Source: Beroe forskalii (taxonomy: Eukaryota > Ctenophora > Nuda > Beroida > Beroidae). From it: a stretch of DNA of 64,000 nucleotides. This document shows, in pieces, positions 1-64,000 of the stretch. A program made the position numbers and the translations under genes. Position 1 is the stretch's first letter. The number at the start of each line of letters is the position of its first letter. The stretch lies in NCBI GenBank assembly GCA_011033025.1, contig WFMF01000245.1:124001-188000 (forward strand). The letters run 5' to 3'. The notes under the pieces were generated by a model. The model was not told the origin of the DNA. It searched no databases and was given only the letters and a program-made list of their open reading frames with translations.

Positions 1-613
1 AACCGGATCTCATGGCCGGATCACTTACTTGACAAAAAGACGTTTTTTGGGTTGATTTGCCAATTACTCAACAACAAATTATCCATTGAAATTTTAACAT
101 ACTGGAGCTTGTCTTTAATCACGGTATGATGAAAGTCTGTAAGTTTGGTCTTCAGATGACTCCTGTGACAGCTTTTACTTTTGATTTGACCGTATTCGTT
201 CCAATTTTGAGTTAATCGACTTTTTTTTGAAATTTGCATTCATTGAAAATATGTACTTGCGTTTCAAGTCATTTCTCGAGTTCTTCACCCGAAAGCTTGC
301 TAATGGGTTCCAATTATCTGCCTTATATCACCCTCCAAATTTGGTCCGATTTTATCACACAAACTTCTTTTTTGAAAGATCAGACATTATTGTCACAAAA
401 TCGTCAGAATTTTTACATGAATTTTTACATGAGGTTCAATGAAATTTATGTCACAATTTTTTCCCTCCCCATAGACCTTTTTGTGAATACAAAAAGGCAA
501 ATGAGAGGGTTAGCAGAGAACGTGTTTGGGAAGGTGAGAAATAGGATATTTGCATAGCAGGTACAGATTTGCAATACGACTACTGTAATTTCTGGAAAGT
601 GCCCGGAAAGTGC

Positions 614-694
614 GAGGGAGATATGTCCACAAATTTTGAGGGAGATGTCCACAAATTTGAGGGAGATGTCCTCATATTTGAGGGAGATATCGTC
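614..694. repeat. Short tandem repeat, about 21-bp unit, four copies
   Basis: Four head-to-tail units built on GAGGGAGATGTCCACAAATT, with drift in the last two. A plus-strand frame through it gives a FEGDV-type repeat, but nothing upstream or downstream looks coding, so I treat it as a minisatellite. Confidence 0.7.
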
Positions 695-1384
695 AACAAT
701 GGTACCATCAAGCGGAGTCGCGTAGCAACCTTAATTGCGCGCGCAATTGCGCGCTTTCACTCCGCAAGATTAGGATGGATGTTCATATCGAGCAGTTTTG
801 TGCGCGGCGCTGCGGCTCAACATCATGCGTGGCGCGCTCAAGTTAAGCTTTGCCTTTAGTTAGCCGATCAAATTTTTAGCGAAAATTCAAGCGCCGAGTC
901 AACACTTTACCAATGTTTGAAATTCGAGCAATTTTGAACAATTTATGGTGGAAAAACAAGTTACTGTATCATGAAATTGTGTATCATGAAATTGTATCAT
1001 CAATGCTAGTTGCTCCAACTCCAAGTTCAACCGTGAAAACCATGGCAAACTACTTAACTACGGAGTTTCTGAAATAACTTCGCGAAGTAATTCAATTGCG
1101 TTGTTTAAAAGCTCATCAACGTGGATCGAAGCTGCCTACGTCCCACATGCATTATATAGAATTGCACGTTTCTATTTATATCTTCTTCAAGCTCGGGGGA
1201 GGGAAATTAAGCGCCCGCAGATGGGTAACGGGCGCAATTCTTGTTGTACCTACCTCTTGTACCTCTTGTAGGTTCTTGCTGGAAATCCGAGCTAGACCAT
1301 CTGTTTTAGACCACCTGTGCTCCAGTCCAGTAGCGAGTTTGAGTTGGGAGAGGTATACCCGGGTACTGGTGGTTGATCTGGATA

Positions 1385-1720
1385 CGTGCTCATGATATGG
1401 GATGTTAGTCTCGATTTGAAAGACTCTATGGACGGAGCACAGGTGACGCTGCAGGGGAGAATGTTCCAAAGCTTTAAATAGTCACTGCGAATGATTTATC
1501 AAACAGTGACTTGGCGTAGGATGGGGCTTTCTTGGGTAGAGGTGGAACAGAGCATCGAGTTCTAGACGGATGTGTTCGTAGGACTTCAGTTGGAGGTCAT
1601 TGGGAGCGATACCTTTGAGAATCTTCCAAACCTGGATGATGATGTATCTTTCTCGGCGTCTCTGGATTGACATGAGATCTAACTTTTTTAGGCGTTCCCA
1701 ATAACTGAGACCTTTGCAGC
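1385..1720 (-). mobile_element. Non-LTR retrotransposon (LINE) fragment, reverse-transcriptase C-terminus
   Basis: On the minus strand the translation contains LSYWERLKKLDL followed by RRRERYIIIQVWKILKG. This is the thumb and post-RT signature seen at the end of CR1/L2/Jockey-type LINE polymerases. Further on, in shifted frames, come SYAKSLFDKSFAV and KLWNILP with SIESFKSRL, also typical of that C-terminus. At least one frame change and an in-frame stop separate these pieces, so it is a dead 5'-truncated copy. The clade cannot be fixed from so short a piece. Confidence 0.75.
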
Positions 1721-1965
1721 CGGATATTTGTTACAATAACTTTATATATGAATTCCGTCTGATTCCGTTAATTAAAGTATCATCATGTCTGTACCGCTGG
1801 AGCCTGGAGGGCTCTCCCTCCCTCTCTGTTTCCTACTCTTCGAACTGTGGCTTTTACTATGTCAAGCATTGACCAGTGACGTAGCCATAGGGTATGCAGA
1901 CTATGCATTGCACACCCTGAAAAAGTCCCCTGCATAGTCTAAAATTTTAAGAAAATATTCTAATC

Positions 1966-2075
1966 ATAGCTGATTAGACTTAATTTGCCAGCCAACTGTG
2001 AAAATCTGCTTACCTACCCCGGGAATATTTTGCATGCCTTGATCTCAAATCCTGAATACGTGGCTGCCCTATCAG
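1966..2075 (+). repeat. Dispersed repeat, copy 1
   Basis: The stretch from GCTGATT through GCCAGCCAACTGTGAAAATC to AAATCCTGAATACGT recurs in diverged form at 4418-4525 in the same orientation. It has no recognisable ends or coding signal. Confidence 0.55.
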
Positions 2076-2809
2076 CAGGAGAACCGACCCTATCAAGTGA
2101 CCGATTAAACCATCTCCTTACCCTCTTTGGTAACCCACATACCCTTGTCCTAAACCCTACTATTTCATCAGATAACGCCAGATCAATAAATGTTGAAGAC
2201 AGTAAAAGTCATTCATTGAATTATGTTTGAAATTCTAAAAGTCTAAACCATGACAGATGTATTTGGATATTACAATTAATAATTTAATAATTAATTCGAT
2301 GTCTTCTTCGTAGATCTGATGAGTCCCTGTCGTCATCTGTCTTCTTTGTGATCTTTTTAGTCCCCGTTGATACTTGTTGGTAGGATCCTCGCAAGCGTCA
2401 TTATGATTCTGTCTGCAAACTCTGATTATGTCGTCATCTGTCCTCAAAATCTGAGTGTGGATGTAGCAATCTTTCGAGTGCGGCTGGTTGTAGTGTTGAT
2501 AGCCTAACGATTATGGGCCCCTGTCCCTGAAATGGAATTGATTTTATATATCAAACTAAAATTACAATGCATTGAAAATGTAATAGAGGCTAAATGAATA
2601 ACTTGCATTGCAACCACATCTGCGGAATGATATGGGAAAATCAACGAAAGTGAAATGTAAAACGAATGAATTATGTTTTTACCTGATGAAAGTCTTTTAG
2701 TAAAGGGGCACTTGTCTGAATCTGAAATGGTTAATACCTACCTGTTTGCTGTAAAGTATGGTTAGGGATGATAGATACAAGATTTTCCTATCAAATAATA
2801 TCTGGTCTA

Positions 2810-3125
2810 ACTTTTTTTGAACAAAACTAAACGACATCAGACCATTTGGTCGTCATAAATGTTTGAATTTTGTTCAAGTCAAGTTTACCAAAGCACAATA
2901 ATTAAGCTATTTTCTATGATATGCACAAGTCCAAAGTTTCCCCGAACAAAATCAAACGACATCAGACCATTTGGTCGTCATAAATGTTTGAATTTTTATC
3001 GAGTCACGTTGAACTTAGCACAGTTGTAAATATGAGTAATCACAGGACATGTTTCAAGGTTCAAATCGCCTCCACAAATTCAAACGACATCAGACCGTAT
3101 GGTCGTCATAAATATCTGAATATGT
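2810..3125. repeat. Three-copy tandem repeat of about 120 bp with a palindromic core
   Basis: The core GACATCAGACCATTTGGTCG is followed by TCATAAATGTTTGAAT at about 2833, 2950 and 3083, with diverged spacers. The core contains the near-palindrome GACCATTTGGTC, which becomes GACCGTATGGTC in the third copy with its symmetric arms kept. Confidence 0.75.
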
Positions 3126-3187
3126 TTAAGTTGATGTGAAACAAAAAACAAATGAAAATGACTCCTAAACCTAACTAATAGCCCCGG

Positions 3188-3574
3188 TCAAAATAGTGGA
3201 AATCCAGAAAAACAGGCATTTGTTCTTCTGGGTATTCCCAGGCTATTATGACCGGGAGGGGCTCCAACTGCTCCCCCTCCTCTGTTCGGGGTGGCAAGTC
3301 CCCTCGAGAGTGAGGACTTCCACCTCCACCTCCACTCCTCCCCCTCAACACTGGTGCTGGAGGAGGCGAGCGGGAGTGGAGACTCCCTAACCTTACTTCT
3401 AGGCGGCTGATACTTCTCTCTCCGCGGAACGTGGATGAACCCCAACGCCCCGTAGAACCGTGCAAACCGTGACCTCCTGTATGCCTCCACCTCCTCGTCG
3501 TAGATATAAACCCTGTCACTCTTGTTGCTCCTGAAACATTTCTTCACTTTCTTTAAAGTCCTTGACATCTTCAT
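3188..3574 (-). CDS. Possible small basic protein or first coding exon (unrecognised)
   Basis: From an ATG at about 3574 the minus strand reads MKMSRTLKKVKKCFRSNKSD and then an acidic and aromatic stretch (DRVYIYDEEVEAYRR), before a Ser/Pro/Arg-rich tail. The first 50 or so residues look like protein; the rest is GC-rich and low in complexity. A GTAAGG donor-like site lies near 3390, so the coding part may end there as a first exon. A second minus-strand frame (3175-3519) is also open and ends in DFHYFDRGY, so the true frame in the 3' part is unclear. No family was recognised and there is no neighbour support. Confidence 0.3.
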   Translation of the reverse strand: MKMSRTLKKVKKCFRSNKSDRVYIYDEEVEAYRRSRFARFYGALGFIHVPRREKYQPPRSKVRESPLPLASSSTSVEGEEWRWRWKSSLSRGLATPNRGGGAVGAPPGHNSLGIPRRTNACFSGFPLF

Positions 3575-4417
3575 TTTCAATGAAACGTTCGAACGGTTAG
3601 TAAAGTTTTTTAACGTATAAACAATAATATATTACATATTTACAATTACATCACACTTTACACATAAAATACAATTCCTTAAAAAACCCTAAAAACCCCT
3701 AACCTGTTCTTACTTTCTTAGTTATCTGAAAGCATTGAACGCATCTAAACCAAAATCACTTGAAATATATTCATTAATTGTCTCGCCAACCTTCACCCTA
3801 GTACCCCTAATACATCTTACATGACTTTATGCATAAAAAGAAAGTTTGCATCGAAGCCAATTTAAAACGTCATCGTATTGTTCATTGTTTTTTCCGCCAG
3901 CTTTTGACACAAAGATGTAATAAATGTATTACATTCCTTTCCTAATGTGCCAAAACAGTAAAAACGAGTGGCGTAAAAGTTCCATGTTCGTTTGTCATGA
4001 CTCGGTGATTGTAGTTTCTCTTCTTTTCTTTTTCGTGTTGATCCAGAACACTTTTAACACTACTCTTCATTGCTGTGGCACAGAAAGGGTTTGTGACACG
4101 TACATCAAAGTACATCAAAGTACGGTTAGTAAAGTTGATCAGATGTTAGCAAATAGCAAAGCGGGCAACTGGAAATGAGCATGTGACAGGGATATAGTGT
4201 TCCACGTTGCCATGGGGATTTTCCATATTTCAGACTGCTCCTTCAGAATATTTTTTGGTCTGCACGTAACTCGAATAACTCCTTCGCAAGTGCGCGTCGC
4301 ACTGCATTTCACAATACATGCAATCATATCCGTGCTGACTGCTGAATCGGAAAAGTCTCTCTGAAGTGACCCACCGGCCGCGGCCCAAACCTCACAGTAA
4401 AGTGAAGTTTTTGATCA

Positions 4418-4525
4418 TAGCTGATTTGGCCTAGTTTGCCAGTCAACTGTGAAAATCTGTATACCCAGGGAATATTTAGCTTATCCTGATGGCAAATCCT
4501 GGATACGTTACTGGCATTATGAATA
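4418..4525 (+). repeat. Dispersed repeat, copy 2
   Basis: Diverged second copy of the repeat at 1966-2075, sharing GTCAACTGTGAAAATCTG and CAAATCCTGGATACGT. It ends in a TGACGTCA-like site. Confidence 0.5.
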
Positions 4526-4734
4526 TATAATATGACGTCACTGCACATTACCATAACATAAATACCTGACACTTCTGCCCTTGGTTGGTAAAATGCAAGT
4601 GGAACTCAATATCTCTGTATTTCATCACAAACAGCGTGACGTATCCGGTTGCTTGTGTTTAGCTCCATGCGCGTTGCAAGTTTTGTCGGAGACTGATTGG
4701 TAATATTTGTGACAATTTTGAGCTCGAACATCTA

Positions 4735-5460
4735 CTGGATTTTGCGAGAGGGACCTAAGTGTACCAAGTGTACCAAATTATGGGATTTGGTACAAGTGTA
4801 TGTAACCCGAAAATTAGTCGTCACATTTTGATGAAACTTTCCAGTTAGCTCAAGCATGACCCAAAGAACATAAAACTGTCAAAAAATTAGGGGGTCTATA
4901 TGCTAACTTACGAGCTATATTCAAACACAAGAAAATATAATTTTAGCGATTTTCTCAGTATTTTGGTACAACGATTGCTTGAAAACTGGTCGTCACATTT
5001 TAATAAAACTTTCCAGTTAGGTGGAGCATGACTTGAAGAACATAAAACTGTCAAAGAATAGAGGGGTCTATATGCTAAATTTCGAGATATCCCCGAACAC
5101 AAGGAAATACCATTTTTCTTTTGTTTTGTTATAGCTCGGAAGTTAGCTCATAAACCACCCAATTTTTTGACGTTTTTATGTTAGTTGGGCCATGGTCGAC
5201 CTAATTGGAATTTCTCATGAAAATGTGACGACCAGTTTTCGAGTAATCGATGTACCAAAATGCCGTAAAAGTCGCTAAAATAACATTTCCATGTGTTGGA
5301 TTATATCTCGAAAGTTAGCACATAGACCTACCAATTTTTTGACGTTTCTATATTCTTTGGGTCAAGCTTGACTTAACTGAAAAGTTTCTTTAAAATCTGA
5401 CTAGTAGTTTTCGCAAAATTGTTGTACCAAAACACCTTACTTTCGGCAGTATTCTTGGTA
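4735..5460. repeat. Palindromic element: two direct units followed by two inverted units
   Basis: A unit of about 190 bp (marked by GGTCGTCACATTTT, GAACATAAAACTGTCAAA and GGGGTCTATATGCTAA) occurs twice on the plus strand (about 4800-5100) and then twice as its reverse complement (about 5130-5440, marked by TTTTTTGACGTTT and AAAATGTGACGACCAG). The outer edges carry GGTACAA and TTGTACC. The arms are clearly diverged, so it is not young. No ORF was found. Confidence 0.7.
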
Positions 5461-5559
5461 CACTTTCGATTTATGTCCTACTGCATTTTGCTCGGAAACT
5501 TGTCATGTTCGGAACACGCCATTACATTTTTGTGATTGATCATGCGCAAACGGTTGCAT

Positions 5560-5600
5560 GGCACGACGCGCGCGCGCACGTACGTACGTACGTACTGTGA
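5560..5600. repeat. CG/ACGT microsatellite
   Basis: A (CG)n run is followed directly by four ACGT units, ending GTACGTACGTACT. Confidence 0.8.
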
Positions 5601-6187
5601 CGGTGGTGGAAAATCTCTGAATTTTAAAAATTGCACAAAGCGATCATCGATTATAAAACGATTATTGCGCGATAATCGTTCTGAAAAACGATAATCATTT
5701 TGAGAAACAATAATCGTTTTAGTACAATGTACTTCGTTCGATCAGATCTCAAGTTAAGTCGTAATTCTACACATCTCGTTCGTTTTGTCCTACAATTTCG
5801 AAATCAATTTTTACCTCATCTTAGAAAATCGCGTATATATCGATGAATAATCGAGATATCCCAATAATCCAAATGATTTTCTGAAAGCTCGATAAATTTG
5901 AAAAAATCGTTGAGCTATTTCCTTTCCTTCTTGGCGAAAAATGCGCTCGAAAATGATCTATTTTTGCAAAAGAAGCAATGAAATTTGGCTAAGTTGATGA
6001 AGTCATAATAGCATCATAATGACGTCACCAGACTTTCCCACATAGTTTAAGCCACACTCCCACCTTAGATGAACGAAACGTGAAAAACGATTCAAGATTT
6101 ATCAATGGAAGCAAAACGTAGCTTCTTAGCTCCTTTTAACTTTTTCAATGCTGCAAAATATTTGCGACGGAAGGAATTCAGGCTTGT

Positions 6188-6242
6188 CTCCACGAGAGCC
6201 TTCATTATCTATGACAATGACGTCACTCGGATGAATACAGTA
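6188..6242. repeat. Short fragment of a dispersed TGACGTCA-containing repeat
   Basis: The words GAGAGCCTTCATTATC and TATGACAATGACGTCACTC are also present at 45151-45186 in the terminal region of an element in block B. This looks like a solitary end of that family. Confidence 0.5.
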
Positions 6243-6289
6243 TCAATTTGAGTTGAGCACATCTTGAGCTGTTAATGAATGAATCTTAT

Positions 6290-7480
6290 TAACAACGTGT
6301 TAACAACCTCATAAACAACGGTACCTTATTAACAACACCACCTTATCAACAACACTATCTTATTTACAATGGTGTCTCATTAATAACGGTACCTCATTAA
6401 CAACGGTACCTTATTAACAGCGGTACCTTATTTACACGGTACCTTGTTAACAACGGTACCTTGTTAACAACGGTTCCTTATTAACAACACTACCTTTTTT
6501 AGAACGGTACCTTATTAACAACACTACCTTATTTACAACGGTACCTTATTAACACGGTACCTTGTTTAAAAGCGGTACCTTATTAACAACGGTACCTTAT
6601 TAACAACGGTACCTTATTAACAACGGTACCTTGTTAACAACGGCACCTTATTAACAACGGCACCTTATTTACACGGTACCTTGTTAACAACGGTACCTTG
6701 TTAACAACGGTACCTTATTAACAACGGTACCTTGTTAACAACGGTACCTTATTAACAACGGTACCTTATTAACATGGTACCTTGTTAACAACGGCACCTT
6801 ATTAACAACGGCACCTTATTTACACGGTACCTTGTTAACAACGGTACCTTATTAACACGGTACCTTGTTAACACCGGTACCTTGTTAACAACGGGACCTT
6901 GTTAACAACGGGACCTTGTTAACAACGGTACCTTGTTAACAACGGTACCTTGTTAACAACGGTACCTTGTTAACAACGGTACCTTGTTAACAACGGTACC
7001 TTATTTGCACGGTACCTTGTTAACAACGGTACCTTATTAACACGGTACCTTGTTAACAACGGTACCTTATTAACACGGTACCTTGTTAACAACGGTACCT
7101 TGTTAACAACGGTACCTTGTTAACAACGGTACCTTGTTAACACGGTACCTTGTTAACACGGTACCTTGTTAACACGGTACCTTGTTAACACGGTACCTTG
7201 TTAACACGGTACCTTGTTAACACGGTACCTTGTTAACACGGTACCTTGTTAACACGGTACCTTGTTAACAACGGTACCTTGTTAACACGGTACCTTGTTA
7301 ACACGGTACCTTGTTAACAACGGTACCTTGTTAACAACGGTACCTTGTTAACAACGGTACCTTGTTAACAACACTACCTTATTAACAACACTACCTTATT
7401 AACAACACTACCTTATTAACAACACTACCTTATTAACAACACTACCTTATTAACAACACTACCTTTTTAACAACACTAGC
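6290..7480. repeat. Large minisatellite of 16-17-bp units (GGTACC/GTTAAC)
   Basis: About 70 units of AACAACGGTACCTTGTT or the variant with TTATT; a 16-bp form lacking one A dominates at about 7140-7310. Every unit holds the palindromes GGTACC and (with TTGTT) GTTAAC. The last six units change to AACAACACTACC. The sequence after the array (CAAGACAACTTGAACA, then CGTCCTTATATATG) also follows the arrays at 34.8, 38.4 and 49.4 kb. The array therefore travels with a flanking unique segment. Confidence 0.9.
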
Positions 7481-7586
7481 AAGACAACTTGAACATTAAA
7501 ACACGAGTAGAAATAATGGCGACATTTGCAGAACACGTCCTTATATATGTTGGTTGACACCACTCCACACCCAATCAACCATTACG

Positions 7587-7745
7587 AATATCGCTACGTA
7601 CGCATACCAATTCTATGACGTTGACACCACTTAGCATGACGAACAACGCTACGTACGCATACCAATTCTATGACGTTGACACCACTTTGCATGACGAACA
7701 ACGCTACGTACGCATACCAACTCTATGACGTTGACACCACTTAGC
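7587..7745. repeat. 55-bp tandem repeat, three copies
   Basis: The unit contains GCTACGTACGCATACCAA and TATGACGTTGACACCACTT. The same words occur once in the segments downstream of the other 17-bp arrays (near 35390, 38990 and 50690), so here one piece of that dispersed unit has been triplicated. Confidence 0.75.
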
Positions 7746-7999
7746 ATCACTTGCGCCTTCCAGGCACCACTGAAGTGCACCAGCTGCCTTATCTTCCAAT
7801 CAAGGTGGTCTACCTTCCCACTACTCCCGAATATGCATGCAATGCGTGGAATTGTATGCATGCAATCGGAATGTAACCTACGTGTATGCACTGCATACCT
7901 TAAGGAGGTGACGCCTGATGGGTTTCAGCTCTTTGGTCTATATTACTGTTATATCGGCTTCAATTTTACTGTTATATTCAATTCTAACGAATAACCCTG

Positions 8000-10545
8000 G
8001 GATTTACTCAAATTAGGATACGCAATGGGTTGATTTTCTACGAATGTGGCTTATGTCTTATCATTGAGGTTAAAACATCCCATATCTCTACTTTTTGAAA
8101 CGGTCCGAGATAGCCAAATTAACAACATCACTTAAACGGAATAATGGACAAACGTGCTGAGCTTCTTTGTTTTTGCAGATTGCTATTTACAAGCGACGAC
8201 ATGATTGGTGATTGAACGTGGATAAATTTTATATCATGCATGGAAGATTCATGCATACATGTATGCATATTAAATGGAATTTATGCATTTATTTTCTTGC
8301 GCGGCTTGTGCAACGAGCAGTCCGCGCGCGCGCGTTGCATTACTCGGTGTCTCTTGTCAGGACTTTGCATTTTGATAAATTCGCGTGATGCTAGTTCTTT
8401 TAGGTTATTTTGCATTTTTGTCCCAGAACCATGTTTATTGCCTCTCGCTACAGTTATTACAATAGAACGTTGCGAGCCGTTGTACGATGAAGGTACGCTT
8501 AAGAATTTGCCAAAAAGCGATGTATGCAGTTTGCATTGATTAATAGGGTTTAAATTTCGGTATCCTACCGTTTGTCCGGATAATCCAGTAATCGGTGATT
8601 ATGAATTCTCATTTATGGTTTTCCAAATCTGCAGTGAAGTTTGGGTGAAGTTATTGGTGGCACCATCATCATGATCTGTTCGTCAAATTTTAGTTGCGAA
8701 GCTTACCGGAAATTAACCTAGCCCCCTCCACGCATACATTTGCGTTTAATTTGAATTGCCTTGTATAATTTTACAAGAATCTACGTAAAATTTACCGATT
8801 TTATTGTCGTTTTCCATTCACCGTTTGAATACGAGTTAATTTCAGGTTGCATGCATGGCTAGTATGAGCTGTTTATTGATTGATAATGGTACCCCAGACA
8901 TCCGATTATCAAACAGTATTTCTGGTGAGCCTTTATTTCAACATTAATATAGATTAGTGGTCATTTTCAATTCAAATACCCAAAATTTTCATTTGATTCA
9001 ACATCAGCCCCCCTTTTTCCTACCACTGATTTTGAAAATTTGGTGAAAACATTCACTTGTTATCATCACTCGTCCGTTGATGAGATTTTTTGCAGGGATC
9101 TGGTTAGAAATTGCTGTTCTCATCAGAACTGAATTTCATGCAGGACCCTTCTCCAAGTAAGAGGTATTTGTTTCGTACAACTATAAAAACTAGCTTTCTG
9201 AAGTTTTGTAATGATAATAATGATAATAATACACAATGAACTATTGAATTTCAAATTCCATGAACATCAATTGGAATCTCTGAACACCACTAAGACACAA
9301 AACTTCCAAAATAATTATTATCCTATTTCTCGGGATACCCAATTTCTTACATACTAAATTAAGTCTTGATTTCTAATTTGCTGTTTGGCAGCCTTGTAAG
9401 CACTCGCTCCCATTGTATTTCAGCTCATACAATATGAATGCTAACTGATCGTCGGTCGAGTTTGGGTAAACAAATAAATCGTTAGGTTTTTAGAAACCAA
9501 ATTTCAACACACTAGAAACCAAATATAAAAATTCCAAACTACGGATACAATTCTTGTTCAATGTTCCAATACCTGAACTTAATTATCTTCCACATCATCG
9601 CTTTACCTATTGCCCATGCAAACTCTTTCTGTATCTTAAATTCAATTAGTTGTAACAATTAACACATTTAATAAGCCCATTATTTCATAACCTCCAACCC
9701 TTCACTTTTTATCGCTATTTTTATCGCAAACAAACCTTAAATTGAATGAAGGGAATTAATTTATCTACGGTCTCATGAATAGTATTCGGTTTCATTCGTG
9801 CCTTCCTCAGATTAATTGCCTTCATAGGTGTTTAAGGCTTGTCTGCGTTCCATTTTAAAATGTTTTTATATTTTATCTTAAACATTCAGCTTGATTTCAC
9901 GTTTTGGGTTTTCTTGGGTAAATACTACAGAATTATTTAAATGTACTCACTAATAGCTAAAACTATATATTTAAATCGGTTATATGAATCAAGAACAAAC
10001 ACACACCTTTGAAAAATTTTTGTCAAATAAATTAAAAACTTTAAAACAACAATATCAACTCAGTTTCTCTAATATTCAGCATGACAGACGCGAGTCCTTT
10101 TGCTGAAGTTACTAACATCACAAAATGACAAAATTATTAGAAAATCTTTAACAAAACATCAAACTTTTACTTGCTGTAGAAGTGTCATATAAAATCATCG
10201 TGTTTAAAACACCTACATAGTGTATAATATATATATGATTGCCAAATTTCTTTTAACGATTTTGCAAGACTACGATGTTGAAAACATTGAATTTTAGATT
10301 TATTTGACACATCCAAAGCATTGCTTAACATTAACTATTGGATCTCAATAGTGTATTGGACTAGAACCAGTCTTCGTATTCCTGAATGTATGAATTTAAA
10401 TGTAAACCTTATAAAAAACCAAATAGCACATTTCATCCTTAGCCTGTGACATGCTACAAAGGGTACATTTCAAGCGTTAAAATGCGTGTACAAATTCTAA
10501 ACTACATTAGTATTAATTTCGGCACACTGTTCCGACACAGTTTCA
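8000..10545. other. AT-rich intergenic region with nothing recognisable
   Basis: I see no convincing exon, RNA gene or terminal-repeat element here. There is a short GC-alternating patch at about 8322-8337 and a TAATGATAATAATA run near 9210. Part of it will be the 3' untranslated sequence of the minus-strand gene ending at 10546. Confidence 0.5.
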
Positions 10546-13500
10546 TTATCCGGAACTTTTTAACCTAGGGTCCTTGTTCTTCGTTAAACTCGGCATTTCT
10601 GTGATGGGCTTCACTCCGCCACTGAAGCTCGGCGGGGGCCGAAGCGCCAAAGTCCGACGATACAGCGGCGATTTCGTGCAGGGGCTCTTAGGACTCCTCC
10701 CGTCGCTGGTTTCGCTGCTCGACGACATTTTCCGCTTCCGACCGTCGTCGGAGAGCGGCGAGGGCGAGCAGATGAAGTCCTCGGAGGAGCGCCGTGCCGC
10801 TTGTCGCTTGTTGATGAGCGCCTGGTCGAGGTTGTAGAGCTCCGTGTGGAAGTGCTTGACGTGGGAGGGAGTGTGGGGGTGCTCCGGGTCCCGCAGGTGC
10901 TGGAGGGCCCCGGACAGGGGGAAGAACATCCTGTGCGTGCCCTGGATGTCGAACTCCTTCTCCTCACTCAGGATCTGGGAGTTAGAAGGTCAGAAGGGGT
11001 TAGGGGAGTTGGAATGACTTAGGAGCTTGGGGCTAGAAGAAGTTAGGACCAGGGAAGTTAGAAAGGGTTTAAGGAACTGAGGTTTAGAAGGGAGTATATG
11101 ATCCAAGCCGAACTATGAGAATGTTGAAAACTTAAGTTTTAAAGCATTCTGAGATTTTTGAAATTCATCGAACAAATTATTTGACTCTGTGCCGGGATTA
11201 AACTCTCATCTGTCTAGACACGCACCAGCTGAGGGATGCTACACCAAGCACTTTTCTCACCTGACAGAGACACACAGTAAATCGGGTGTTGTTATCGTCC
11301 ACGAATGTGATGGGTTTGATGATCGGATGAGGCCGGACGTTGAACCCCGCTTGTTTGAGCACCGCCTGGCAAGCTAGTGGCACAGCCTCCTCGATGGCCA
11401 TGTCAGGTATCCTGGCAGTGGGCATTTCCCAGTACATGGGCGAGCTGTGGGCGTGGGAGCCCCAGTAGTCCAGGCACTGCCGACACTTCTCCGCGATCTC
11501 TGCGGAGATGAGTGCGAAGCTGTCAGTGAACTGGTCGCTCCATGCCGTGTTGGTGGGGATGGCCTGGAACAGGGCCTGGAGCTTGTCCGGCTCGTTGCAC
11601 ACCTCCAGCACCTTGATCACCTCACTCCGTTCCATCTTGTTAATGAGGCATGTCAGGGTGGTCAGCACTGTGCCGTACTTGTCTGTTCCGTCTGTGTCTA
11701 CGAGGGGCTTCAGCAAGCGCAGAAACCTCCTGGGGGATCAGGTGTCAGTGACTTGGACATGTGCCAAAAAACTACTGGGGGACCGGGTGTCAGTCTCTTG
11801 GAAATGTGCCAAAAACTCCTGGGGGAATGGGAGATCGCGTGTCAGTCACTAGGACATGTGCCAAAAACTCCTGGGGACCTGGTGTCAGTCACTTGGACAT
11901 GTACCAAAAACTCCTGGGGGACCGAGTGTCAGTCACTTGTACATGTGCCAAAAACTTCTGGGGGAATGGGAGATCGCGTGTCAGTCACTAGGACATGTGC
12001 CAAAAACTCCTGGGGGACCGGGTGTCAGTCACTTGGACATGTGCGTAAAACTCCTGGGGACCGGGTGTCAGTCACTTGGAAGTTGGACATGTGCCAAAAA
12101 CTCCTGGGTGTCAGTCGCTTGGACATGTGCCAAAAACTCCTGAAGGACTGGGTGTCAGTCACTTGGACATGTGCCAAAAACTCCTGGGGGACCGGGTGTC
12201 AGTCACTTGGACATGTGCCTAAAACTCCTGGGGACCGGGTGTCCGTCACTTGGAAGTTGAAAATGTGCCAAAACTCCTGGGTGTCAGTCGCTTGGACATG
12301 TGCCAAAAACTCCTGAAGGACTGGGTGTCAGTCACTTGGACATGTGCCAAAAACTCCTGGGGGACTGGGTGTCAGTCACTTGGACATGTGCCTAAAACTC
12401 CTGGGGACCGGGTGTCAGTCACTTGGAAGTTGGACATGTGCCAAAAACTCCTGGGTGTCAGTCTCTTGGACATGTGCCAAAACCTCCTGGGGGACCGGGT
12501 GTCAGTCACTTGGACATGTGCCAAAAGCTCCTGGGGACCATGAGAATTGTGCTTGAGTGTTATGATGAGCCAAGAACTGCGTGAGCTTGTAATGTGCATT
12601 GGACAATGTGTACATTGTAATATGTGCAACTTCAATTCCTGTCTCCGCGGTATTACATTTTAAAGGGGTAGTATACTCCAGGAAAAGTGCCTTTTCTTAT
12701 TGTCCAATTTACTAACTAATACTGTGATGATAACTTGTGTGAAATCCCTATGTTTCTATGTGCCTCCAATCGCGAGATATCGCACCTTTATGTTATGGCG
12801 CGATGACGTCACTCTCGCATCAGGCCACAAACTTGCGCTATGAACGCTATGTAAAGTACTGCATATTCCACAATACCTTCACCACTATTAGTTAAGCACA
12901 TTGAATTTTTTTGTTCCATTTTTTTGTGTATGAGATTAGAATTATGAATTATCATTTTACCACTTCATTAATGCTATTGATTGCCCATTAATTGGACAAT
13001 TACTTTGTTATAAGGTGTAATTTGAATAAGTCGGACTTGGTTTATGATTGATGCCATTCGAATATTCCAATGTTGTAGCGTAATATTTGTTGCTGGACAG
13101 TGGGTCTAGTCATATTTCACAGGACAGATGTACTCCGAACATTTTTTTTAATGAAAATGAATAATTATGTATGTTTCCTCATGTTGATCATATTAGATAT
13201 GTAGATAAAAATACACAGATGATCAGTATTTATTAAGAATGAAATTGATAGCGTAACCACCAATGTGTCACAACAACATCCAATCTAAATAGCTTTAGTA
13301 CAGATCAAACTGTTTTCTGAAGAAATAACCTTGAATATTCAGAATATCCAACAATGAACTGATCAATATAACGTTGGTACTTGGTGTACTGCAGAATGAA
13401 GCTTGATATTCACATTTGAAATTCCTCAACATGATATTTCAATATGCTACATCTGAGATGATGGCTGATGCTACTCACTCTCACTACTGGTCCCTATCAC

Positions 13501-16276
13501 ATACGACAATCGATATTTAAAAAGGAGCTAGGACCAATCTCTATGTAACATTCGACCAGAAGTTTTGAGTTTCACTCTCGTTGCTTCATTACAATTTACA
13601 TCACTCCATCTGCAATCGCCCATCTACCCATAACAAGTCATATCTTTCCCATCACCACACCATTTTTGATTTTCCCACTCTTCATGCCCTACTCTATTGA
13701 TATGCTTTGCCTACTAGTAGTACAAGTGCTCAGGAAATTTCACCTCTGGAAATTTCACATCACGTCACTTCACTTCGTAATATTTCACTTTCAGGCAAAC
13801 ACTAGCGTCTGGGTTTTTAGGGTGAGGGCCTGGGCCCTGGGTTAGAATTAAGGCGTTCTTGATTCCATGCAGACTTGGTGATGAGGAGTAATAATCATGT
13901 CACACAAGAATAGAAATATGTATCATCTATCACTCCTCTTGCCACAAAGAATAAAAACTATGCTCATGCTACACTCAATCAATACCGACCAATCAACTGA
14001 ATGTTACAAGTGCACCATTGTCCAGTTAATATACTGAATTGAGGCACATGCCAGCGCCCGTTGGGCGTTTTCAATCAATCAATCAAAATACTCCCACAGT
14101 CGGAAGAAAGTCCCATTCTTCTCAGTCTATGCCATTAAATCTGTAACACATCCACTCTAGATTTCACTTATCCTCAGGAGGAAAGAAGGTGTCCCATCTC
14201 CATATACTGACAATACTGTTATAGCGAGAGCAACTCAATGTAACAGGATTATCTTATAATCAATCACGATTCACGATATTATTATCACGTTAATAAGGAT
14301 TCAAAGCTAAGATGTCACCATGAAATTTATTACAAATTTTACGGATAAGCATTTTCGATCAAAATAATAAAAATTCAACAATTTCACCTGAATTAACACC
14401 TATTACACACAACAATACCATTGCTCACACGTATTGTAACACGGCGCAGCAACACGTTGATGCGAGAGTGACGTCATTGTACTAAAATCTTTAAACCGTA
14501 ATAACTCGCGATCTAATTAAGATAGAGGCATGGGGATTTCACTGTTGTACAACATGCAAGGTGAGAAGTGATAAAATCATAATTATTTGAATGTTATGGG
14601 AAGTCGATTCTATAGTATACTACCCCTTTAAGGGGGGGGGTTCAACCCAAATTTTTTGGAAAACACGTTTCTGAGATAATGGTTGACCCAAAAGGTACAC
14701 CACGTGGGCCAACTTTTGGCCGGGTTTGGTACCCCAGACCCACTGGCGCCGCCTTCGTGGCGCCATGCCCAAATATGGGCCTAAAATGGGCATATTTTTC
14801 AAAAAGCGACTTGGACGGGATCTGAGGTGCGCAATGGATAGATAATGGTCCCCTGAGTAATCATAAAAATTTGAAGTCGATATCTCAAAAAAATGGCCGA
14901 ATTGTGGCCGAAAAACGTATGCCCATATATGGGCATACGCACGTCGCGCAAGCCTTTTTTGGCCCATATCTCGGCCAAATATCAATATTTTGAATGAAAC
15001 CAACTTTATTCGATAGATAGCATTGGTTTTATAAAATGGCCATTTTCTCTCACAAAACCTAAAATCGCCATTTTCTGGGGTTGATTGCTACTAAAATGGC
15101 CATTTGAGGTCCAAAAAACCTCTAAAAACCACAAAATCGCCATTTCTCGGCTTGCGGTTTTGCGAAAATCAAACATTACATTTTCGCTACTCCTCCGCCA
15201 TTTTTAATATTTTTGAAAACCGCAAAACCGAGAAAAAAAATGGCGATTTTGTGGTTTTTAGAGGTTTTTGACCTCAAATGGCCATTTTAGTAGCAATCAA
15301 CCCCATATACTTGCAGAGAATACATAAACCAATGCTATCTATCGAATAAAGTTGGTTTCATTCAAAAAATATTGATATTTGGGCAAGTTATGGGCTAAAA
15401 TAAGCGCGTATGCCCATATATGGGCATACGTTTTTCGGCCATAACTCGTCCATTTTTTGAGATATCGACTTCAAATTTTTCATGGTAACTCAGGGGACCA
15501 TTATCTATCGATTGCACACCTCAGATCTCGTCCAAGTCGCTTTTGAAAAAAATATGCCCATTTTAGGCCCATATTTTGGGCATGGCGCCACGGCGGCGCC
15601 AGTGGGTCTGGGGTACCAAACCCGGCCAAAAGTTGGCCCACGTGGTGTACCTTTTGGGTCAACCATTATCTCAGAAACGTGTTTTCCAAAAAATTTGGGT
15701 TGAACCCCCCCCCTTAAGAAAAGCACTATTTAAAGAAAATTGACTAAATTCTATTCTTTATGTTGGTCTCACTATTGTTTAACTTTTTATATATTGTACT
15801 GACTTGCATTGTTTTTAATAATAGCTTCAATAACTTTGTGATACGTTAATTTGCATCACAAAATTTCCGAATTTCCAAAATTTCCTTTATTCGCATTTTC
15901 GTTGTACACATCAAAATAGTAATGGTATGAAAATTTAAACGCCCATCCCTCGTGTTGAAATTTCACCACCGTTATGTCTTGGTAAATTTATGCAAAATTA
16001 TGCAAAGTGTGAAAACTGAAAACTCTTATCGTCACATCTGTATTGTTTGTTTCCTTACGTTTTATGAATGAAATATATCATCAAGAGGACGCTCTCGCTC
16101 TACGTTTTGTGCTTCATCACCACGAAAACGTTATTTCCTTGCGTTTGGGTTCTACCTGAGGGGTGCTGAGAAGGGGGCGTGTTTGAGGAGGTACTCAGGG
16201 CGGCGTTTCTCCCCTCGCTTGTAGACCAGGGCCTGCACCACTGTCGGTCCTTTGTCTGGAAACGAGGTGGAGAGCT
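10546..16276 (-). CDS. Unrecognised split gene, three 3'-terminal exons
   Basis: Three minus-strand exons join in one frame with GT-AG borders. The first is 16156-16276, containing FPDKGPTVVQALVYKRGEKR. The second is 11261-11729, containing TCLINKMERSEVIKVLEVC and AWSDQFTDSFALISAEIAEK. The third is 10546-10974, containing ILSEEKEFDIQGTHRMFFPL and ending in KDPRLKSSG before the stop. Phases agree: the first border splits an Arg codon and the second is phase 0. The middle exon reads as amphipathic helices, suggesting a helical-repeat fold. The last exon turns Ser/Pro/Lys-rich and disordered, with a possible basic nuclear-type stretch (GRKRKMSSSS). About 340 residues are covered; 5' exons were not found and probably lie beyond 16.3 kb. 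The first of the two introns is 4.4 kb and contains a splice-site array and two transposons. I do not recognise the family. Confidence 0.75.
11730..12540. repeat. 44-bp tandem array carrying a 3' splice site in each unit
   Basis: About 18 units based on GTGTCAGTCACTTGGACATG, then TGCCAAAAACTCCTGGGGGA. On the minus (sense) strand each unit reads CCCCCAG|GAGTTTTT, a copy of the acceptor used by the neighbouring exon, which begins GAGGTTTCTGC at 11729. Some units are shorter and two contain an insert with GGGAGATCGC. The array starts at the very base where the exon begins. Confidence 0.9.
12664..14627. mobile_element. Non-autonomous DNA transposon with TTAA flanks (piggyBac-like), 1.96 kb
   Basis: The ends are the inverted repeats AAAGGGGTAGTATACT and AGTATACTACCCCTTT, flanked by TTAA at 12660-12663 and 14628-14631. 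Similarity of the two ends continues imperfectly for about 170 bp (GTGAAATCCC, ATCGCGAG and TGACGTCACTCTCGCAT on both arms). There is no transposase ORF. TTAA target duplication is the hallmark of piggyBac and a few other superfamilies; assignment to piggyBac is inference. Confidence 0.8.
14632..15713. mobile_element. Foldback (long inverted-repeat) transposon, TTAA flanks, short form
   Basis: The element starts with a G-run and TTCAACCCAAATTTTTTGG and ends with the reverse complement; TTAA lies at 14628-14631 and 15714-15717. The arms are about 500 bp each and nearly identical, so the whole element can fold into one hairpin. It shares its left TTAA with the element before it. A longer relative is at 30974-32278. 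No coding capacity was seen. Confidence 0.85.
15720..16155. other. Intron sequence with nothing recognisable
   Basis: AT-rich remainder of the first intron of the split gene, between the foldback element and the exon at 16156-16276. No repeat or exon was seen. Confidence 0.5.
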
Positions 16277-16407
16277 CTGAAATTTGGAAATGTCAGACGA
16301 CTAGATATTTTCTAAATTTGAGAGGTGTCAGACGACTAGGTGTTTTATTTTTGGGAGGTGTCAGACAACTTAATGTTTCTATTTGGGAGGTTTCAGACGA
16401 CAAGGTA

Positions 16408-16591
16408 CCTTAACACTCATAAAAACTGCATCACGTAATTGGTGCGCACGAAAAGATGTGCGCACTTAATTAGTGCGAGTTTAATTGAACAAAACATTAT
16501 GTGAACACAATCTTAATTGGTGCGCACTTAATTAGTGCGAGTCTATCATAAACGCTGTTATTAAGTGACGCAGTTCTTGAGTGTTCTGAAG
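16408..16591. mobile_element. Small MITE, TA flanks, 184 bp
   Basis: The ends CCTTAACACTCATAAAAACT and (reverse complement) CTTCAGAACACTCAAGAACT are flanked by TA at 16406-16407 and 16592-16593. Inside are paired GGTGCGCAC and TTAATTAGTGCGA words. It is a smaller relative of the 537-bp element at 50135, which shares GCATCACGTAATT and GTGCG words. TA duplication fits the Tc1/mariner group. Confidence 0.7.
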
Positions 16592-16599
16592 TATCTTCC

Positions 16600-19500
16600 A
16601 TAATCCAAATTCTGCCATTTCTCAGTCTCATAAAATTTCATTTAAAAGTACCATTTGCTATACGGAGCCCATGTTGTTTCCAATAATACCACCCTTCGTA
16701 CAGCCACAATCAATCTCTGAGTATTGGCCCTTATATTTTTGTTTTCATTTGTTTAGTTTCATATTCATCACTCTTCGAGTTGAGGATCATCTGTTAGATG
16801 ATGCAATTGCCTACAATAGCATCAAAACTCAAGACTTGTAGGCGATATAATAAGAATTTAAGTTAACCATGGCATTGAATGAGATTTAGTGCTATTTGAT
16901 CACTGTAATTTTCCGAACTGATGCTCCCTGTTTTGGCTGGTCACATCGTAGTCTGTTTCAGAAATTCAGAAAATATCGTCCACCCCATTTCACCATCACA
17001 TGCAGATTTCAGCTTAATCCCCAAGAGGAGTGCGGGGTACGAAAGTTTTAGAGCATTTTATTTAATGCAATACAACCATTGGTCCATGTCCATTGTCCCA
17101 CCCTCACCGCACCGTGTATTGCTTATGAAACGGAGCCTGAAATTAGACCAAATATGGCATAATAGGAGAGAGCTGACCATGCGAGAGAGTGAGAGAGAAA
17201 GAGAGGTTATAATGCACTCCCCCACTTTCTTGAGACACAAGCCTGATTTGTTGAGCGTTCTGTGCGTGTGTCGATAACCGGTGCTCAAATTAATTTCATT
17301 TTGATAATGCTGGAACAATTTCAAAATCTAGTGCATTAAGTGTTATTCGAACAATTTTCTGTTCAAATTAACAATTTCTCTTCAAATTCCATTCATTTTT
17401 TCTCATTTATCAGTGGCAATTCGATGCCGTTGACAGTCAAATATTTTTCAGCACCTACCTTTTATTCTATCTCTGATAAGTAATTCATTTCTGCTAGTGT
17501 ACTATCCGTTACAAAAGTATTTGTTTAGGCTGCTAAGAAGACCAGAAGAACAGACGTCACCCTGACGATGGAACCATATGCTGGGTGCTAACAAGAAAAA
17601 CCAGCGTGACGTGAGTTTTTTAAATTTCGAATGTGTAGTGTCATTTATTTGATTCTTGGTGTCTTTCAGTGTGTTGTTTAGGAGTTTAAAAAGTGTTTTG
17701 AAAACAAAATATTTGCTGTGCATGAAGAATCAAACGGTTGTGTAAATTCTCGAATAATAGCATTCTACAAATAGCAGGTTTCAAGCAATATTTCAATGTT
17801 CATTCTTGTGTGGCTGAAATATTTTCTATAAAAATATATTTGTCAAGTCAGCATGTCAAGGGTCATGAGATTGCTGCCCCACCCCCACTTTTGTCACCGT
17901 TAGTTGGTTGGTGGTTTCAGAGGGGTTATTGGGGTTCTAAAATTGGTTCTCCCGCCACCAGGGCTCTATCACTGAACCTCGCGGGGGCTGCGCCCCCAGT
18001 GCCACTTTTTGCGCATGTCAAAATATTGTACCCTTACTGGCCAATCAAAATATCCTAAAATTGTGTTTTCCAAATTACAGTAAGGCCTGAACCTCCCAAT
18101 ATTCTCATTGAAGGGGCCAGCCTTCCAAAAGTCCCAAGAAAATTTCCAGCGGTGTAAGCCCCACCTTGGTTTTTCTTCACCAAAGTCTGAATATTAAATC
18201 TATAGGAACCACATCATTCATCTTTAATTAGGCTGATATGAAACAAGGTTTCGGTTGTAAAAGAGTGATATTCCATGATTCTAGGGCTCTAAAATTTGAG
18301 TTTTATTTTCAGGAAAATTATATGGATCTTAGTTTTGAAATGCATCCCCTCCCAAACATAATTCAAGAGAGCCCCAGCTAGCAAGAAAACACCTGAAATG
18401 GCATAAAAACTCAGTAAAGTCAATGTCATGTTTTCATCTCACTGTTTTCATCTCACTGTTTTCATCACACTGTTTTTCACATGTTATTGTTCCCGGTCCC
18501 TCCCCATAGTACTTGAATTTTGTCTGAACCAAAACCCTTTCAAACCTAAAAATATTCGTCTCCCTTTTAAGGGGGGGGGGATGAAGCTTTCCCCCACCTG
18601 TCAGCATCACTACGCCCCCTTTCCACATATTATGACAGCCCTCTCTCCCTTTGGCTGTTGACGTTATATGGCTTCCTAACGGACAGGCTACATGCTAAAA
18701 ACACTGTTGAATAGCATCCCTATGATGGCACACTCAGTGCATGTTCTAACTTCCTAGGCTGTAAAACGTGTATGGAACAATACACTTTGGTACTCAAAGG
18801 TCATTTAGGAATGGAAATCAGCAAAATGTCGATGGCATATTAATTAATTGAACAATCTACGTATTGTACAGGATTCGTATATTATTGTGAGTGGTCAAGT
18901 TGACAGTCAATAGTCATGGTGTTTGTTTGGTGAACATCAGTTACCGTGGTGACTAGAACTTTTCAACTTTCAACGAGGCGTATTACGCCGCAATTTAGTT
19001 GTATTTTTAGCACGCAGATGTGCTACTTGTTTTTCAAAAATGTGTTTTCCATGTATGTTTTCTATGGAAAGTACAGTGTCCATTTGCGCGCAAAAAGCAC
19101 AACTCATGCGCGGCGCAAAACGCCGCGCTTCAAAAGGTCGAGATATCACTCTTAAGATTTTGAAGTTTCCAATTTCCATGTTGATTTAATGTTGTGGTGC
19201 GTGGCTGACTTTGGTGTGCTTCATGCCATCATCCAAGTTCATAATGTTACCTGATTCGTGTATACTCATTCTGTCTTTTACAATAGACAATGCACATGTT
19301 GTACAATGTACATTGTACAATGTACATTGTATATTGTACAATGCACATGAACAATGTACATTTTACATTGTACAATTAAGGTTTGTGATTTACGTCAAAT
19401 ATTACACATGAATCATAATATGCACCACTTTATAATATGCTAAATATGCTGAATAAAATGTCCTGTACTAACACGAGCTGTTTCGTAATATGTGAACGGT

Positions 19501-21080
19501 CCCTTGCTATTTATAGTGGGAATACTGAAGTGTTATCAGCATGAAAATACTGAAGTGCTATCAGCATGAGCATCGTTTAAGACAGACCTGGTGCACGAAG
19601 TTGTTTGTAGAAATTGGGGTTATCCAAGTTTGCATAAGATTAAGTAATCTGGGGCTGGATCTCTCGCAAATCCATCCCCCATTTGTAGTACGTTATTAGT
19701 AGTGAGGCTGATGTCCAAAGTGAGGCTGATGAAATATTCAAAGGGAAAATCTATAGACGAGGATGTAATCTGGATTTGTGTTGAGAAACACACTTTTTAT
19801 AGACCAACTGTATTTGAGACAATAGCTGCTCGTACAATAACTGATCACTACATCTTGCATGAGCATGAATAATCGGTTGCTTTTGAAAGCGAGCACTGAG
19901 CAGCCAGGCTTCTGCCGATTGAGAGCATTATGGAATAATGATCGAAACAAATATTGTGTAGTTTTAATAGACCATGATCAATAGTTCAGCTTGCCACATG
20001 GTTGGGAACGAAGGGAGCCTCTCCAAGTTTGGAAGGTCGAGCTGTGTTCTTCTGAGACTCTGGATACTACGTTGGAATTCTCCTCAATATGTTATTGCCC
20101 CTCCTATCTTGAAGCAATTTCATTGGTGGTAACGCTGTAGCATAGTCCTCCACTGATAACTCTGGTGATTTACAAAGGAGGATAATTCCCGGAAAGAGGC
20201 AGAGAATTTCTCTGAATTCTGACTAGTTTAAGTGGCAGCAGTGCTTCACAAACTACAACTCCTCGCGATTGACTTGTTTTCCCAAATTATGATCAATGAT
20301 CCCTTGACAGTAGTACTAACCCCTGGGGCTGCTCGAAACTGAGAGCAGGGTACAAAACATGCATGGTTTAGGGATTTGACTGCACAATACTGGAGTACCT
20401 ACTAGCTTAAAAGTTCCATGTTTTCCAGTAGGTGAGTTTATTGTCAGTCTTTTTGTAACTGTATTGGCGCTTCTTACTTCAATGCTTCACCCCTCAGCGT
20501 TTTAGGAACCGTTCAAGGTTAAAATCACTTATCAGCAACTGAAACTCATGTCGGAGGTTTCTTGAGTTCTGCTGTTCACAGTTCTGATAATGGGTATTTT
20601 GGGCGATGACTGAAGAATTGCTACCCTGAGATTCTGTAATCAGATGCCCTCAATGAGAAGAACTGTAAGCGATATGTTACCATCACAACTCTGCACATTT
20701 CATTATAATATTGAGTACATGAACATTGACGAGAGTATGTGCAGTAGAATTCTGTCTATATTTCATTAGTTTCTCTACACATTTGCAGTGTGCCATTACA
20801 CGATTTTTTTCATCGGGGGGGGATGCGGAGGCTTGCGAGAATTATGGGACCATGACCGCAAGGGGGCGAGTGTACTGTGTAGTACATTGTACAATACACA
20901 TAGGAGTGTACTTTATTGCACTGTTTCAAAAACTGTTTGTCTATCTCACCTGTTCTAGAACACATTTTCCTAATTGGTGCATAATTTGGGCACTGTGCAT
21001 GCTGTTAATTTCATTTCTTTTTCCCCTAAATATATGTCATGCTCCATTTTATGCAAGAAATTTTAAAATATGAGAATAAT
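16600..21080. other. Gene-poor region with simple repeats
   Basis: No supported gene. Notable pieces are a GA-rich run at about 17182-17205, a G-run preceded by TTTTAA at about 18565-18580, and a block at 19280-19380 made of repeated and mutually complementary TACAATGTACATTGTA words. Confidence 0.5.
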
Positions 21081-21084
21081 AATA

Positions 21085-21290
21085 TTACTAGCAGGCCCGT
21101 TGGGGCATTGGGGCTGCAAAAACGCATCTCACTCGGCGCTGCTACACAGCACCTCTTTTGAAAAATTTTCAACGCTTCCATTCAAAGTGTTTGGATATTT
21201 TTTACCAATTTACCGCAGCAAAAAAATTTCAATCAAATTTAGAACAAAAGTTATGAGCAATTTTATGAAGGAGCAGGATGAAAAGTAGTC
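21085..21290 (+). repeat. Dispersed repeat with GGCCCGTTGGGC head, diverged copy
   Basis: It contains GCAGGCCCGTTGGGGC, CTCACTCGGCGCTGCTAC and ACAAAAGTTATGAGCAA, matching parts of the copies at 21868 and 22868. The copy is older or truncated. Confidence 0.55.
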
Positions 21291-21760
21291 CTTTGGTTAA
21301 TCTTAGTCGTGCTAAATCATATGAGTTTTCGTCCGTTTTTATTGCAAGATGATTTTGATTCTGACATTTTATTCTCCTACTGACATTGGACAATTTTGTT
21401 TTTCCATTGATCCAGGCGAGGACCGGTCTCCATGATCTGCTTTACACCTATGTTCAACTCGATTAAATTGAACACTTTTGAAAACCTTGAAATGCCCTTA
21501 AGCGTCAATTTCATAACTACAGTTATCACCGACTCAGCTTCAATTGTAGACCAATCTCTGCCTAAGCTTTTTTAAATCAATGCATCTGCATTATCCTCCG
21601 TTATTCAAGTTATGCCCATTCTCCATCTTGAATTTGATCTTGAATTTGAAGTTAAGGAAACGTCAAAAATTTTCAAAAACTACAGCACAGCATTTAAAAG
21701 TAGTTGCGTAACAGAAAGCACTCGCATAGAACTGATTATAATCTGCACGTGCAACAATTG

Positions 21761-21774
21761 GTTTCCATAGCAAC
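21761..21774. promoter_or_regulatory. RFX X-box consensus match
   Basis: GTTTCCATAGCAAC fits the symmetrical X-box (two half-sites around AT) bound by RFX factors at ciliary genes. No promoter or exon is evident beside it, and it lies just before a dispersed repeat, so function is doubtful. Confidence 0.25.
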
Positions 21775-21867
21775 GGTACCATTATGCGCATCTTAACCTT
21801 CGTTTTCCTTGATATTCTCTTGGCAAGCTCAAATTTAAACTGTGCGCCCGCACATACATAATTCACG

Positions 21868-22225
21868 TGCTCTTACGAAATTATATATAAGATTTGTGGG
21901 GCCGTTAGGCCATCTAATACACAGCTCTGCACTAAAAGCTCGCAAATTTCAACCAATGCGATTCAAATCAAATAAAAAATTTTACCGCATCAAAAAATTC
22001 CGATCCGTTCAAAAGTTATTAGAGATCGCGCAACGTAATCAAAACACCATTAACAGAAATGAGCGCGCGCGCAATTCTCCGTGCACGTGTCACCATGGTT
22101 ACCCGCACAAATCGTAATGCGCGCGCGTTCCGAAGATGTTTCCGCCGTTACGACAAACAACAGAGGTTGCGAAATTATATAAGAGACTAGAAGGCCCGTT
22201 GGGCCTTCTAGGTCACAGGAAAAGG
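21868..22225 (+). repeat. Dispersed repeat, copy with both AATTATATAAGA borders
   Basis: It begins near CGAAATTATATATAAGA and ends near GCGAAATTATATAAGAGA, a possible target duplication or internal direct repeat. The middle (about 22000-22190) is almost identical to 22970-23160, sharing ATTAGAGATCGCGCAACGTA and GTCACCATGGTTACCCGCAC. A GAAGGCCCGTTGGGCCTTCT palindrome follows at about 22190. Confidence 0.65.
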
Positions 22226-22481
22226 CATAGCATAAGCATTAAGCAAAGTGTAATGATTTGTGGTCATGTCACTGAATCACGGAACATGAATCAAATCGAA
22301 TTCAGAAATCATCAATATTCAATGGCAAATTGAATGAGTTGAGTATAAAGTAATTCAGTGATAAACAATCAATTCAACTTCACAATGTGATTCCATGGCC
22401 AAACGTTGAATTCAATGCCGTTCAATGCTCTACGTGCAAAATCTTCCATTAGGTATTGCTAATTCTTTGGAGTACATCGCC

Positions 22482-22555
22482 GCGATGGCCGAGTGGTCTA
22501 AGGTATCTAGTTCAAGCGAGGTTATTGTGGGTTCGAATCAGTGCCGGGAAGACTT
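22482..22555 (+). pseudogene. tRNA-like sequence (tRNA-Leu/Ser type), degenerate
   Basis: An A-box TGGCCGAGTGG and a B-box GGGTTCGAATC are spaced as in a class II tRNA, with an anticodon-like TTCAAG between. The variable arm is missing, and the 3' end does not pair with the 5' GCCGCGA. It is either a tRNA pseudogene or the head of a tRNA-derived SINE. Confidence 0.5.
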
Positions 22556-22867
22556 TTACTTAGTGACAAATTTTACAATTTTGGCTCTGCTTCATGAAAA
22601 AAGTCATTCTGACTCGAAATGACATCATAAAAGTCCGTCTGATGCTGCTTAAAGCCTTTTACAAATACATCAGTAGAAATTCTAATCTGGTGACCAAAAA
22701 CTAAGACAAATACGACGCAAATAACGGACATCTTAACATTAGACTTAAACCAGCCACTTTTGAAATAAAATTCAGTCGGCTAGCCACTAAAAATTTTAAT
22801 GCCACTGGATCAGCAAGCCTCTGAAAACACAATAATTTGTGAAAAATCACAGAATGTCTACTTCAAA

Positions 22868-23175
22868 GCTCACTCGGCGCTGCTACGCAGCACCTCGTTC
22901 GCAAATTTCAAAAACCACAATTCAAATCGACCAAGTACATGAAAAAATTTTACCGCATCAAAAAACTCCGATCCGTTCAAAAGTTATATTAGAGATCGCG
23001 CAACGTAATCAAAACACCATTAACAGAAATGAGCGCGCGCGCAATTCTCCGTGCACGTGTCACCATGGTTACCCGCACAAATCGTAATGCGCGCGCGTTC
23101 CGAAGATGTTTCCGCCGTTACGCACAAACAAAAAACAGAGGTTGCGAAATTATATTAGAGATTACAAACTCCTAA
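22868..23175 (+). repeat. Dispersed repeat, second near-identical copy
   Basis: Same family as 21868-22225. The segment from the CGATCCGTTCAAAAGTTAT word to the final AACAGAGGTTGCGAAATTAT is nearly unchanged, implying recent spread or local duplication. Confidence 0.65.
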
Positions 23176-23179
23176 CAAC

Positions 23180-24850
23180 TCGCACGGCAGATTATTATAA
23201 CTAGCAAAACCCGCGACCTCCGGTCGGGTGCTCGATTGGGTTGCGAGTGATGTCAGACCGGACAGACTGGGTCCTGCTAGAAAGCAGTACCTGACACCTC
23301 ATATCAAAACATTCATAACATACTGTGAATTTGCTGATGAGACAGTGCTTTACAATCCATATAGTCTAATTAACCAGTGTCAAGGATCTAATTTCACGTC
23401 TTCTGATACACTACGGAGTGGTGTCAGACCGGACAGACGCCAGACAAAGATAATTACATAGATAAATATATATATATGATGAAGAATTATATATAGTAAT
23501 ATATGCTGCTGTTAGTTGTAAAAGGAGTTTCTGATGCTCTAGGATATGAAATTGTGTGAAACACTACGATGAAATCAGAGCACATCAAGTTGGTTTCAGT
23601 TGATGAATCATGAAATACATGATATCACAGTGAATGATAGCAGGTGTGTTTTCAGGTCGATGATAAGGGCTCGTTACCGTGATGACATCTGAATGAAGAA
23701 GCATGATGCAACAGACTGGTAACACTCAGAAACGAGAAAGGAGGATTTGAGAGATTCCTGTGCAAGAAATGCTATCAGGTAAATCAGTAAATACATCCCT
23801 CATTTATAATTTGACATTTTGATTGATGTTTGGGATTTTTCTATTCAAATGATAAATGGATGCGAAATGCAAATCCACGTGACTATTTATTGTACCCGAT
23901 TCGTAGGCATCATGAAAAGAATACAAAATAACCGCCCTCATTTACCATTCTATTATTTGATGATACGATACAAAGCGCAACGCTTGTCCTAAGCTAGAGT
24001 AATAGTATTAGTACAATAATAGGCTAGAGGCATAGTAGTAGTACGATAATACACCTAGCCTGGGACAGCCTTTATTCGCACTGTTATTCAAATCTCTGCT
24101 ATCCTGAGCACCAAGACCTGGTATTGAGTCACGGTTAAACCAAGGCGACGCCCCCTTCTGACTTCTGGGCTCTGCCCGAATTACTAGATAAACTACAGGA
24201 TGTCCAGATAATCAGAAAAGCTAAAAGTGAGAGAAGTTAATATCATCCCAAACGACAAACGTTCATAAAAATTCCTTCCCAATCGTTAGATTTTCTAATT
24301 TCGGCCGCAATGATTCTCACTGGTTAGTGTAAACTATGGGTAAAGCCATGTAACTTGAGGAGTGAATGCCGAAAACCACGTCAAAATTTGGGAGCAAGCC
24401 AGGCCAGTGGTGAAGACTGACGTACTTGAAGATAATGGGAACCTTCTATTATAAACGTAATCCCCCCCTCGGCTATATAGTATTTTTATCTAAAAACCAC
24501 GGTACAGAAGTGCTGTCTTTTTGTCGTCAAATAATTGAGGCGGAATTTACCTTAAAATACTATCTCGGGAGTAAAATACACTCCTCGAATGTTTATTGTT
24601 TGAGTATGTGCGTCTTGCCGTAGCACTCAATACTAGTACCGGATTGCTGTGTTAGACAAGTCACACTCTCAACAATACCACACGTGTCGTGGAAGAAAAA
24701 TAGGCGTTTTAACTTCATCGGTTTTGTATCCTTAACCTAGATTACGACACCTCTCTCATTCGCCTATTATTTTACGCAGCCTTTACTCTCCCTCCCACGT
24801 GGTTATGCCAATATACCACTTTACTCTCGCAGGCGATTGGTTGAAACGAC
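23180..24850. other. Gene-poor region
   Basis: No supported gene. It contains two GTCAGACCGGACAGAC words (23250 and 23421), a TA run at about 23465-23480 and a short CTAGAG/AGTACAATAATA duplication near 23995-24050. Confidence 0.45.
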
Positions 24851-24852
24851 AG

Positions 24853-24967
24853 CACGTGACCAGGAGCAAGAGAGACTGTAACGCACTACGCAGCACGTGA
24901 CATGACCACGTGACCTGCACTACATGTCTCACCACGCTGCACGTGACCTGTCCCTTGATCACGTGAC
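24853..24967. promoter_or_regulatory. Cluster of five CACGTGAC E-boxes
   Basis: CACGTGAC starts at 24853, 24894, 24907, 24940 and 24960, all in the same orientation within 115 bp. CACGTG is the palindromic E-box core bound by bHLH-zip factors such as USF, MITF/TFEB and MYC, and the AC on one side matches half of the extended CLEAR-type site. No start codon or exon was recognised nearby, so the target is unknown. Confidence 0.4.
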
Positions 24968-24969
24968 CT

Positions 24970-26600
24970 AGCGCTGCGTGACAGCAGCAGCAGATACCTC
25001 AACAACGACACAGTATATCGAGCACTGCAGTTGTTATGTCAGGGATGCAGCGACCTGGCTTTAAAACTGGCGGTTTGCCAAATGCTAAGTAACTCAGACC
25101 GGGTAACGTCATTAATGAACTCCTCAGCAGCTCCTTCGACAGTGAAGTAAACTCTTCCAGTGACCAGAAAGTGGTGCGAATCTTTGAGGTCTACGATTAA
25201 TGAGGAATAGGCACAGGTCCAATTCTTTTAAAGACTACTGTCGAGCTTGCGACATGGAATACGGAGATAAAAGAGAGAAATGAGCTCCTTTGAGAATGCG
25301 AACCGGAAGATCATCGGATTCGATGATTCTTAAATTCCTTAAATTAGCCAATCAATTCTACGTTGTTTTCATTTCTATTAGGATGGGCTTTTTAATGATG
25401 ATCACGGCTTCGGTGATCAGCGATAATTGGACAGAATAATCATTTGTTTCCAATGATAGCTCAATTATTCCTGCTACATTATTCCACACACCAAAACAAT
25501 TTTAGGGTCTGGTGGCCAACTACCTTGTATTTGATGTTTGAACATTTTACCCGGTAAACTTTTACCCTCTACAAACGCCTAATAACCCCCTTTGTGAACG
25601 ATTTTAGTGGTTCCAGCATATAATCAAGTAGTCATAATTTGTTCTGATGTAATATTTATGTCTTCTTGATTCAATTGTATGAAATACGAGTATCATTCAT
25701 GTCTCTGGTCTGTGCTGATTGCCGCAGTATATGCATCTGACAACCTGAGCTTATAACAGAGATTATGCCATATACGGTAAGGTCACGTGGGCGCAAAGCA
25801 CACCATGTGGCTGTCACGTGCGCGCCCTATATGGAATAATTCGATGTTCTGTTGGGAGGCGCAGCGCTGTGCTGCTTTGTTGTAGAGAGCTGACTCAGTA
25901 TACAGCCTCTAAATACAAGACGCTTCAACTTGGGGTAAACACAGTGAACCTCGGATACAACCGAAAAATTGAAATGTTCGGAAACTTTCTGACTCGTAAT
26001 ACAAACCCGTCTTCTCCGGTAATCGTACAGTACATCTTCCGTTTTCCTGGTGTAATTTAAGGCTGGCACTTTGAATTTCGACCAATCGCCACGGCCCTCG
26101 GATTCTCGCACAGAAAAAATCATTTTTGCCCTCTACTGTCTTACTTATCGTTTGGATCGTATAGTGAACGTATAATTTATGAACCCAACAGCTCATGGGC
26201 CAAGATTTTCCTTCGTATTCTGCGAGAGTTATTATTCAGGACCGTGTTGAAACAAAAGCATCAAAAGCTGCACATACTTGTGGTGCACTTGACCTGCGAT
26301 TCACTGGCATGATAGAACGACTCCAAGCTCTATTTAGCCCTCATGTCAGAGGAAATAGACGAACAACGCCCGTCGATGAAACTCCTATTCCTAAACCTTG
26401 TCTGACGTCGTCAGACCCATTATTTCAACGCCTGACAACCTAAACCGCGACCTTGTCACCTTCCTTCGACCTGCCACCTATCCTGATTCGCCTTATACAC
26501 ACCTGAATATCCGCTTTTACGATGGTCAATTTATCTCATGTAAACTCAATCAAACAAGCGAGCAGATTACAATGAAATTATAACCAGACTCACTAACCAG
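24970..26600. other. Region with only weak open frames
   Basis: A plus-strand frame at 26195-26443 reads as plausible protein (for example GALDLRFTGMIERLQALFSP), but no splice sites, homology or initiator support it. The left edge of the segmental duplication follows at about 26602. Confidence 0.3.
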
Positions 26601-27369
26601 AATCGGAGAGTTCTTGCAGATCCTCTTCACGATTCTCCATGCCTTCACTGACACTGCTTCCAGAAAATGCATAATCAAGTAATTGAAAATAATTATTGTG
26701 AAAAACTAATTATAAATGTGAAAATGTGTGATGTGAACGCGCTAGCTAGCTGTGGTAAAATCATTTTTGTCCGGTGCACCGCTTCATAAAATAGTTGAGA
26801 TCTCAAATAAAACAAACTGATGTACTGGGACATATGAGTACGGTAATAGCACATTAATACCACGTGACCTAAGTCTCTCCTATCAGCAGCCCACAACGCG
26901 CTATACAGAATTCTTGCGGAGTAAATCGTTGTGAACATATAGCAATGATGCGCGCGGCTCTTTATATTTTGGTAAACACATATCCCTGTTAGCGTTGCGC
27001 AGCGCGCTCCCCCATAGTAAGGATTAAGGTTCAGGTTAATTAGGGCAATAATAAAGTTTAGCATGCGCATTTAGGATTGACGGACGTTGCCCGTCTATTT
27101 CTTCTGACTGGATGGCGAGAGCGCAAAGTGACGTCCAAATGTGGAACGTTGCACCGCGCGAGTGTTACTCCATGTTACGGAGCCTTATTTTGCGCGCGCA
27201 AGCGCGCCTTTTCTACGAAAAGCGCACGCAAGCGCGAACAAACAGGGACACGTAACATGTGGTAACGCGAGTGGGTAGGGTAACATGACATCATACGACA
27301 TTTAGGATACAAAAAGACGTCACTCAGCCAGAGTTTGTCTGACGCCGCGCGATCACGAAGGGGTCAGGC

Positions 27370-27478
27370 TTCCTAAGCCCGCATAGGTGTGTGTACGCGC
27401 GCGGCGCTTCCCTACGGGAAGCGCTTCCCTACGGGAAGCGCGCCGCGCAACGCAGACAGGGATATACGTGTTTAGCAA
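27370..27478. mobile_element. 109-bp MITE with 9-bp target duplication, copy 1
   Basis: The element runs from TTCCTAAGCCCGCATAGG to GGGATATACGTGTTTAGCAA and is flanked on both sides by GGGTCAGGC (27361-27369 and 27479-27487). The ends form an imperfect inverted repeat (TTCCTAAGC against TTGCTAAAC). The centre is a GC-rich hairpin made of CTTCCCTACGGGAAG units between GCGCGCGGCGC and its complement. A 9-bp duplication suggests the Mutator-like group; this is inference. Confidence 0.8.
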
Positions 27479-27870
27479 GGGTCAGGCAACGCCAGTCAAG
27501 CCATGAGTGTTATATTTGTCAGACGTTGTCCATGACCCCTTAGGCTTTAAAGAAGTTGACATGACAGATCGACATCTGCATCAGATGACATGACAGACCC
27601 TTATGAATATGAGGTGGTTTCATCATTCCGCGTCGATCAAATGAACTGAATCTGATCAAATGAAAAACGCGCACAACACACTTTTACAAAGACATCCGCG
27701 CAAAAAAGTAGTTGTGTGCGTTCGCGTTTTTCATTTGATCAGTTCATTCGATCGACGCGGAACATTGGAACAATGCAGGTGCCTAAGAATTCAGCGCCGC
27801 GTGCAGATTAAGATTTTCATCGCGGAGCTAGAGCTGACGCCAACCGCTTCGTTGTTCGACGGACTTACCG

Positions 27871-27988
27871 TTGTCAGACGTTGTCTGACCCCTTCGCCTT
27901 CGGTGGGCGCGCGCGCGAAGCGCGCGCGTCCGCCGAAGGCGGAAAGGGCCTTATTTCACTGAAATAATGGTCAGACAACGTCTGACAA
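27871..27988. mobile_element. 118-bp MITE with perfect 20-bp inverted ends and 8-bp target duplication
   Basis: The ends are TTGTCAGACGTTGTCTGACC and its exact reverse complement, flanked by ACTTACCG at 27863-27870 and 27989-27996. The terminal repeats are themselves nearly palindromic. The middle contains a strong GC stem-loop (CGCCTTCGG paired with CCGCCGAAGGCG). An 8-bp duplication fits hAT-like or Mutator-like transposition. Confidence 0.8.
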
Positions 27989-28074
27989 ACTTACCGTACA
28001 GGCGCGTTTATTTCTTCTGACTGTAAAGCATTTCCTTGCCAGGCGTTGCCTGGTATGACTATGTGTCCCATATA

Positions 28075-28310
28075 ACTCTGGCTGAGTGACGTCACACTCA
28101 CAGACCTTAACGTCAATCTTTTAGTTTTTGTATCCGAAACCTAATTATTGCCCTAACCAAAACCCTAACCTTATACCTACTCCTTACCCTAAATCCTGAC
28201 CCTAACCCTAATAAAGCGCTAGATGCGCTTAACTATAATGAGTGACGTCATTATCATAGGTAACGAAGCGAAGGCTCTCGAATTATATGGTCATATGGGA
28301 CACTAGCGTA
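28075..28310. mobile_element. MITE-like element with TGTCCCATAT ends and telomere-like core
   Basis: The left end TGTCCCATATAACTCTGGC and right end CATATGGGACA are inverted, with TGACGTCA inside each arm. The core holds degenerate CCCTAACC repeats (28140-28215). Related elements lie at 45135-45375 and from 45770 in block B. Confidence 0.6.
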
Positions 28311-28624
28311 AAGTTGGATTCTGCCGAACATGGAACAAAATGAAAAACAAAGCTAAACTCCAAAACTTTCGTTATAATTATAAATTACATTTATAGCTTT
28401 ACAATTCAATGATTGATTTAAATAAAAATGTACAAAATCAAATTTTGAACTTTGGCTCAGGCATGAGCCTGTTTTGCAGATGATGGTTGAGATGATGGAC
28501 TGACTGAGTGCTGAAAGTTAACCTACCACTGCCACTGACGCTCAATTTTGCACAGGTCATGGCTGTACGAGGACGGTGTGTCCGGGCCTGATAATTCATT
28601 ATGATTATCATACCATTACCCGTC

Positions 28625-29190
28625 TGTGAAATAGGTCAATTGATGACCCGAAAGGTCCACCCAGTAGGCCAAATTTGAGGCGGGTTTGGAATTCCCAGAC
28701 CTACACTCTGCGCCAAAATGGGCGGATTCTTCGAATGAATCGTTGTAGAGTAGGTGTAATCTAAGGTGTTCAATCGATCAATGTCCCCTGGAGAATTCAG
28801 CTTATTGGCTGTCTGACTCTGAGTTATGACCTAAAACGTATACATATTACATCGATACACGGCAACTGTCAAATTTTTTGCGTTTTTGGCGCCAATTCAA
28901 AAATTTTGGAGGCCTAAAAATGTCCTAAACCAACCAGGGAATTGTTATCTTTGATCAATTGAACACCTAAGACTACACCTAGGTGGCTTTTCAAAAAAAT
29001 CGCCCAATTTTTGCGCAGCTGTCACGGTGGCACCGATGGTTGAGGTTTTGGGAGCTCTAGGTCCATCCAGAAAAGTAAGTTCACAAGGTGGTCATAGGAA
29101 CTTTTGATTCAACCATTATCTCAAAATCGAGTTGTTTTCAAAAGTATCAGACGGAACTCCCTCTCCAAAGACTAAAAAAGAGGGAGCCGT
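28625..29190. mobile_element. Old foldback element, block A copy
   Basis: Arms with GACCCGAAAGGTCCACCCAG and GGCCAAATTTGAGGCGGG on the left, and GGTGGCACCGATGG and TCAACCATTATCTCA on the right, correspond to the arms of the young foldbacks at 14632 and 30974 but are strongly diverged. A copy sits at the same place in block B, so it predates the duplication. Confidence 0.6.
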
Positions 29191-29300
29191 CTGCCCTAAA
29201 TACGGCGCTGAATAATTTAATGTTGCTAAATGAATTACTAATTTAAGGAGGAATCAGTGGAGAAATTACACCAAAGAAATCAACGATCCCATAATTCATA

Positions 29301-29514
29301 CCTAACGAGACATATCAATGTGGGACAAAATGAGGAAATTTTAAGAAAAAATTCCAATATTTTTGCACCCCATAGAATGTCCATATATTTCGTCATTCGT
29401 CATCATCATACGCTATAGTCGCTAACATGTGTAATTTTGAGAAAAATCCCCATATTTTCGAAACCTCGAATTTCGATCTCCATAACGTCCCACATATATA
29501 TATGTATCGTAAGG
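29301..29514. mobile_element. TA-flanked MITE, 214 bp, block A copy
   Basis: The ends CCTAACGAGACATAT and ATATGTATCGTAAGG are inverted and flanked by TA (29299-29300 and 29515-29516). Internal words AATGTGGGACA and CGTCCCACAT are also inverted. It is related to the 609-bp element at 62992 and is present in both blocks. Confidence 0.7.
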
Positions 29515-29953
29515 TATATTAAATCTTCTCTTCAGCTCCGTTTATATGTACAATCTTAACATCTTTATACATTATTATCTCCGATAAAGAAAGTATCAGT
29601 CTGCCGAGTTACAGTCTTAAATAACACCGGTTATCTCTGTAACCAATAATCGCCGTTTTAAAGAGATTATTATAATTTACATCGTCTTCTTAATATAATA
29701 CATGTGACAACAAAACATGTGATAAATATATAAATATTCAAACTTTCTCCTAAAAACTACTAAATACACTGTCTCATTTTATATCAAAATAGACGTACAA
29801 ATTGGATAGCCCCACCCAGTTTTAGCGGTATGTCATCGTCATGAATCATCTGGGTCACGGTAACCAACAAAAAACATTGGAATTGTATCATTATCAATCA
29901 TTAACCCTCAATCGTTAAGATTGCCTTAGGTTCATCTATCCCCTGCGTATCCT

Positions 29954-30232
29954 TCACCTTTTGAACCGGCTCAATAGGGACTTAAGAGGAGAATGGCTCT
30001 TGGCGCTAGAAGAGTTGGAGGGTTTTCTCATTTTGCTTTGCTGAGAGCTCTTTTTGTGGGAAGATAGGGAGGAGAGACTGGAGTTGCACGAGCTTGTTTC
30101 AGATCGGGCCGAGTTGGGCCCGTGGTCACTCAACACTTTCACATAGTACATGTTGTATTTAGATATGTCCATGTCGTAGAGTAAAACTAGCTGGCGTAAT
30201 ATTGAGTAAGAAATTAGGTGAAAAAATAGCTG
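29954..30232 (-). CDS. Terminal exon of an unrecognised gene, block A copy
   Basis: The minus-strand exon is preceded by a polypyrimidine tract and TTTTGCAG acceptor and opens with QLFFHLISYSILRQLVLLYD. It continues with MDISKYNMYYVKVLSDHG and ends in a Ser/Lys/Arg-rich tail (SLLSRFKR) before the stop. There is no ATG at the 5' edge and no partner exon was found within the block. The block B copy (47591-47869) keeps the frame, the acceptor and nearly every residue. This retention suggests real coding sequence, but the copies may simply be young. The product is unknown. Confidence 0.5.
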   Translation of the reverse strand, partial: QLFFHLISYSILRQLVLLYDMDISKYNMYYVKVLSDHGPNSARSETSSCNSSLSSLSSHKKSSQQSKMRKPSNSSSAKSHSPLKSLLSRFKR

Positions 30233-30973
30233 CTGCAAAATTTAAGAAAAACAGATTTTTTCAATTTGTAAAAGACACGGAAAATATGTTCATTTTCCTC
30301 AAAGAAATCAACAATTTTACCAAGAATATGCAAAAGCTGCAATGTCCAAAAGTTTGACAACGGAAAAGGGGCTAAAATATAATACGCTGTGAAGGTAAAT
30401 TCTAGACTTTATAAAGGTGCCAGGTACAGATCATTGCGCCACGCCAAAACGATAATAACGTAACGAATCGATGACATTTGTAACCACTCATTCGAAGATG
30501 GGGTGATTTCCTCATAGTGAACGTAAGCCGCAAGCAATTAGAACACGACCAAAAATAGTGCATTGCCAGGAGAGGGGGGATATTCAGGAATAAATGATAA
30601 TAATATGTTAAAATGCTTAATTACAACAAGTACCTACTTTACGTTCGCTACAAAAATAAAATTTCATGACAGATTCGATATGCCCAACTTGTCATTGAGC
30701 CTTTATACGACTTCAATAAACGGCCAATAAAATGAAATATATCGCTGCTTACAAAACTATGTTGTAGCGCAGTCACGCGGTGTTACTATTGGGTACAATG
30801 TCCATGCACGTGGTGACTGTTGGCCGCAATTCTGCGATGGGAAATCATGCACGATGGAGGACGTGGGAAATTCCTCACTTCTGTGTTTAAATTCGGAAAT
30901 ATGTTTCAAATTCAAGTTTATATTTAAAACTTAAAGCTGATCCGGTGTTCAGCTGTTATTCCACAGGGATTAA

Positions 30974-32278
30974 GGGGGGGGGTTCAACCCAAATTTTTTG
31001 GAAAACACGTTTCTGAGATAATGGTTGACCCAAAAGGTACACCACGTGGGCCAACTTTTTGGCCGGGTTTGGTACCCCCAGACCCACTGGCGCCGCCGTG
31101 GCGCCATGCCCAAATATGGGCCTAAAATGGGCATATTTTTTCAAAAGCGACTTGGACGAGATCTGAGGTGTGCAATCGATAGATAATGGTCCCCTGAGTT
31201 ACCATGAAAAATTTGAAGTCGATATCTCAAAAAATGGACGAGTTATGGCCGAAAAACGTATGCCCATATATGGGCATACGCGCTTCGCGCAAGCTTATTT
31301 TGGCCCATAACTTGCCCAAATATCAATATTTTTGAATGAAACCAACTTTATTCGATAGATAGCATTGGTTTATGTATTCTCTGCAAGTATGGGGTTGATT
31401 GCTACTAAAATGGCCATTTGAGGTCCAAAAACCTCTAAAAAACCACAAAATCGCCATTTTCTCGGTTTGCGGTTTTGCGAAAATTGACTTTACATTTTCC
31501 TTCTCCTCCGCCATTTTTAATATTTTTGCACGAAATTTTCAGAATCGCTTTGAAACTTAATTTCGCACTTATGTTATTGATCGAAATTTTGAGTTAGGCC
31601 CCAAAAATTTTTTGGTCCTCGGACCAAAAATCCGGGGGATTTTTGGTCCGAGGACCAAAAATTTTTGGGGCCTAACTCAAAATTTGATCAACATAAGTGC
31701 GAAATTAAGTTTCAAAGCGATTCTGAAAATTTCGCAAAAAAATATTAAAAAAATGAAGGAGGAGAAGAAAATGTAAAGTCGATTTTTCGCAAAACCGCAA
31801 AGCCGAGAAAATGGCGATTTTGTGGTTTTTAGAGGTTTTTGGACCTCAAATGGCCATTTTAGTAGCAATCAACCCCATACTTGCAGAGAATACATAAACC
31901 AATGCTATCTATCGAATAAAGTTGGTTTCATTCAAAAATATTGATATTTGGGCAAGTTATGGGCCAAAATAAGCTGTGATGCGTATGCCCATATATGGGC
32001 ATACGTTTTTCGGCCATAACTCGGCCATTTTTTGAGATATCGACTTCAAATTTTTTATGGTAACTCAGGGGACCATTCATCGATTGCACACCAGATCTCG
32101 TCCAAGTCGCTTTTGAAAAAATACATTTTAGGCCCATATTTGGGCATGGCGCCACGGCGGCGCCAGTGGTCTGGGGGTACCAAACCCGGCCAAAAAGTTG
32201 GCCCACGTGGTGTACCTTTTGGGTCAACCATTATCTCAGAAACGTGTTTTCCAAAAAATTTGGGTTGAACCCCCCCCC
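30974..32278. mobile_element. Foldback transposon, TTAA flanks, long form (1.3 kb)
   Basis: The ends are the same as the element at 14632 (G-run plus TTCAACCC). TTAA lies at 30970-30973 and 32279-32282. The arms of about 650 bp are nearly identical. The centre adds a GGTCCTCGGACC / GGTCCGAGGACC palindrome around CCGGGGG (about 31600-31670) that the short form lacks. Block B has the uninterrupted site GGATTAAATCACGCG at about 48611 with a single TTAA, so insertion limits and target duplication are directly visible. Confidence 0.92.
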
Positions 32279-32428
32279 TTAAATCACGCGTCAAGTGACA
32301 CTATTAATCTATTTATATCTGCTGTGCGTGTTACAGGTTTACGTTAGGTACTAATTCTGATCGAATTTTAATGATTAATGAAGTACCTCAATAAGCAAAT
32401 TAATTTATTTACTCTATGACCGTGTTAA

Positions 32429-33903
32429 AGGTGCATGACGCGAAAAAAACAACTTTGCTTAAAATAGTAGCAGATCACTAGAGGATCACGCCTATGTATA
32501 TCTTGCGGCGTGTGCTTAATTGCATCACCCTAATTAGAGCCCCCAAAGATTCCGCTTTCTGCAGCAATACAGCACCCTGCGCTGCATATCAATATCAATA
32601 ACAGTACGCTAGCGATACAGCGAGTCTAATTGTATTATAATTACAGTCTTGGTACTACGTTTCGCTTTTCACCCGCATAACTATGACATAAATTAATATC
32701 ATTCGATTCACCAACCAAAAAATTTCAAAAAAACAGATGCTATATGCGACAAAATGAACAGTTTAAACAGTAAATTCAATCTATATGGACTGGATCACTG
32801 TAGCCAGTGTAAATCTTAGTACTGTGACTGGGCTTTCAGGTCATCAGGTCCCTCTTCATTATTTTGACCCAGTTTTTTCTTGTTTGAGGATCTTTTGGCA
32901 GGAATATGTACCGTAAAAAAGTCTCTCCAGGATGTGCACTGTATCCCAATTGTCCCAAACTCAAGATTGGGACAGGGACAAATACGACAGACTAAATTGG
33001 ACAAATGGGACTCAAAAGTGAATTGGCATGGACAATTGGGACAATTGGGACAGAGAAAAATGTGACCCAAACAGTGAATTGGACAGGGACATTTGGGACA
33101 ACTAGAGACTAATGGAACTCAAATGGTTGTTGGTGAGCGGCAGTTTGGCACTTTGACATTCTTAACCACGATCTGTCTGTTTTGAAGCAAAAGTTACAGT
33201 GTAGTGACAGTGTAGCGGCAGTTGCTGCGGTGCAACTGCCACGTTCTTTTTTCTATGATAGGTTTCGAAAGAAAGAAAGCTTATTTAGCGAAGACAACCA
33301 AACAAAGACAGCCAAACGTAGGTATTGAGTATAGTAGTATGGAAAAATAATAAAAAAGCCTCGAATCAATTTTAAAATTACCCTATTTTTTCACTTCTTT
33401 GTTTGTCCCAAATGTCCCAAAAGACAGTCCCAAACTCAAAAAGTGACACCCACCGCTATTACAAGTAAGAGCTGCTATCAACAAAGCAGAACGTAGTGTT
33501 GTCAGAACGCTGAGGATTCTTTATTGATGAAACTTTTAATGCATAGTTTAATTCGTCAATTTAACTATTATTAGGGCAATTAAAAATTTCGAAAAAAACT
33601 AATAAAAGTGTGTTAACAAGATTACATGATTAGCCAAAGCGTCTAAGACGAGAAATGTGTATTTTGCAGCACAACATGACACTAAACACGAAAAGAAACA
33701 TGGAACGTAATGTAAACAATACATGCGCAGAAGCTAAGGTGCTGTATTGCTGAATCCGGAACAAATTAGTTTATCCAATTAGACCGGTAATACATGAAAT
33801 TTACACGCCCATACTTACCACAAGTTTTTGTTATGATATAAGGATCACATTAAGCCAATAAAATTTATATGTTAATTTTTCATGATTATCGCGTCATGCA
33901 CCT
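32429..33903. mobile_element. TTAA-flanked non-autonomous transposon, 1.48 kb
   Basis: The termini AGGTGCATGACGCGA and TCGCGTCATGCACCT are perfect inverted repeats. TTAA lies at 32425-32428 and 33904-33907. The matching site in block B is the empty GTGTTAACAGGG with one TTAA at 48759-48762. The interior has no ORF of note and contains GGGACA-rich tandem words. It lies only 150 bp from the foldback before it. Confidence 0.92.
32930..33110. repeat. GGGACAATT-type imperfect tandem repeat
   Basis: Repeated GGACAATTGGGACA words with drift lie inside the 1.48-kb transposon. An inverted short block (GTCCCAAATGTCCCAAAA) lies at about 33404-33422. Confidence 0.6.
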
Positions 33904-34339
33904 TTAACAGGGCGTTGGTACGATATCGATTTGTGATGCTACGCACCAATCGAATCCCATTCAAAGAAACAATAAAATGTTTGCACCAGCTGATAACATG
34001 GCACATTGTGGAACAAGCATCCGCTAGTCATCAATCATGTTGAAATTTTCCCTAATTTATTTCCCTGAAATCCTTTGTCTTTGAAAATTGGTATGTTTCA
34101 TTGTACAGAGGCGTACATTTAAATTTTCAACTAAGTTCTGGTATTCCTTTACGTTGAGAAATATCCTTCAAATAAAAGGGTCAAAATCATTAGAAAAATA
34201 ACATTCATGCTATGGTACAGCCTGCTGACGACCCATGAATCATGATCTTACTTAGGTTTAAGGTGATTTTCAAGTTTCAATTAAAGTGAAAGAGATCGAA
34301 AGTTGGAGAGGGGTATAATGCTGGCAAAATGGTACCACA

Positions 34340-34780
34340 GGAACATGATTAGGCTCTATCAGCCTCCATTGAGGCTGAGTGAAGGCTGAATGGAGGCTAA
34401 TTTCAAAAAAAATAGCCTTTATGGAAGCTTATGGAGGCATGAGGCTAATTTTTGAAAAATAGCCTCCACTATGGAGACTAATCAGCGTCCAATAGCCTCC
34501 ACTGCGCCTCCATGGAAGCTAAAATTTTGGTTTAGCCTCCACTGGCCATCACTGAAGAATTAGCCTCCATTAGCCTCCACAGAAACTGATAAAGTCATTT
34601 TTGGAGTTAATGGAAGCTTTTTTAGTGCTAATGGAGGCTATACACTCCATTAGCACTGTTTGTACAAAAAGAGCGCATTTTGTAACATAGACCAAAATTT
34701 CTGAGCCAGCTGGTATAAGGCCTCCACTAAGCTCCACTCAGTCCCACTGGGCTCCATTAAGCCTCCACTAGTCTCCCTCA
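34340..34780. repeat. AGCCTCCACT / AGTGGAGGCT mirror-type repeat, block A
   Basis: Irregular, densely repeated GGAGGCTAAT and TAGCCTCCACT words in both orientations can form many small stems. The block B counterpart (49175-49430) lacks the last 150 bp. Confidence 0.7.
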
Positions 34781-35275
34781 ACGGTACCTTATTAACAATG
34801 GTACCTTATTAACAACGGTACCTTGCTAAAAACGGTACCACGTAAACAACGGTACCTTATTAACAACGGTACCACGTAAACAACAGTACCACGTTAACAT
34901 CGGTACCTTATTAACAACGGTACCACGTTAACATCGGTACCTTATTTACATCGGTACCTTATTAACATCGGCACCTTATTAACATCGGTAACTTATTAAC
35001 ATCGGTACCTTATTTACATCGGTACCTTATTAACAACGGGACCTTATTAACAACGGCACCTTATTAACAACGGCACCTTATTAACAACGGTACCAGGTTA
35101 ACAACAGTACCACGTTATTAATAACAACGGTACCTTATTAACAACGGTACCTCATTAACAACGGTACTTTATTAACAACGGCACCTTATTAACAACGGTA
35201 CCTTATTAACAACGGTACCTTATTAACAACGGTACCTTATTAACAACGGTTCCTTATTAACAACACATTGAGGAA
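34780..35275. repeat. 17-bp minisatellite, block A copy
   Basis: Units of AACAACGGTACCTTATT with variants TTAACATCGGTACC and CACGTAAACAACGG. It is followed by the shared segment beginning AAGACAACTTGAACACC. Confidence 0.85.
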
Positions 35276-35794
35276 GACAACTTGAACACCAATAAAACGA
35301 ATCAAACTAATGGCGAGAGGGGCAGCACACGTCCTTATATATGATGGCTGACACCACTCCGTCATCTATGACGAACAGCGACGTATGCACATTCCACATA
35401 CCAACGCAATGACGTTGACACCACTCGTAACCTAATCAAGCATGGCGAACAACGTGCACATACCGTTGACACCACTCATTTTTCAATCACTTTCCACACT
35501 TCTTTCCCCAATCACCCGCGACTATCCTATCACTACGTGGTACAGTCCAACCAAATTTCGCTTTGAGTTTCGCGCGGAGAGCGCGCGCGCGCCGGTGGTC
35601 CGGCGCGCGCGCGGCCGGCTTCATAAAGATAAGTTGTGGGCGATTTGCTACTTTTCACCCTTTCATGTATATGCGCCCTCCAACAACACAACTTTTTCTG
35701 TGTGACCGATTGTTGTTGGTTATTCGGGACATCCAAGAATCAGACTACTGACTTGAAAGGCACCACCCTACGAATTCCAGCTATTCAACTCGGT

Positions 35795-38385
35795 GGAAAG
35801 TCAACTGAAACTCATTTCTCATAGCATCACTAGGGCCCGTAAATTCGCACTTTGCGTTCGTCGCCAATTTCATAATTTTCGGCAAATACCCAACCTCAAC
35901 TCTTTACTTATGGGGTCACATACTTTTACGTTTTCCACAACGACTTGGGCGTCCTCGCGAGAATTGCAGTAAGTTCTGGTGTGAAGTAGCTGACTTGTGA
36001 GTTAGAGGTATATCAGATCGAAAGTATTAACCATATTTTGCTTCTTAGGCAACTGCTCCATGGTCCCGAGTGGTAGAAGCTTGACTTTCAACTTGGAATG
36101 AGGCTTGTTTAGTTCTAAAACCGGCACTTTGGATTTTCGATTAGTTTTAGGATCTTCAATTTTCAGATCCTTCACACCATCTTCAATCTTCTCATCATCG
36201 TCGTCCTCTTCTTCTTCTTCAATGACTTCTTCAAGGGTTGCGGGTTGTTCCTTTGGGGCTGCTAGCGTGAACCGGTCGGGTTTCGGAGGTTTATCGTAGG
36301 TCCTTCCAGTGTTGATTTGGTGAATGAGACATCACGTTAAACTCATACCTTACCTCGCTCATGTCCGCACGTTTAGTCTGTTTCGTGCCGCAAGAAACGG
36401 AGATTTCAAGGCAAGGGTTACAGGAAAATGTTATGGAAGGTACCCTCAGTTTTTTTTGCTTTTTTATCAAAAAGAAACTTACTCAATTCATGTTTCTTAA
36501 CTTCCCACAATTTTGATCCTAGAAATCTCTTAATTCTATAAGTGCGATCAAATTTAAGTGTCTGCCCATTGCATATATAGCCTGAAATATGTTGCGATTA
36601 AGTTGTGTCAAAGACCAAATTGGTACGCAGTGGGCCAGTGGACGTAGTGGTGCCAAAGACACGAATTGGTATCTATGAAGTCTGAGGTAGTGTTGTGAAA
36701 GGAAGTGATATCCCATGAATATGGGCTCTATCTCATCTCATTTAGCTCTTCAGTATTCCCATTGCATTTTTAAGCGTACTATTATTCAACAATAACTCAA
36801 TAACAACATTGGTATATAATAATTTAAATTTCAGAAAACTATGTTTTTCTATCCTTAATGTCATAGTGCTATGGTTCCTACCTCGTACATCTCCTTGAGA
36901 GTTGAGTAGATCCCGTGAGCCAAGTAAGAACACGATGTCCCCCAGTATCCCGAGGCCAGTCTCTTCGAGCCTCCGATCATCTTCACAATGCCACTACAGG
37001 GCGTTCTGTTAGGTGTGTCGTACACCATCGCGAACTTCAAAACTAACTCCTGGGAGGTAAGAAGTGTCACGTACACAAAAACTAACTTCTGGGGGTAAGA
37101 AGTGTCACGTACTTCAAAACTAACTCCTGAGAGGTAAGAAGTGTCACGTACTTCAAAACTAACTCCTGGGGGGGGGTAAGAAGTGTCACGTACTTCGAAA
37201 CTAACTCCTGGGGGGTAAGAAGTGTCACGTACTTCAAAACTAACTCCTGGGGGGGTAAGAAGTGTCACGTTCTTCAGAACTAACTCCTGGGGAAAAGAAG
37301 TGTCACGTACTTAAAAACTAACTCCTGGATAAGAAGTGTCACGAACTTCAGAACTAACTCCTGAGGTAAGAAGTGTCACGTACTAAAAACTAACTTCTGG
37401 GGGTAAGAAGTGTCTACGTACTTCAAAACCTTCTGGGGCAAAGTGTCACGTACTTCAAAACTATCTCCTGGGGTAAGAAGTGTCACGTACTTTAAAACTA
37501 AGTTCTGGGAGGTAAGAAGTGTCACGTACTTCAAAGCTAACTCCTGGGAGGTAAGAAGTCACGTACTTCAAAACTAACTCCTGGGCAGTGAGAAGTGTCA
37601 CGTACTTTAAAACTAACTTCTAGGGGGGTAAGAAGTGTCGTACTTCAAAGCTAACTTCTGGGGCAAAGAAGTGTCACGTACTTCAAACTAACTTCTGGAG
37701 GTAAAATGGCACGTGCCAAAAGCTAACTCCTGGCCGTAAGAAGTGTCACGTACTTTAAAAACAAACTCCTGGGAGTAAGAAATGCCTCGAATAGCTGAAT
37801 GTAAGATCACTGATCGAGTAGCTTAATCAACACTTCAAAACTATGGAGTTAATCATTTTTATCGATGGTTTGAGTTTCGTTTAAATTTGGAGTTTATACT
37901 TAACATTAGCAATTCCAGTAACCCCATTCTGGGGAAAGTGGATGGAAAGAGTCACAAGAACAAGTCACACACAAAGCATAACACAGAGATATGGACTGAT
38001 CAAATCACAGCACTTCTGTACTGTGGTTTGTAGATTACAATAACACAGAGATGTGGACGAATCAAATCACAGCACTTCTGTACTGTGGTTTGTAGATTAC
38101 AATAACACAGATATGGAAGGATCAAATCAGAGCACTTCTGTACTGCGGTTATTAGATTAAAATACACTATGGGACTACACCCCCTCCCCCCATTAGGCGA
38201 GGCTGCCCCCCTAGAAAAAAATTTAGGGGCCTTTGCTCCTAGCTCGAAAAGGTGTGAAATGGTAAATACACACACGCTTCTCCTCACCAGTTTGTCTCCA
38301 TGTGGCGTACTCGTTGAAGTCGAGTAAGCTGGCTCTCTCCTTCAGTTTTCATACTGAAGTCCCTCGTACACGTTCCTTCCAACAT
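35795..38385 (-). pseudogene. DNAAF3: DNAAF3 3' part, first copy in block A (A1), broken
   Basis: Exon 7-like (about 35800-36385), exon 6-like (36890-37035) and the inner part of exon 5 (about 38290-38385) are recognisable on the minus strand by similarity to the intact gene. Exons 1-4 are absent. Compared with the second copy (A2) and the intact gene it has many one- and two-base indels in coding sequence: the exon 7 acceptor is lost, and exon 6 lacks two bases beside the DTPNRT motif. It runs into the hybrid sequence at 38390. The indel pattern, mixed with nearly perfect non-coding identity to A2, suggests poor consensus quality as much as true decay. Confidence 0.8.
37036..37790. repeat. 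39-bp splice-acceptor array, A1 copy
   Basis: About 19 units built from GTAAGAAGTGTCACGTACTT plus CAAAACTAACTCCTGGGG. The order of variants matches the array at 40637-41375 almost unit for unit, with more indels. Confidence 0.85.
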
Positions 38386-38389
38386 CGTA

Positions 38390-38870
38390 CCTTTTCCCTA
38401 GGTAGCTCCTAACAACGGTACATTATTGCTTCAGGTACCTCCTGGACAACGGTACCACGGCTCCATCCTCCCACGTTAACATCGGTACCCCTGACAACGG
38501 TACCACGTTCCATCGAGAACCTTATTTCCATCGAGTGGCTCCTGACTTAACATCGGCACAACCACTAACATCGAGTAACTGGCTAACATCGGTACCTTAA
38601 ATCAGGAGTACCTTCGCTCCATCTGACCTTATTAACAACGGCTCCTTATTAACAACGGCTTTGGGAATCCCACAGTACCAGGTTAACAACAGTACCCCGT
38701 TATTAATAACTCGGGTACCTTACAACAACTCCATCTCATTAACAACAGTACTTTATTAACAACGGCACTCTTAATCAACGGTACCTCCATTAACAACGGA
38801 ACCTTATTAACTCCTAGGTACCTTATTAACAACGGTCCCTTATTAACAACTCCATTGAGAAGACAACTTG
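38390..38870. other. Hybrid of two unrelated minisatellites (probable assembly seam)
   Basis: Words of the 64-bp array (GGTAGCTCCT, CGCTCCATCTGA, GGGAATCCCACAG) alternate within single units with words of the 17-bp array (AACAACGGTACC, TTAACATCGG). Following only the 17-bp words reproduces the unit order of 34.9-35.3 kb. No simple recombination interleaves two arrays this way. A consensus of misaligned reads would. Confidence 0.75.
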
Positions 38871-40636
38871 AACACCAATAAAACTGAATCAGAACTAATG
38901 ACCAGACCTGCAGCACAGGTGCATTTATATATGATGGCTGACACCACTCCGTCATCTATGACGAACAGCGGCGTATGCACATTCCACATACCAACTCTAT
39001 GACGTTGACACCACTCGTAACCTAATCAAGCATGACGAACAAGGTGCACATACCGTTGACACCACTCACTTTTCAATCACTTTCGCACTTCTTTCCCCAA
39101 TCACCCGCGACTATCTATCACTACGTGGTACAGTCCAACCAAATTTCGCTTTAACTTTCGCGCGGAGAGCGCACGCGCCGTGGTCCGGCGCGCGCGCAGC
39201 CAGCTCATAAAAAGATAAGTTGTGGGCGATTTGCTACTTTACCCTTTCATGTATTTGCGCCCTCCAACAACACAACTATTTCTGTGTGACCGATTGTTGT
39301 TGGTTATTCGAGACATCAAAAGCAGACCACTGACTTGAAAGACACCACCCGCTAATTCCAGCTATTCAACTCGGTGGAAAGTCAACTGAAACTCATTTCT
39401 CATAGCATCACTAGGGCCCGTAAATTCGCACTTGGCGTTCGTTGCCAATTCCTTAATTTTCGGCAAATACCCAGCCTCCAACTCTTTACTTATGGGAGTC
39501 ACATACTTAACGTTTTCCACAACGATTTGGGCGTCCTCCTTGAGAAGTGCTGTAAGTTCTGGTGTGAAGTAGCTGACTTGTGAGTTAGAGAGGTATATCA
39601 GGTCGAAAGTATTAACCATATTTTGCTTCTTAGGCAACTGCTCCATGGTCCCGAGTGGTAGAAGCTTGACTTTCAACTTGGAATGAGGCTTGTTTAGTTC
39701 TAAAACCGGCACTTTGGATTTTCGATTAGTTTTAGGATCTTCAATTTTCAGATCCTTCACACCATCTTCAATCTCTTCATCATCGTCCTCTTCTTCTTCT
39801 TCTTCAATGACTTCTTCAAGGGAGCACAGGTTGTTCCTTTGGGGCTGCTAGCGTGAACCGGTCGGGTTTCGGAGGTTTATCGTAGGTCCTTCCAGTGTTG
39901 ATTTGGTGAATGAGAGACATCACGTTAAACTCGCTTACCTCACTCGCCGTCCGTACGTTTAGTCTGTTTCGTACCTGAAAACGGAGATTTCAAGGCAAGG
40001 GTTACAGGAAAATGTTATGGAAGGTACCCTCAGTTTTTTTTGCTTTTTTATCAAAAAGAAACTTACTCAATTCATGTTTCTTAACTTCCCACAATTTTGA
40101 TCTAGAAATCTCTTAATTCTATAGTGCGATCAAATTTAAGTGTCTGCCCATTGCATATAGCCTGAAATATGTTGCGATTAAGTTGTGTCAAAGACCAAAT
40201 TGGTACGCAGTGGGCCAGTGGACGTAGTGGGTGCCAAAGACACAGGTGGTATCTATGAAGTCTGAGGTAGTGTTGTGAAAGGAAGTGATATCCCATGAAT
40301 ATGGGCTCTATCTCATCTCATTTAGCTCTTCAGTATTCCCATTGCATTTTAAGCGTACTATTATTCAACAATAACTCAATAACAACATTGGTATATAATA
40401 ATTTAAATTTCAGAAAACTATGTTTTTCTATCCTTAATGTCATAGTGCTATGGTTCCTACCTCGTACATCTCCTTGAGAGTTGAGTAGATCCCGTGAGCC
40501 AAGTAAGGAGAACACACGATGTCCCCCCAATACCCTCGAGCCAGTCTCTTCGCTCCTCCGATCATCTTCACAATGCCGCTACAGAGCGTTCTGTTAGGCG
40601 TATCGTACACACCATCGCGTACTTCGAAACTTACTC

Positions 40637-41375
40637 CTGGGAGGTAAGAAGTGTCACGTACACAAAAACTAACTTCTGGGGGTAAGAAGTGTCACGTACT
40701 TCAAAACTAACTCCTGTGAGGTAAGAAGTGTCACGTACTTCAAAACTAACTCCTGGGGGGTAAGTGTCACGTACTTCGAAACTTACTCCTGGGGGGTAAG
40801 AAGTGTCACGTACTTCAAAACTAACTCCTGGGGGTGAGAAGTGTCACGTTCTTCAGAACTAACTCCTGGGGAAAAGAAGTGTCACGTACTTAAAAACTAA
40901 CTCCTGGATAAGAAGTGTCACGAACTTCAGAACTAACTCCTGAGGTAAGAAGTGTCACGTACTTTAAAACTAACTTCTGGGGGGTAAGAAGTGTCACGTA
41001 CTTCAAAGCTAACTTCTGGGGCAAGAAGTGTCACGTACTTCAAAACTATCTCCTGGGGTAAGAAGTGTCACGTACTTTAAAACTAAGTTCTGGGAGGTAA
41101 GAAGTGTCACGTACTTCAAAGCTAACTCCTGGGAGGTAAGAAGTGTCACGTACTTCAAAACTAACTCCTGGGCGGTGAGAAGTGTCACGTACTTTAAAAC
41201 TAACTTCTGGGGGGTAAGAAGTGTCACGTACTTCAAAGCTAACTTCTGGGGCAAGAAGTGTCACGTACTTCAAACTAACTTCTGGAGGTAAGAAGTGGCA
41301 CGTACTTCAAAGCTAACTCCTGGCCGTAAGAAGTGTCACGTACTTTAAAACAAACTCCTGGGAGTAAGAAATGCC
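40637..41375. repeat. 39-bp splice-acceptor array, A2 copy
   Basis: About 19 units. The sense (minus) strand unit is GAGTTAGTTTTGAAGTACGT followed by GACACTTCTTACCCCCCAG. The CAG|GAGTTAGTTT of each unit copies the acceptor and first bases of exon 6. The unit length of 39 equals 13 codons and the exon frame continues through the array as repeated VSFEVRDTSYPPG. Confidence 0.92.
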
Positions 41376-41559
41376 TCGAATAGCTGAATGTAAGATCACT
41401 GATCGAGTAGCTTAATCAACACTTCAAAACTATGGAGTTAATCATTTTTATCGATGGTTTGAGTTTCGTTTAAATTTGGAGTTTATACTTAACATTAGCA
41501 ATTCAGTAACCCCATTCTGGGGGAAAGTGGATGGAAAGAGTCACAGAACAAGTCACACA

Positions 41560-41750
41560 AGCATAACACAGAGATATGGACTGATCAAATCACAGCACTT
41601 CTGTACTGTGGTTTGTAGATTACAGTAACACAGAGATATGGACGAATCAAATCACAGCACTTCTGTACTGTGGTTTGTAGATTACAATAACACAGATATG
41701 GAAGGATCTAATCACAGCACTTCTGTACTGCGGTTTGTAGATTAAATACA
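41560..41750. repeat. 61-bp tandem repeat in intron 5, three copies
   Basis: The unit holds CAAATCACAGCACTTCTGTA and GTGGTTTGTAGATTACAATA, three times here and at about 37980-38165, but twice in the intact gene (about 52170-52270). Confidence 0.8.
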
Positions 41751-42032
41751 CTATGGGACTACACCCCCTCCCCCCATTAGGCGAGGCTGCCCCCCCCCCC
41801 TAGAAAAAATTTAGGGGGGCCTTTGCTCCCTAGCTCGAAAAGGTGTGAAATGGCATTAAATACACACACGCTTCTCCTCACCAGTTTGTCTCCATGTGGC
41901 GTACTCGTTGAAGTCGAGTAAGCTAGCTCTCTCCTTCAGCTTCATACTGAAGTCCATGTCGTACACGTTCCTCCCTGCATCGTACCGGTCTCCTAGGAAG
42001 CTCCTGACTCGGGAATCCCATAGTCGCTCCAT

Positions 42033-44400
42033 CTGAGAAGAGAAAGGTAAGCTCTCCCAGGTAGCTCCTGACTCGGGAATCCCACAGCCGCTCCATCTGA
42101 GAAGAGAAAGGTAAGCTCTCCGAGGTAGCTCCTGACTCGGGAATCCCACAGCCGCTCCATCTGAGAAGAGAAAGGTAAGCTCTCCTAGGTAGCTCCTGAC
42201 TCGGGAATCCCACAGCCGCTCCATCTGAGAAGAGAAAGGTAAGCTCTGACTCGGGAGGTAGCTCCTGACTCAGGAATCCCACAGTAGCTCCATCTGAGAA
42301 GAGAAAGGTAAGCTCTCCGAGGTAGCTCCTGACTCGGGGGAATCCCACAGCCGCTCCATCTGAGAAGAGAAAGGTAAGCTCTCCGAGGTAGCTCCTGACT
42401 CGGGAATCCCACAGTCGCTCCATCTGAGAAGAGAAAGGTAAGCTCTCCGAGGTAGCTCCTGACTCGGGAATCCCACAGTCGCTCCATCTGAGAAGAGAAA
42501 GGTAAGCTCTCCGAGGTAGCTCCTGACTCGGGAATCCCACAGCCGCTCCATCTGAGAAGAGAAAGGTAAGCTCTCCTAGGTAGCTCCTGACTCGGAAATC
42601 CCACAGCCTCTCCATCTGAGAAGAGAAAGGTAAGCTCTCCTAGGTAGCTCCTGACTCGGGAATCCCACAGTTGCTCCATCTGAGAAGAGAAAGGTAAGCT
42701 CTCCGAGGTAGCTCCTGACTCGGGAATCCCACAGCCGCTCCATCTGAGAAGAGAAAGGTAAGCTCTCCTAGGTAGCTCCTGACTCGGGAATCCCACAGCC
42801 GCTCCATCTGAGAAGAGAAAGGTAAGCTCTCCTAGGAAGCTCCTGACTCGGGAATCCCATAGTCGCTCCATCTGAGAAGAGAAAGGTAAGCTCTCCGAGG
42901 TAGCTCCTGACTCGGGAATCCCACAGTCGCTCCATCTGAGAAGAGAAAGGTTAGCTCTCCGAGGTAGCTCCTGACTCGGGAAACCCACAGTCGCTCTATC
43001 TGAGAAGAAAAAGGTAAGTTCTCCGAGGTAGCTCCTGACTCGGGAATCCCACAGCCACTCCATCTGAGAAGAGAAAGGTAAGCTCTCCAGGAGGTAGCCC
43101 CATCTGAGAAGAGAAAGGACTCAGGGAACCCGGGAGCCACTCCATCTGAGAAGAGAGAAAGGTAAGCTCTCCGAGGTAGCTCCCTGACTCGGGAATCCCA
43201 CAGCCGCTCCATCTGAGAAGAGAAAGGTAAGAGTAAGCTCTCCAGGTAGCTCCTGACTCAGGAATCCCACAGCCGCTCCATCTGAGAAGAGAAAGGTAAG
43301 CTCTCCGAGGTAGCTCCTGACTCGGGAATCCCACAGCCGCTCCATCTGAGAAGAGAAAGGTAAGCTCTCCCTGAGGTAGCTCCTGACTCTAGGGTGGCTC
43401 TGACTCGGGGAATCCCACAGCCGCTCCATCTGAGAAGAGAAAGGTAAGCTCTCCTAGGTAGCTCCTGACTCAGTAACCCCACAGTCGCTCCATCTGAGAA
43501 GAGAAAGGTAAGCTCTCCTAGGTAGCTCCTGACTCGGGAATCCCACAGCCACTCCATCTGAGAAGAGAAAGGTAGCTCTCGAAGCTCTCCGAGGTAGCTC
43601 CTGACTCTGAGGAATCCCACAGCCGCTCCATCTGAGAAGAGAAAGGTAAGCTCCGAGGTAGCTCCTGACTCGGGAATCCCACAGTCGCTCCATCTGAGAA
43701 GAGAAAGGTAAGCTCTCCGAGGTAGCTCCTGACTCGGGAATCCCACAGCCGCTCCATCTGAGAAGAGAAAGGTAAGCTCTCCGAGGTAGCTCCTGACTCG
43801 GGAATCCCACAGCCGCTCCATCTGAGAAGAGAAAGGTAAGCTCTCCGAGGTAGCTCCTGACTGAGAAGGAATCCCACAATCCGTCCATCTGAGAAGAGAA
43901 AGGTAAGCTCTCCGAGGTAGCTCCTGACTCGGGAATCCCACAGCCGCTCCATCTGAGAAGAGAAAGGTAAGCTCTCTAGGTAGCTCCTGACCTGGGAATC
44001 CCACAGTCGCTCCATCTGAAGAGAAAGGTAAGCTCTCCTAGGTAGCTCCTGACTCGGGAATCCCACAGCTCCGCTCCATCTGAGAAGAGAAAGGTAAGCT
44101 CTCCGAGGTAGCTCCCTGACTCCGGGAATCCCACAGCCGCTCCATCTGAGAAGAGAAGGTAAGCTCTCCGAGGTAGCTCCTGACTCGGGAATCCCACAGC
44201 CGCTCCATCTGAGGAAGAGAAAGGTAAGCTCTCCAGGGTAGCTCTGACTCAGGGGATCTGGGAAGAAGGTAAGCTCTCCTAGGTGGCTCTCCATCTGGGC
44301 TCCAAGAAGGTAAGCTCTCCTGGGTAGCTCCTGACTCAGGAATCCCACAGCCACTCCATCTGAGAAGAGAAAGGAAAAACTCCAGGGCTCCCTGACTCCC
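42033..44400. repeat. Expanded 64-bp splice-acceptor array, block A (about 36 units)
   Basis: The plus-strand unit is GGGAATCCCACAGCCGCTCC, then ATCTGAGAAGAGAAAGGTAA, GCTCTCCTAGGTAGCTCCTG and ACTC. On the sense strand each unit is about 20 bp of intron end (CTTACCTTTCTCTTCTCAG) plus the first 44 bp of exon 5. Units near 42033 are regular; from about 43080 to 44400 they become irregular, with inserted and lost bases, up to the junction with block B. Confidence 0.93.
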
Positions 44401-45065
44401 GGGAAAAACCTCGAGAGTTCTTGCAGATCCTCTTCACGATTCTCCATGCCTTCACTGACACTGCTTCCAGAAAATGCATAATCAAGTAATTGAAAATAAT
44501 TATTGTGAAAACTTATTATAAATGTGAAAATGTGTGTGTGATGAACGCGCTAGCTAGCTGTGGTACAATCATTTTTGTCCGGTGCACCGCTTCATAAAAT
44601 AGTTGAGATCTCAAATAAAACAAACTGATGTACTGGGACATATGAGTACGGTAATAGCACATTAATACCACGTGACCTAAGTCTCTCCTATCAGCAGCCC
44701 ACAACGCGCTATACAGAATTCTTGCGGAGTAAATCGTTGTGAACATATGGAAATGATGCGCGCGGCTCTTTATATTTTGTTAAATACGTATATCCCTGTT
44801 TGCGCGGCGCGCTTCCCATTTCCTAAGGCATACTCTGCACTTGCCCTAACCAGGACCCTGGTAACGCGCACGGAGTTTCGCGACGCCCCTGGTTAGGGGA
44901 AACTCTGCACTTCCCCTTGCCCTAACCAGCGCACGGAGTGCGCGGCAAGCCGCTAAACGTAACGCGTCGCTCGGAAGGGTTGTCAGGCGTTGCTTGCTCT
45001 AACCAGATCCCTAGTTTTACGCGCGCGCCGCGCCTTGCTCCCTCGCGAGACTCCTGGTTAGGGGA

Positions 45066-45107
45066 AAGGCGTTGCCTGACCCCCTCTCGCGAGGGGGTCA
45101 GGTAACG
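45066..45107. repeat. Near-perfect 42-bp palindrome
   Basis: GGCGTTGCCTGACCCCCT and AGGGGGTCAGGTAACGCC flank CTCGCG. It lies in a GC-rich cluster of small hairpins absent in this form from block A. Confidence 0.6.
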
Positions 45108-45134
45108 CCGCGCCTGACCATGACAACATTAGGT

Positions 45135-45375
45135 AAGTCTCCCATATAAACGGGAGCCTTCATTATCTATGACAATGACGTCACTCAGAAAAATATAATT
45201 AAGCGCACCTAGCGCTTTAAGGACTAGGGTTAGGGTCTGGATTAGGGTCAAGATTTGTTAGGGTCAGGGTTAGGATTAAGGTTAGGGTTTTGGTTAGGGT
45301 TATGGTTAGGTTTAGGATACAGAAAAATTGACGTTTAGATCTGTGACGTCACTCAGAGCCGTTTATATGGGAGAG
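45135..45375. mobile_element. MITE-like element with CTCCCATATAAACGG ends and TTAGGG-like core
   Basis: The left end GTCTCCCATATAAACGG and right end CCGTTTATATGGGAGA are inverted, each with TGACGTCACTCAGA. The core at 45228-45310 is irregular TTAGGG/TTAGGGTC. A second copy or fragment of the family follows at about 45770-45910 (TATGTCTCCCAT, then CCCTAACC words). Confidence 0.65.
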
Positions 45376-45492
45376 ATACCCAACATTAGGCTGACGCCAG
45401 CCGATTCACGGCTCGCTGGCGCGGGCGTCATACATCGTACGACAACAAAATTCTGTTGTAGATTTGTGGTGAATAAGCAGACCCTCGATGAG

Positions 45493-45520
45493 AATCAGCG
45501 CCGCGCGCGCGGCGCTGATT
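45493..45520. repeat. Perfect 28-bp GC palindrome
   Basis: AATCAGCGCCGCGC and its complement abut, and AGACCCTC / GAGGGTCT extend the stem outside with mismatches. This is a small cruciform-forming insertion near the 9-bp-flanked MITE. Confidence 0.65.
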
Positions 45521-45542
45521 TTCGAGAGGGTCTGTCAACGTC

Positions 45543-45616
45543 TTGCTAAACATGAACACGTATATCCCTGTCTGCGTTGCGCGGCGCGCGTACGCACACC
45601 TATGCGGGCTTAGGAA
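45543..45616. mobile_element. 74-bp MITE with 9-bp target duplication, copy 2 (inverted)
   Basis: Same family as 27370-27478 but reversed, from TTGCTAAACATG to GCGGGCTTAGGAA, with GTCAACGTC on both sides (45534-45542 and 45617-45625). The central hairpin is shortened. Confidence 0.8.
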
Positions 45617-46204
45617 GTCAACGTCAGACAAATGCGGGCTTTCTTTTTTAGACGATGTCTGGCTTGTCAGCCGTCGCGTCGAACAACGAAGCTGTTGGGC
45701 AACGTCTTTCGAGACTCAATTTTCAAGCTTCCGGCCCAGGTAAGCGCTGTGCGCTTACGAATACTTTAGGTATGTCTCCCATGACCATATTGATATAAAC
45801 GGCTCTGAGTGACGTCACAGATCTAAACTTCAATTTTTCTGTATCCTAAACCTAACCATGGCCCTAACCTTAATCCTAGCCCTAACAAATCCTGACCCTA
45901 ATCCAGACCCTTTTAAGTAACCGTTAGAAGTAGAACCTGAAAATGAAGTGGGCAAAGTTGGATTCTGCCGAATACTGAACAAAAACAAAGCTAAACTCCA
46001 AAACTTTCGTTATAATTATAAATAAATCAACTAATAGTTTACATTTATAGCTTTCAATTCAATGATTGATATAAATAAAAATGTACAAAATCAAACTTTC
46101 AACTTGGTCTCAGGCATGAGCCTGTTCTGCAGGTGATGGTTGAGATGATGGACTGACTGAATCAGAATGCTGAAACTTAACGTACACTGACGCTCAATTT
46201 TGCA

Positions 46205-46835
46205 CAAGTCAATTACCCGTCTGTGCAATAGATAAATGGATGAACCGAAAGGTCCACCCAGTAGGCCAAATTTGAGGCGGGTTTGGAATTCCCAGACCTA
46301 CACTCTGGCAACTGCGCCAAAATGGGCGGATTCTTCGAATGAATCGTTGTAGAGTAGGTGTAATCTAAGGTGTTCAATCGATCAATGTCCCCTGGAGAAT
46401 TCAGCTTATTGGCTGAGAAATTTCTGACTCTGAGTTATGACCTAAACATACATATTACATCGATACACGGCAACTGTAAAATTTTTGGCGTTTTTGGCGC
46501 CAATTCCAAAATTTTGGAGGCCTAAAAATGTCCTAAATCAACCAATAACCATTGGATTTTTTATGGCTATTCAGAGAATTGTTATCTGTGAGTGTGATCA
46601 ATTTAACAGTAACACCTTAGACTACACCTAGGTGGCTTTTCAAAAAATTCGCCCAATTTTTGCGCAGCTGTCACGGTGGCATCGATGGTTGAGGTTTTGG
46701 AACTCCAGGTCCATCCAAAAAAGTAAGTCCAAAAGGGGGACACAGGAACTTTTGATTCAATCCATTATCTAAAAATCGAGCTGTTATCAGAAGGAACTCC
46801 CTCCCCCAAAGACTCAAAAAGAGGGAGCTGTCTGC
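46205..46835. mobile_element. Old foldback element, block B copy
   Basis: Counterpart of 28625-29190 with the same arms and position relative to neighbours. Differences are small indels and substitutions. Confidence 0.6.
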
Positions 46836-46948
46836 CCTAAATACGGCGCTGAATAAGTTAATGGGAAATGGTGCTAAATGAATTACTAATTTAAGGAGGA
46901 ATCAGTGGAGAAATTACACCAAAGAAATCAACGATCCCATAATTCATA

Positions 46949-47145
46949 CCTAACGAGACATATCAATGTGGGACAAAATTAGGAAATTTTACGAAAAAAT
47001 TCCAATTTTTTTGCACCCCATAGAATTTCCAAACATGTCGTCATTCGTCATCATACGCTAACATGTGTAATTTTGAAAAATCCACATATTTTCGAAACCT
47101 CGAATTTCGATCCCCGAATGTCCCACATAAATATGTATCGTAAGG
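46949..47145. mobile_element. TA-flanked MITE, block B copy
   Basis: Counterpart of 29301-29514 with the same CCTAACGAGACATAT and GTATCGTAAGG ends and TA flanks. It is about 17 bp shorter through internal deletions. Confidence 0.7.
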
Positions 47146-47590
47146 TATATTAACTTCAGCTCTTTCATATGTACAATCTTAACATCTTTATACATTATTA
47201 TCTCCGATAAAGAAAGTATCAGTCTGCCGAGTTACAGTCTTAAATAACACCGGTTATCTCTGTAACCGAGAATCGCCTTTTTAAAGTTTTAAAGAGGTTA
47301 TAATTTACACGGTCCTCTAAATATAATACATGACAACAAAACATGTGATAAATAGATAAATATTCAAACTTTCTCCTAAAAACTACTAAATACACTGTCT
47401 CATTGTATATCAAAATAGTGATACAATTAATACTTCTTACTGCTAGACGTACAAATTGAATTATAGCCCCGCCCAGTTTTAGCGGTATGTCATGAATCAT
47501 CTGGGTCACGGTAACCAACAAAAATCATTATTAATCATTAATCCTCAATCGTTAAGATTGCCTAAGGTTCATGTATCCCCTGCGTATCCT

Positions 47591-47869
47591 TCACCTTTTG
47601 AACCGGCTCAATAGGGACTTAAGAGAAGAATGGCTCTTGGCGCTAGAAGAGTTGGAGGGTTTTCTCATTTTGCTTTGCTGAGAGCTCTTTTTGTGGGAAG
47701 ATAGGGAGGAGAGACTGGAGTTGCACGAGGTTGTTTCAGATCGAGCCGAGTTGGGCCCGTGGTCACTCAACACTTTCACATAGTACATGTTGTATTTAGA
47801 TATGTCCATGTCGTAGAGTAAAGCTAGCTGGCGTAATATTGAGTAAGAAATTAGGTGAAAAAATAGATG
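47591..47869 (-). CDS. Terminal exon of an unrecognised gene, block B copy
   Basis: Preceded by the same acceptor as the block A copy. It reads HLFFHLISYSILRQLALLYD, then MDISKYNMYYVKVLSDHG, a run of Ser and Lys, and the end SLLSRFKR. Against block A only a few residues differ (for example Val to Ala, Ser to Thr, Pro to Ser) and the frame is kept. It lies downstream of DNAAF3 on the same strand, but DNAAF3 has its own stop in exon 7. This would be a neighbouring gene's tail or an orphan exon. Not recognised. Confidence 0.5.
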   Translation of the reverse strand, partial: HLFFHLISYSILRQLALLYDMDISKYNMYYVKVLSDHGPNSARSETTSCNSSLSSLSSHKKSSQQSKMRKPSNSSSAKSHSSLKSLLSRFKR

Positions 47870-49174
47870 CTGCAAAATTTAGAAAAACAGAATTTGTTTT
47901 TTTAAAGACACGGAAAATGTGTTCATATTATTCTCAAAGAAATCAGCAATTTTACCAAGAATATAAAAACTGCAATGTCCAAAAGTTCGACAACGGAAAA
48001 GGGGCTAAAATATAATACGCTGTGAAGGTAAATTCTAGACTTTATAAAGGTGCCAGGTACAGATCATTGCGCCACGCCAAAACGATAATAACGTAACAAA
48101 TCGATGACATTTGTAACCACTCATTCGAAGATGGGGTGATTTCCTCATAGTGAACGTAAGCCGCAAGCAATTAGAACACGACCAAAAATAGTGCATTGCC
48201 AGGAGAGGGGGGATATTCATGAATAAATGATAATATATTATGTCGAAATGCTTAATTACAACAAGTACCTACTTTACGTTCGCTACAAAAATAAAATTTC
48301 ATGACAAAATCTGTATATGCCCAACTTGTCATTGAGCCTTTATACGACTTCAATAAACGGCCAATAAAATGAAATATATCGCTGCTTACAAAACTATGTT
48401 GTAGCGCAGTCACGCGGTGTTACTATTGGGTACAATGTCCATGCACGTGGTGACTGTTGGCCGCAATTCTGCGATGGGACTTGAGGAAATCATGCACGAT
48501 GGAGGACGTGGGAAATTCCTCACTTGTGTTTAAATTCGGATATATGTTTCAAATTCAAGTTTATATTTAAAACTTTAGACTGATCCGGTGTTCACCTATC
48601 ATTCCACAAGGATTAAATCACGCGTCAAGTGACACTATTAATCTATTTATATCTCCGGTGCGTGTCACAGGGTTACGTTAGGTACTAATTCTGATCGAAT
48701 TTTAATGATTAATGAAGTACCTCAGTAAGCAAATTAATTTATTTACTCTATGACCGTGTTAACAGGGCGTTGGTACGATATCGATTTGTGATGCTACGCA
48801 CCAATCGAATCCCATTCAAAGAAACAATAAAATGTTTGCACACTGTGGAACATGGCACATCGTGGAACAAGCATCCGCTAGTCATCAATCATGTTGAAAT
48901 TTTCCCTAATTTATTTCCCTGAAATCCTTTGTCTTGGTATGTTTCATTGTACAGAGGCGTACATTTAAATTTTCAACTAAGTTCTGGTATTCCTTTACTT
49001 TGAGAAATATCCTTCAAATATAAGGGTCAAAATCATTATCATTATGCTATGGTACAGCCTGCTGACGACTCATGAATCATGATCTTACTTAGGTTTAAGG
49101 TGATTTTCAAGTTTCAAGTAAAGTGAAAGAGATCGAAAGTTGGAGAGGGGTATAATGCTAGCAAAATGGTACCA

Positions 49175-49430
49175 CAGGAACATGATTAGGCTCTATTAGC
49201 CTCCATGGAGGCTGAGTGAAGGCTGAGTGGAAGCTAATTTCATAAATTAGCCTTTATGGAAGCTTATGGAGGCATGAGGCTAATTTTTGAAAAATAGCCT
49301 CCACTATGGAGGCTAATCAGCGTCCAATAGCCTCCACTCCGCCTCCATGGAAGCTAAAATTTTGGTTTAGCCTCCACTGGCCATCACTGAAGAATTAGCC
49401 TCCATTAGCCTCCACAGAAACTGATAAAGT
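49175..49430. repeat. AGCCTCCACT-type repeat, block B
   Basis: Shorter counterpart of 34340-34780, passing directly into the 17-bp array. Confidence 0.65.
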
Positions 49431-49439
49431 CATTTTAAC

Positions 49440-50025
49440 AACCTTATAAACAACGGTACCACGTAAACAACGTTACTAGGTTAACAACAGTACCACGTTA
49501 ACATCGGTACCTTATTAACAACGGAACCTTATTAACAACGGAACCTTATTAACAACGGTACCTCATTAACAACAGTACCACGTTAACATCGGTACCTTAT
49601 TAACAACGGAACCTTATTAACAACGGAACCTTATTAACAACGGAACCTTATTAACAACGGTACCTTATTAACAACGGTACCTTATTAACAACGATACCTT
49701 ATTAACAACGGTACCTTATTAACAACGGCACCACGTTAACATCGGTACCTTATTAACAACGGAACCTTATTAACAACGGTACCTTATTAACAACGATACC
49801 TTATTAACAACGGTACCTTATTAACAACGGTACCTTATTAACAACGGTACCTTATTAACAACGGTACCTTATTAACAACGGTACCTTATTAACAACGGTA
49901 CCTTATTAACAACGGTACCTTATTAACAACGGTACCTTATTAACAACGGTACCTTATTAACAACGGTACCTTATTAACAACGGTACCTTATTAACAACAG
50001 TACCTTATTAACAACACATTAAGCA
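49440..50025. repeat. 17-bp minisatellite, block B copy
   Basis: About 34 units. The right half is homogeneous AACAACGGTACCTTATT and the left half mixed with CACGTTAACATCGG and GGAACC variants. The following AAGACAACTTGAACAC segment matches the other three loci. Confidence 0.88.
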
Positions 50026-50134
50026 AGACAACTTGAACACAATAAACGAATTGAACTAATGGCGTGAGGGGCAGCACATGCCCTTATATATGTTAGCTGA
50101 CACCACTCTGCCATCTATGACGAACAGCGACGTA

Positions 50135-50671
50135 CCTTAGTACACTTAAGAACGGCATCACGTAATTTGCGCGCACTTTAAGATCGGAGCACTTTATTAG
50201 TGCGGTTTTTATGAGTTAGAAAACGATGTGGAAATTTGAATAAATTTGAAATGTTCCTCTTTATTGGAAGACATCATATTCATAGGACCAACAATCGAAA
50301 ATTTTGCAATAATGAAAATAAATCACATTTTCTACAGTAATAAGTTACCTATAGTGTCCAATACAATTTCTTTCTTTAAGCTATTTAAGTTTTAGCTAAC
50401 GGTCACGATATACAGCTCGTTTTGTAATTGTACTAAATTGTTTTGGCCACTATAAACTTATCAAGTACCCATACATTCAAATCCGGTAGTATAGTCATTC
50501 ATTAATTCATGTCCGAAAAAAACAAAATCGAAAAAATCGCAAAATTCACAAAATTGTTCACTTAATTAGCATACACTTCATTTTATGCGCACTTAAATAC
50601 TGTACACTTAATTAGTGCGGTTTTTTCCAAACCGCACTAATTAAGTGACGCCGTTCTTAAGTGTACTAAGG
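50135..50671. mobile_element. TA-flanked MITE, 537 bp, only in block B
   Basis: The ends CCTTAGTACACTTAAGAACG and CGTTCTTAAGTGTACTAAGG are perfect inverted repeats, and similarity continues inward (GCATCACGTAATT; AATTAAGTGACGC). TA lies at 50133-50134 and 50672-50673. Block A has the empty site GACGTATGCACATTCC with a single TA (35384-35385), and a similar one at 38974-38975. Confidence 0.93.
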
Positions 50672-51060
50672 TATGCACATTCCACATACCAACTCAACGA
50701 CGTTGACACCACTCGTGATCTAATCAAGCATGACGAACAACGTGCACATACCGTTGACACCATTCACTTTTCGATCACTTTCCGCACTTCTAGTTCTTTC
50801 TCCAATCACCCGCGACTATCCTATCACTACGTGGTACAGTCCAACCAAATTTCGCTTTGAGTTTCGCGCGGAGAGCGCGCGCGCGGTACGCCGCGCCGGC
50901 TTAATAAAGATAAGTTGTGGGCGATTTGCTACTTTTTACTCCTAAATGTATATGCGCCCTCCAACAACGCAACTTTTCCTGTGTGACCGATTGTTGTTGG
51001 TTATTCGAGACATCCAAGAATCAGACAACTGACTCGAAAGACACCACCCACGAAAAAAAG

Positions 51061-54000
51061 CTATTCCACTCGGTGGAAAGTCAACTGAAACTCATTCCTC
51101 ATAGCATCACTAGGGCCCGTAAATTCGCACTTTGCTTTCGTCGCCAATTCCTTAATTTTCGGCAAATACCCAGCCTCCAACTCTTTACTTATGGGAGTCA
51201 CATACTTAACGTTTTCCACAACAACTTGGGCGTCCTCCTTGAGAATTGCAGTTAGTTCTGGTGTAAAGTAGCTGACTTGTGAGTTGGAGAGGTATATCAG
51301 GTCGAAAGTATTAACCATATTTTGCTTCTTGGGCAACTGCTCCATGGTCCCGAGAGGCAGAAGCTTGACTTTCAACTTGGAATGAGGTTTGTTTAGTTCT
51401 AAAACCGGCACTTTTGACTTTCGATTACTTTTAGTTTCTTCAATTTTCAGATCCTTCACACCATCTTCAATCTTCTCATCATCATCTTCTTCTTCTTCTT
51501 CTTCTTCAATGACTTCTTCAAGGGTTGCAGGTTGTTCCTTTGGGGCTGCTAGCGTGAACCGGTCGGGTTTCGGAGGTTTGTCGTATGTCCTTCCAGTGTT
51601 GATTTGGTGAATTAGTGACATCACGTTAAACTCGCTTACCTCACTCGCCGTCCGTACGTTTAGTCTGTTTCGTACCTGAAAACGGAGATTTCAAGGCAAA
51701 GGTTACTGGGAAATGTAACAGGAAGGTACACTCGGTTTTTTGTTTCTGTTTTTTTTTCATTTATTCAAGTTCCTTAATTTCCCACAAGAACATTGGTATA
51801 TAATTATTACAGCTTCTGCAAACTATGTTTTTCATAACAATATTATAATTTTCCTATCATTAATTTGTTATAGTGTTATGGTCCCTACCTCGTACATCTC
51901 CTTGAGAGTTGAGTGGATCCCGTGAGCCAAGTAAGGAGAACACACGATGTCCCCCCAGTACCCTCGAGCCAGTCTCTTCGCTCCTCCGATCATCTTCACA
52001 ATGCCGCTACAGAGCGTTCTGTTAGGCGTGTCGTACACGCCATCACGTACTTCGAAACTAACTCCTGGACGGTAAGAAGTGTCACGTACTTCAAAACTAA
52101 CTCCTGGGGTAAGAAGTGTCACGTACTTCAAAACTAACTCCTGGGGAGTGAGAAGTGTCACGTACTTCAAAAGTAATCAAATCACAGCACTTCTGTACTG
52201 TGGTTTGTAGATTACAATAACACAGAGATATGGACGGATCAAATCACGGCACTTCTGAACTGTGGCTTATAGATTAAATAATACACCATGGGACTACACC
52301 CCCCTCCTCCATCAGGCGAGCCCCCCCCTAGAAGAAAATCTAGGGGGGCCTTGGCCCCCACTTGCTCGAAAAGGTGTGAAATGGCATTAAAAACCCACGC
52401 TATTCCTCACCAGTTTGTCTCCACGTGGCGGACTCGTTGAAGTCGAGTAAGCTAGCTCTCTCCTTCAGCTTCATACTGAAGTCCATGTCGTACACGTTCC
52501 GTCCCGCATCGTACCGTTCTCCTAGGTAGCTCCTGACTCGGGAATCCCACAGCCGCTCCATCTGAGAAGAGAAAGGTAAGCTCTCCGAGGTAGCTCCTGA
52601 CTCGGGAATCCCACAGTCGCTCCATCTGAGAAGAGAAAGGTAAGCTTTCCGAGGTAGCTCCTGACTCGGGAATCCCACAGTCACTCCATCTGAGAAGAGA
52701 AAGGTAAGCTCTCCTAGGTAGCTCCTGACTCGGGAACCCCACAGTAGCTCCATCTGAGAAGAGAAAGGTAAGCTCTCCTACATAGCTCCTGACTCGGGCA
52801 TCCCACAGCCGCTCCATCTGAGAAGAGAAAGGTAAGCTCTCCTAGGTAGCTCCTGACTCGGGAATCCCACAGCCGCTCCATCTGAGAAGAGAAAGGTAAG
52901 CTCTCCTAGGTAACTCCTGACTCGGGAATCCCACAGTCGCCCCATCTGAGAAGAGAAAGGTAAGCTCTCCGAGGTAGCTCCTGACTCGGGCATCCCACAG
53001 CCGCTCCATCTGAGAAGAGAAAGGTAAGCTCTCCAGGTAGCTCCTGACTCTAGAATCCCACAGCCGCTCCATCTGAGAAGAGAAAGGTAAGCTCTCCGAC
53101 GTAGCTCCTGACTCGGGAATCCCACAGTCCCTCCATCTGAGAAGAGAAAGGTAAGCTCTCCAGGTAGCTCCTGACTCGGGAATCCCACAGTCGCCCCATC
53201 TGAGAAGAGAAAGGTAAGCTCTCCGACGTAGCTCCTGACTCGGGAATCCCACAGTCCCTCCATCTGAGAAGAGAGAGGTTAGGCTACGTCACTTGAACAT
53301 TATAAATTGTACAATGTATATTTTAGAAGAGTAAATGTATCTTACATAGTATCAAATATCAGAGAGCTGCTATGGGGAAATAATTAATGGTAAATCAATA
53401 AATCGACAAATTCTTTGCCTCTCTTATAATTCTTCAATTAATTCGGGCCAATTCTCGAACTCTACAACCCCAATCCAAACATTTCCATTGTCCACAAACC
53501 GGGAAAGTCTCCTCATTGGTCTCAGAAGCAGCCCAGAACTTGAAGATGCCCTCCATAAAGTCCCTTTCTTTGAACTTGAGAAGGGACAAGTCCACCATGG
53601 GTAGGATATCCCTCAAATAATCCTCATCTGTTACCATTCTGTGGGAGAGAAAAGAGGAGATCTAAGACAAGAAGATAAGATAATGAGAGTGATAGCGCTT
53701 GAAGTTAATTAACAATTATAGTAGTTCAATTGCAGTGATAAAATTTTCACTGCAAAATTTCACTGTAATTCACCACATCTAATGAGCAAAGTGTGCGAAG
53801 TGTGATATAAATTTTCCAATTTGATGATAACAAGTACCTGATGAAATTAGGGATGTTGTTCTTGACGAATTTAAAGCTGGCAGATCTCACGTGACTGTTA
53901 CCATAGAGATCCAAATACATCTCCGTCTTTTCCTGTGCAATGTATTGTATACTGATGTATATTGTATATTGCATGTTCCACAATGTATAGATGCAGTACA

Positions 54001-54977
54001 GTGTGCTAAATCATCATACGTCTGCATGTCTACAGAGGGATTGATAGTTAAAGTAGCTATTGAATACCCGTTGATTCTTTGATTGTTCTTAATTTATTAT
54101 CCTTGTTTTACAAATCAAAGTAGATAACTCAGCTCCTGACTCCTACAAAAGGCTTTAGAAAAACGCTACACAAATTATAGTACCGTGGTGTACCGACCTA
54201 GTTTACGCCGCGTAACGACCAAGTGTTATGCGCATTGAGTTTTTCTGTGCTGAAAATGCAGATAGTAGCTAACTTTTGATAGATACCTATCAAAAGTTGT
54301 CCACATCGAAAAGCATAAAACACGACTTACCCCTGGGAGCCGGGGTGTCAACTGGCATAAACTAGGTCGGAACACAACACAGGTATTCCGTTTCGGGGAT
54401 AGGAATTCATTCCCCTACCCCACACCATTTACCTGGAGTCCCATCAAGTGAGAGGGTTGGAGGAGGACCGAAAGAAGGAGGAGATGTCGGCAGTAGAGTT
54501 CCAAGTTGGTTTCCATCAGATAAACTTCCACTTCCCTACCACTGCACATCTGGAATGGGGATTGCAGATCATCTAGGGGCCGGGGCCTACTACTATATTA
54601 GTAGTAGAACCCCCCCCTAGGTGTCGACAGACTTGAAAGGAGGGGTCAACAGACAAAAAAGGGCCGGGAAAATAGGTTTCATGAAAACGGGGTTAACAAG
54701 GGTAGGGTTAGAAGACGTGTTATCTTGTTCAAAGTATTGTGCATTATTGCGAAAGTGGGGTTAACAGGGGCGGGGTAAACACTAGAATTGCCACAATACA
54801 TGTACGTCTGAGAAATGTGTGACAACTAACCAGTCGCAGGATGTGTCTGAGGTCGTTAGTACCCACGCAGAGGACCCTCAAAGGACCCTCCTGGTTGTGG
54901 GAACAGTAAGTGGAGAGGTCGGAGGAGGGGGAGAATCCCCACCAGGAGAGGTGACCGACGCCTTCCAGAAGAGACAT
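51061..54977 (-). CDS. DNAAF3: Dynein axonemal assembly factor 3, complete, seven exons
   Basis: Exons (minus): 54831-54977, 54433-54549, 53838-53932, 53500-53638, 52411-52561, 51889-52064 and 51061-51675. All borders are GT-AG, the phases agree and the coding sum is 480 codons with stop. The start ATG sits in TTCACCATGT. The order of motifs follows animal DNAAF3: LSWWGFSP and LRHILRL near the start, VYLMETNLELYCRHLLLLSV, LLKFKERDFMEGIFKFWAAS, MERLWDSRVRSYLGERYDAG, DTPNRTLCSGIV with ARGYWGDI, an acidic stretch (EEEEEEEDDDEK) at about residues 310-322, then LLPLGTM and FDLIYLSNSQVSYFTPEL. These correspond to the paired N- and C-terminal DNAAF3 domains (DUF4470/DUF4471). The protein acts in cytoplasm in pre-assembly of axonemal dynein arms. 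Introns 4 and 5 end in arrays made of their own acceptors. Length is slightly below the human protein. Confidence 0.95.
52065..52170. repeat. 39-bp splice-acceptor array in DNAAF3 intron 5 (about 3 units)
   Basis: The short form of the array sits directly upstream of exon 6 in the intact gene. The nearest unit is in frame with exon 6 (VSFEVRDTSYRPG joined to VSFEVRDG), so use of the next acceptor upstream would add 13 residues. Confidence 0.9.
52562..53277. repeat. 64-bp splice-acceptor array in DNAAF3 intron 4 (about 11 units)
   Basis: The units are the same as in the block A array and begin at the first base of exon 5. Each holds CTTTCTCTTCTCAG|ATGGAG, identical to the true acceptor. Units differ by single substitutions (for example GCC/GTC before GCTCC, TAGG/GAGG/GACG), and two units lack a few bases. 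Confidence 0.93.
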
Positions 54978-55010
54978 GGTGAACTGGCTACAGGGGTGAT
55001 ACACAGTTAG

Positions 55011-55856
55011 ATGGGCGGGCCAAGTCTAGGAATTAATAAGACACGAGATTAATTAAGATTTTTTTTTCGAGAGCTTCTTTCGTAATTATTATGTAAAATA
55101 TATAAACTTTCAGTGAGTAAAATTAATAAACTTGAGAAGAATCGCCTGATTGATTTTCATTATTTCATTCTTCATGACGTCATAATGCAATGCGACTGAT
55201 TGAAACGCAATAATTGATATAATGAGTATAAAATGTAAATTATGAGAACGGATACTGATTTCAAACAACTTTAATAAGAAAAGCTTGTCATTAAAATGTT
55301 AAAATAAAAGTATAGATTTAAAAACAAACAACAGGCGATTATAATGCTACTTACTTTCAAAAATTAAAATCCTGGAACAAACAATGAAATAATTCAATTG
55401 AAATTTGAAACATAGTATTGATTGATATAAAAGTATGAAAAACGTCATAATTTAAAAAACAAGTCAATTTTCTTTTCTTACCACACTGAGCAAAAACCAT
55501 GATACTGAGAAATCAAAATGGCAGAATTCAATACCTTTTTGGTTTTGTAACATTCTTATTTCCGCACCTACCCAAGTAATTTCGAAATTCAGCTCCAAAT
55601 TGTCAAAAGTAATGATTGTCATAACATCATAATAATTTAAAATAACCCTAAAGTATCATCTTCCAAATATAGCGATAACTGATTATAAACATACAATGAT
55701 AGCTATATGATGAGTTTATCAAATATTAATAATGATTAAAAAATAGAGGTTAAATTAGATAAAAGCAAAGATTAAAACTGGTAACGATTCAGGTAAATTG
55801 AGAATTCGTCCTGATATGACATTGTACTATTATATTCTTATCAAAAGTACTCCTAT
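55011..55856. other. Intergenic region between DNAAF3 and MYND gene 1
   Basis: A GGGCGGG box at 55014-55020 lies about 40 bp upstream of the DNAAF3 start and may be promoter. The rest is AT-rich with no recognisable feature; its right part will be the 3' flank of MYND gene 1. Confidence 0.4.
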
Positions 55857-57140
55857 CTAGCAATCTTTCACAACTTCAGTGGACATTCTGCTCACGTAGT
55901 AAAGAAGAGAAAACGGATCACTAAGGTCAATATCACCATGGTACTTCCTAACAAACCTCGTGATGTCAAACATTGCTCTATCAATGGTGAACTCGACCTC
56001 CGACTCCGAGAACTCAGCGGGGTTTATTGCCTTCGCCACAACGCGATACAAGTCCGCAATGCGTTCCTGGGCGAACTTGACATCGGGGCCCATCAGATGA
56101 AGGTACCTCAACAGAGACACGATCTCCCCACTCACAGAGTGAGGTCTCTCCCAGTCCAGGAACTTGGTTTTCAGGTACTCCGGATCGGAGAAGGGCTCCG
56201 AGTTAGCCAGGATGGGGATAGCATACATGTTGTAACTGTCAATGGCTTGGTACAGGTCCCACTGTTGCTCCTGGAGTTGTCTCACAGTCCGTTCCACGTT
56301 GCCCCTCGAGGGGTTGCTACTGCCCGGAACGAGGAAGGACCGGATCTTGCTCAGGACTGGGTAGTTGCAGTAGAGCTTCTGCAGGGCTGGGTTGTTACTG
56401 GTTCTGGGGATGGTGCCCAGTAGGAAGGTGTTGAAGAGGGTGTAACCTGCCCGAATAGCACATTCCAGCTTCACTTTGAAGTGAAACAGCATGAACAGGG
56501 TGAGAAGGGCCGGCTTGTTGAACACGTACAGATCGTGGATGTCACAGTCATCATCCTTCTCCTCGATATCAAACAGTCGTCCATCTGATGCCATGACAGC
56601 TTTCCAATCTTCGAATATATCTTCGTTTGTGTCAGGGTAAAACTGGTGAGAGTAGGATCGCAACAGTTTCTTTGGTTTGAGATACCTGTCAGGGGTAGTT
56701 GAGCACTGTGAAAGTACTGCATCTTTGATGATGCTATAGGCGGAGTGGAATCTGTCTTCCGTTAGGAGCAAGCAAACCAGTTTAAACCTCATGCTATTGT
56801 AATCTGTTTTGTAGTTCATGAGGTGCTCGACAGCGAGCTCAAAGGGAAGTTCACAGTTGTTGTCAACGTCGCACTTCAGGAGAAGATGAACGTAGTCCGA
56901 AGCACACTTCAGCACTTCACTCTCCGTCATGTCACTCAGCTTCGCCTCGCGGATCTTAGACAGGGCCACGCAGTGGGGCTTGTGGGATTTCCAGCTTTGT
57001 CTCTGACACTTAGCGGAACAATACTTGATAGCCCGGCACTTGGTACAAGTCAGTCGACCCACGGAGCTGCAGGTGCTACAGGTGAAAACAGTGCGGTCCA
57101 GAGAGACGGAGAAGAGGAAGGTCTCTTTGCTGCTAGCCAT
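55857..57140 (-). CDS. MYND zinc-finger protein, tandem copy 1
   Basis: Single-exon ORF of 427 codons starting at ATG 57140. Residues 21-57 are a MYND finger with ligands C21, C24, C32, C35, C41, C45, H53 and C57, containing CTKCRAIKYCSAKCQ. MYND fingers bind proline-rich partner peptides. The remaining 370 residues are mostly helical, with LLTLFMLFHFKVKLECAIRA at about 213-232 and a C-terminus ending in MSTEVVKDC. I see no SET domain, so it is not an ordinary SMYD methyltransferase, and I do not recognise the C-terminal part. A second gene 5 kb away differs at about 16 residues. Lack of introns suggests retroposition or an intronless lineage-specific family. Confidence 0.9.
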   Translation of the reverse strand: MASSKETFLFSVSLDRTVFTCSTCSSVGRLTCTKCRAIKYCSAKCQRQSWKSHKPHCVALSKIREAKLSDMTESEVLKCASDYVHLLLKCDVDNNCELPFELAVEHLMNYKTDYNSMRFKLVCLLLTEDRFHSAYSIIKDAVLSQCSTTPDRYLKPKKLLRSYSHQFYPDTNEDIFEDWKAVMASDGRLFDIEEKDDDCDIHDLYVFNKPALLTLFMLFHFKVKLECAIRAGYTLFNTFLLGTIPRTSNNPALQKLYCNYPVLSKIRSFLVPGSSNPSRGNVERTVRQLQEQQWDLYQAIDSYNMYAIPILANSEPFSDPEYLKTKFLDWERPHSVSGEIVSLLRYLHLMGPDVKFAQERIADLYRVVAKAINPAEFSESEVEFTIDRAMFDITRFVRKYHGDIDLSDPFSLLYYVSRMSTEVVKDC

Positions 57141-58760
57141 AGGGAACCTAGAATTGGTAATCTGAATCAGTCAAAGATAAATCGCAGAAAAACCATAGAC
57201 ACATTTGACATAACAACTTATTAGCAAGCATCTTAGTTCAGGTATTTCATTTTATCTTGAATATACCCCGCGTACATAAATAGGCGGTTACTTTCAACAA
57301 TTTGGCAGCAACAAGGGTTAGAGTCAATGCTTTGGGTAAGATTTTGGTTAGGGTCAGGACTGAGTGATGAAATGGCAAAACGCGAAACGTCGACAGTGGA
57401 TTTGAATAGTTATTAAGTACCTATAATATAACACGGTCAAGCGATTTATGCGACTATATAGCCTATAGGTAAGGCATGGCGATTGGCGTTGGTATGACCC
57501 ATGTGAGCATATAAAAATATAACGGGCATTTCACCTTCAACCTTAATAATTCTATCAATACTATATTACATACTTAAATACATACTTAAATTCCTAGGAA
57601 CTACCAACGGAAGATACACCTTAATAAGGTTATTCGATGAACATTAACGACAGTAAAGTAAACTTATTGACTGATGACTAACCAAGGTCCCGGAATGAAA
57701 CTGCAGACATTGTCAATTAGCAATAATTTTACCCCAGGAAGTTGTAAAATAAACATTCGAACTGAGTTAAACCAATCAGGAGTTTATTACTTGTCAAAGC
57801 AATCAGGTTGACCTAGTAAGCATTGACCTATAGTGTATAATCGAAATTTGAGACGATGTCTGATGACCCAGTTTGGAATGTTAGGTATCACAAAAAGTAG
57901 TTACACACATTGTGATTCATAGTAGAAATTAGCATCATCATCCGAAACTCAGCTACCCATTTTACCAATAATTACAGGGGATGTATAGGATGGATACATG
58001 GGATGCAATTTTCTCAAGGAGTGCAGAGCATCCCGTGCATCCCCTCTGGCTACCTGGCTGAACCGATAATACATTAATACAATCAATTATCATATCTACC
58101 ACTGATTTTAACTCAATTTAAATCAATTGTCGATTGACGATTGATTCGATGCATAAGCTCATTATAAGCAAAGAAAGGGGACGTAAAATTATTCCAATTG
58201 AATGAAGATTACGAAAATTAAAATACTATTTTCATCCGAACGAATACTGTAAAACCAATTCATGGTGATTGAGAAGTCAACAAATCATATATATTGTATT
58301 TTTGAATTTTTTAAATTTTCCTTTGCTTAAGACGTCCTATTAAGATTTAAACAAATCAATAGTTCCAAACACTCAATTATAAAAAAGTAAAAGTAGTCAG
58401 CAAAAGCTATAAAGACAGGATACATTGTTGTCATTGAACTTGCTAAGATTGTCAATTTACTTGCAACACCCGATATGAATTTTATATATACACTATAATA
58501 CATTTCAATGACTATACAATGATAACAAATACATTTCACAGAATATGCTAGTCACGCTTTTAATAATAACTTAATAAGACTGTTATCATAATATCGACTC
58601 AGTACAATAATAACTGTGTTATGCGCAGCCCCATCATGTATTGTAAACTGTTGTGTCAGTATTAAAATTATAACGTTACTAGAATTACTAAATTATAGAG
58701 TTATTGCAAACTCATTAACTGCAATGATGATATCAAATAAAGAAATAAGTTAAAAAATTT
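57141..58760. other. Upstream flank of MYND gene 1, duplicated at 62149-63870
   Basis: No gene was seen. Up to about 58545 it aligns with the flank of MYND gene 2 (for example ACGATGTCTGATGACC and GAATGCAGAGCATCCC-like words). So the duplication unit includes at least 1.4 kb upstream of the gene and presumably its promoter. Confidence 0.65.
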
Positions 58761-58940
58761 ATAAAAAAGATCCCAAATTTCAAATTTAAAATTTAAAATT
58801 TTTTCAATAATTCAAATTTTACATAACATCACCACCCAAAAATTTTTAAAATTTTACAAAATAGTATAGGTAGCATGATGTACCCTGAATGAAAAAAAAA
58901 TTTTAATTTTTTAATAATTTTTCTAATTTTTGCCCCAAAA

Positions 58941-59040
58941 NNNNNNNNNNNNNNNNNNNNNNNNNNNNNNNNNNNNNNNNNNNNNNNNNNNNNNNNNNNN
59001 NNNNNNNNNNNNNNNNNNNNNNNNNNNNNNNNNNNNNNNN
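58941..59040. other. Assembly gap (100 N)
   Basis: Exactly 100 N bases, the conventional size for a gap of unknown length. The sequence before it is very AT-rich (AAATTTAAAATT words), which may explain the break. Confidence 0.99.
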
Positions 59041-59521
59041 CAGGTGAAAATTATAATGTATTTCTTAAAACTCAAAACACCAGTTTTCACTTTCATACTG
59101 ATTTGTCACTCAAAAATTGATGTGAACACATGGCATGGAAATGCTTTATACATTAAGCATGGAAATGCTTCATACATTAAGCTCATCAATGCTTCAAGGT
59201 GATGCCTGATTCTAAACCTAAACTATATAAAGGCATATCTGACTTGTTGTTCAAAGTTTCAGTGAACTCAGAGTGACAAATTGATATGAGAGTGACAAAC
59301 TGGTGTTTTGAGTTTTGGAATTCTGTACATATTGATTGTCATCTGAAGTTGAGTCTGTAACAATCGAATTAGTTGTTTAGTTGTCTGTCTAATTCATGAA
59401 GGAAGAAAATTTGTTAAGTATATCAATAGCACTTTGAGTGACTCAGTCATACATGTGACAAATTGGTCTTCAAAAATGGTCATTGGTCAAGTTCACTCAT
59501 TATAAAGCCAACTTCTACTAG

Positions 59522-59693
59522 GAAGTATGTTGCCGAGGTAGCTGAAATGACTGTTCACTGTGGTATCAAGATAACACCTGATAATATAATAATTAAAGAT
59601 GCCCAGAAAGATTCAAAGTTCAATGTAGACATAACTCTTCAAAATGTTTCAAAGAATTCAAAGTTGATTCGTTTACGTGGCCCAGAGACACAG
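59522..59693 (+). CDS. Probable exon with ASH/MSP-like beta-domain
   Basis: The plus-strand segment between CTTCTACTAG and CAG|GTAAGT reads KYVAEVAEMTVHCGIKITPD, then NIIIKDAQKDSKFNVDITLQ and NVSKNSKLIRLRGPETQ. The pattern of I-x-P, a short strand, then 'ITLQN-S-x-x-S-x-x-IR' is what begins ASH/MSP-like Ig domains of ciliary proteins such as CFAP47, CFAP74 or HYDIN. The 172-bp exon ends in phase 0. It may be an initiating exon (internal Met at residue 9 of the piece), and the rest of the gene was not found before the window ends. The family assignment rests on pattern only. Confidence 0.5.
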
Positions 59694-59825
59694 GTAAGTT
59701 ATCTGAGAAATTTATGAGTGAGGCCTATACATTTATGGATGCATAATTTACCTATTTTCATGCATGATGCTTACATAAATTCGGACATATTGTGTTAAAA
59801 TTATGATATTTATGATAAGTTACTA

Positions 59826-60816
59826 CAGGGTGTTTCATATTAAGTGTGACTATTTTGAAACTGTACTGAAAATTCAATGAAAGACTTGGCACTGATTATC
59901 AGTCTTCTTGATATGCCAATATGATTGGAATTTATGCCCAAAAAGTTTCAGATGATTGCAATTATTTATTTCTTGGCAAATTGACCTTTTTGCTAGGGCT
60001 ACAGTTTCAAAACTGAAAATTTCAAATTTGATGCATGCTAGGAGATTTGCTGTTTGTCATACCTTTTAGGCACTGTACTAAGTTTTGTTGGTCCAACTGA
60101 GGCTGTGTGGTGTCTAAGCTATCAAAAATAAACATCCCAAGGTTTAAGGTCATACTGTGACCAACTTCACGATGAAAATTTTGATCTGCCTAGTCAGTTT
60201 CAAAAGTGTCGCAAACACTGGAGTCTGCTAACAGAATAAGCTGGACCCTACACTTGACCCACAAAGGTTTTCATAGTTACTGATTCACCTAAGATACAAA
60301 ACTGATGCTTCATACTTTCATAGCATGGTCAATTCTATACTTTGAACTCGTAAACTGTCCTTGAGATCCTCAATTTTAGTAGAAACTGCCTTTAGAAACG
60401 AATGAGATGCTTTTTTCTTATTGCTAGACAGTGGCACTTTGATACCGCTGCGGCAGATCAATATTTTTCATCGTGAAGTTGGTCACAGTATAACTTTAAA
60501 CCTTGAGATGTATTATTTTTGATAGTTCAGACACCACACAACCTCAGTTGTAACAACAAAACTTGGTACAGTGCCTAAACGGTATGCGAAACAGCGAATC
60601 TCTAGAATGCATCAAATTTGAAAATTTTCAGTTTCTGAAACTGTGCCCTAGCAAAAGGTCGATTTGTGAAAATGAATAATTACAATCATCTGGAAACTTT
60701 TGGGGCATAAATTCCAATCATATTGGCATAACAAGAAGACTGATAATCAGTGCTAAGTCTTTCGTTGAATTTTCAGTACAGTTTCAAAATAGTCACACTT
60801 AATATGAAACACCCTG
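59826..60816. mobile_element. Foldback transposon with CAGGGTGTTTCAT ends, TA flanks, 991 bp
   Basis: The ends CAGGGTGTTTCATATTAAGT and ACTTAATATGAAACACCCTG are perfect inverted repeats flanked by TA (59824-59825 and 60817-60818). The arms stay similar for about 400 bp, for example GTGACCAACTTCACGATGAA against TTCATCGTGAAGTTGGTCAC. The centre is about 200 bp of unpaired sequence. CAGGGTGT ends with TA duplication are typical of Tc1/mariner-type MITEs. Its right edge lies beside the start of the second MYND duplication block. Confidence 0.88.
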
Positions 60817-60864
60817 TAGCATTATACTATTATACTATTATATTCTTGTCATAAGTTCTCCTTT

Positions 60865-62148
60865 CTAGCAATCTTTCACAACTTCAGTGGACATTCTGCT
60901 CACGTAGTACAGTAGAGAAAACGGATCACTAAGGTCAATATCACCATGGTACTTCCTGACAAACCTCGTGATGTCAAACATTGCTCTATCAATGGTGAAC
61001 TCAACCTCCGATTCCGAGTACTCAGCGGGGTTCGTTGACTTCGCCACAACGCGGTACAAGTCCGCAATGCGTTCCTGAGCGAACTTGACATCGGGGCCCA
61101 TCAGATGAAGGTACCTCAACAGAGACACGATCTCCCCACTAACAGAGTGAGGCCTCTCCCAGTCCAGGAACTTGGTTTTCAGGTACTCCGGATCGGAGAA
61201 GGGCTCCGAGTTAGCCAGGATGGGGATGGCGTACATGTTGTAACTGTCAATGGCTTGGTACAGGTCCCACTGTTGCTCCTGGAGTTGTCTCACGGTCCGT
61301 TCCACGTTGCCCCTCGAGGGGTTGCTACTGCCCGGAACGAGGAAGGAACGGATCTTGCTCAGCACTGGGTAGTTGCAGTAGAGCTTCTGCAGGGCTGGGT
61401 TGTTACTGGTTCTAGGGATGGTGCCCAGGAGGAAGGTGTTGAAGAGGATGTAACCTGCCCGAATAGCACATTCCAGCTTCACTTTGAAGTGAAACAGCAT
61501 GAACAGGGTGAGAAGGGCCGGCTTGTTGAACACGTACAGATCGTGGATGTCACAGTCGTCATCCTTCTCCTCGAGATCAAACAGTTGTCCATCTGATGCC
61601 ATGACAGCTTTCCAATCTTCGAATATATCTTCGTTTGCGTCAGGGTACAACTGGTGAGAGTAGGATCGCAACAGTTTCTTTGGCTTGAGATACCTGTCTG
61701 GGGTAATCGAGCACTGGGAAAGTACTGCATCTTTGATGATGCTATAGGCGGAGTGGAATCTGTCTTCCGTTAGGAGCAAGCAAACCAGTTTAAACCTCAT
61801 GCTATTGTAATCTGTCTTGTAGTTCATGAGGTGCTCGACAGCGAGCTCAAAGGGAAGTTCACAGTTGTTGTCAACGTCGCACTTCAGGAGAAGATGAACG
61901 TAGTCAGAAGCACACTTCAACACTTCACCTTCCGTCATGTCACTCAGCTTCGCCTCACGGATCTTAGACAAGGCAACGCAGTGGGGCTTGTGTGATTTCC
62001 AGCTTTTTCTCTGGCACGTGGCGGAACAGTACTTGATAGCCCGGCACTTGGTACAAATCAGTTTTCCCTCGGACTTGCAGGTGCTACAGGTGAAAACAGT
62101 GCGGTCCAGAGAGACGGAGAAGAGGAAGGTCTCTTTGCTGCTCGCCAT
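60865..62148 (-). CDS. MYND zinc-finger protein, tandem copy 2
   Basis: Single-exon 427-codon ORF from ATG 62148, the same length as copy 1. All eight MYND ligands are kept, but the finger carries six of the roughly 16 amino-acid differences: S25K, V27E, R29K, T31I, K44T and Q48K. Others include S74G, F168L, AI to ST and F to Y near residues 371-377. The C-terminal 200 residues are nearly unchanged. Both copies look intact, so both are probably expressed. Orientation and flank match copy 1, consistent with a direct tandem duplication of about 3 kb. Confidence 0.9.
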   Translation of the reverse strand: MASSKETFLFSVSLDRTVFTCSTCKSEGKLICTKCRAIKYCSATCQRKSWKSHKPHCVALSKIREAKLSDMTEGEVLKCASDYVHLLLKCDVDNNCELPFELAVEHLMNYKTDYNSMRFKLVCLLLTEDRFHSAYSIIKDAVLSQCSITPDRYLKPKKLLRSYSHQLYPDANEDIFEDWKAVMASDGQLFDLEEKDDDCDIHDLYVFNKPALLTLFMLFHFKVKLECAIRAGYILFNTFLLGTIPRTSNNPALQKLYCNYPVLSKIRSFLVPGSSNPSRGNVERTVRQLQEQQWDLYQAIDSYNMYAIPILANSEPFSDPEYLKTKFLDWERPHSVSGEIVSLLRYLHLMGPDVKFAQERIADLYRVVAKSTNPAEYSESEVEFTIDRAMFDITRFVRKYHGDIDLSDPFSLLYYVSRMSTEVVKDC

Positions 62149-62989
62149 AGGGAACCTAGAATTGGTAATGTAAATTAGTCAAAGATAAATCGCAGAAAAA
62201 TCATAAACACATTTAACATAACAACTTAACAAGCATTTCAGTTTATCTTGAATAGTTGAATATACTCCGCGCACAAAAATATGCGGTCATTTTCAACATA
62301 CCGCTGAATTATGAATAGTGAATAGGTACCAGACCTAATGAGATAATATCAAAATTCAAAATATCATAATTTTCGAGGAACTTCCAACCGAAGATGAACA
62401 TTAATGACAATAAAGTACCAATTGACTGATGACTAACCAGACAGCAGAGAGACAGAGTCTATTAGCAATAATATTACCCCGGGAAGTCGTAAAATAAACA
62501 TTCGAACTGTCCTGAGTTAAACCAATCAGGAGTTTATTACTTGTCAAAGAAATTAACCTTGTGTATAATCGAAATTTGAGACGATGTCTGATGACCTAGT
62601 TTGGAATGTGTAGGTATCACAGAAAGTAGTTACACACATCTTGTTAATTCACAGTGGAAATTAGCATCATCATCCGAAACTCAGCTGCCCATTTTACCAA
62701 TCATTACAGGCGGATGCATAGGATGGATACATACATAGGGGATGCAATTTTCTCAGGGAATGCAGAGCATCCCCTGCATCCCCTCTGGCTACCTGGCTGA
62801 ACCGATAACTAATCAATTATCATATCAACCTACTGATTTGAAATCAATTGTAGATTGACGATTGATTCAATGCATAAGCTCATATTAACTTATTAAGCAA
62901 AGAAAGGAAACGTAAAATTATTCCAATTAAATGAAGATCACGAAAATTTAAAATAATATTTCCATCCGAACGAATACTGTAAAACCAAT
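62149..62989. other. Upstream flank of MYND gene 2
   Basis: It aligns with 57141-58260 with scattered indels (a block around 57300-57530 is missing here). No separate feature was seen. Confidence 0.6.
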
Positions 62990-62991
62990 TA

Positions 62992-63600
62992 CCTTACAAG
63001 ACAAAATAACATGGGACAATAATTCCGGAGATCGAAATTTTGGGGGTTCGAAAATATGGGGATTTTTTTCAAAAATCCCCAAATTTCGTTCCCCAAATTA
63101 AATCAGGTGATTTTCGCCTTTTTTCAAATTCGAAAAAAATAAGGTTACTTTTGGGAATAAATCAGAACTTCAGAAAGGCCAATATTACTGAAGTGATCGA
63201 AGTAGTAGAATTTCCAGTACAAGATCCCTTTTATCGAGTCGAGTGTAGGAGGTTTTATTAGGAATTACTGCATTTAAGATATTTTTAACTCTTCTGCACT
63301 GATATATTTATTGAAATTTGTCTGGGAATTCTATATTTCATGCACTGTTAGTCAAATCACAAACCCTTCCTAAGCCCGCATAGGTGTGTGTACGCGCGCG
63401 GCGCTACCCTACGGGACACCCTGTTCTGGGGAAGCGCGCCGCGCAATGCAGACAGGGATATACGTGTTTAGCAACACAAACCCGCAATTAACTAATTTGG
63501 GGGAAATAATTTTGGGGATCGAAATTTTGGGGGGACGAAAATATGGGGATTTTTTCGTAAAATCCCCAAATTTCGTACCTTTTAAATATGTCTCGTAAGG
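62992..63600. mobile_element. TA-flanked MITE, 609 bp, in the copy-2 flank only
   Basis: The ends CCTTACAAGACA and TGTCTCGTAAGG are imperfect inverted repeats with TA at 62990-62991 and 63601-63602. Inner words GATCGAAATTTTGGGGG and AAAATCCCCAAATTTCGT occur near both ends. The copy-1 flank has the uninterrupted CCAATTCATGGTGATTG at about 58255. It belongs with the elements at 29301 and 46949 by its ends. Confidence 0.8.
63367..63474. mobile_element. 108-bp MITE with 9-bp target duplication, copy 3, nested
   Basis: The same element as at 27370 (TTCCTAAGCCCGCATAGG to ATACGTGTTTAGCAA), inserted inside the 609-bp MITE. CACAAACCC flanks it at 63358-63366 and 63475-63483. The central hairpin differs by a CACCCTGTTCTGGG segment. 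Confidence 0.85.
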
Positions 63601-63879
63601 TAATGGTGATTGAGAAGTCAACAAATCATATATAATGCATTTCTTATTTCCTTTGTTCAAGACGTCCGATTAAGATTTAAACAAATCATTAGTTCAAAAC
63701 ACTAGATCATAAAAAGTGAAAGAAGTCAACGAAAGCTATGAATACAGGATGCATTGTTGTCATTGAACTTGCTAAGAGTGCCAATTTACTTGCAACAGTC
63801 AATACCACAATTTTATATACACTATAATACATTTCAATGGCTATACAATGATAACACAAATATTTCACAGTACATGAAA

Positions 63880-64000
63880 TTAAGCACTCTGAAAATTAAG
63901 AACGCACATTATTAGGCAACACCAAATTAAGCATTTTTCATAGCTATTTTGCTTATTATTTATCATATCGATTTTTTACGTTACACCAAATTAAGCATTT
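63880..64000. repeat. ACACCAAATTAAGCATTT direct repeat at window edge
   Basis: The word occurs at about 63919 and 63983, with a related AAATTAAGCACT at about 63887. It may be the start of an element continuing past the window. Confidence 0.4.

Follow-up and report, generated by a model that had tools for sequence, protein, structure and literature searches.

On the minus strand of the window (the whole 64-kb stretch of DNA analysed here), a gene model of seven exons runs from 54977 to 51061. Its conceptual protein of 479 amino acids matches the Pfam families DUF4470 (5.3e-18) and DUF4471 (5e-86), both in one protein. These two domains mark DNAAF3, a cilia-assembly gene that acts in ciliary dynein assembly. 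Exons 1 to 4 each occur at one place within the window. The features of the gene, all on the minus strand, are as follows:

54831..54977, minus strand: DNAAF3 exon 1 (gene model)
54433..54549, minus strand: DNAAF3 exon 2 (gene model)
53838..53932, minus strand: DNAAF3 exon 3 (gene model)
53500..53638, minus strand: DNAAF3 exon 4 (gene model; PF14740 exon match)
53264..53283, minus strand: most upstream acceptor, 20 nt (CCTAACCTCTCTCTTCTCAG), with 3 of 20 bases off relative to the other 11 and similar to the lone acceptor of the copy on contig C627
52518..53279, minus strand: 64-bp tandem array with 12 acceptors, the unit being 20 nt of intron end (CTTAC, pyrimidines, CAG) plus 44 nt of exon 5 (TRF; unit cutting)
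52411..52561, minus strand: DNAAF3 exon 5, 3' of the last acceptor (gene model; DUF4471 match in one stretch)
52043..52176, minus strand: 39-bp tandem array across the exon 6 acceptor of DNAAF3, 3 acceptors found (TRF; unit cutting)
51889..52064, minus strand: DNAAF3 exon 6 (gene model; PF14740 exon match)
51061..51675, minus strand: DNAAF3 exon 7 (gene model; PF14740 exon match)

The 3' end of intron 4 consists of 12 tandem acceptors between 52562 and 53264, as delimited by cutting the units at the acceptor, and TRF describes the array with a period of 64, 11.9 copies and 93% matches. On the minus strand, the last intron bases lie at 53264, 53200, 53137, 53073, 53010, 52946, 52882, 52818, 52754, 52690, 52626 and 52562, spaced by 64 bp in nine of the 11 distances and by 63 in the other two. 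The 20 nt of intron end read GCTTACC-TTTCTCTTCT-CAG, with a branch-point-like CTTAC, and lead into the opening 44 nt of exon 5. A pyrimidine tract and CAG are present in all 12 units, and the final 20 intron bases (GCTTACCTTTCTCTTCTCAG) are the same at every acceptor except the most upstream one. That acceptor departs from the rest at three bases and is similar to the one acceptor of the C627 copy, and hence was probably where the intron first ended. A check of the sequence on either side of the array (53280-53500 and 52405-52520) found no direct repeat. Given the length and identity of the array, we judge that chance is ruled out as its source. On the plus strand of the same interval, each 64-bp unit resembles, by eye, a 41-nt intron (GTAAGC ... 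CTGAC ... CACAG) with a 23-nt exon.

An earlier note on this DNA had described a DNAAF3 gene on the minus strand with a 64-bp unit and about 12 near-identical acceptors, and TRF, unit cutting and Pfam bear it out. It had also described the unit as phased to the first exon base. This phasing is a choice of frame, because a tandem repeat that crosses a border must include it; what stands is that the repeated segment spans intron position -20 to exon position +44.

The choice among tandem acceptors

Joining exon 4 to the last acceptor (52562) gives the uninterrupted 479-residue protein of the gene model, in which the DUF4471 match forms one stretch (residues 135-459, profile positions 1-300 of 303). 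An open, in-frame exon 5 follows from two of the 12 acceptors, the last one and 52754, and the other 10 lead to a frameshift or a stop; a further pattern hit at 53540 lies inside exon 4 and was excluded from the 12. Acceptor 52754 inserts 64 amino acids and splits the DUF4471 match into two stretches, with equal total scores for the two in-frame acceptors (289.9 vs 289.1 bits). Exon 5 measures 151 nt from the last acceptor, compared with 215 to 853 nt from the others. Because the 479-residue protein is intact, its DUF4471 match unsplit and 10 of the 12 acceptors unproductive, homology suggests that the functional DNAAF3 mRNA would use the last acceptor. The earlier claim that the array bears directly on splicing is not upheld by these predictions, which favour the last acceptor as the protein-making one and leave 10 of the 12 with a frameshift or stop. 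We also considered whether the array is itself coding. Long open stretches occur in all three frames of the minus strand, but an in-frame open exon arises from only two of the 12 acceptors in the gene and two of 39 pattern hits in its duplicated fragment B (see below), and this reading was rejected.

The variation among units is unevenly distributed. In the 11 inner units of the gene array, none of the 220 cells of the intron part is changed, compared with 26 of the 484 cells of the exon part; by columns, 0 of 20 intron and 13 of 44 exon columns are variable (Fisher p = 0.006, or 0.02 if CpG columns are dropped). The difference by columns is modest, and units are related by exchange and hence non-independent in these statistics. 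The larger array of fragment B, counted over 34 pieces with 210 bases of the stretch uncovered, has 2 of 671 intron cells and 48 of 1457 exon cells changed (p = 0.024 by columns), two columns supplying 21 of the 48 changes. Selection on splice signals was not accepted as the cause: fragment B, without a complete gene in the window, has equally low variation in the signal part.

Further copies of DNAAF3

Two fragments of DNAAF3 are duplicated within the window at 35-44 kb. Fragment B comprises exons 5-7 at 94-97% DNA identity to the gene, and exons 1-4 were not found for it within the window. Fragment A comprises part of exon 5 and exons 6-7, at 88-92% DNA identity. The units of the 39-bp array at the exon 6 acceptor likewise consist of intron end and exon start, and both fragments carry arrays:

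41989..44258, minus strand: bigger array of the DNAAF3 64-bp unit in fragment B, TRF 35.5 copies (TRF; exon matches)
40618..41370, minus strand: 39-bp array across the exon 6 acceptor of fragment B, 20 acceptors found (TRF; unit cutting)
37034..37781, minus strand: 39-bp array in fragment A, 19 acceptors found (TRF; unit cutting)

At the expected site of the 64-bp array, fragment A (38400-38860) has pieces of the 64-bp unit mixed, by eye, with an unrelated 17-bp repeat (AACAACGGTACCTTATT). This stretch looks like two merged sequences, possibly an assembly error. Fragments A and B are 94.2% identical, with 85 gaps in 2,836 columns and many small indels. Elsewhere in the window, a 17-bp unit with a GGTACC palindrome forms three arrays (6314-7474, 34779-35264 and 49441-50015), and in two of these the distance to the 3' end of a DNAAF3 copy is no more than ~1.1 kb.

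Contig C627 (locus L007) carries another DNAAF3 copy, with exons 2-5 and some of exon 1, whose intron 4 has a single acceptor and no array. Protein identity to the gene is 100% for exons 2-4 and 96% for exon 5 (94-97% and 87% at the DNA level). Since the exons are near-identical in protein while the longer stretch including introns is only ~74% identical, the coding part appears to have been kept by selection, or else C627 is an old allele. Neither exon 6 nor exon 7 of this copy came up in the DUF4471 search, and both were likewise not found within the 3-kb locus and the 6 kb that follow it. Its intron 5 carries repeats related to the 39-bp units, which run into another minisatellite. From the presence of these repeats in a copy that has no 64-bp array, the 39-bp repeats seem to be older than the 64-bp array; alternatively, the array may have been lost in C627. 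Repeat number thus differs among copies, from one acceptor in C627 to 12 in the gene and 35.5 TRF units in fragment B.

With one acceptor, no array and near-identical exon proteins, the C627 copy argues that the array is unnecessary for defining its intron 4. The earlier note had looked to intron 4 of a sister species for a sign that the array is incidental. The related intron is indeed plain, with one acceptor, and it belongs to a gene copy, not to a sister species.

Arrays at other borders of the assembly

The density of tandem arrays was estimated in the assembly (216 Mb, 1,134 contigs) from 11 stretches of 10 kb, taken at one fixed position per contig from contigs longer than 110 kb (14 of the 25 contigs requested were too short). 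Arrays detected by TRF with a period of 15 or more and a score of 80 or more make up 9,979 of the 110,000 sampled bases, or 9.1%. Exon pieces were identified with Pfam in two ways: 80 ORFs near arrays gave seven pieces at a cut-off of 0.01, and another 20, chosen for a high codon score and clear of arrays for 80 bases around, gave 14 at a cut-off of 0.001. The resulting 21 pieces belong to actin (4), Kelch (4), RFX (3), kinase (3) and PP4R3 (2), with one each for thioredoxin-like, AhpC, CBM21, tubulin and sulfotransferase. The PP4R3 match at L018 268-624, the AhpC-TSA match, one actin piece and one Kelch piece fall below Pfam's cut-off. We left out a reverse transcriptase match and weak matches to an NPB13-like family (0.0035) and a phage spike family (0.0085, ORF untraced).

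An array spans the border in two of the 21 exon pieces, one certain and one probable, in a small sample drawn unevenly in two unequal looks, so that the array-bearing share is likelier over- than underestimated. The certain case is the donor of a Kelch gene, which sits in the middle of a two-copy 43-bp repeat (L010 4367-4449; last exon base 4408). The other is a PP4R3 acceptor at a 40-bp array with 8.4 TRF copies (L018 591-923). It is probably located in the last unit, because the sequence from there to where the Pfam match starts is free of AG and this strand has a second PP4R3 exon further upstream; the PP4R3 match behind this call is weak (3.3e-4, below cut-off). At three further borders an array starts 4 to 12 bases into the intron: a Kelch acceptor whose last intron base is 5157 (20-bp array L010 5168-5234), a tubulin donor whose intron starts at 9372 (L018 array from 9376) and another Kelch donor (20-bp array L010 5568-5669, first intron base about 5672, by eye). 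The sulfotransferase exon contains an in-frame coding repeat (L012 765-942) and no border array. Chance placement suffices to explain the arrays that span borders, as a coverage of 9.1% would by itself put arrays over no fewer than two of the roughly 42 borders.

Other surveys covered the assembly and the window more broadly. A kinase profile survey gave 135 matches, and 11 Wnt exon matches were found in the assembly. For the other arrays of the window (11741-12537 etc.), two zf-MYND matches, one in each set, were obtained among 10 + 81 ORFs scanned (one in both) of the 314 passing the filter; a weak Imm2 match (0.0044) in the window scan was taken as chance. Two minus-strand ORFs of 437 amino acids (55860-57170 and 60868-62178) are 96% identical over their full length, with a MYND zinc finger in the first, and this pair represents a recent tandem gene duplication.

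The mitochondrial COX1, on contig C1134, reads by code 4: AGR falls at arginine in 5 of 7 cases, TGA at tryptophan in 4 of 4, and ATA at isoleucine in 6 of 10 and at methionine in none. The protein is identical at 221 of 429 positions to its best PDB chain, 7o37_a, a mammalian protein. Amphioxus mitochondria use a code other than 4. In a search for a spliced leader, a 17-base pattern made of the end of the Hormiphora leader (sequence as given in the cited part of PMC8527503) and the donor GT, with one mismatch allowed, matched three times, compared with two in the control. Code 4 and the Wnt matches point to an animal outside the groups that use codes 5 or 2, perhaps a ctenophore, a placement to which the leader matches lend no support.

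Interpretation of the border array

Arrays of this architecture have precedents. In the passages cited here, amphioxus 'mirages' are minisatellite-like duplications of intron-exon borders, for which normal splicing and length instability are reported (PMC3087553, PMC3902484). In the globin gene BflGb6 the unit is the 3' end of an intron with the 5' part of the next exon, and two haplotypes have six and three units (PMC3087553, PMC3902484). The DNAAF3 array is likewise a minisatellite-like tandem repeat over a border, with splice signals in many units and a number that varies between copies, and its unit has the same composition as that of BflGb6. All 12 units span the border from intron -20 to exon +44, splice signals are kept in 12 of 12, and the repeat number varies among gene copies (1, 12 and TRF 35.5). 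The units are 64 and 39 bp long here, whereas those of amphioxus measure 10-72 bp (Adh3) and 150-160 bp (BflGb6). Relative to the amphioxus cases, the copies are more numerous, at 12 for the gene and 35.5 by TRF for fragment B, one gene has two affected acceptors in succession, and the evidence used here is genomic. The host also differs from the mirage hosts, being an animal with mitochondrial code 4 and not a cephalochordate, although the host is not part of the defining architecture. The view that the array is unusual therefore holds in part: its kind has been published as mirages in amphioxus (PMC3087553, PMC3902484), and similar arrays occur here at the second DNAAF3 acceptor, at the Kelch-gene donor and probably at the PP4R3 acceptor.

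Two other systems bear comparison. In genes of human segmental duplications, internal tandem repeats that lie at borders can give rise to new introns, as transcripts support (PMC2812944). Those cases share with DNAAF3 border minisatellites in recently duplicated genes, variable among paralogs, but differ in that an intact DNAAF3 protein requires removal of the array. In the Rogers model, cited in PMC3087553, introns are gained through tandem duplication of AG/GT sites. Here too, tandem duplication over splice signals converts exon copies to intron, but DNAAF3 acquires no new intron; the intron keeps its position and its 3' end is lengthened. Border minisatellites appear, among the papers listed, in amphioxus and in duplicated genes of humans. 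We conclude that the DNAAF3 array is a real example of the published kind, in a lineage without a report among those papers.

We consider it likely that the array is an incidental minisatellite that straddles the border and is tolerated, splicing to the last acceptor taking it out with the intron. It looks like a by-product of a genome rich in short tandem repeats, in keeping with the high array density of the sample, the similar arrays at other borders and the differing copy numbers among DNAAF3 copies. It would have started with a tandem duplication across the border of intron 4 and exon 5 and grown by slippage or unequal exchange. Duplication of a border would leave a whole intron upstream and a whole exon downstream, so that the array could be tolerated. 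Under exon definition, the exon 5 donor would pair with the nearest acceptor, the upstream copies would leave as intron and the protein would be unchanged, making the array near-neutral. Three points count against this reading. The C627 copy used for comparison lacks exons 6 and 7 as far as it was searched. Of the 12 acceptors, the one furthest upstream (53264) is preceded by the better branch-point-like motif, CTAAC, and a 'first AG after branch point' rule predicts its use, which would add 702 nt and bring a stop after 161 codons. The near-invariance of the intron part also runs against the expectation of plain neutral drift, an argument that is weak because the units are non-independent and 21 of the 48 changes in fragment B fall in just two columns.

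The same retention of signals could instead reflect a splicing rheostat, in which upstream acceptors are used part-time, the resulting frameshifted or stop-bearing mRNA is destroyed and copy number sets the amount of DNAAF3. The pyrimidine tract and CAG kept at all 12 acceptors, the unproductive mRNA expected from 10 of them and the lower variability of the splice-signal part in both the gene and fragment B arrays fit such a scheme. We nevertheless regard it as unlikely: fragment B, for which exons 1-4 were not found in the window, has an equally invariant signal part, which argues against selection on DNAAF3 output; intron 4 of C627 has no array; and amphioxus mirages are reported, in the passages cited, to be harmless to splicing (PMC3087553). 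Equally improbable is the related proposal that variable-number 3' splice modules (branch-point-like motif, pyrimidine tract, AG and exon start) compete with the true acceptor and tune DNAAF3 output. If true, array length would tune functional DNAAF3 and hence ciliary dynein assembly.

The occurrence of arrays at two consecutive DNAAF3 acceptors and at borders of two other genes, with three further borders that have an array within 12 bases, could point to a splicing- or transcription-linked mutational process that seeds tandem duplications preferentially at intron-exon borders. We give this little credence, since the spanned borders in two of 21 exon pieces compare with about four expected from array coverage, albeit in a small and uneven sample, and a selective filter against arrays inside exons would yield the same picture. 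Least probable of the readings weighed is that misassembly accounts for part of the copy number or of fragments A and B. The mixed stretch in fragment A and the many small indels between A and B speak for it, and an aberrantly assembled mirage was noted in the amphioxus draft, according to the cited passage (PMC3087553). Yet the units of the gene array are clean and carry their own variants, and the 64-bp unit is found at a second place too; an artefact would alter the acceptor count, not the existence of the array.

Read as a tolerated border minisatellite, the DNAAF3 array extends mirage-type arrays from amphioxus, their one host in the papers listed under that name, to an animal whose mitochondria use code 4. 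The copies are more numerous here, and a gene copy with one acceptor allows a comparison. Arrays of this sort offer a natural test of the way a choice is made among identical acceptors, setting distance from the branch point against distance to the downstream donor.
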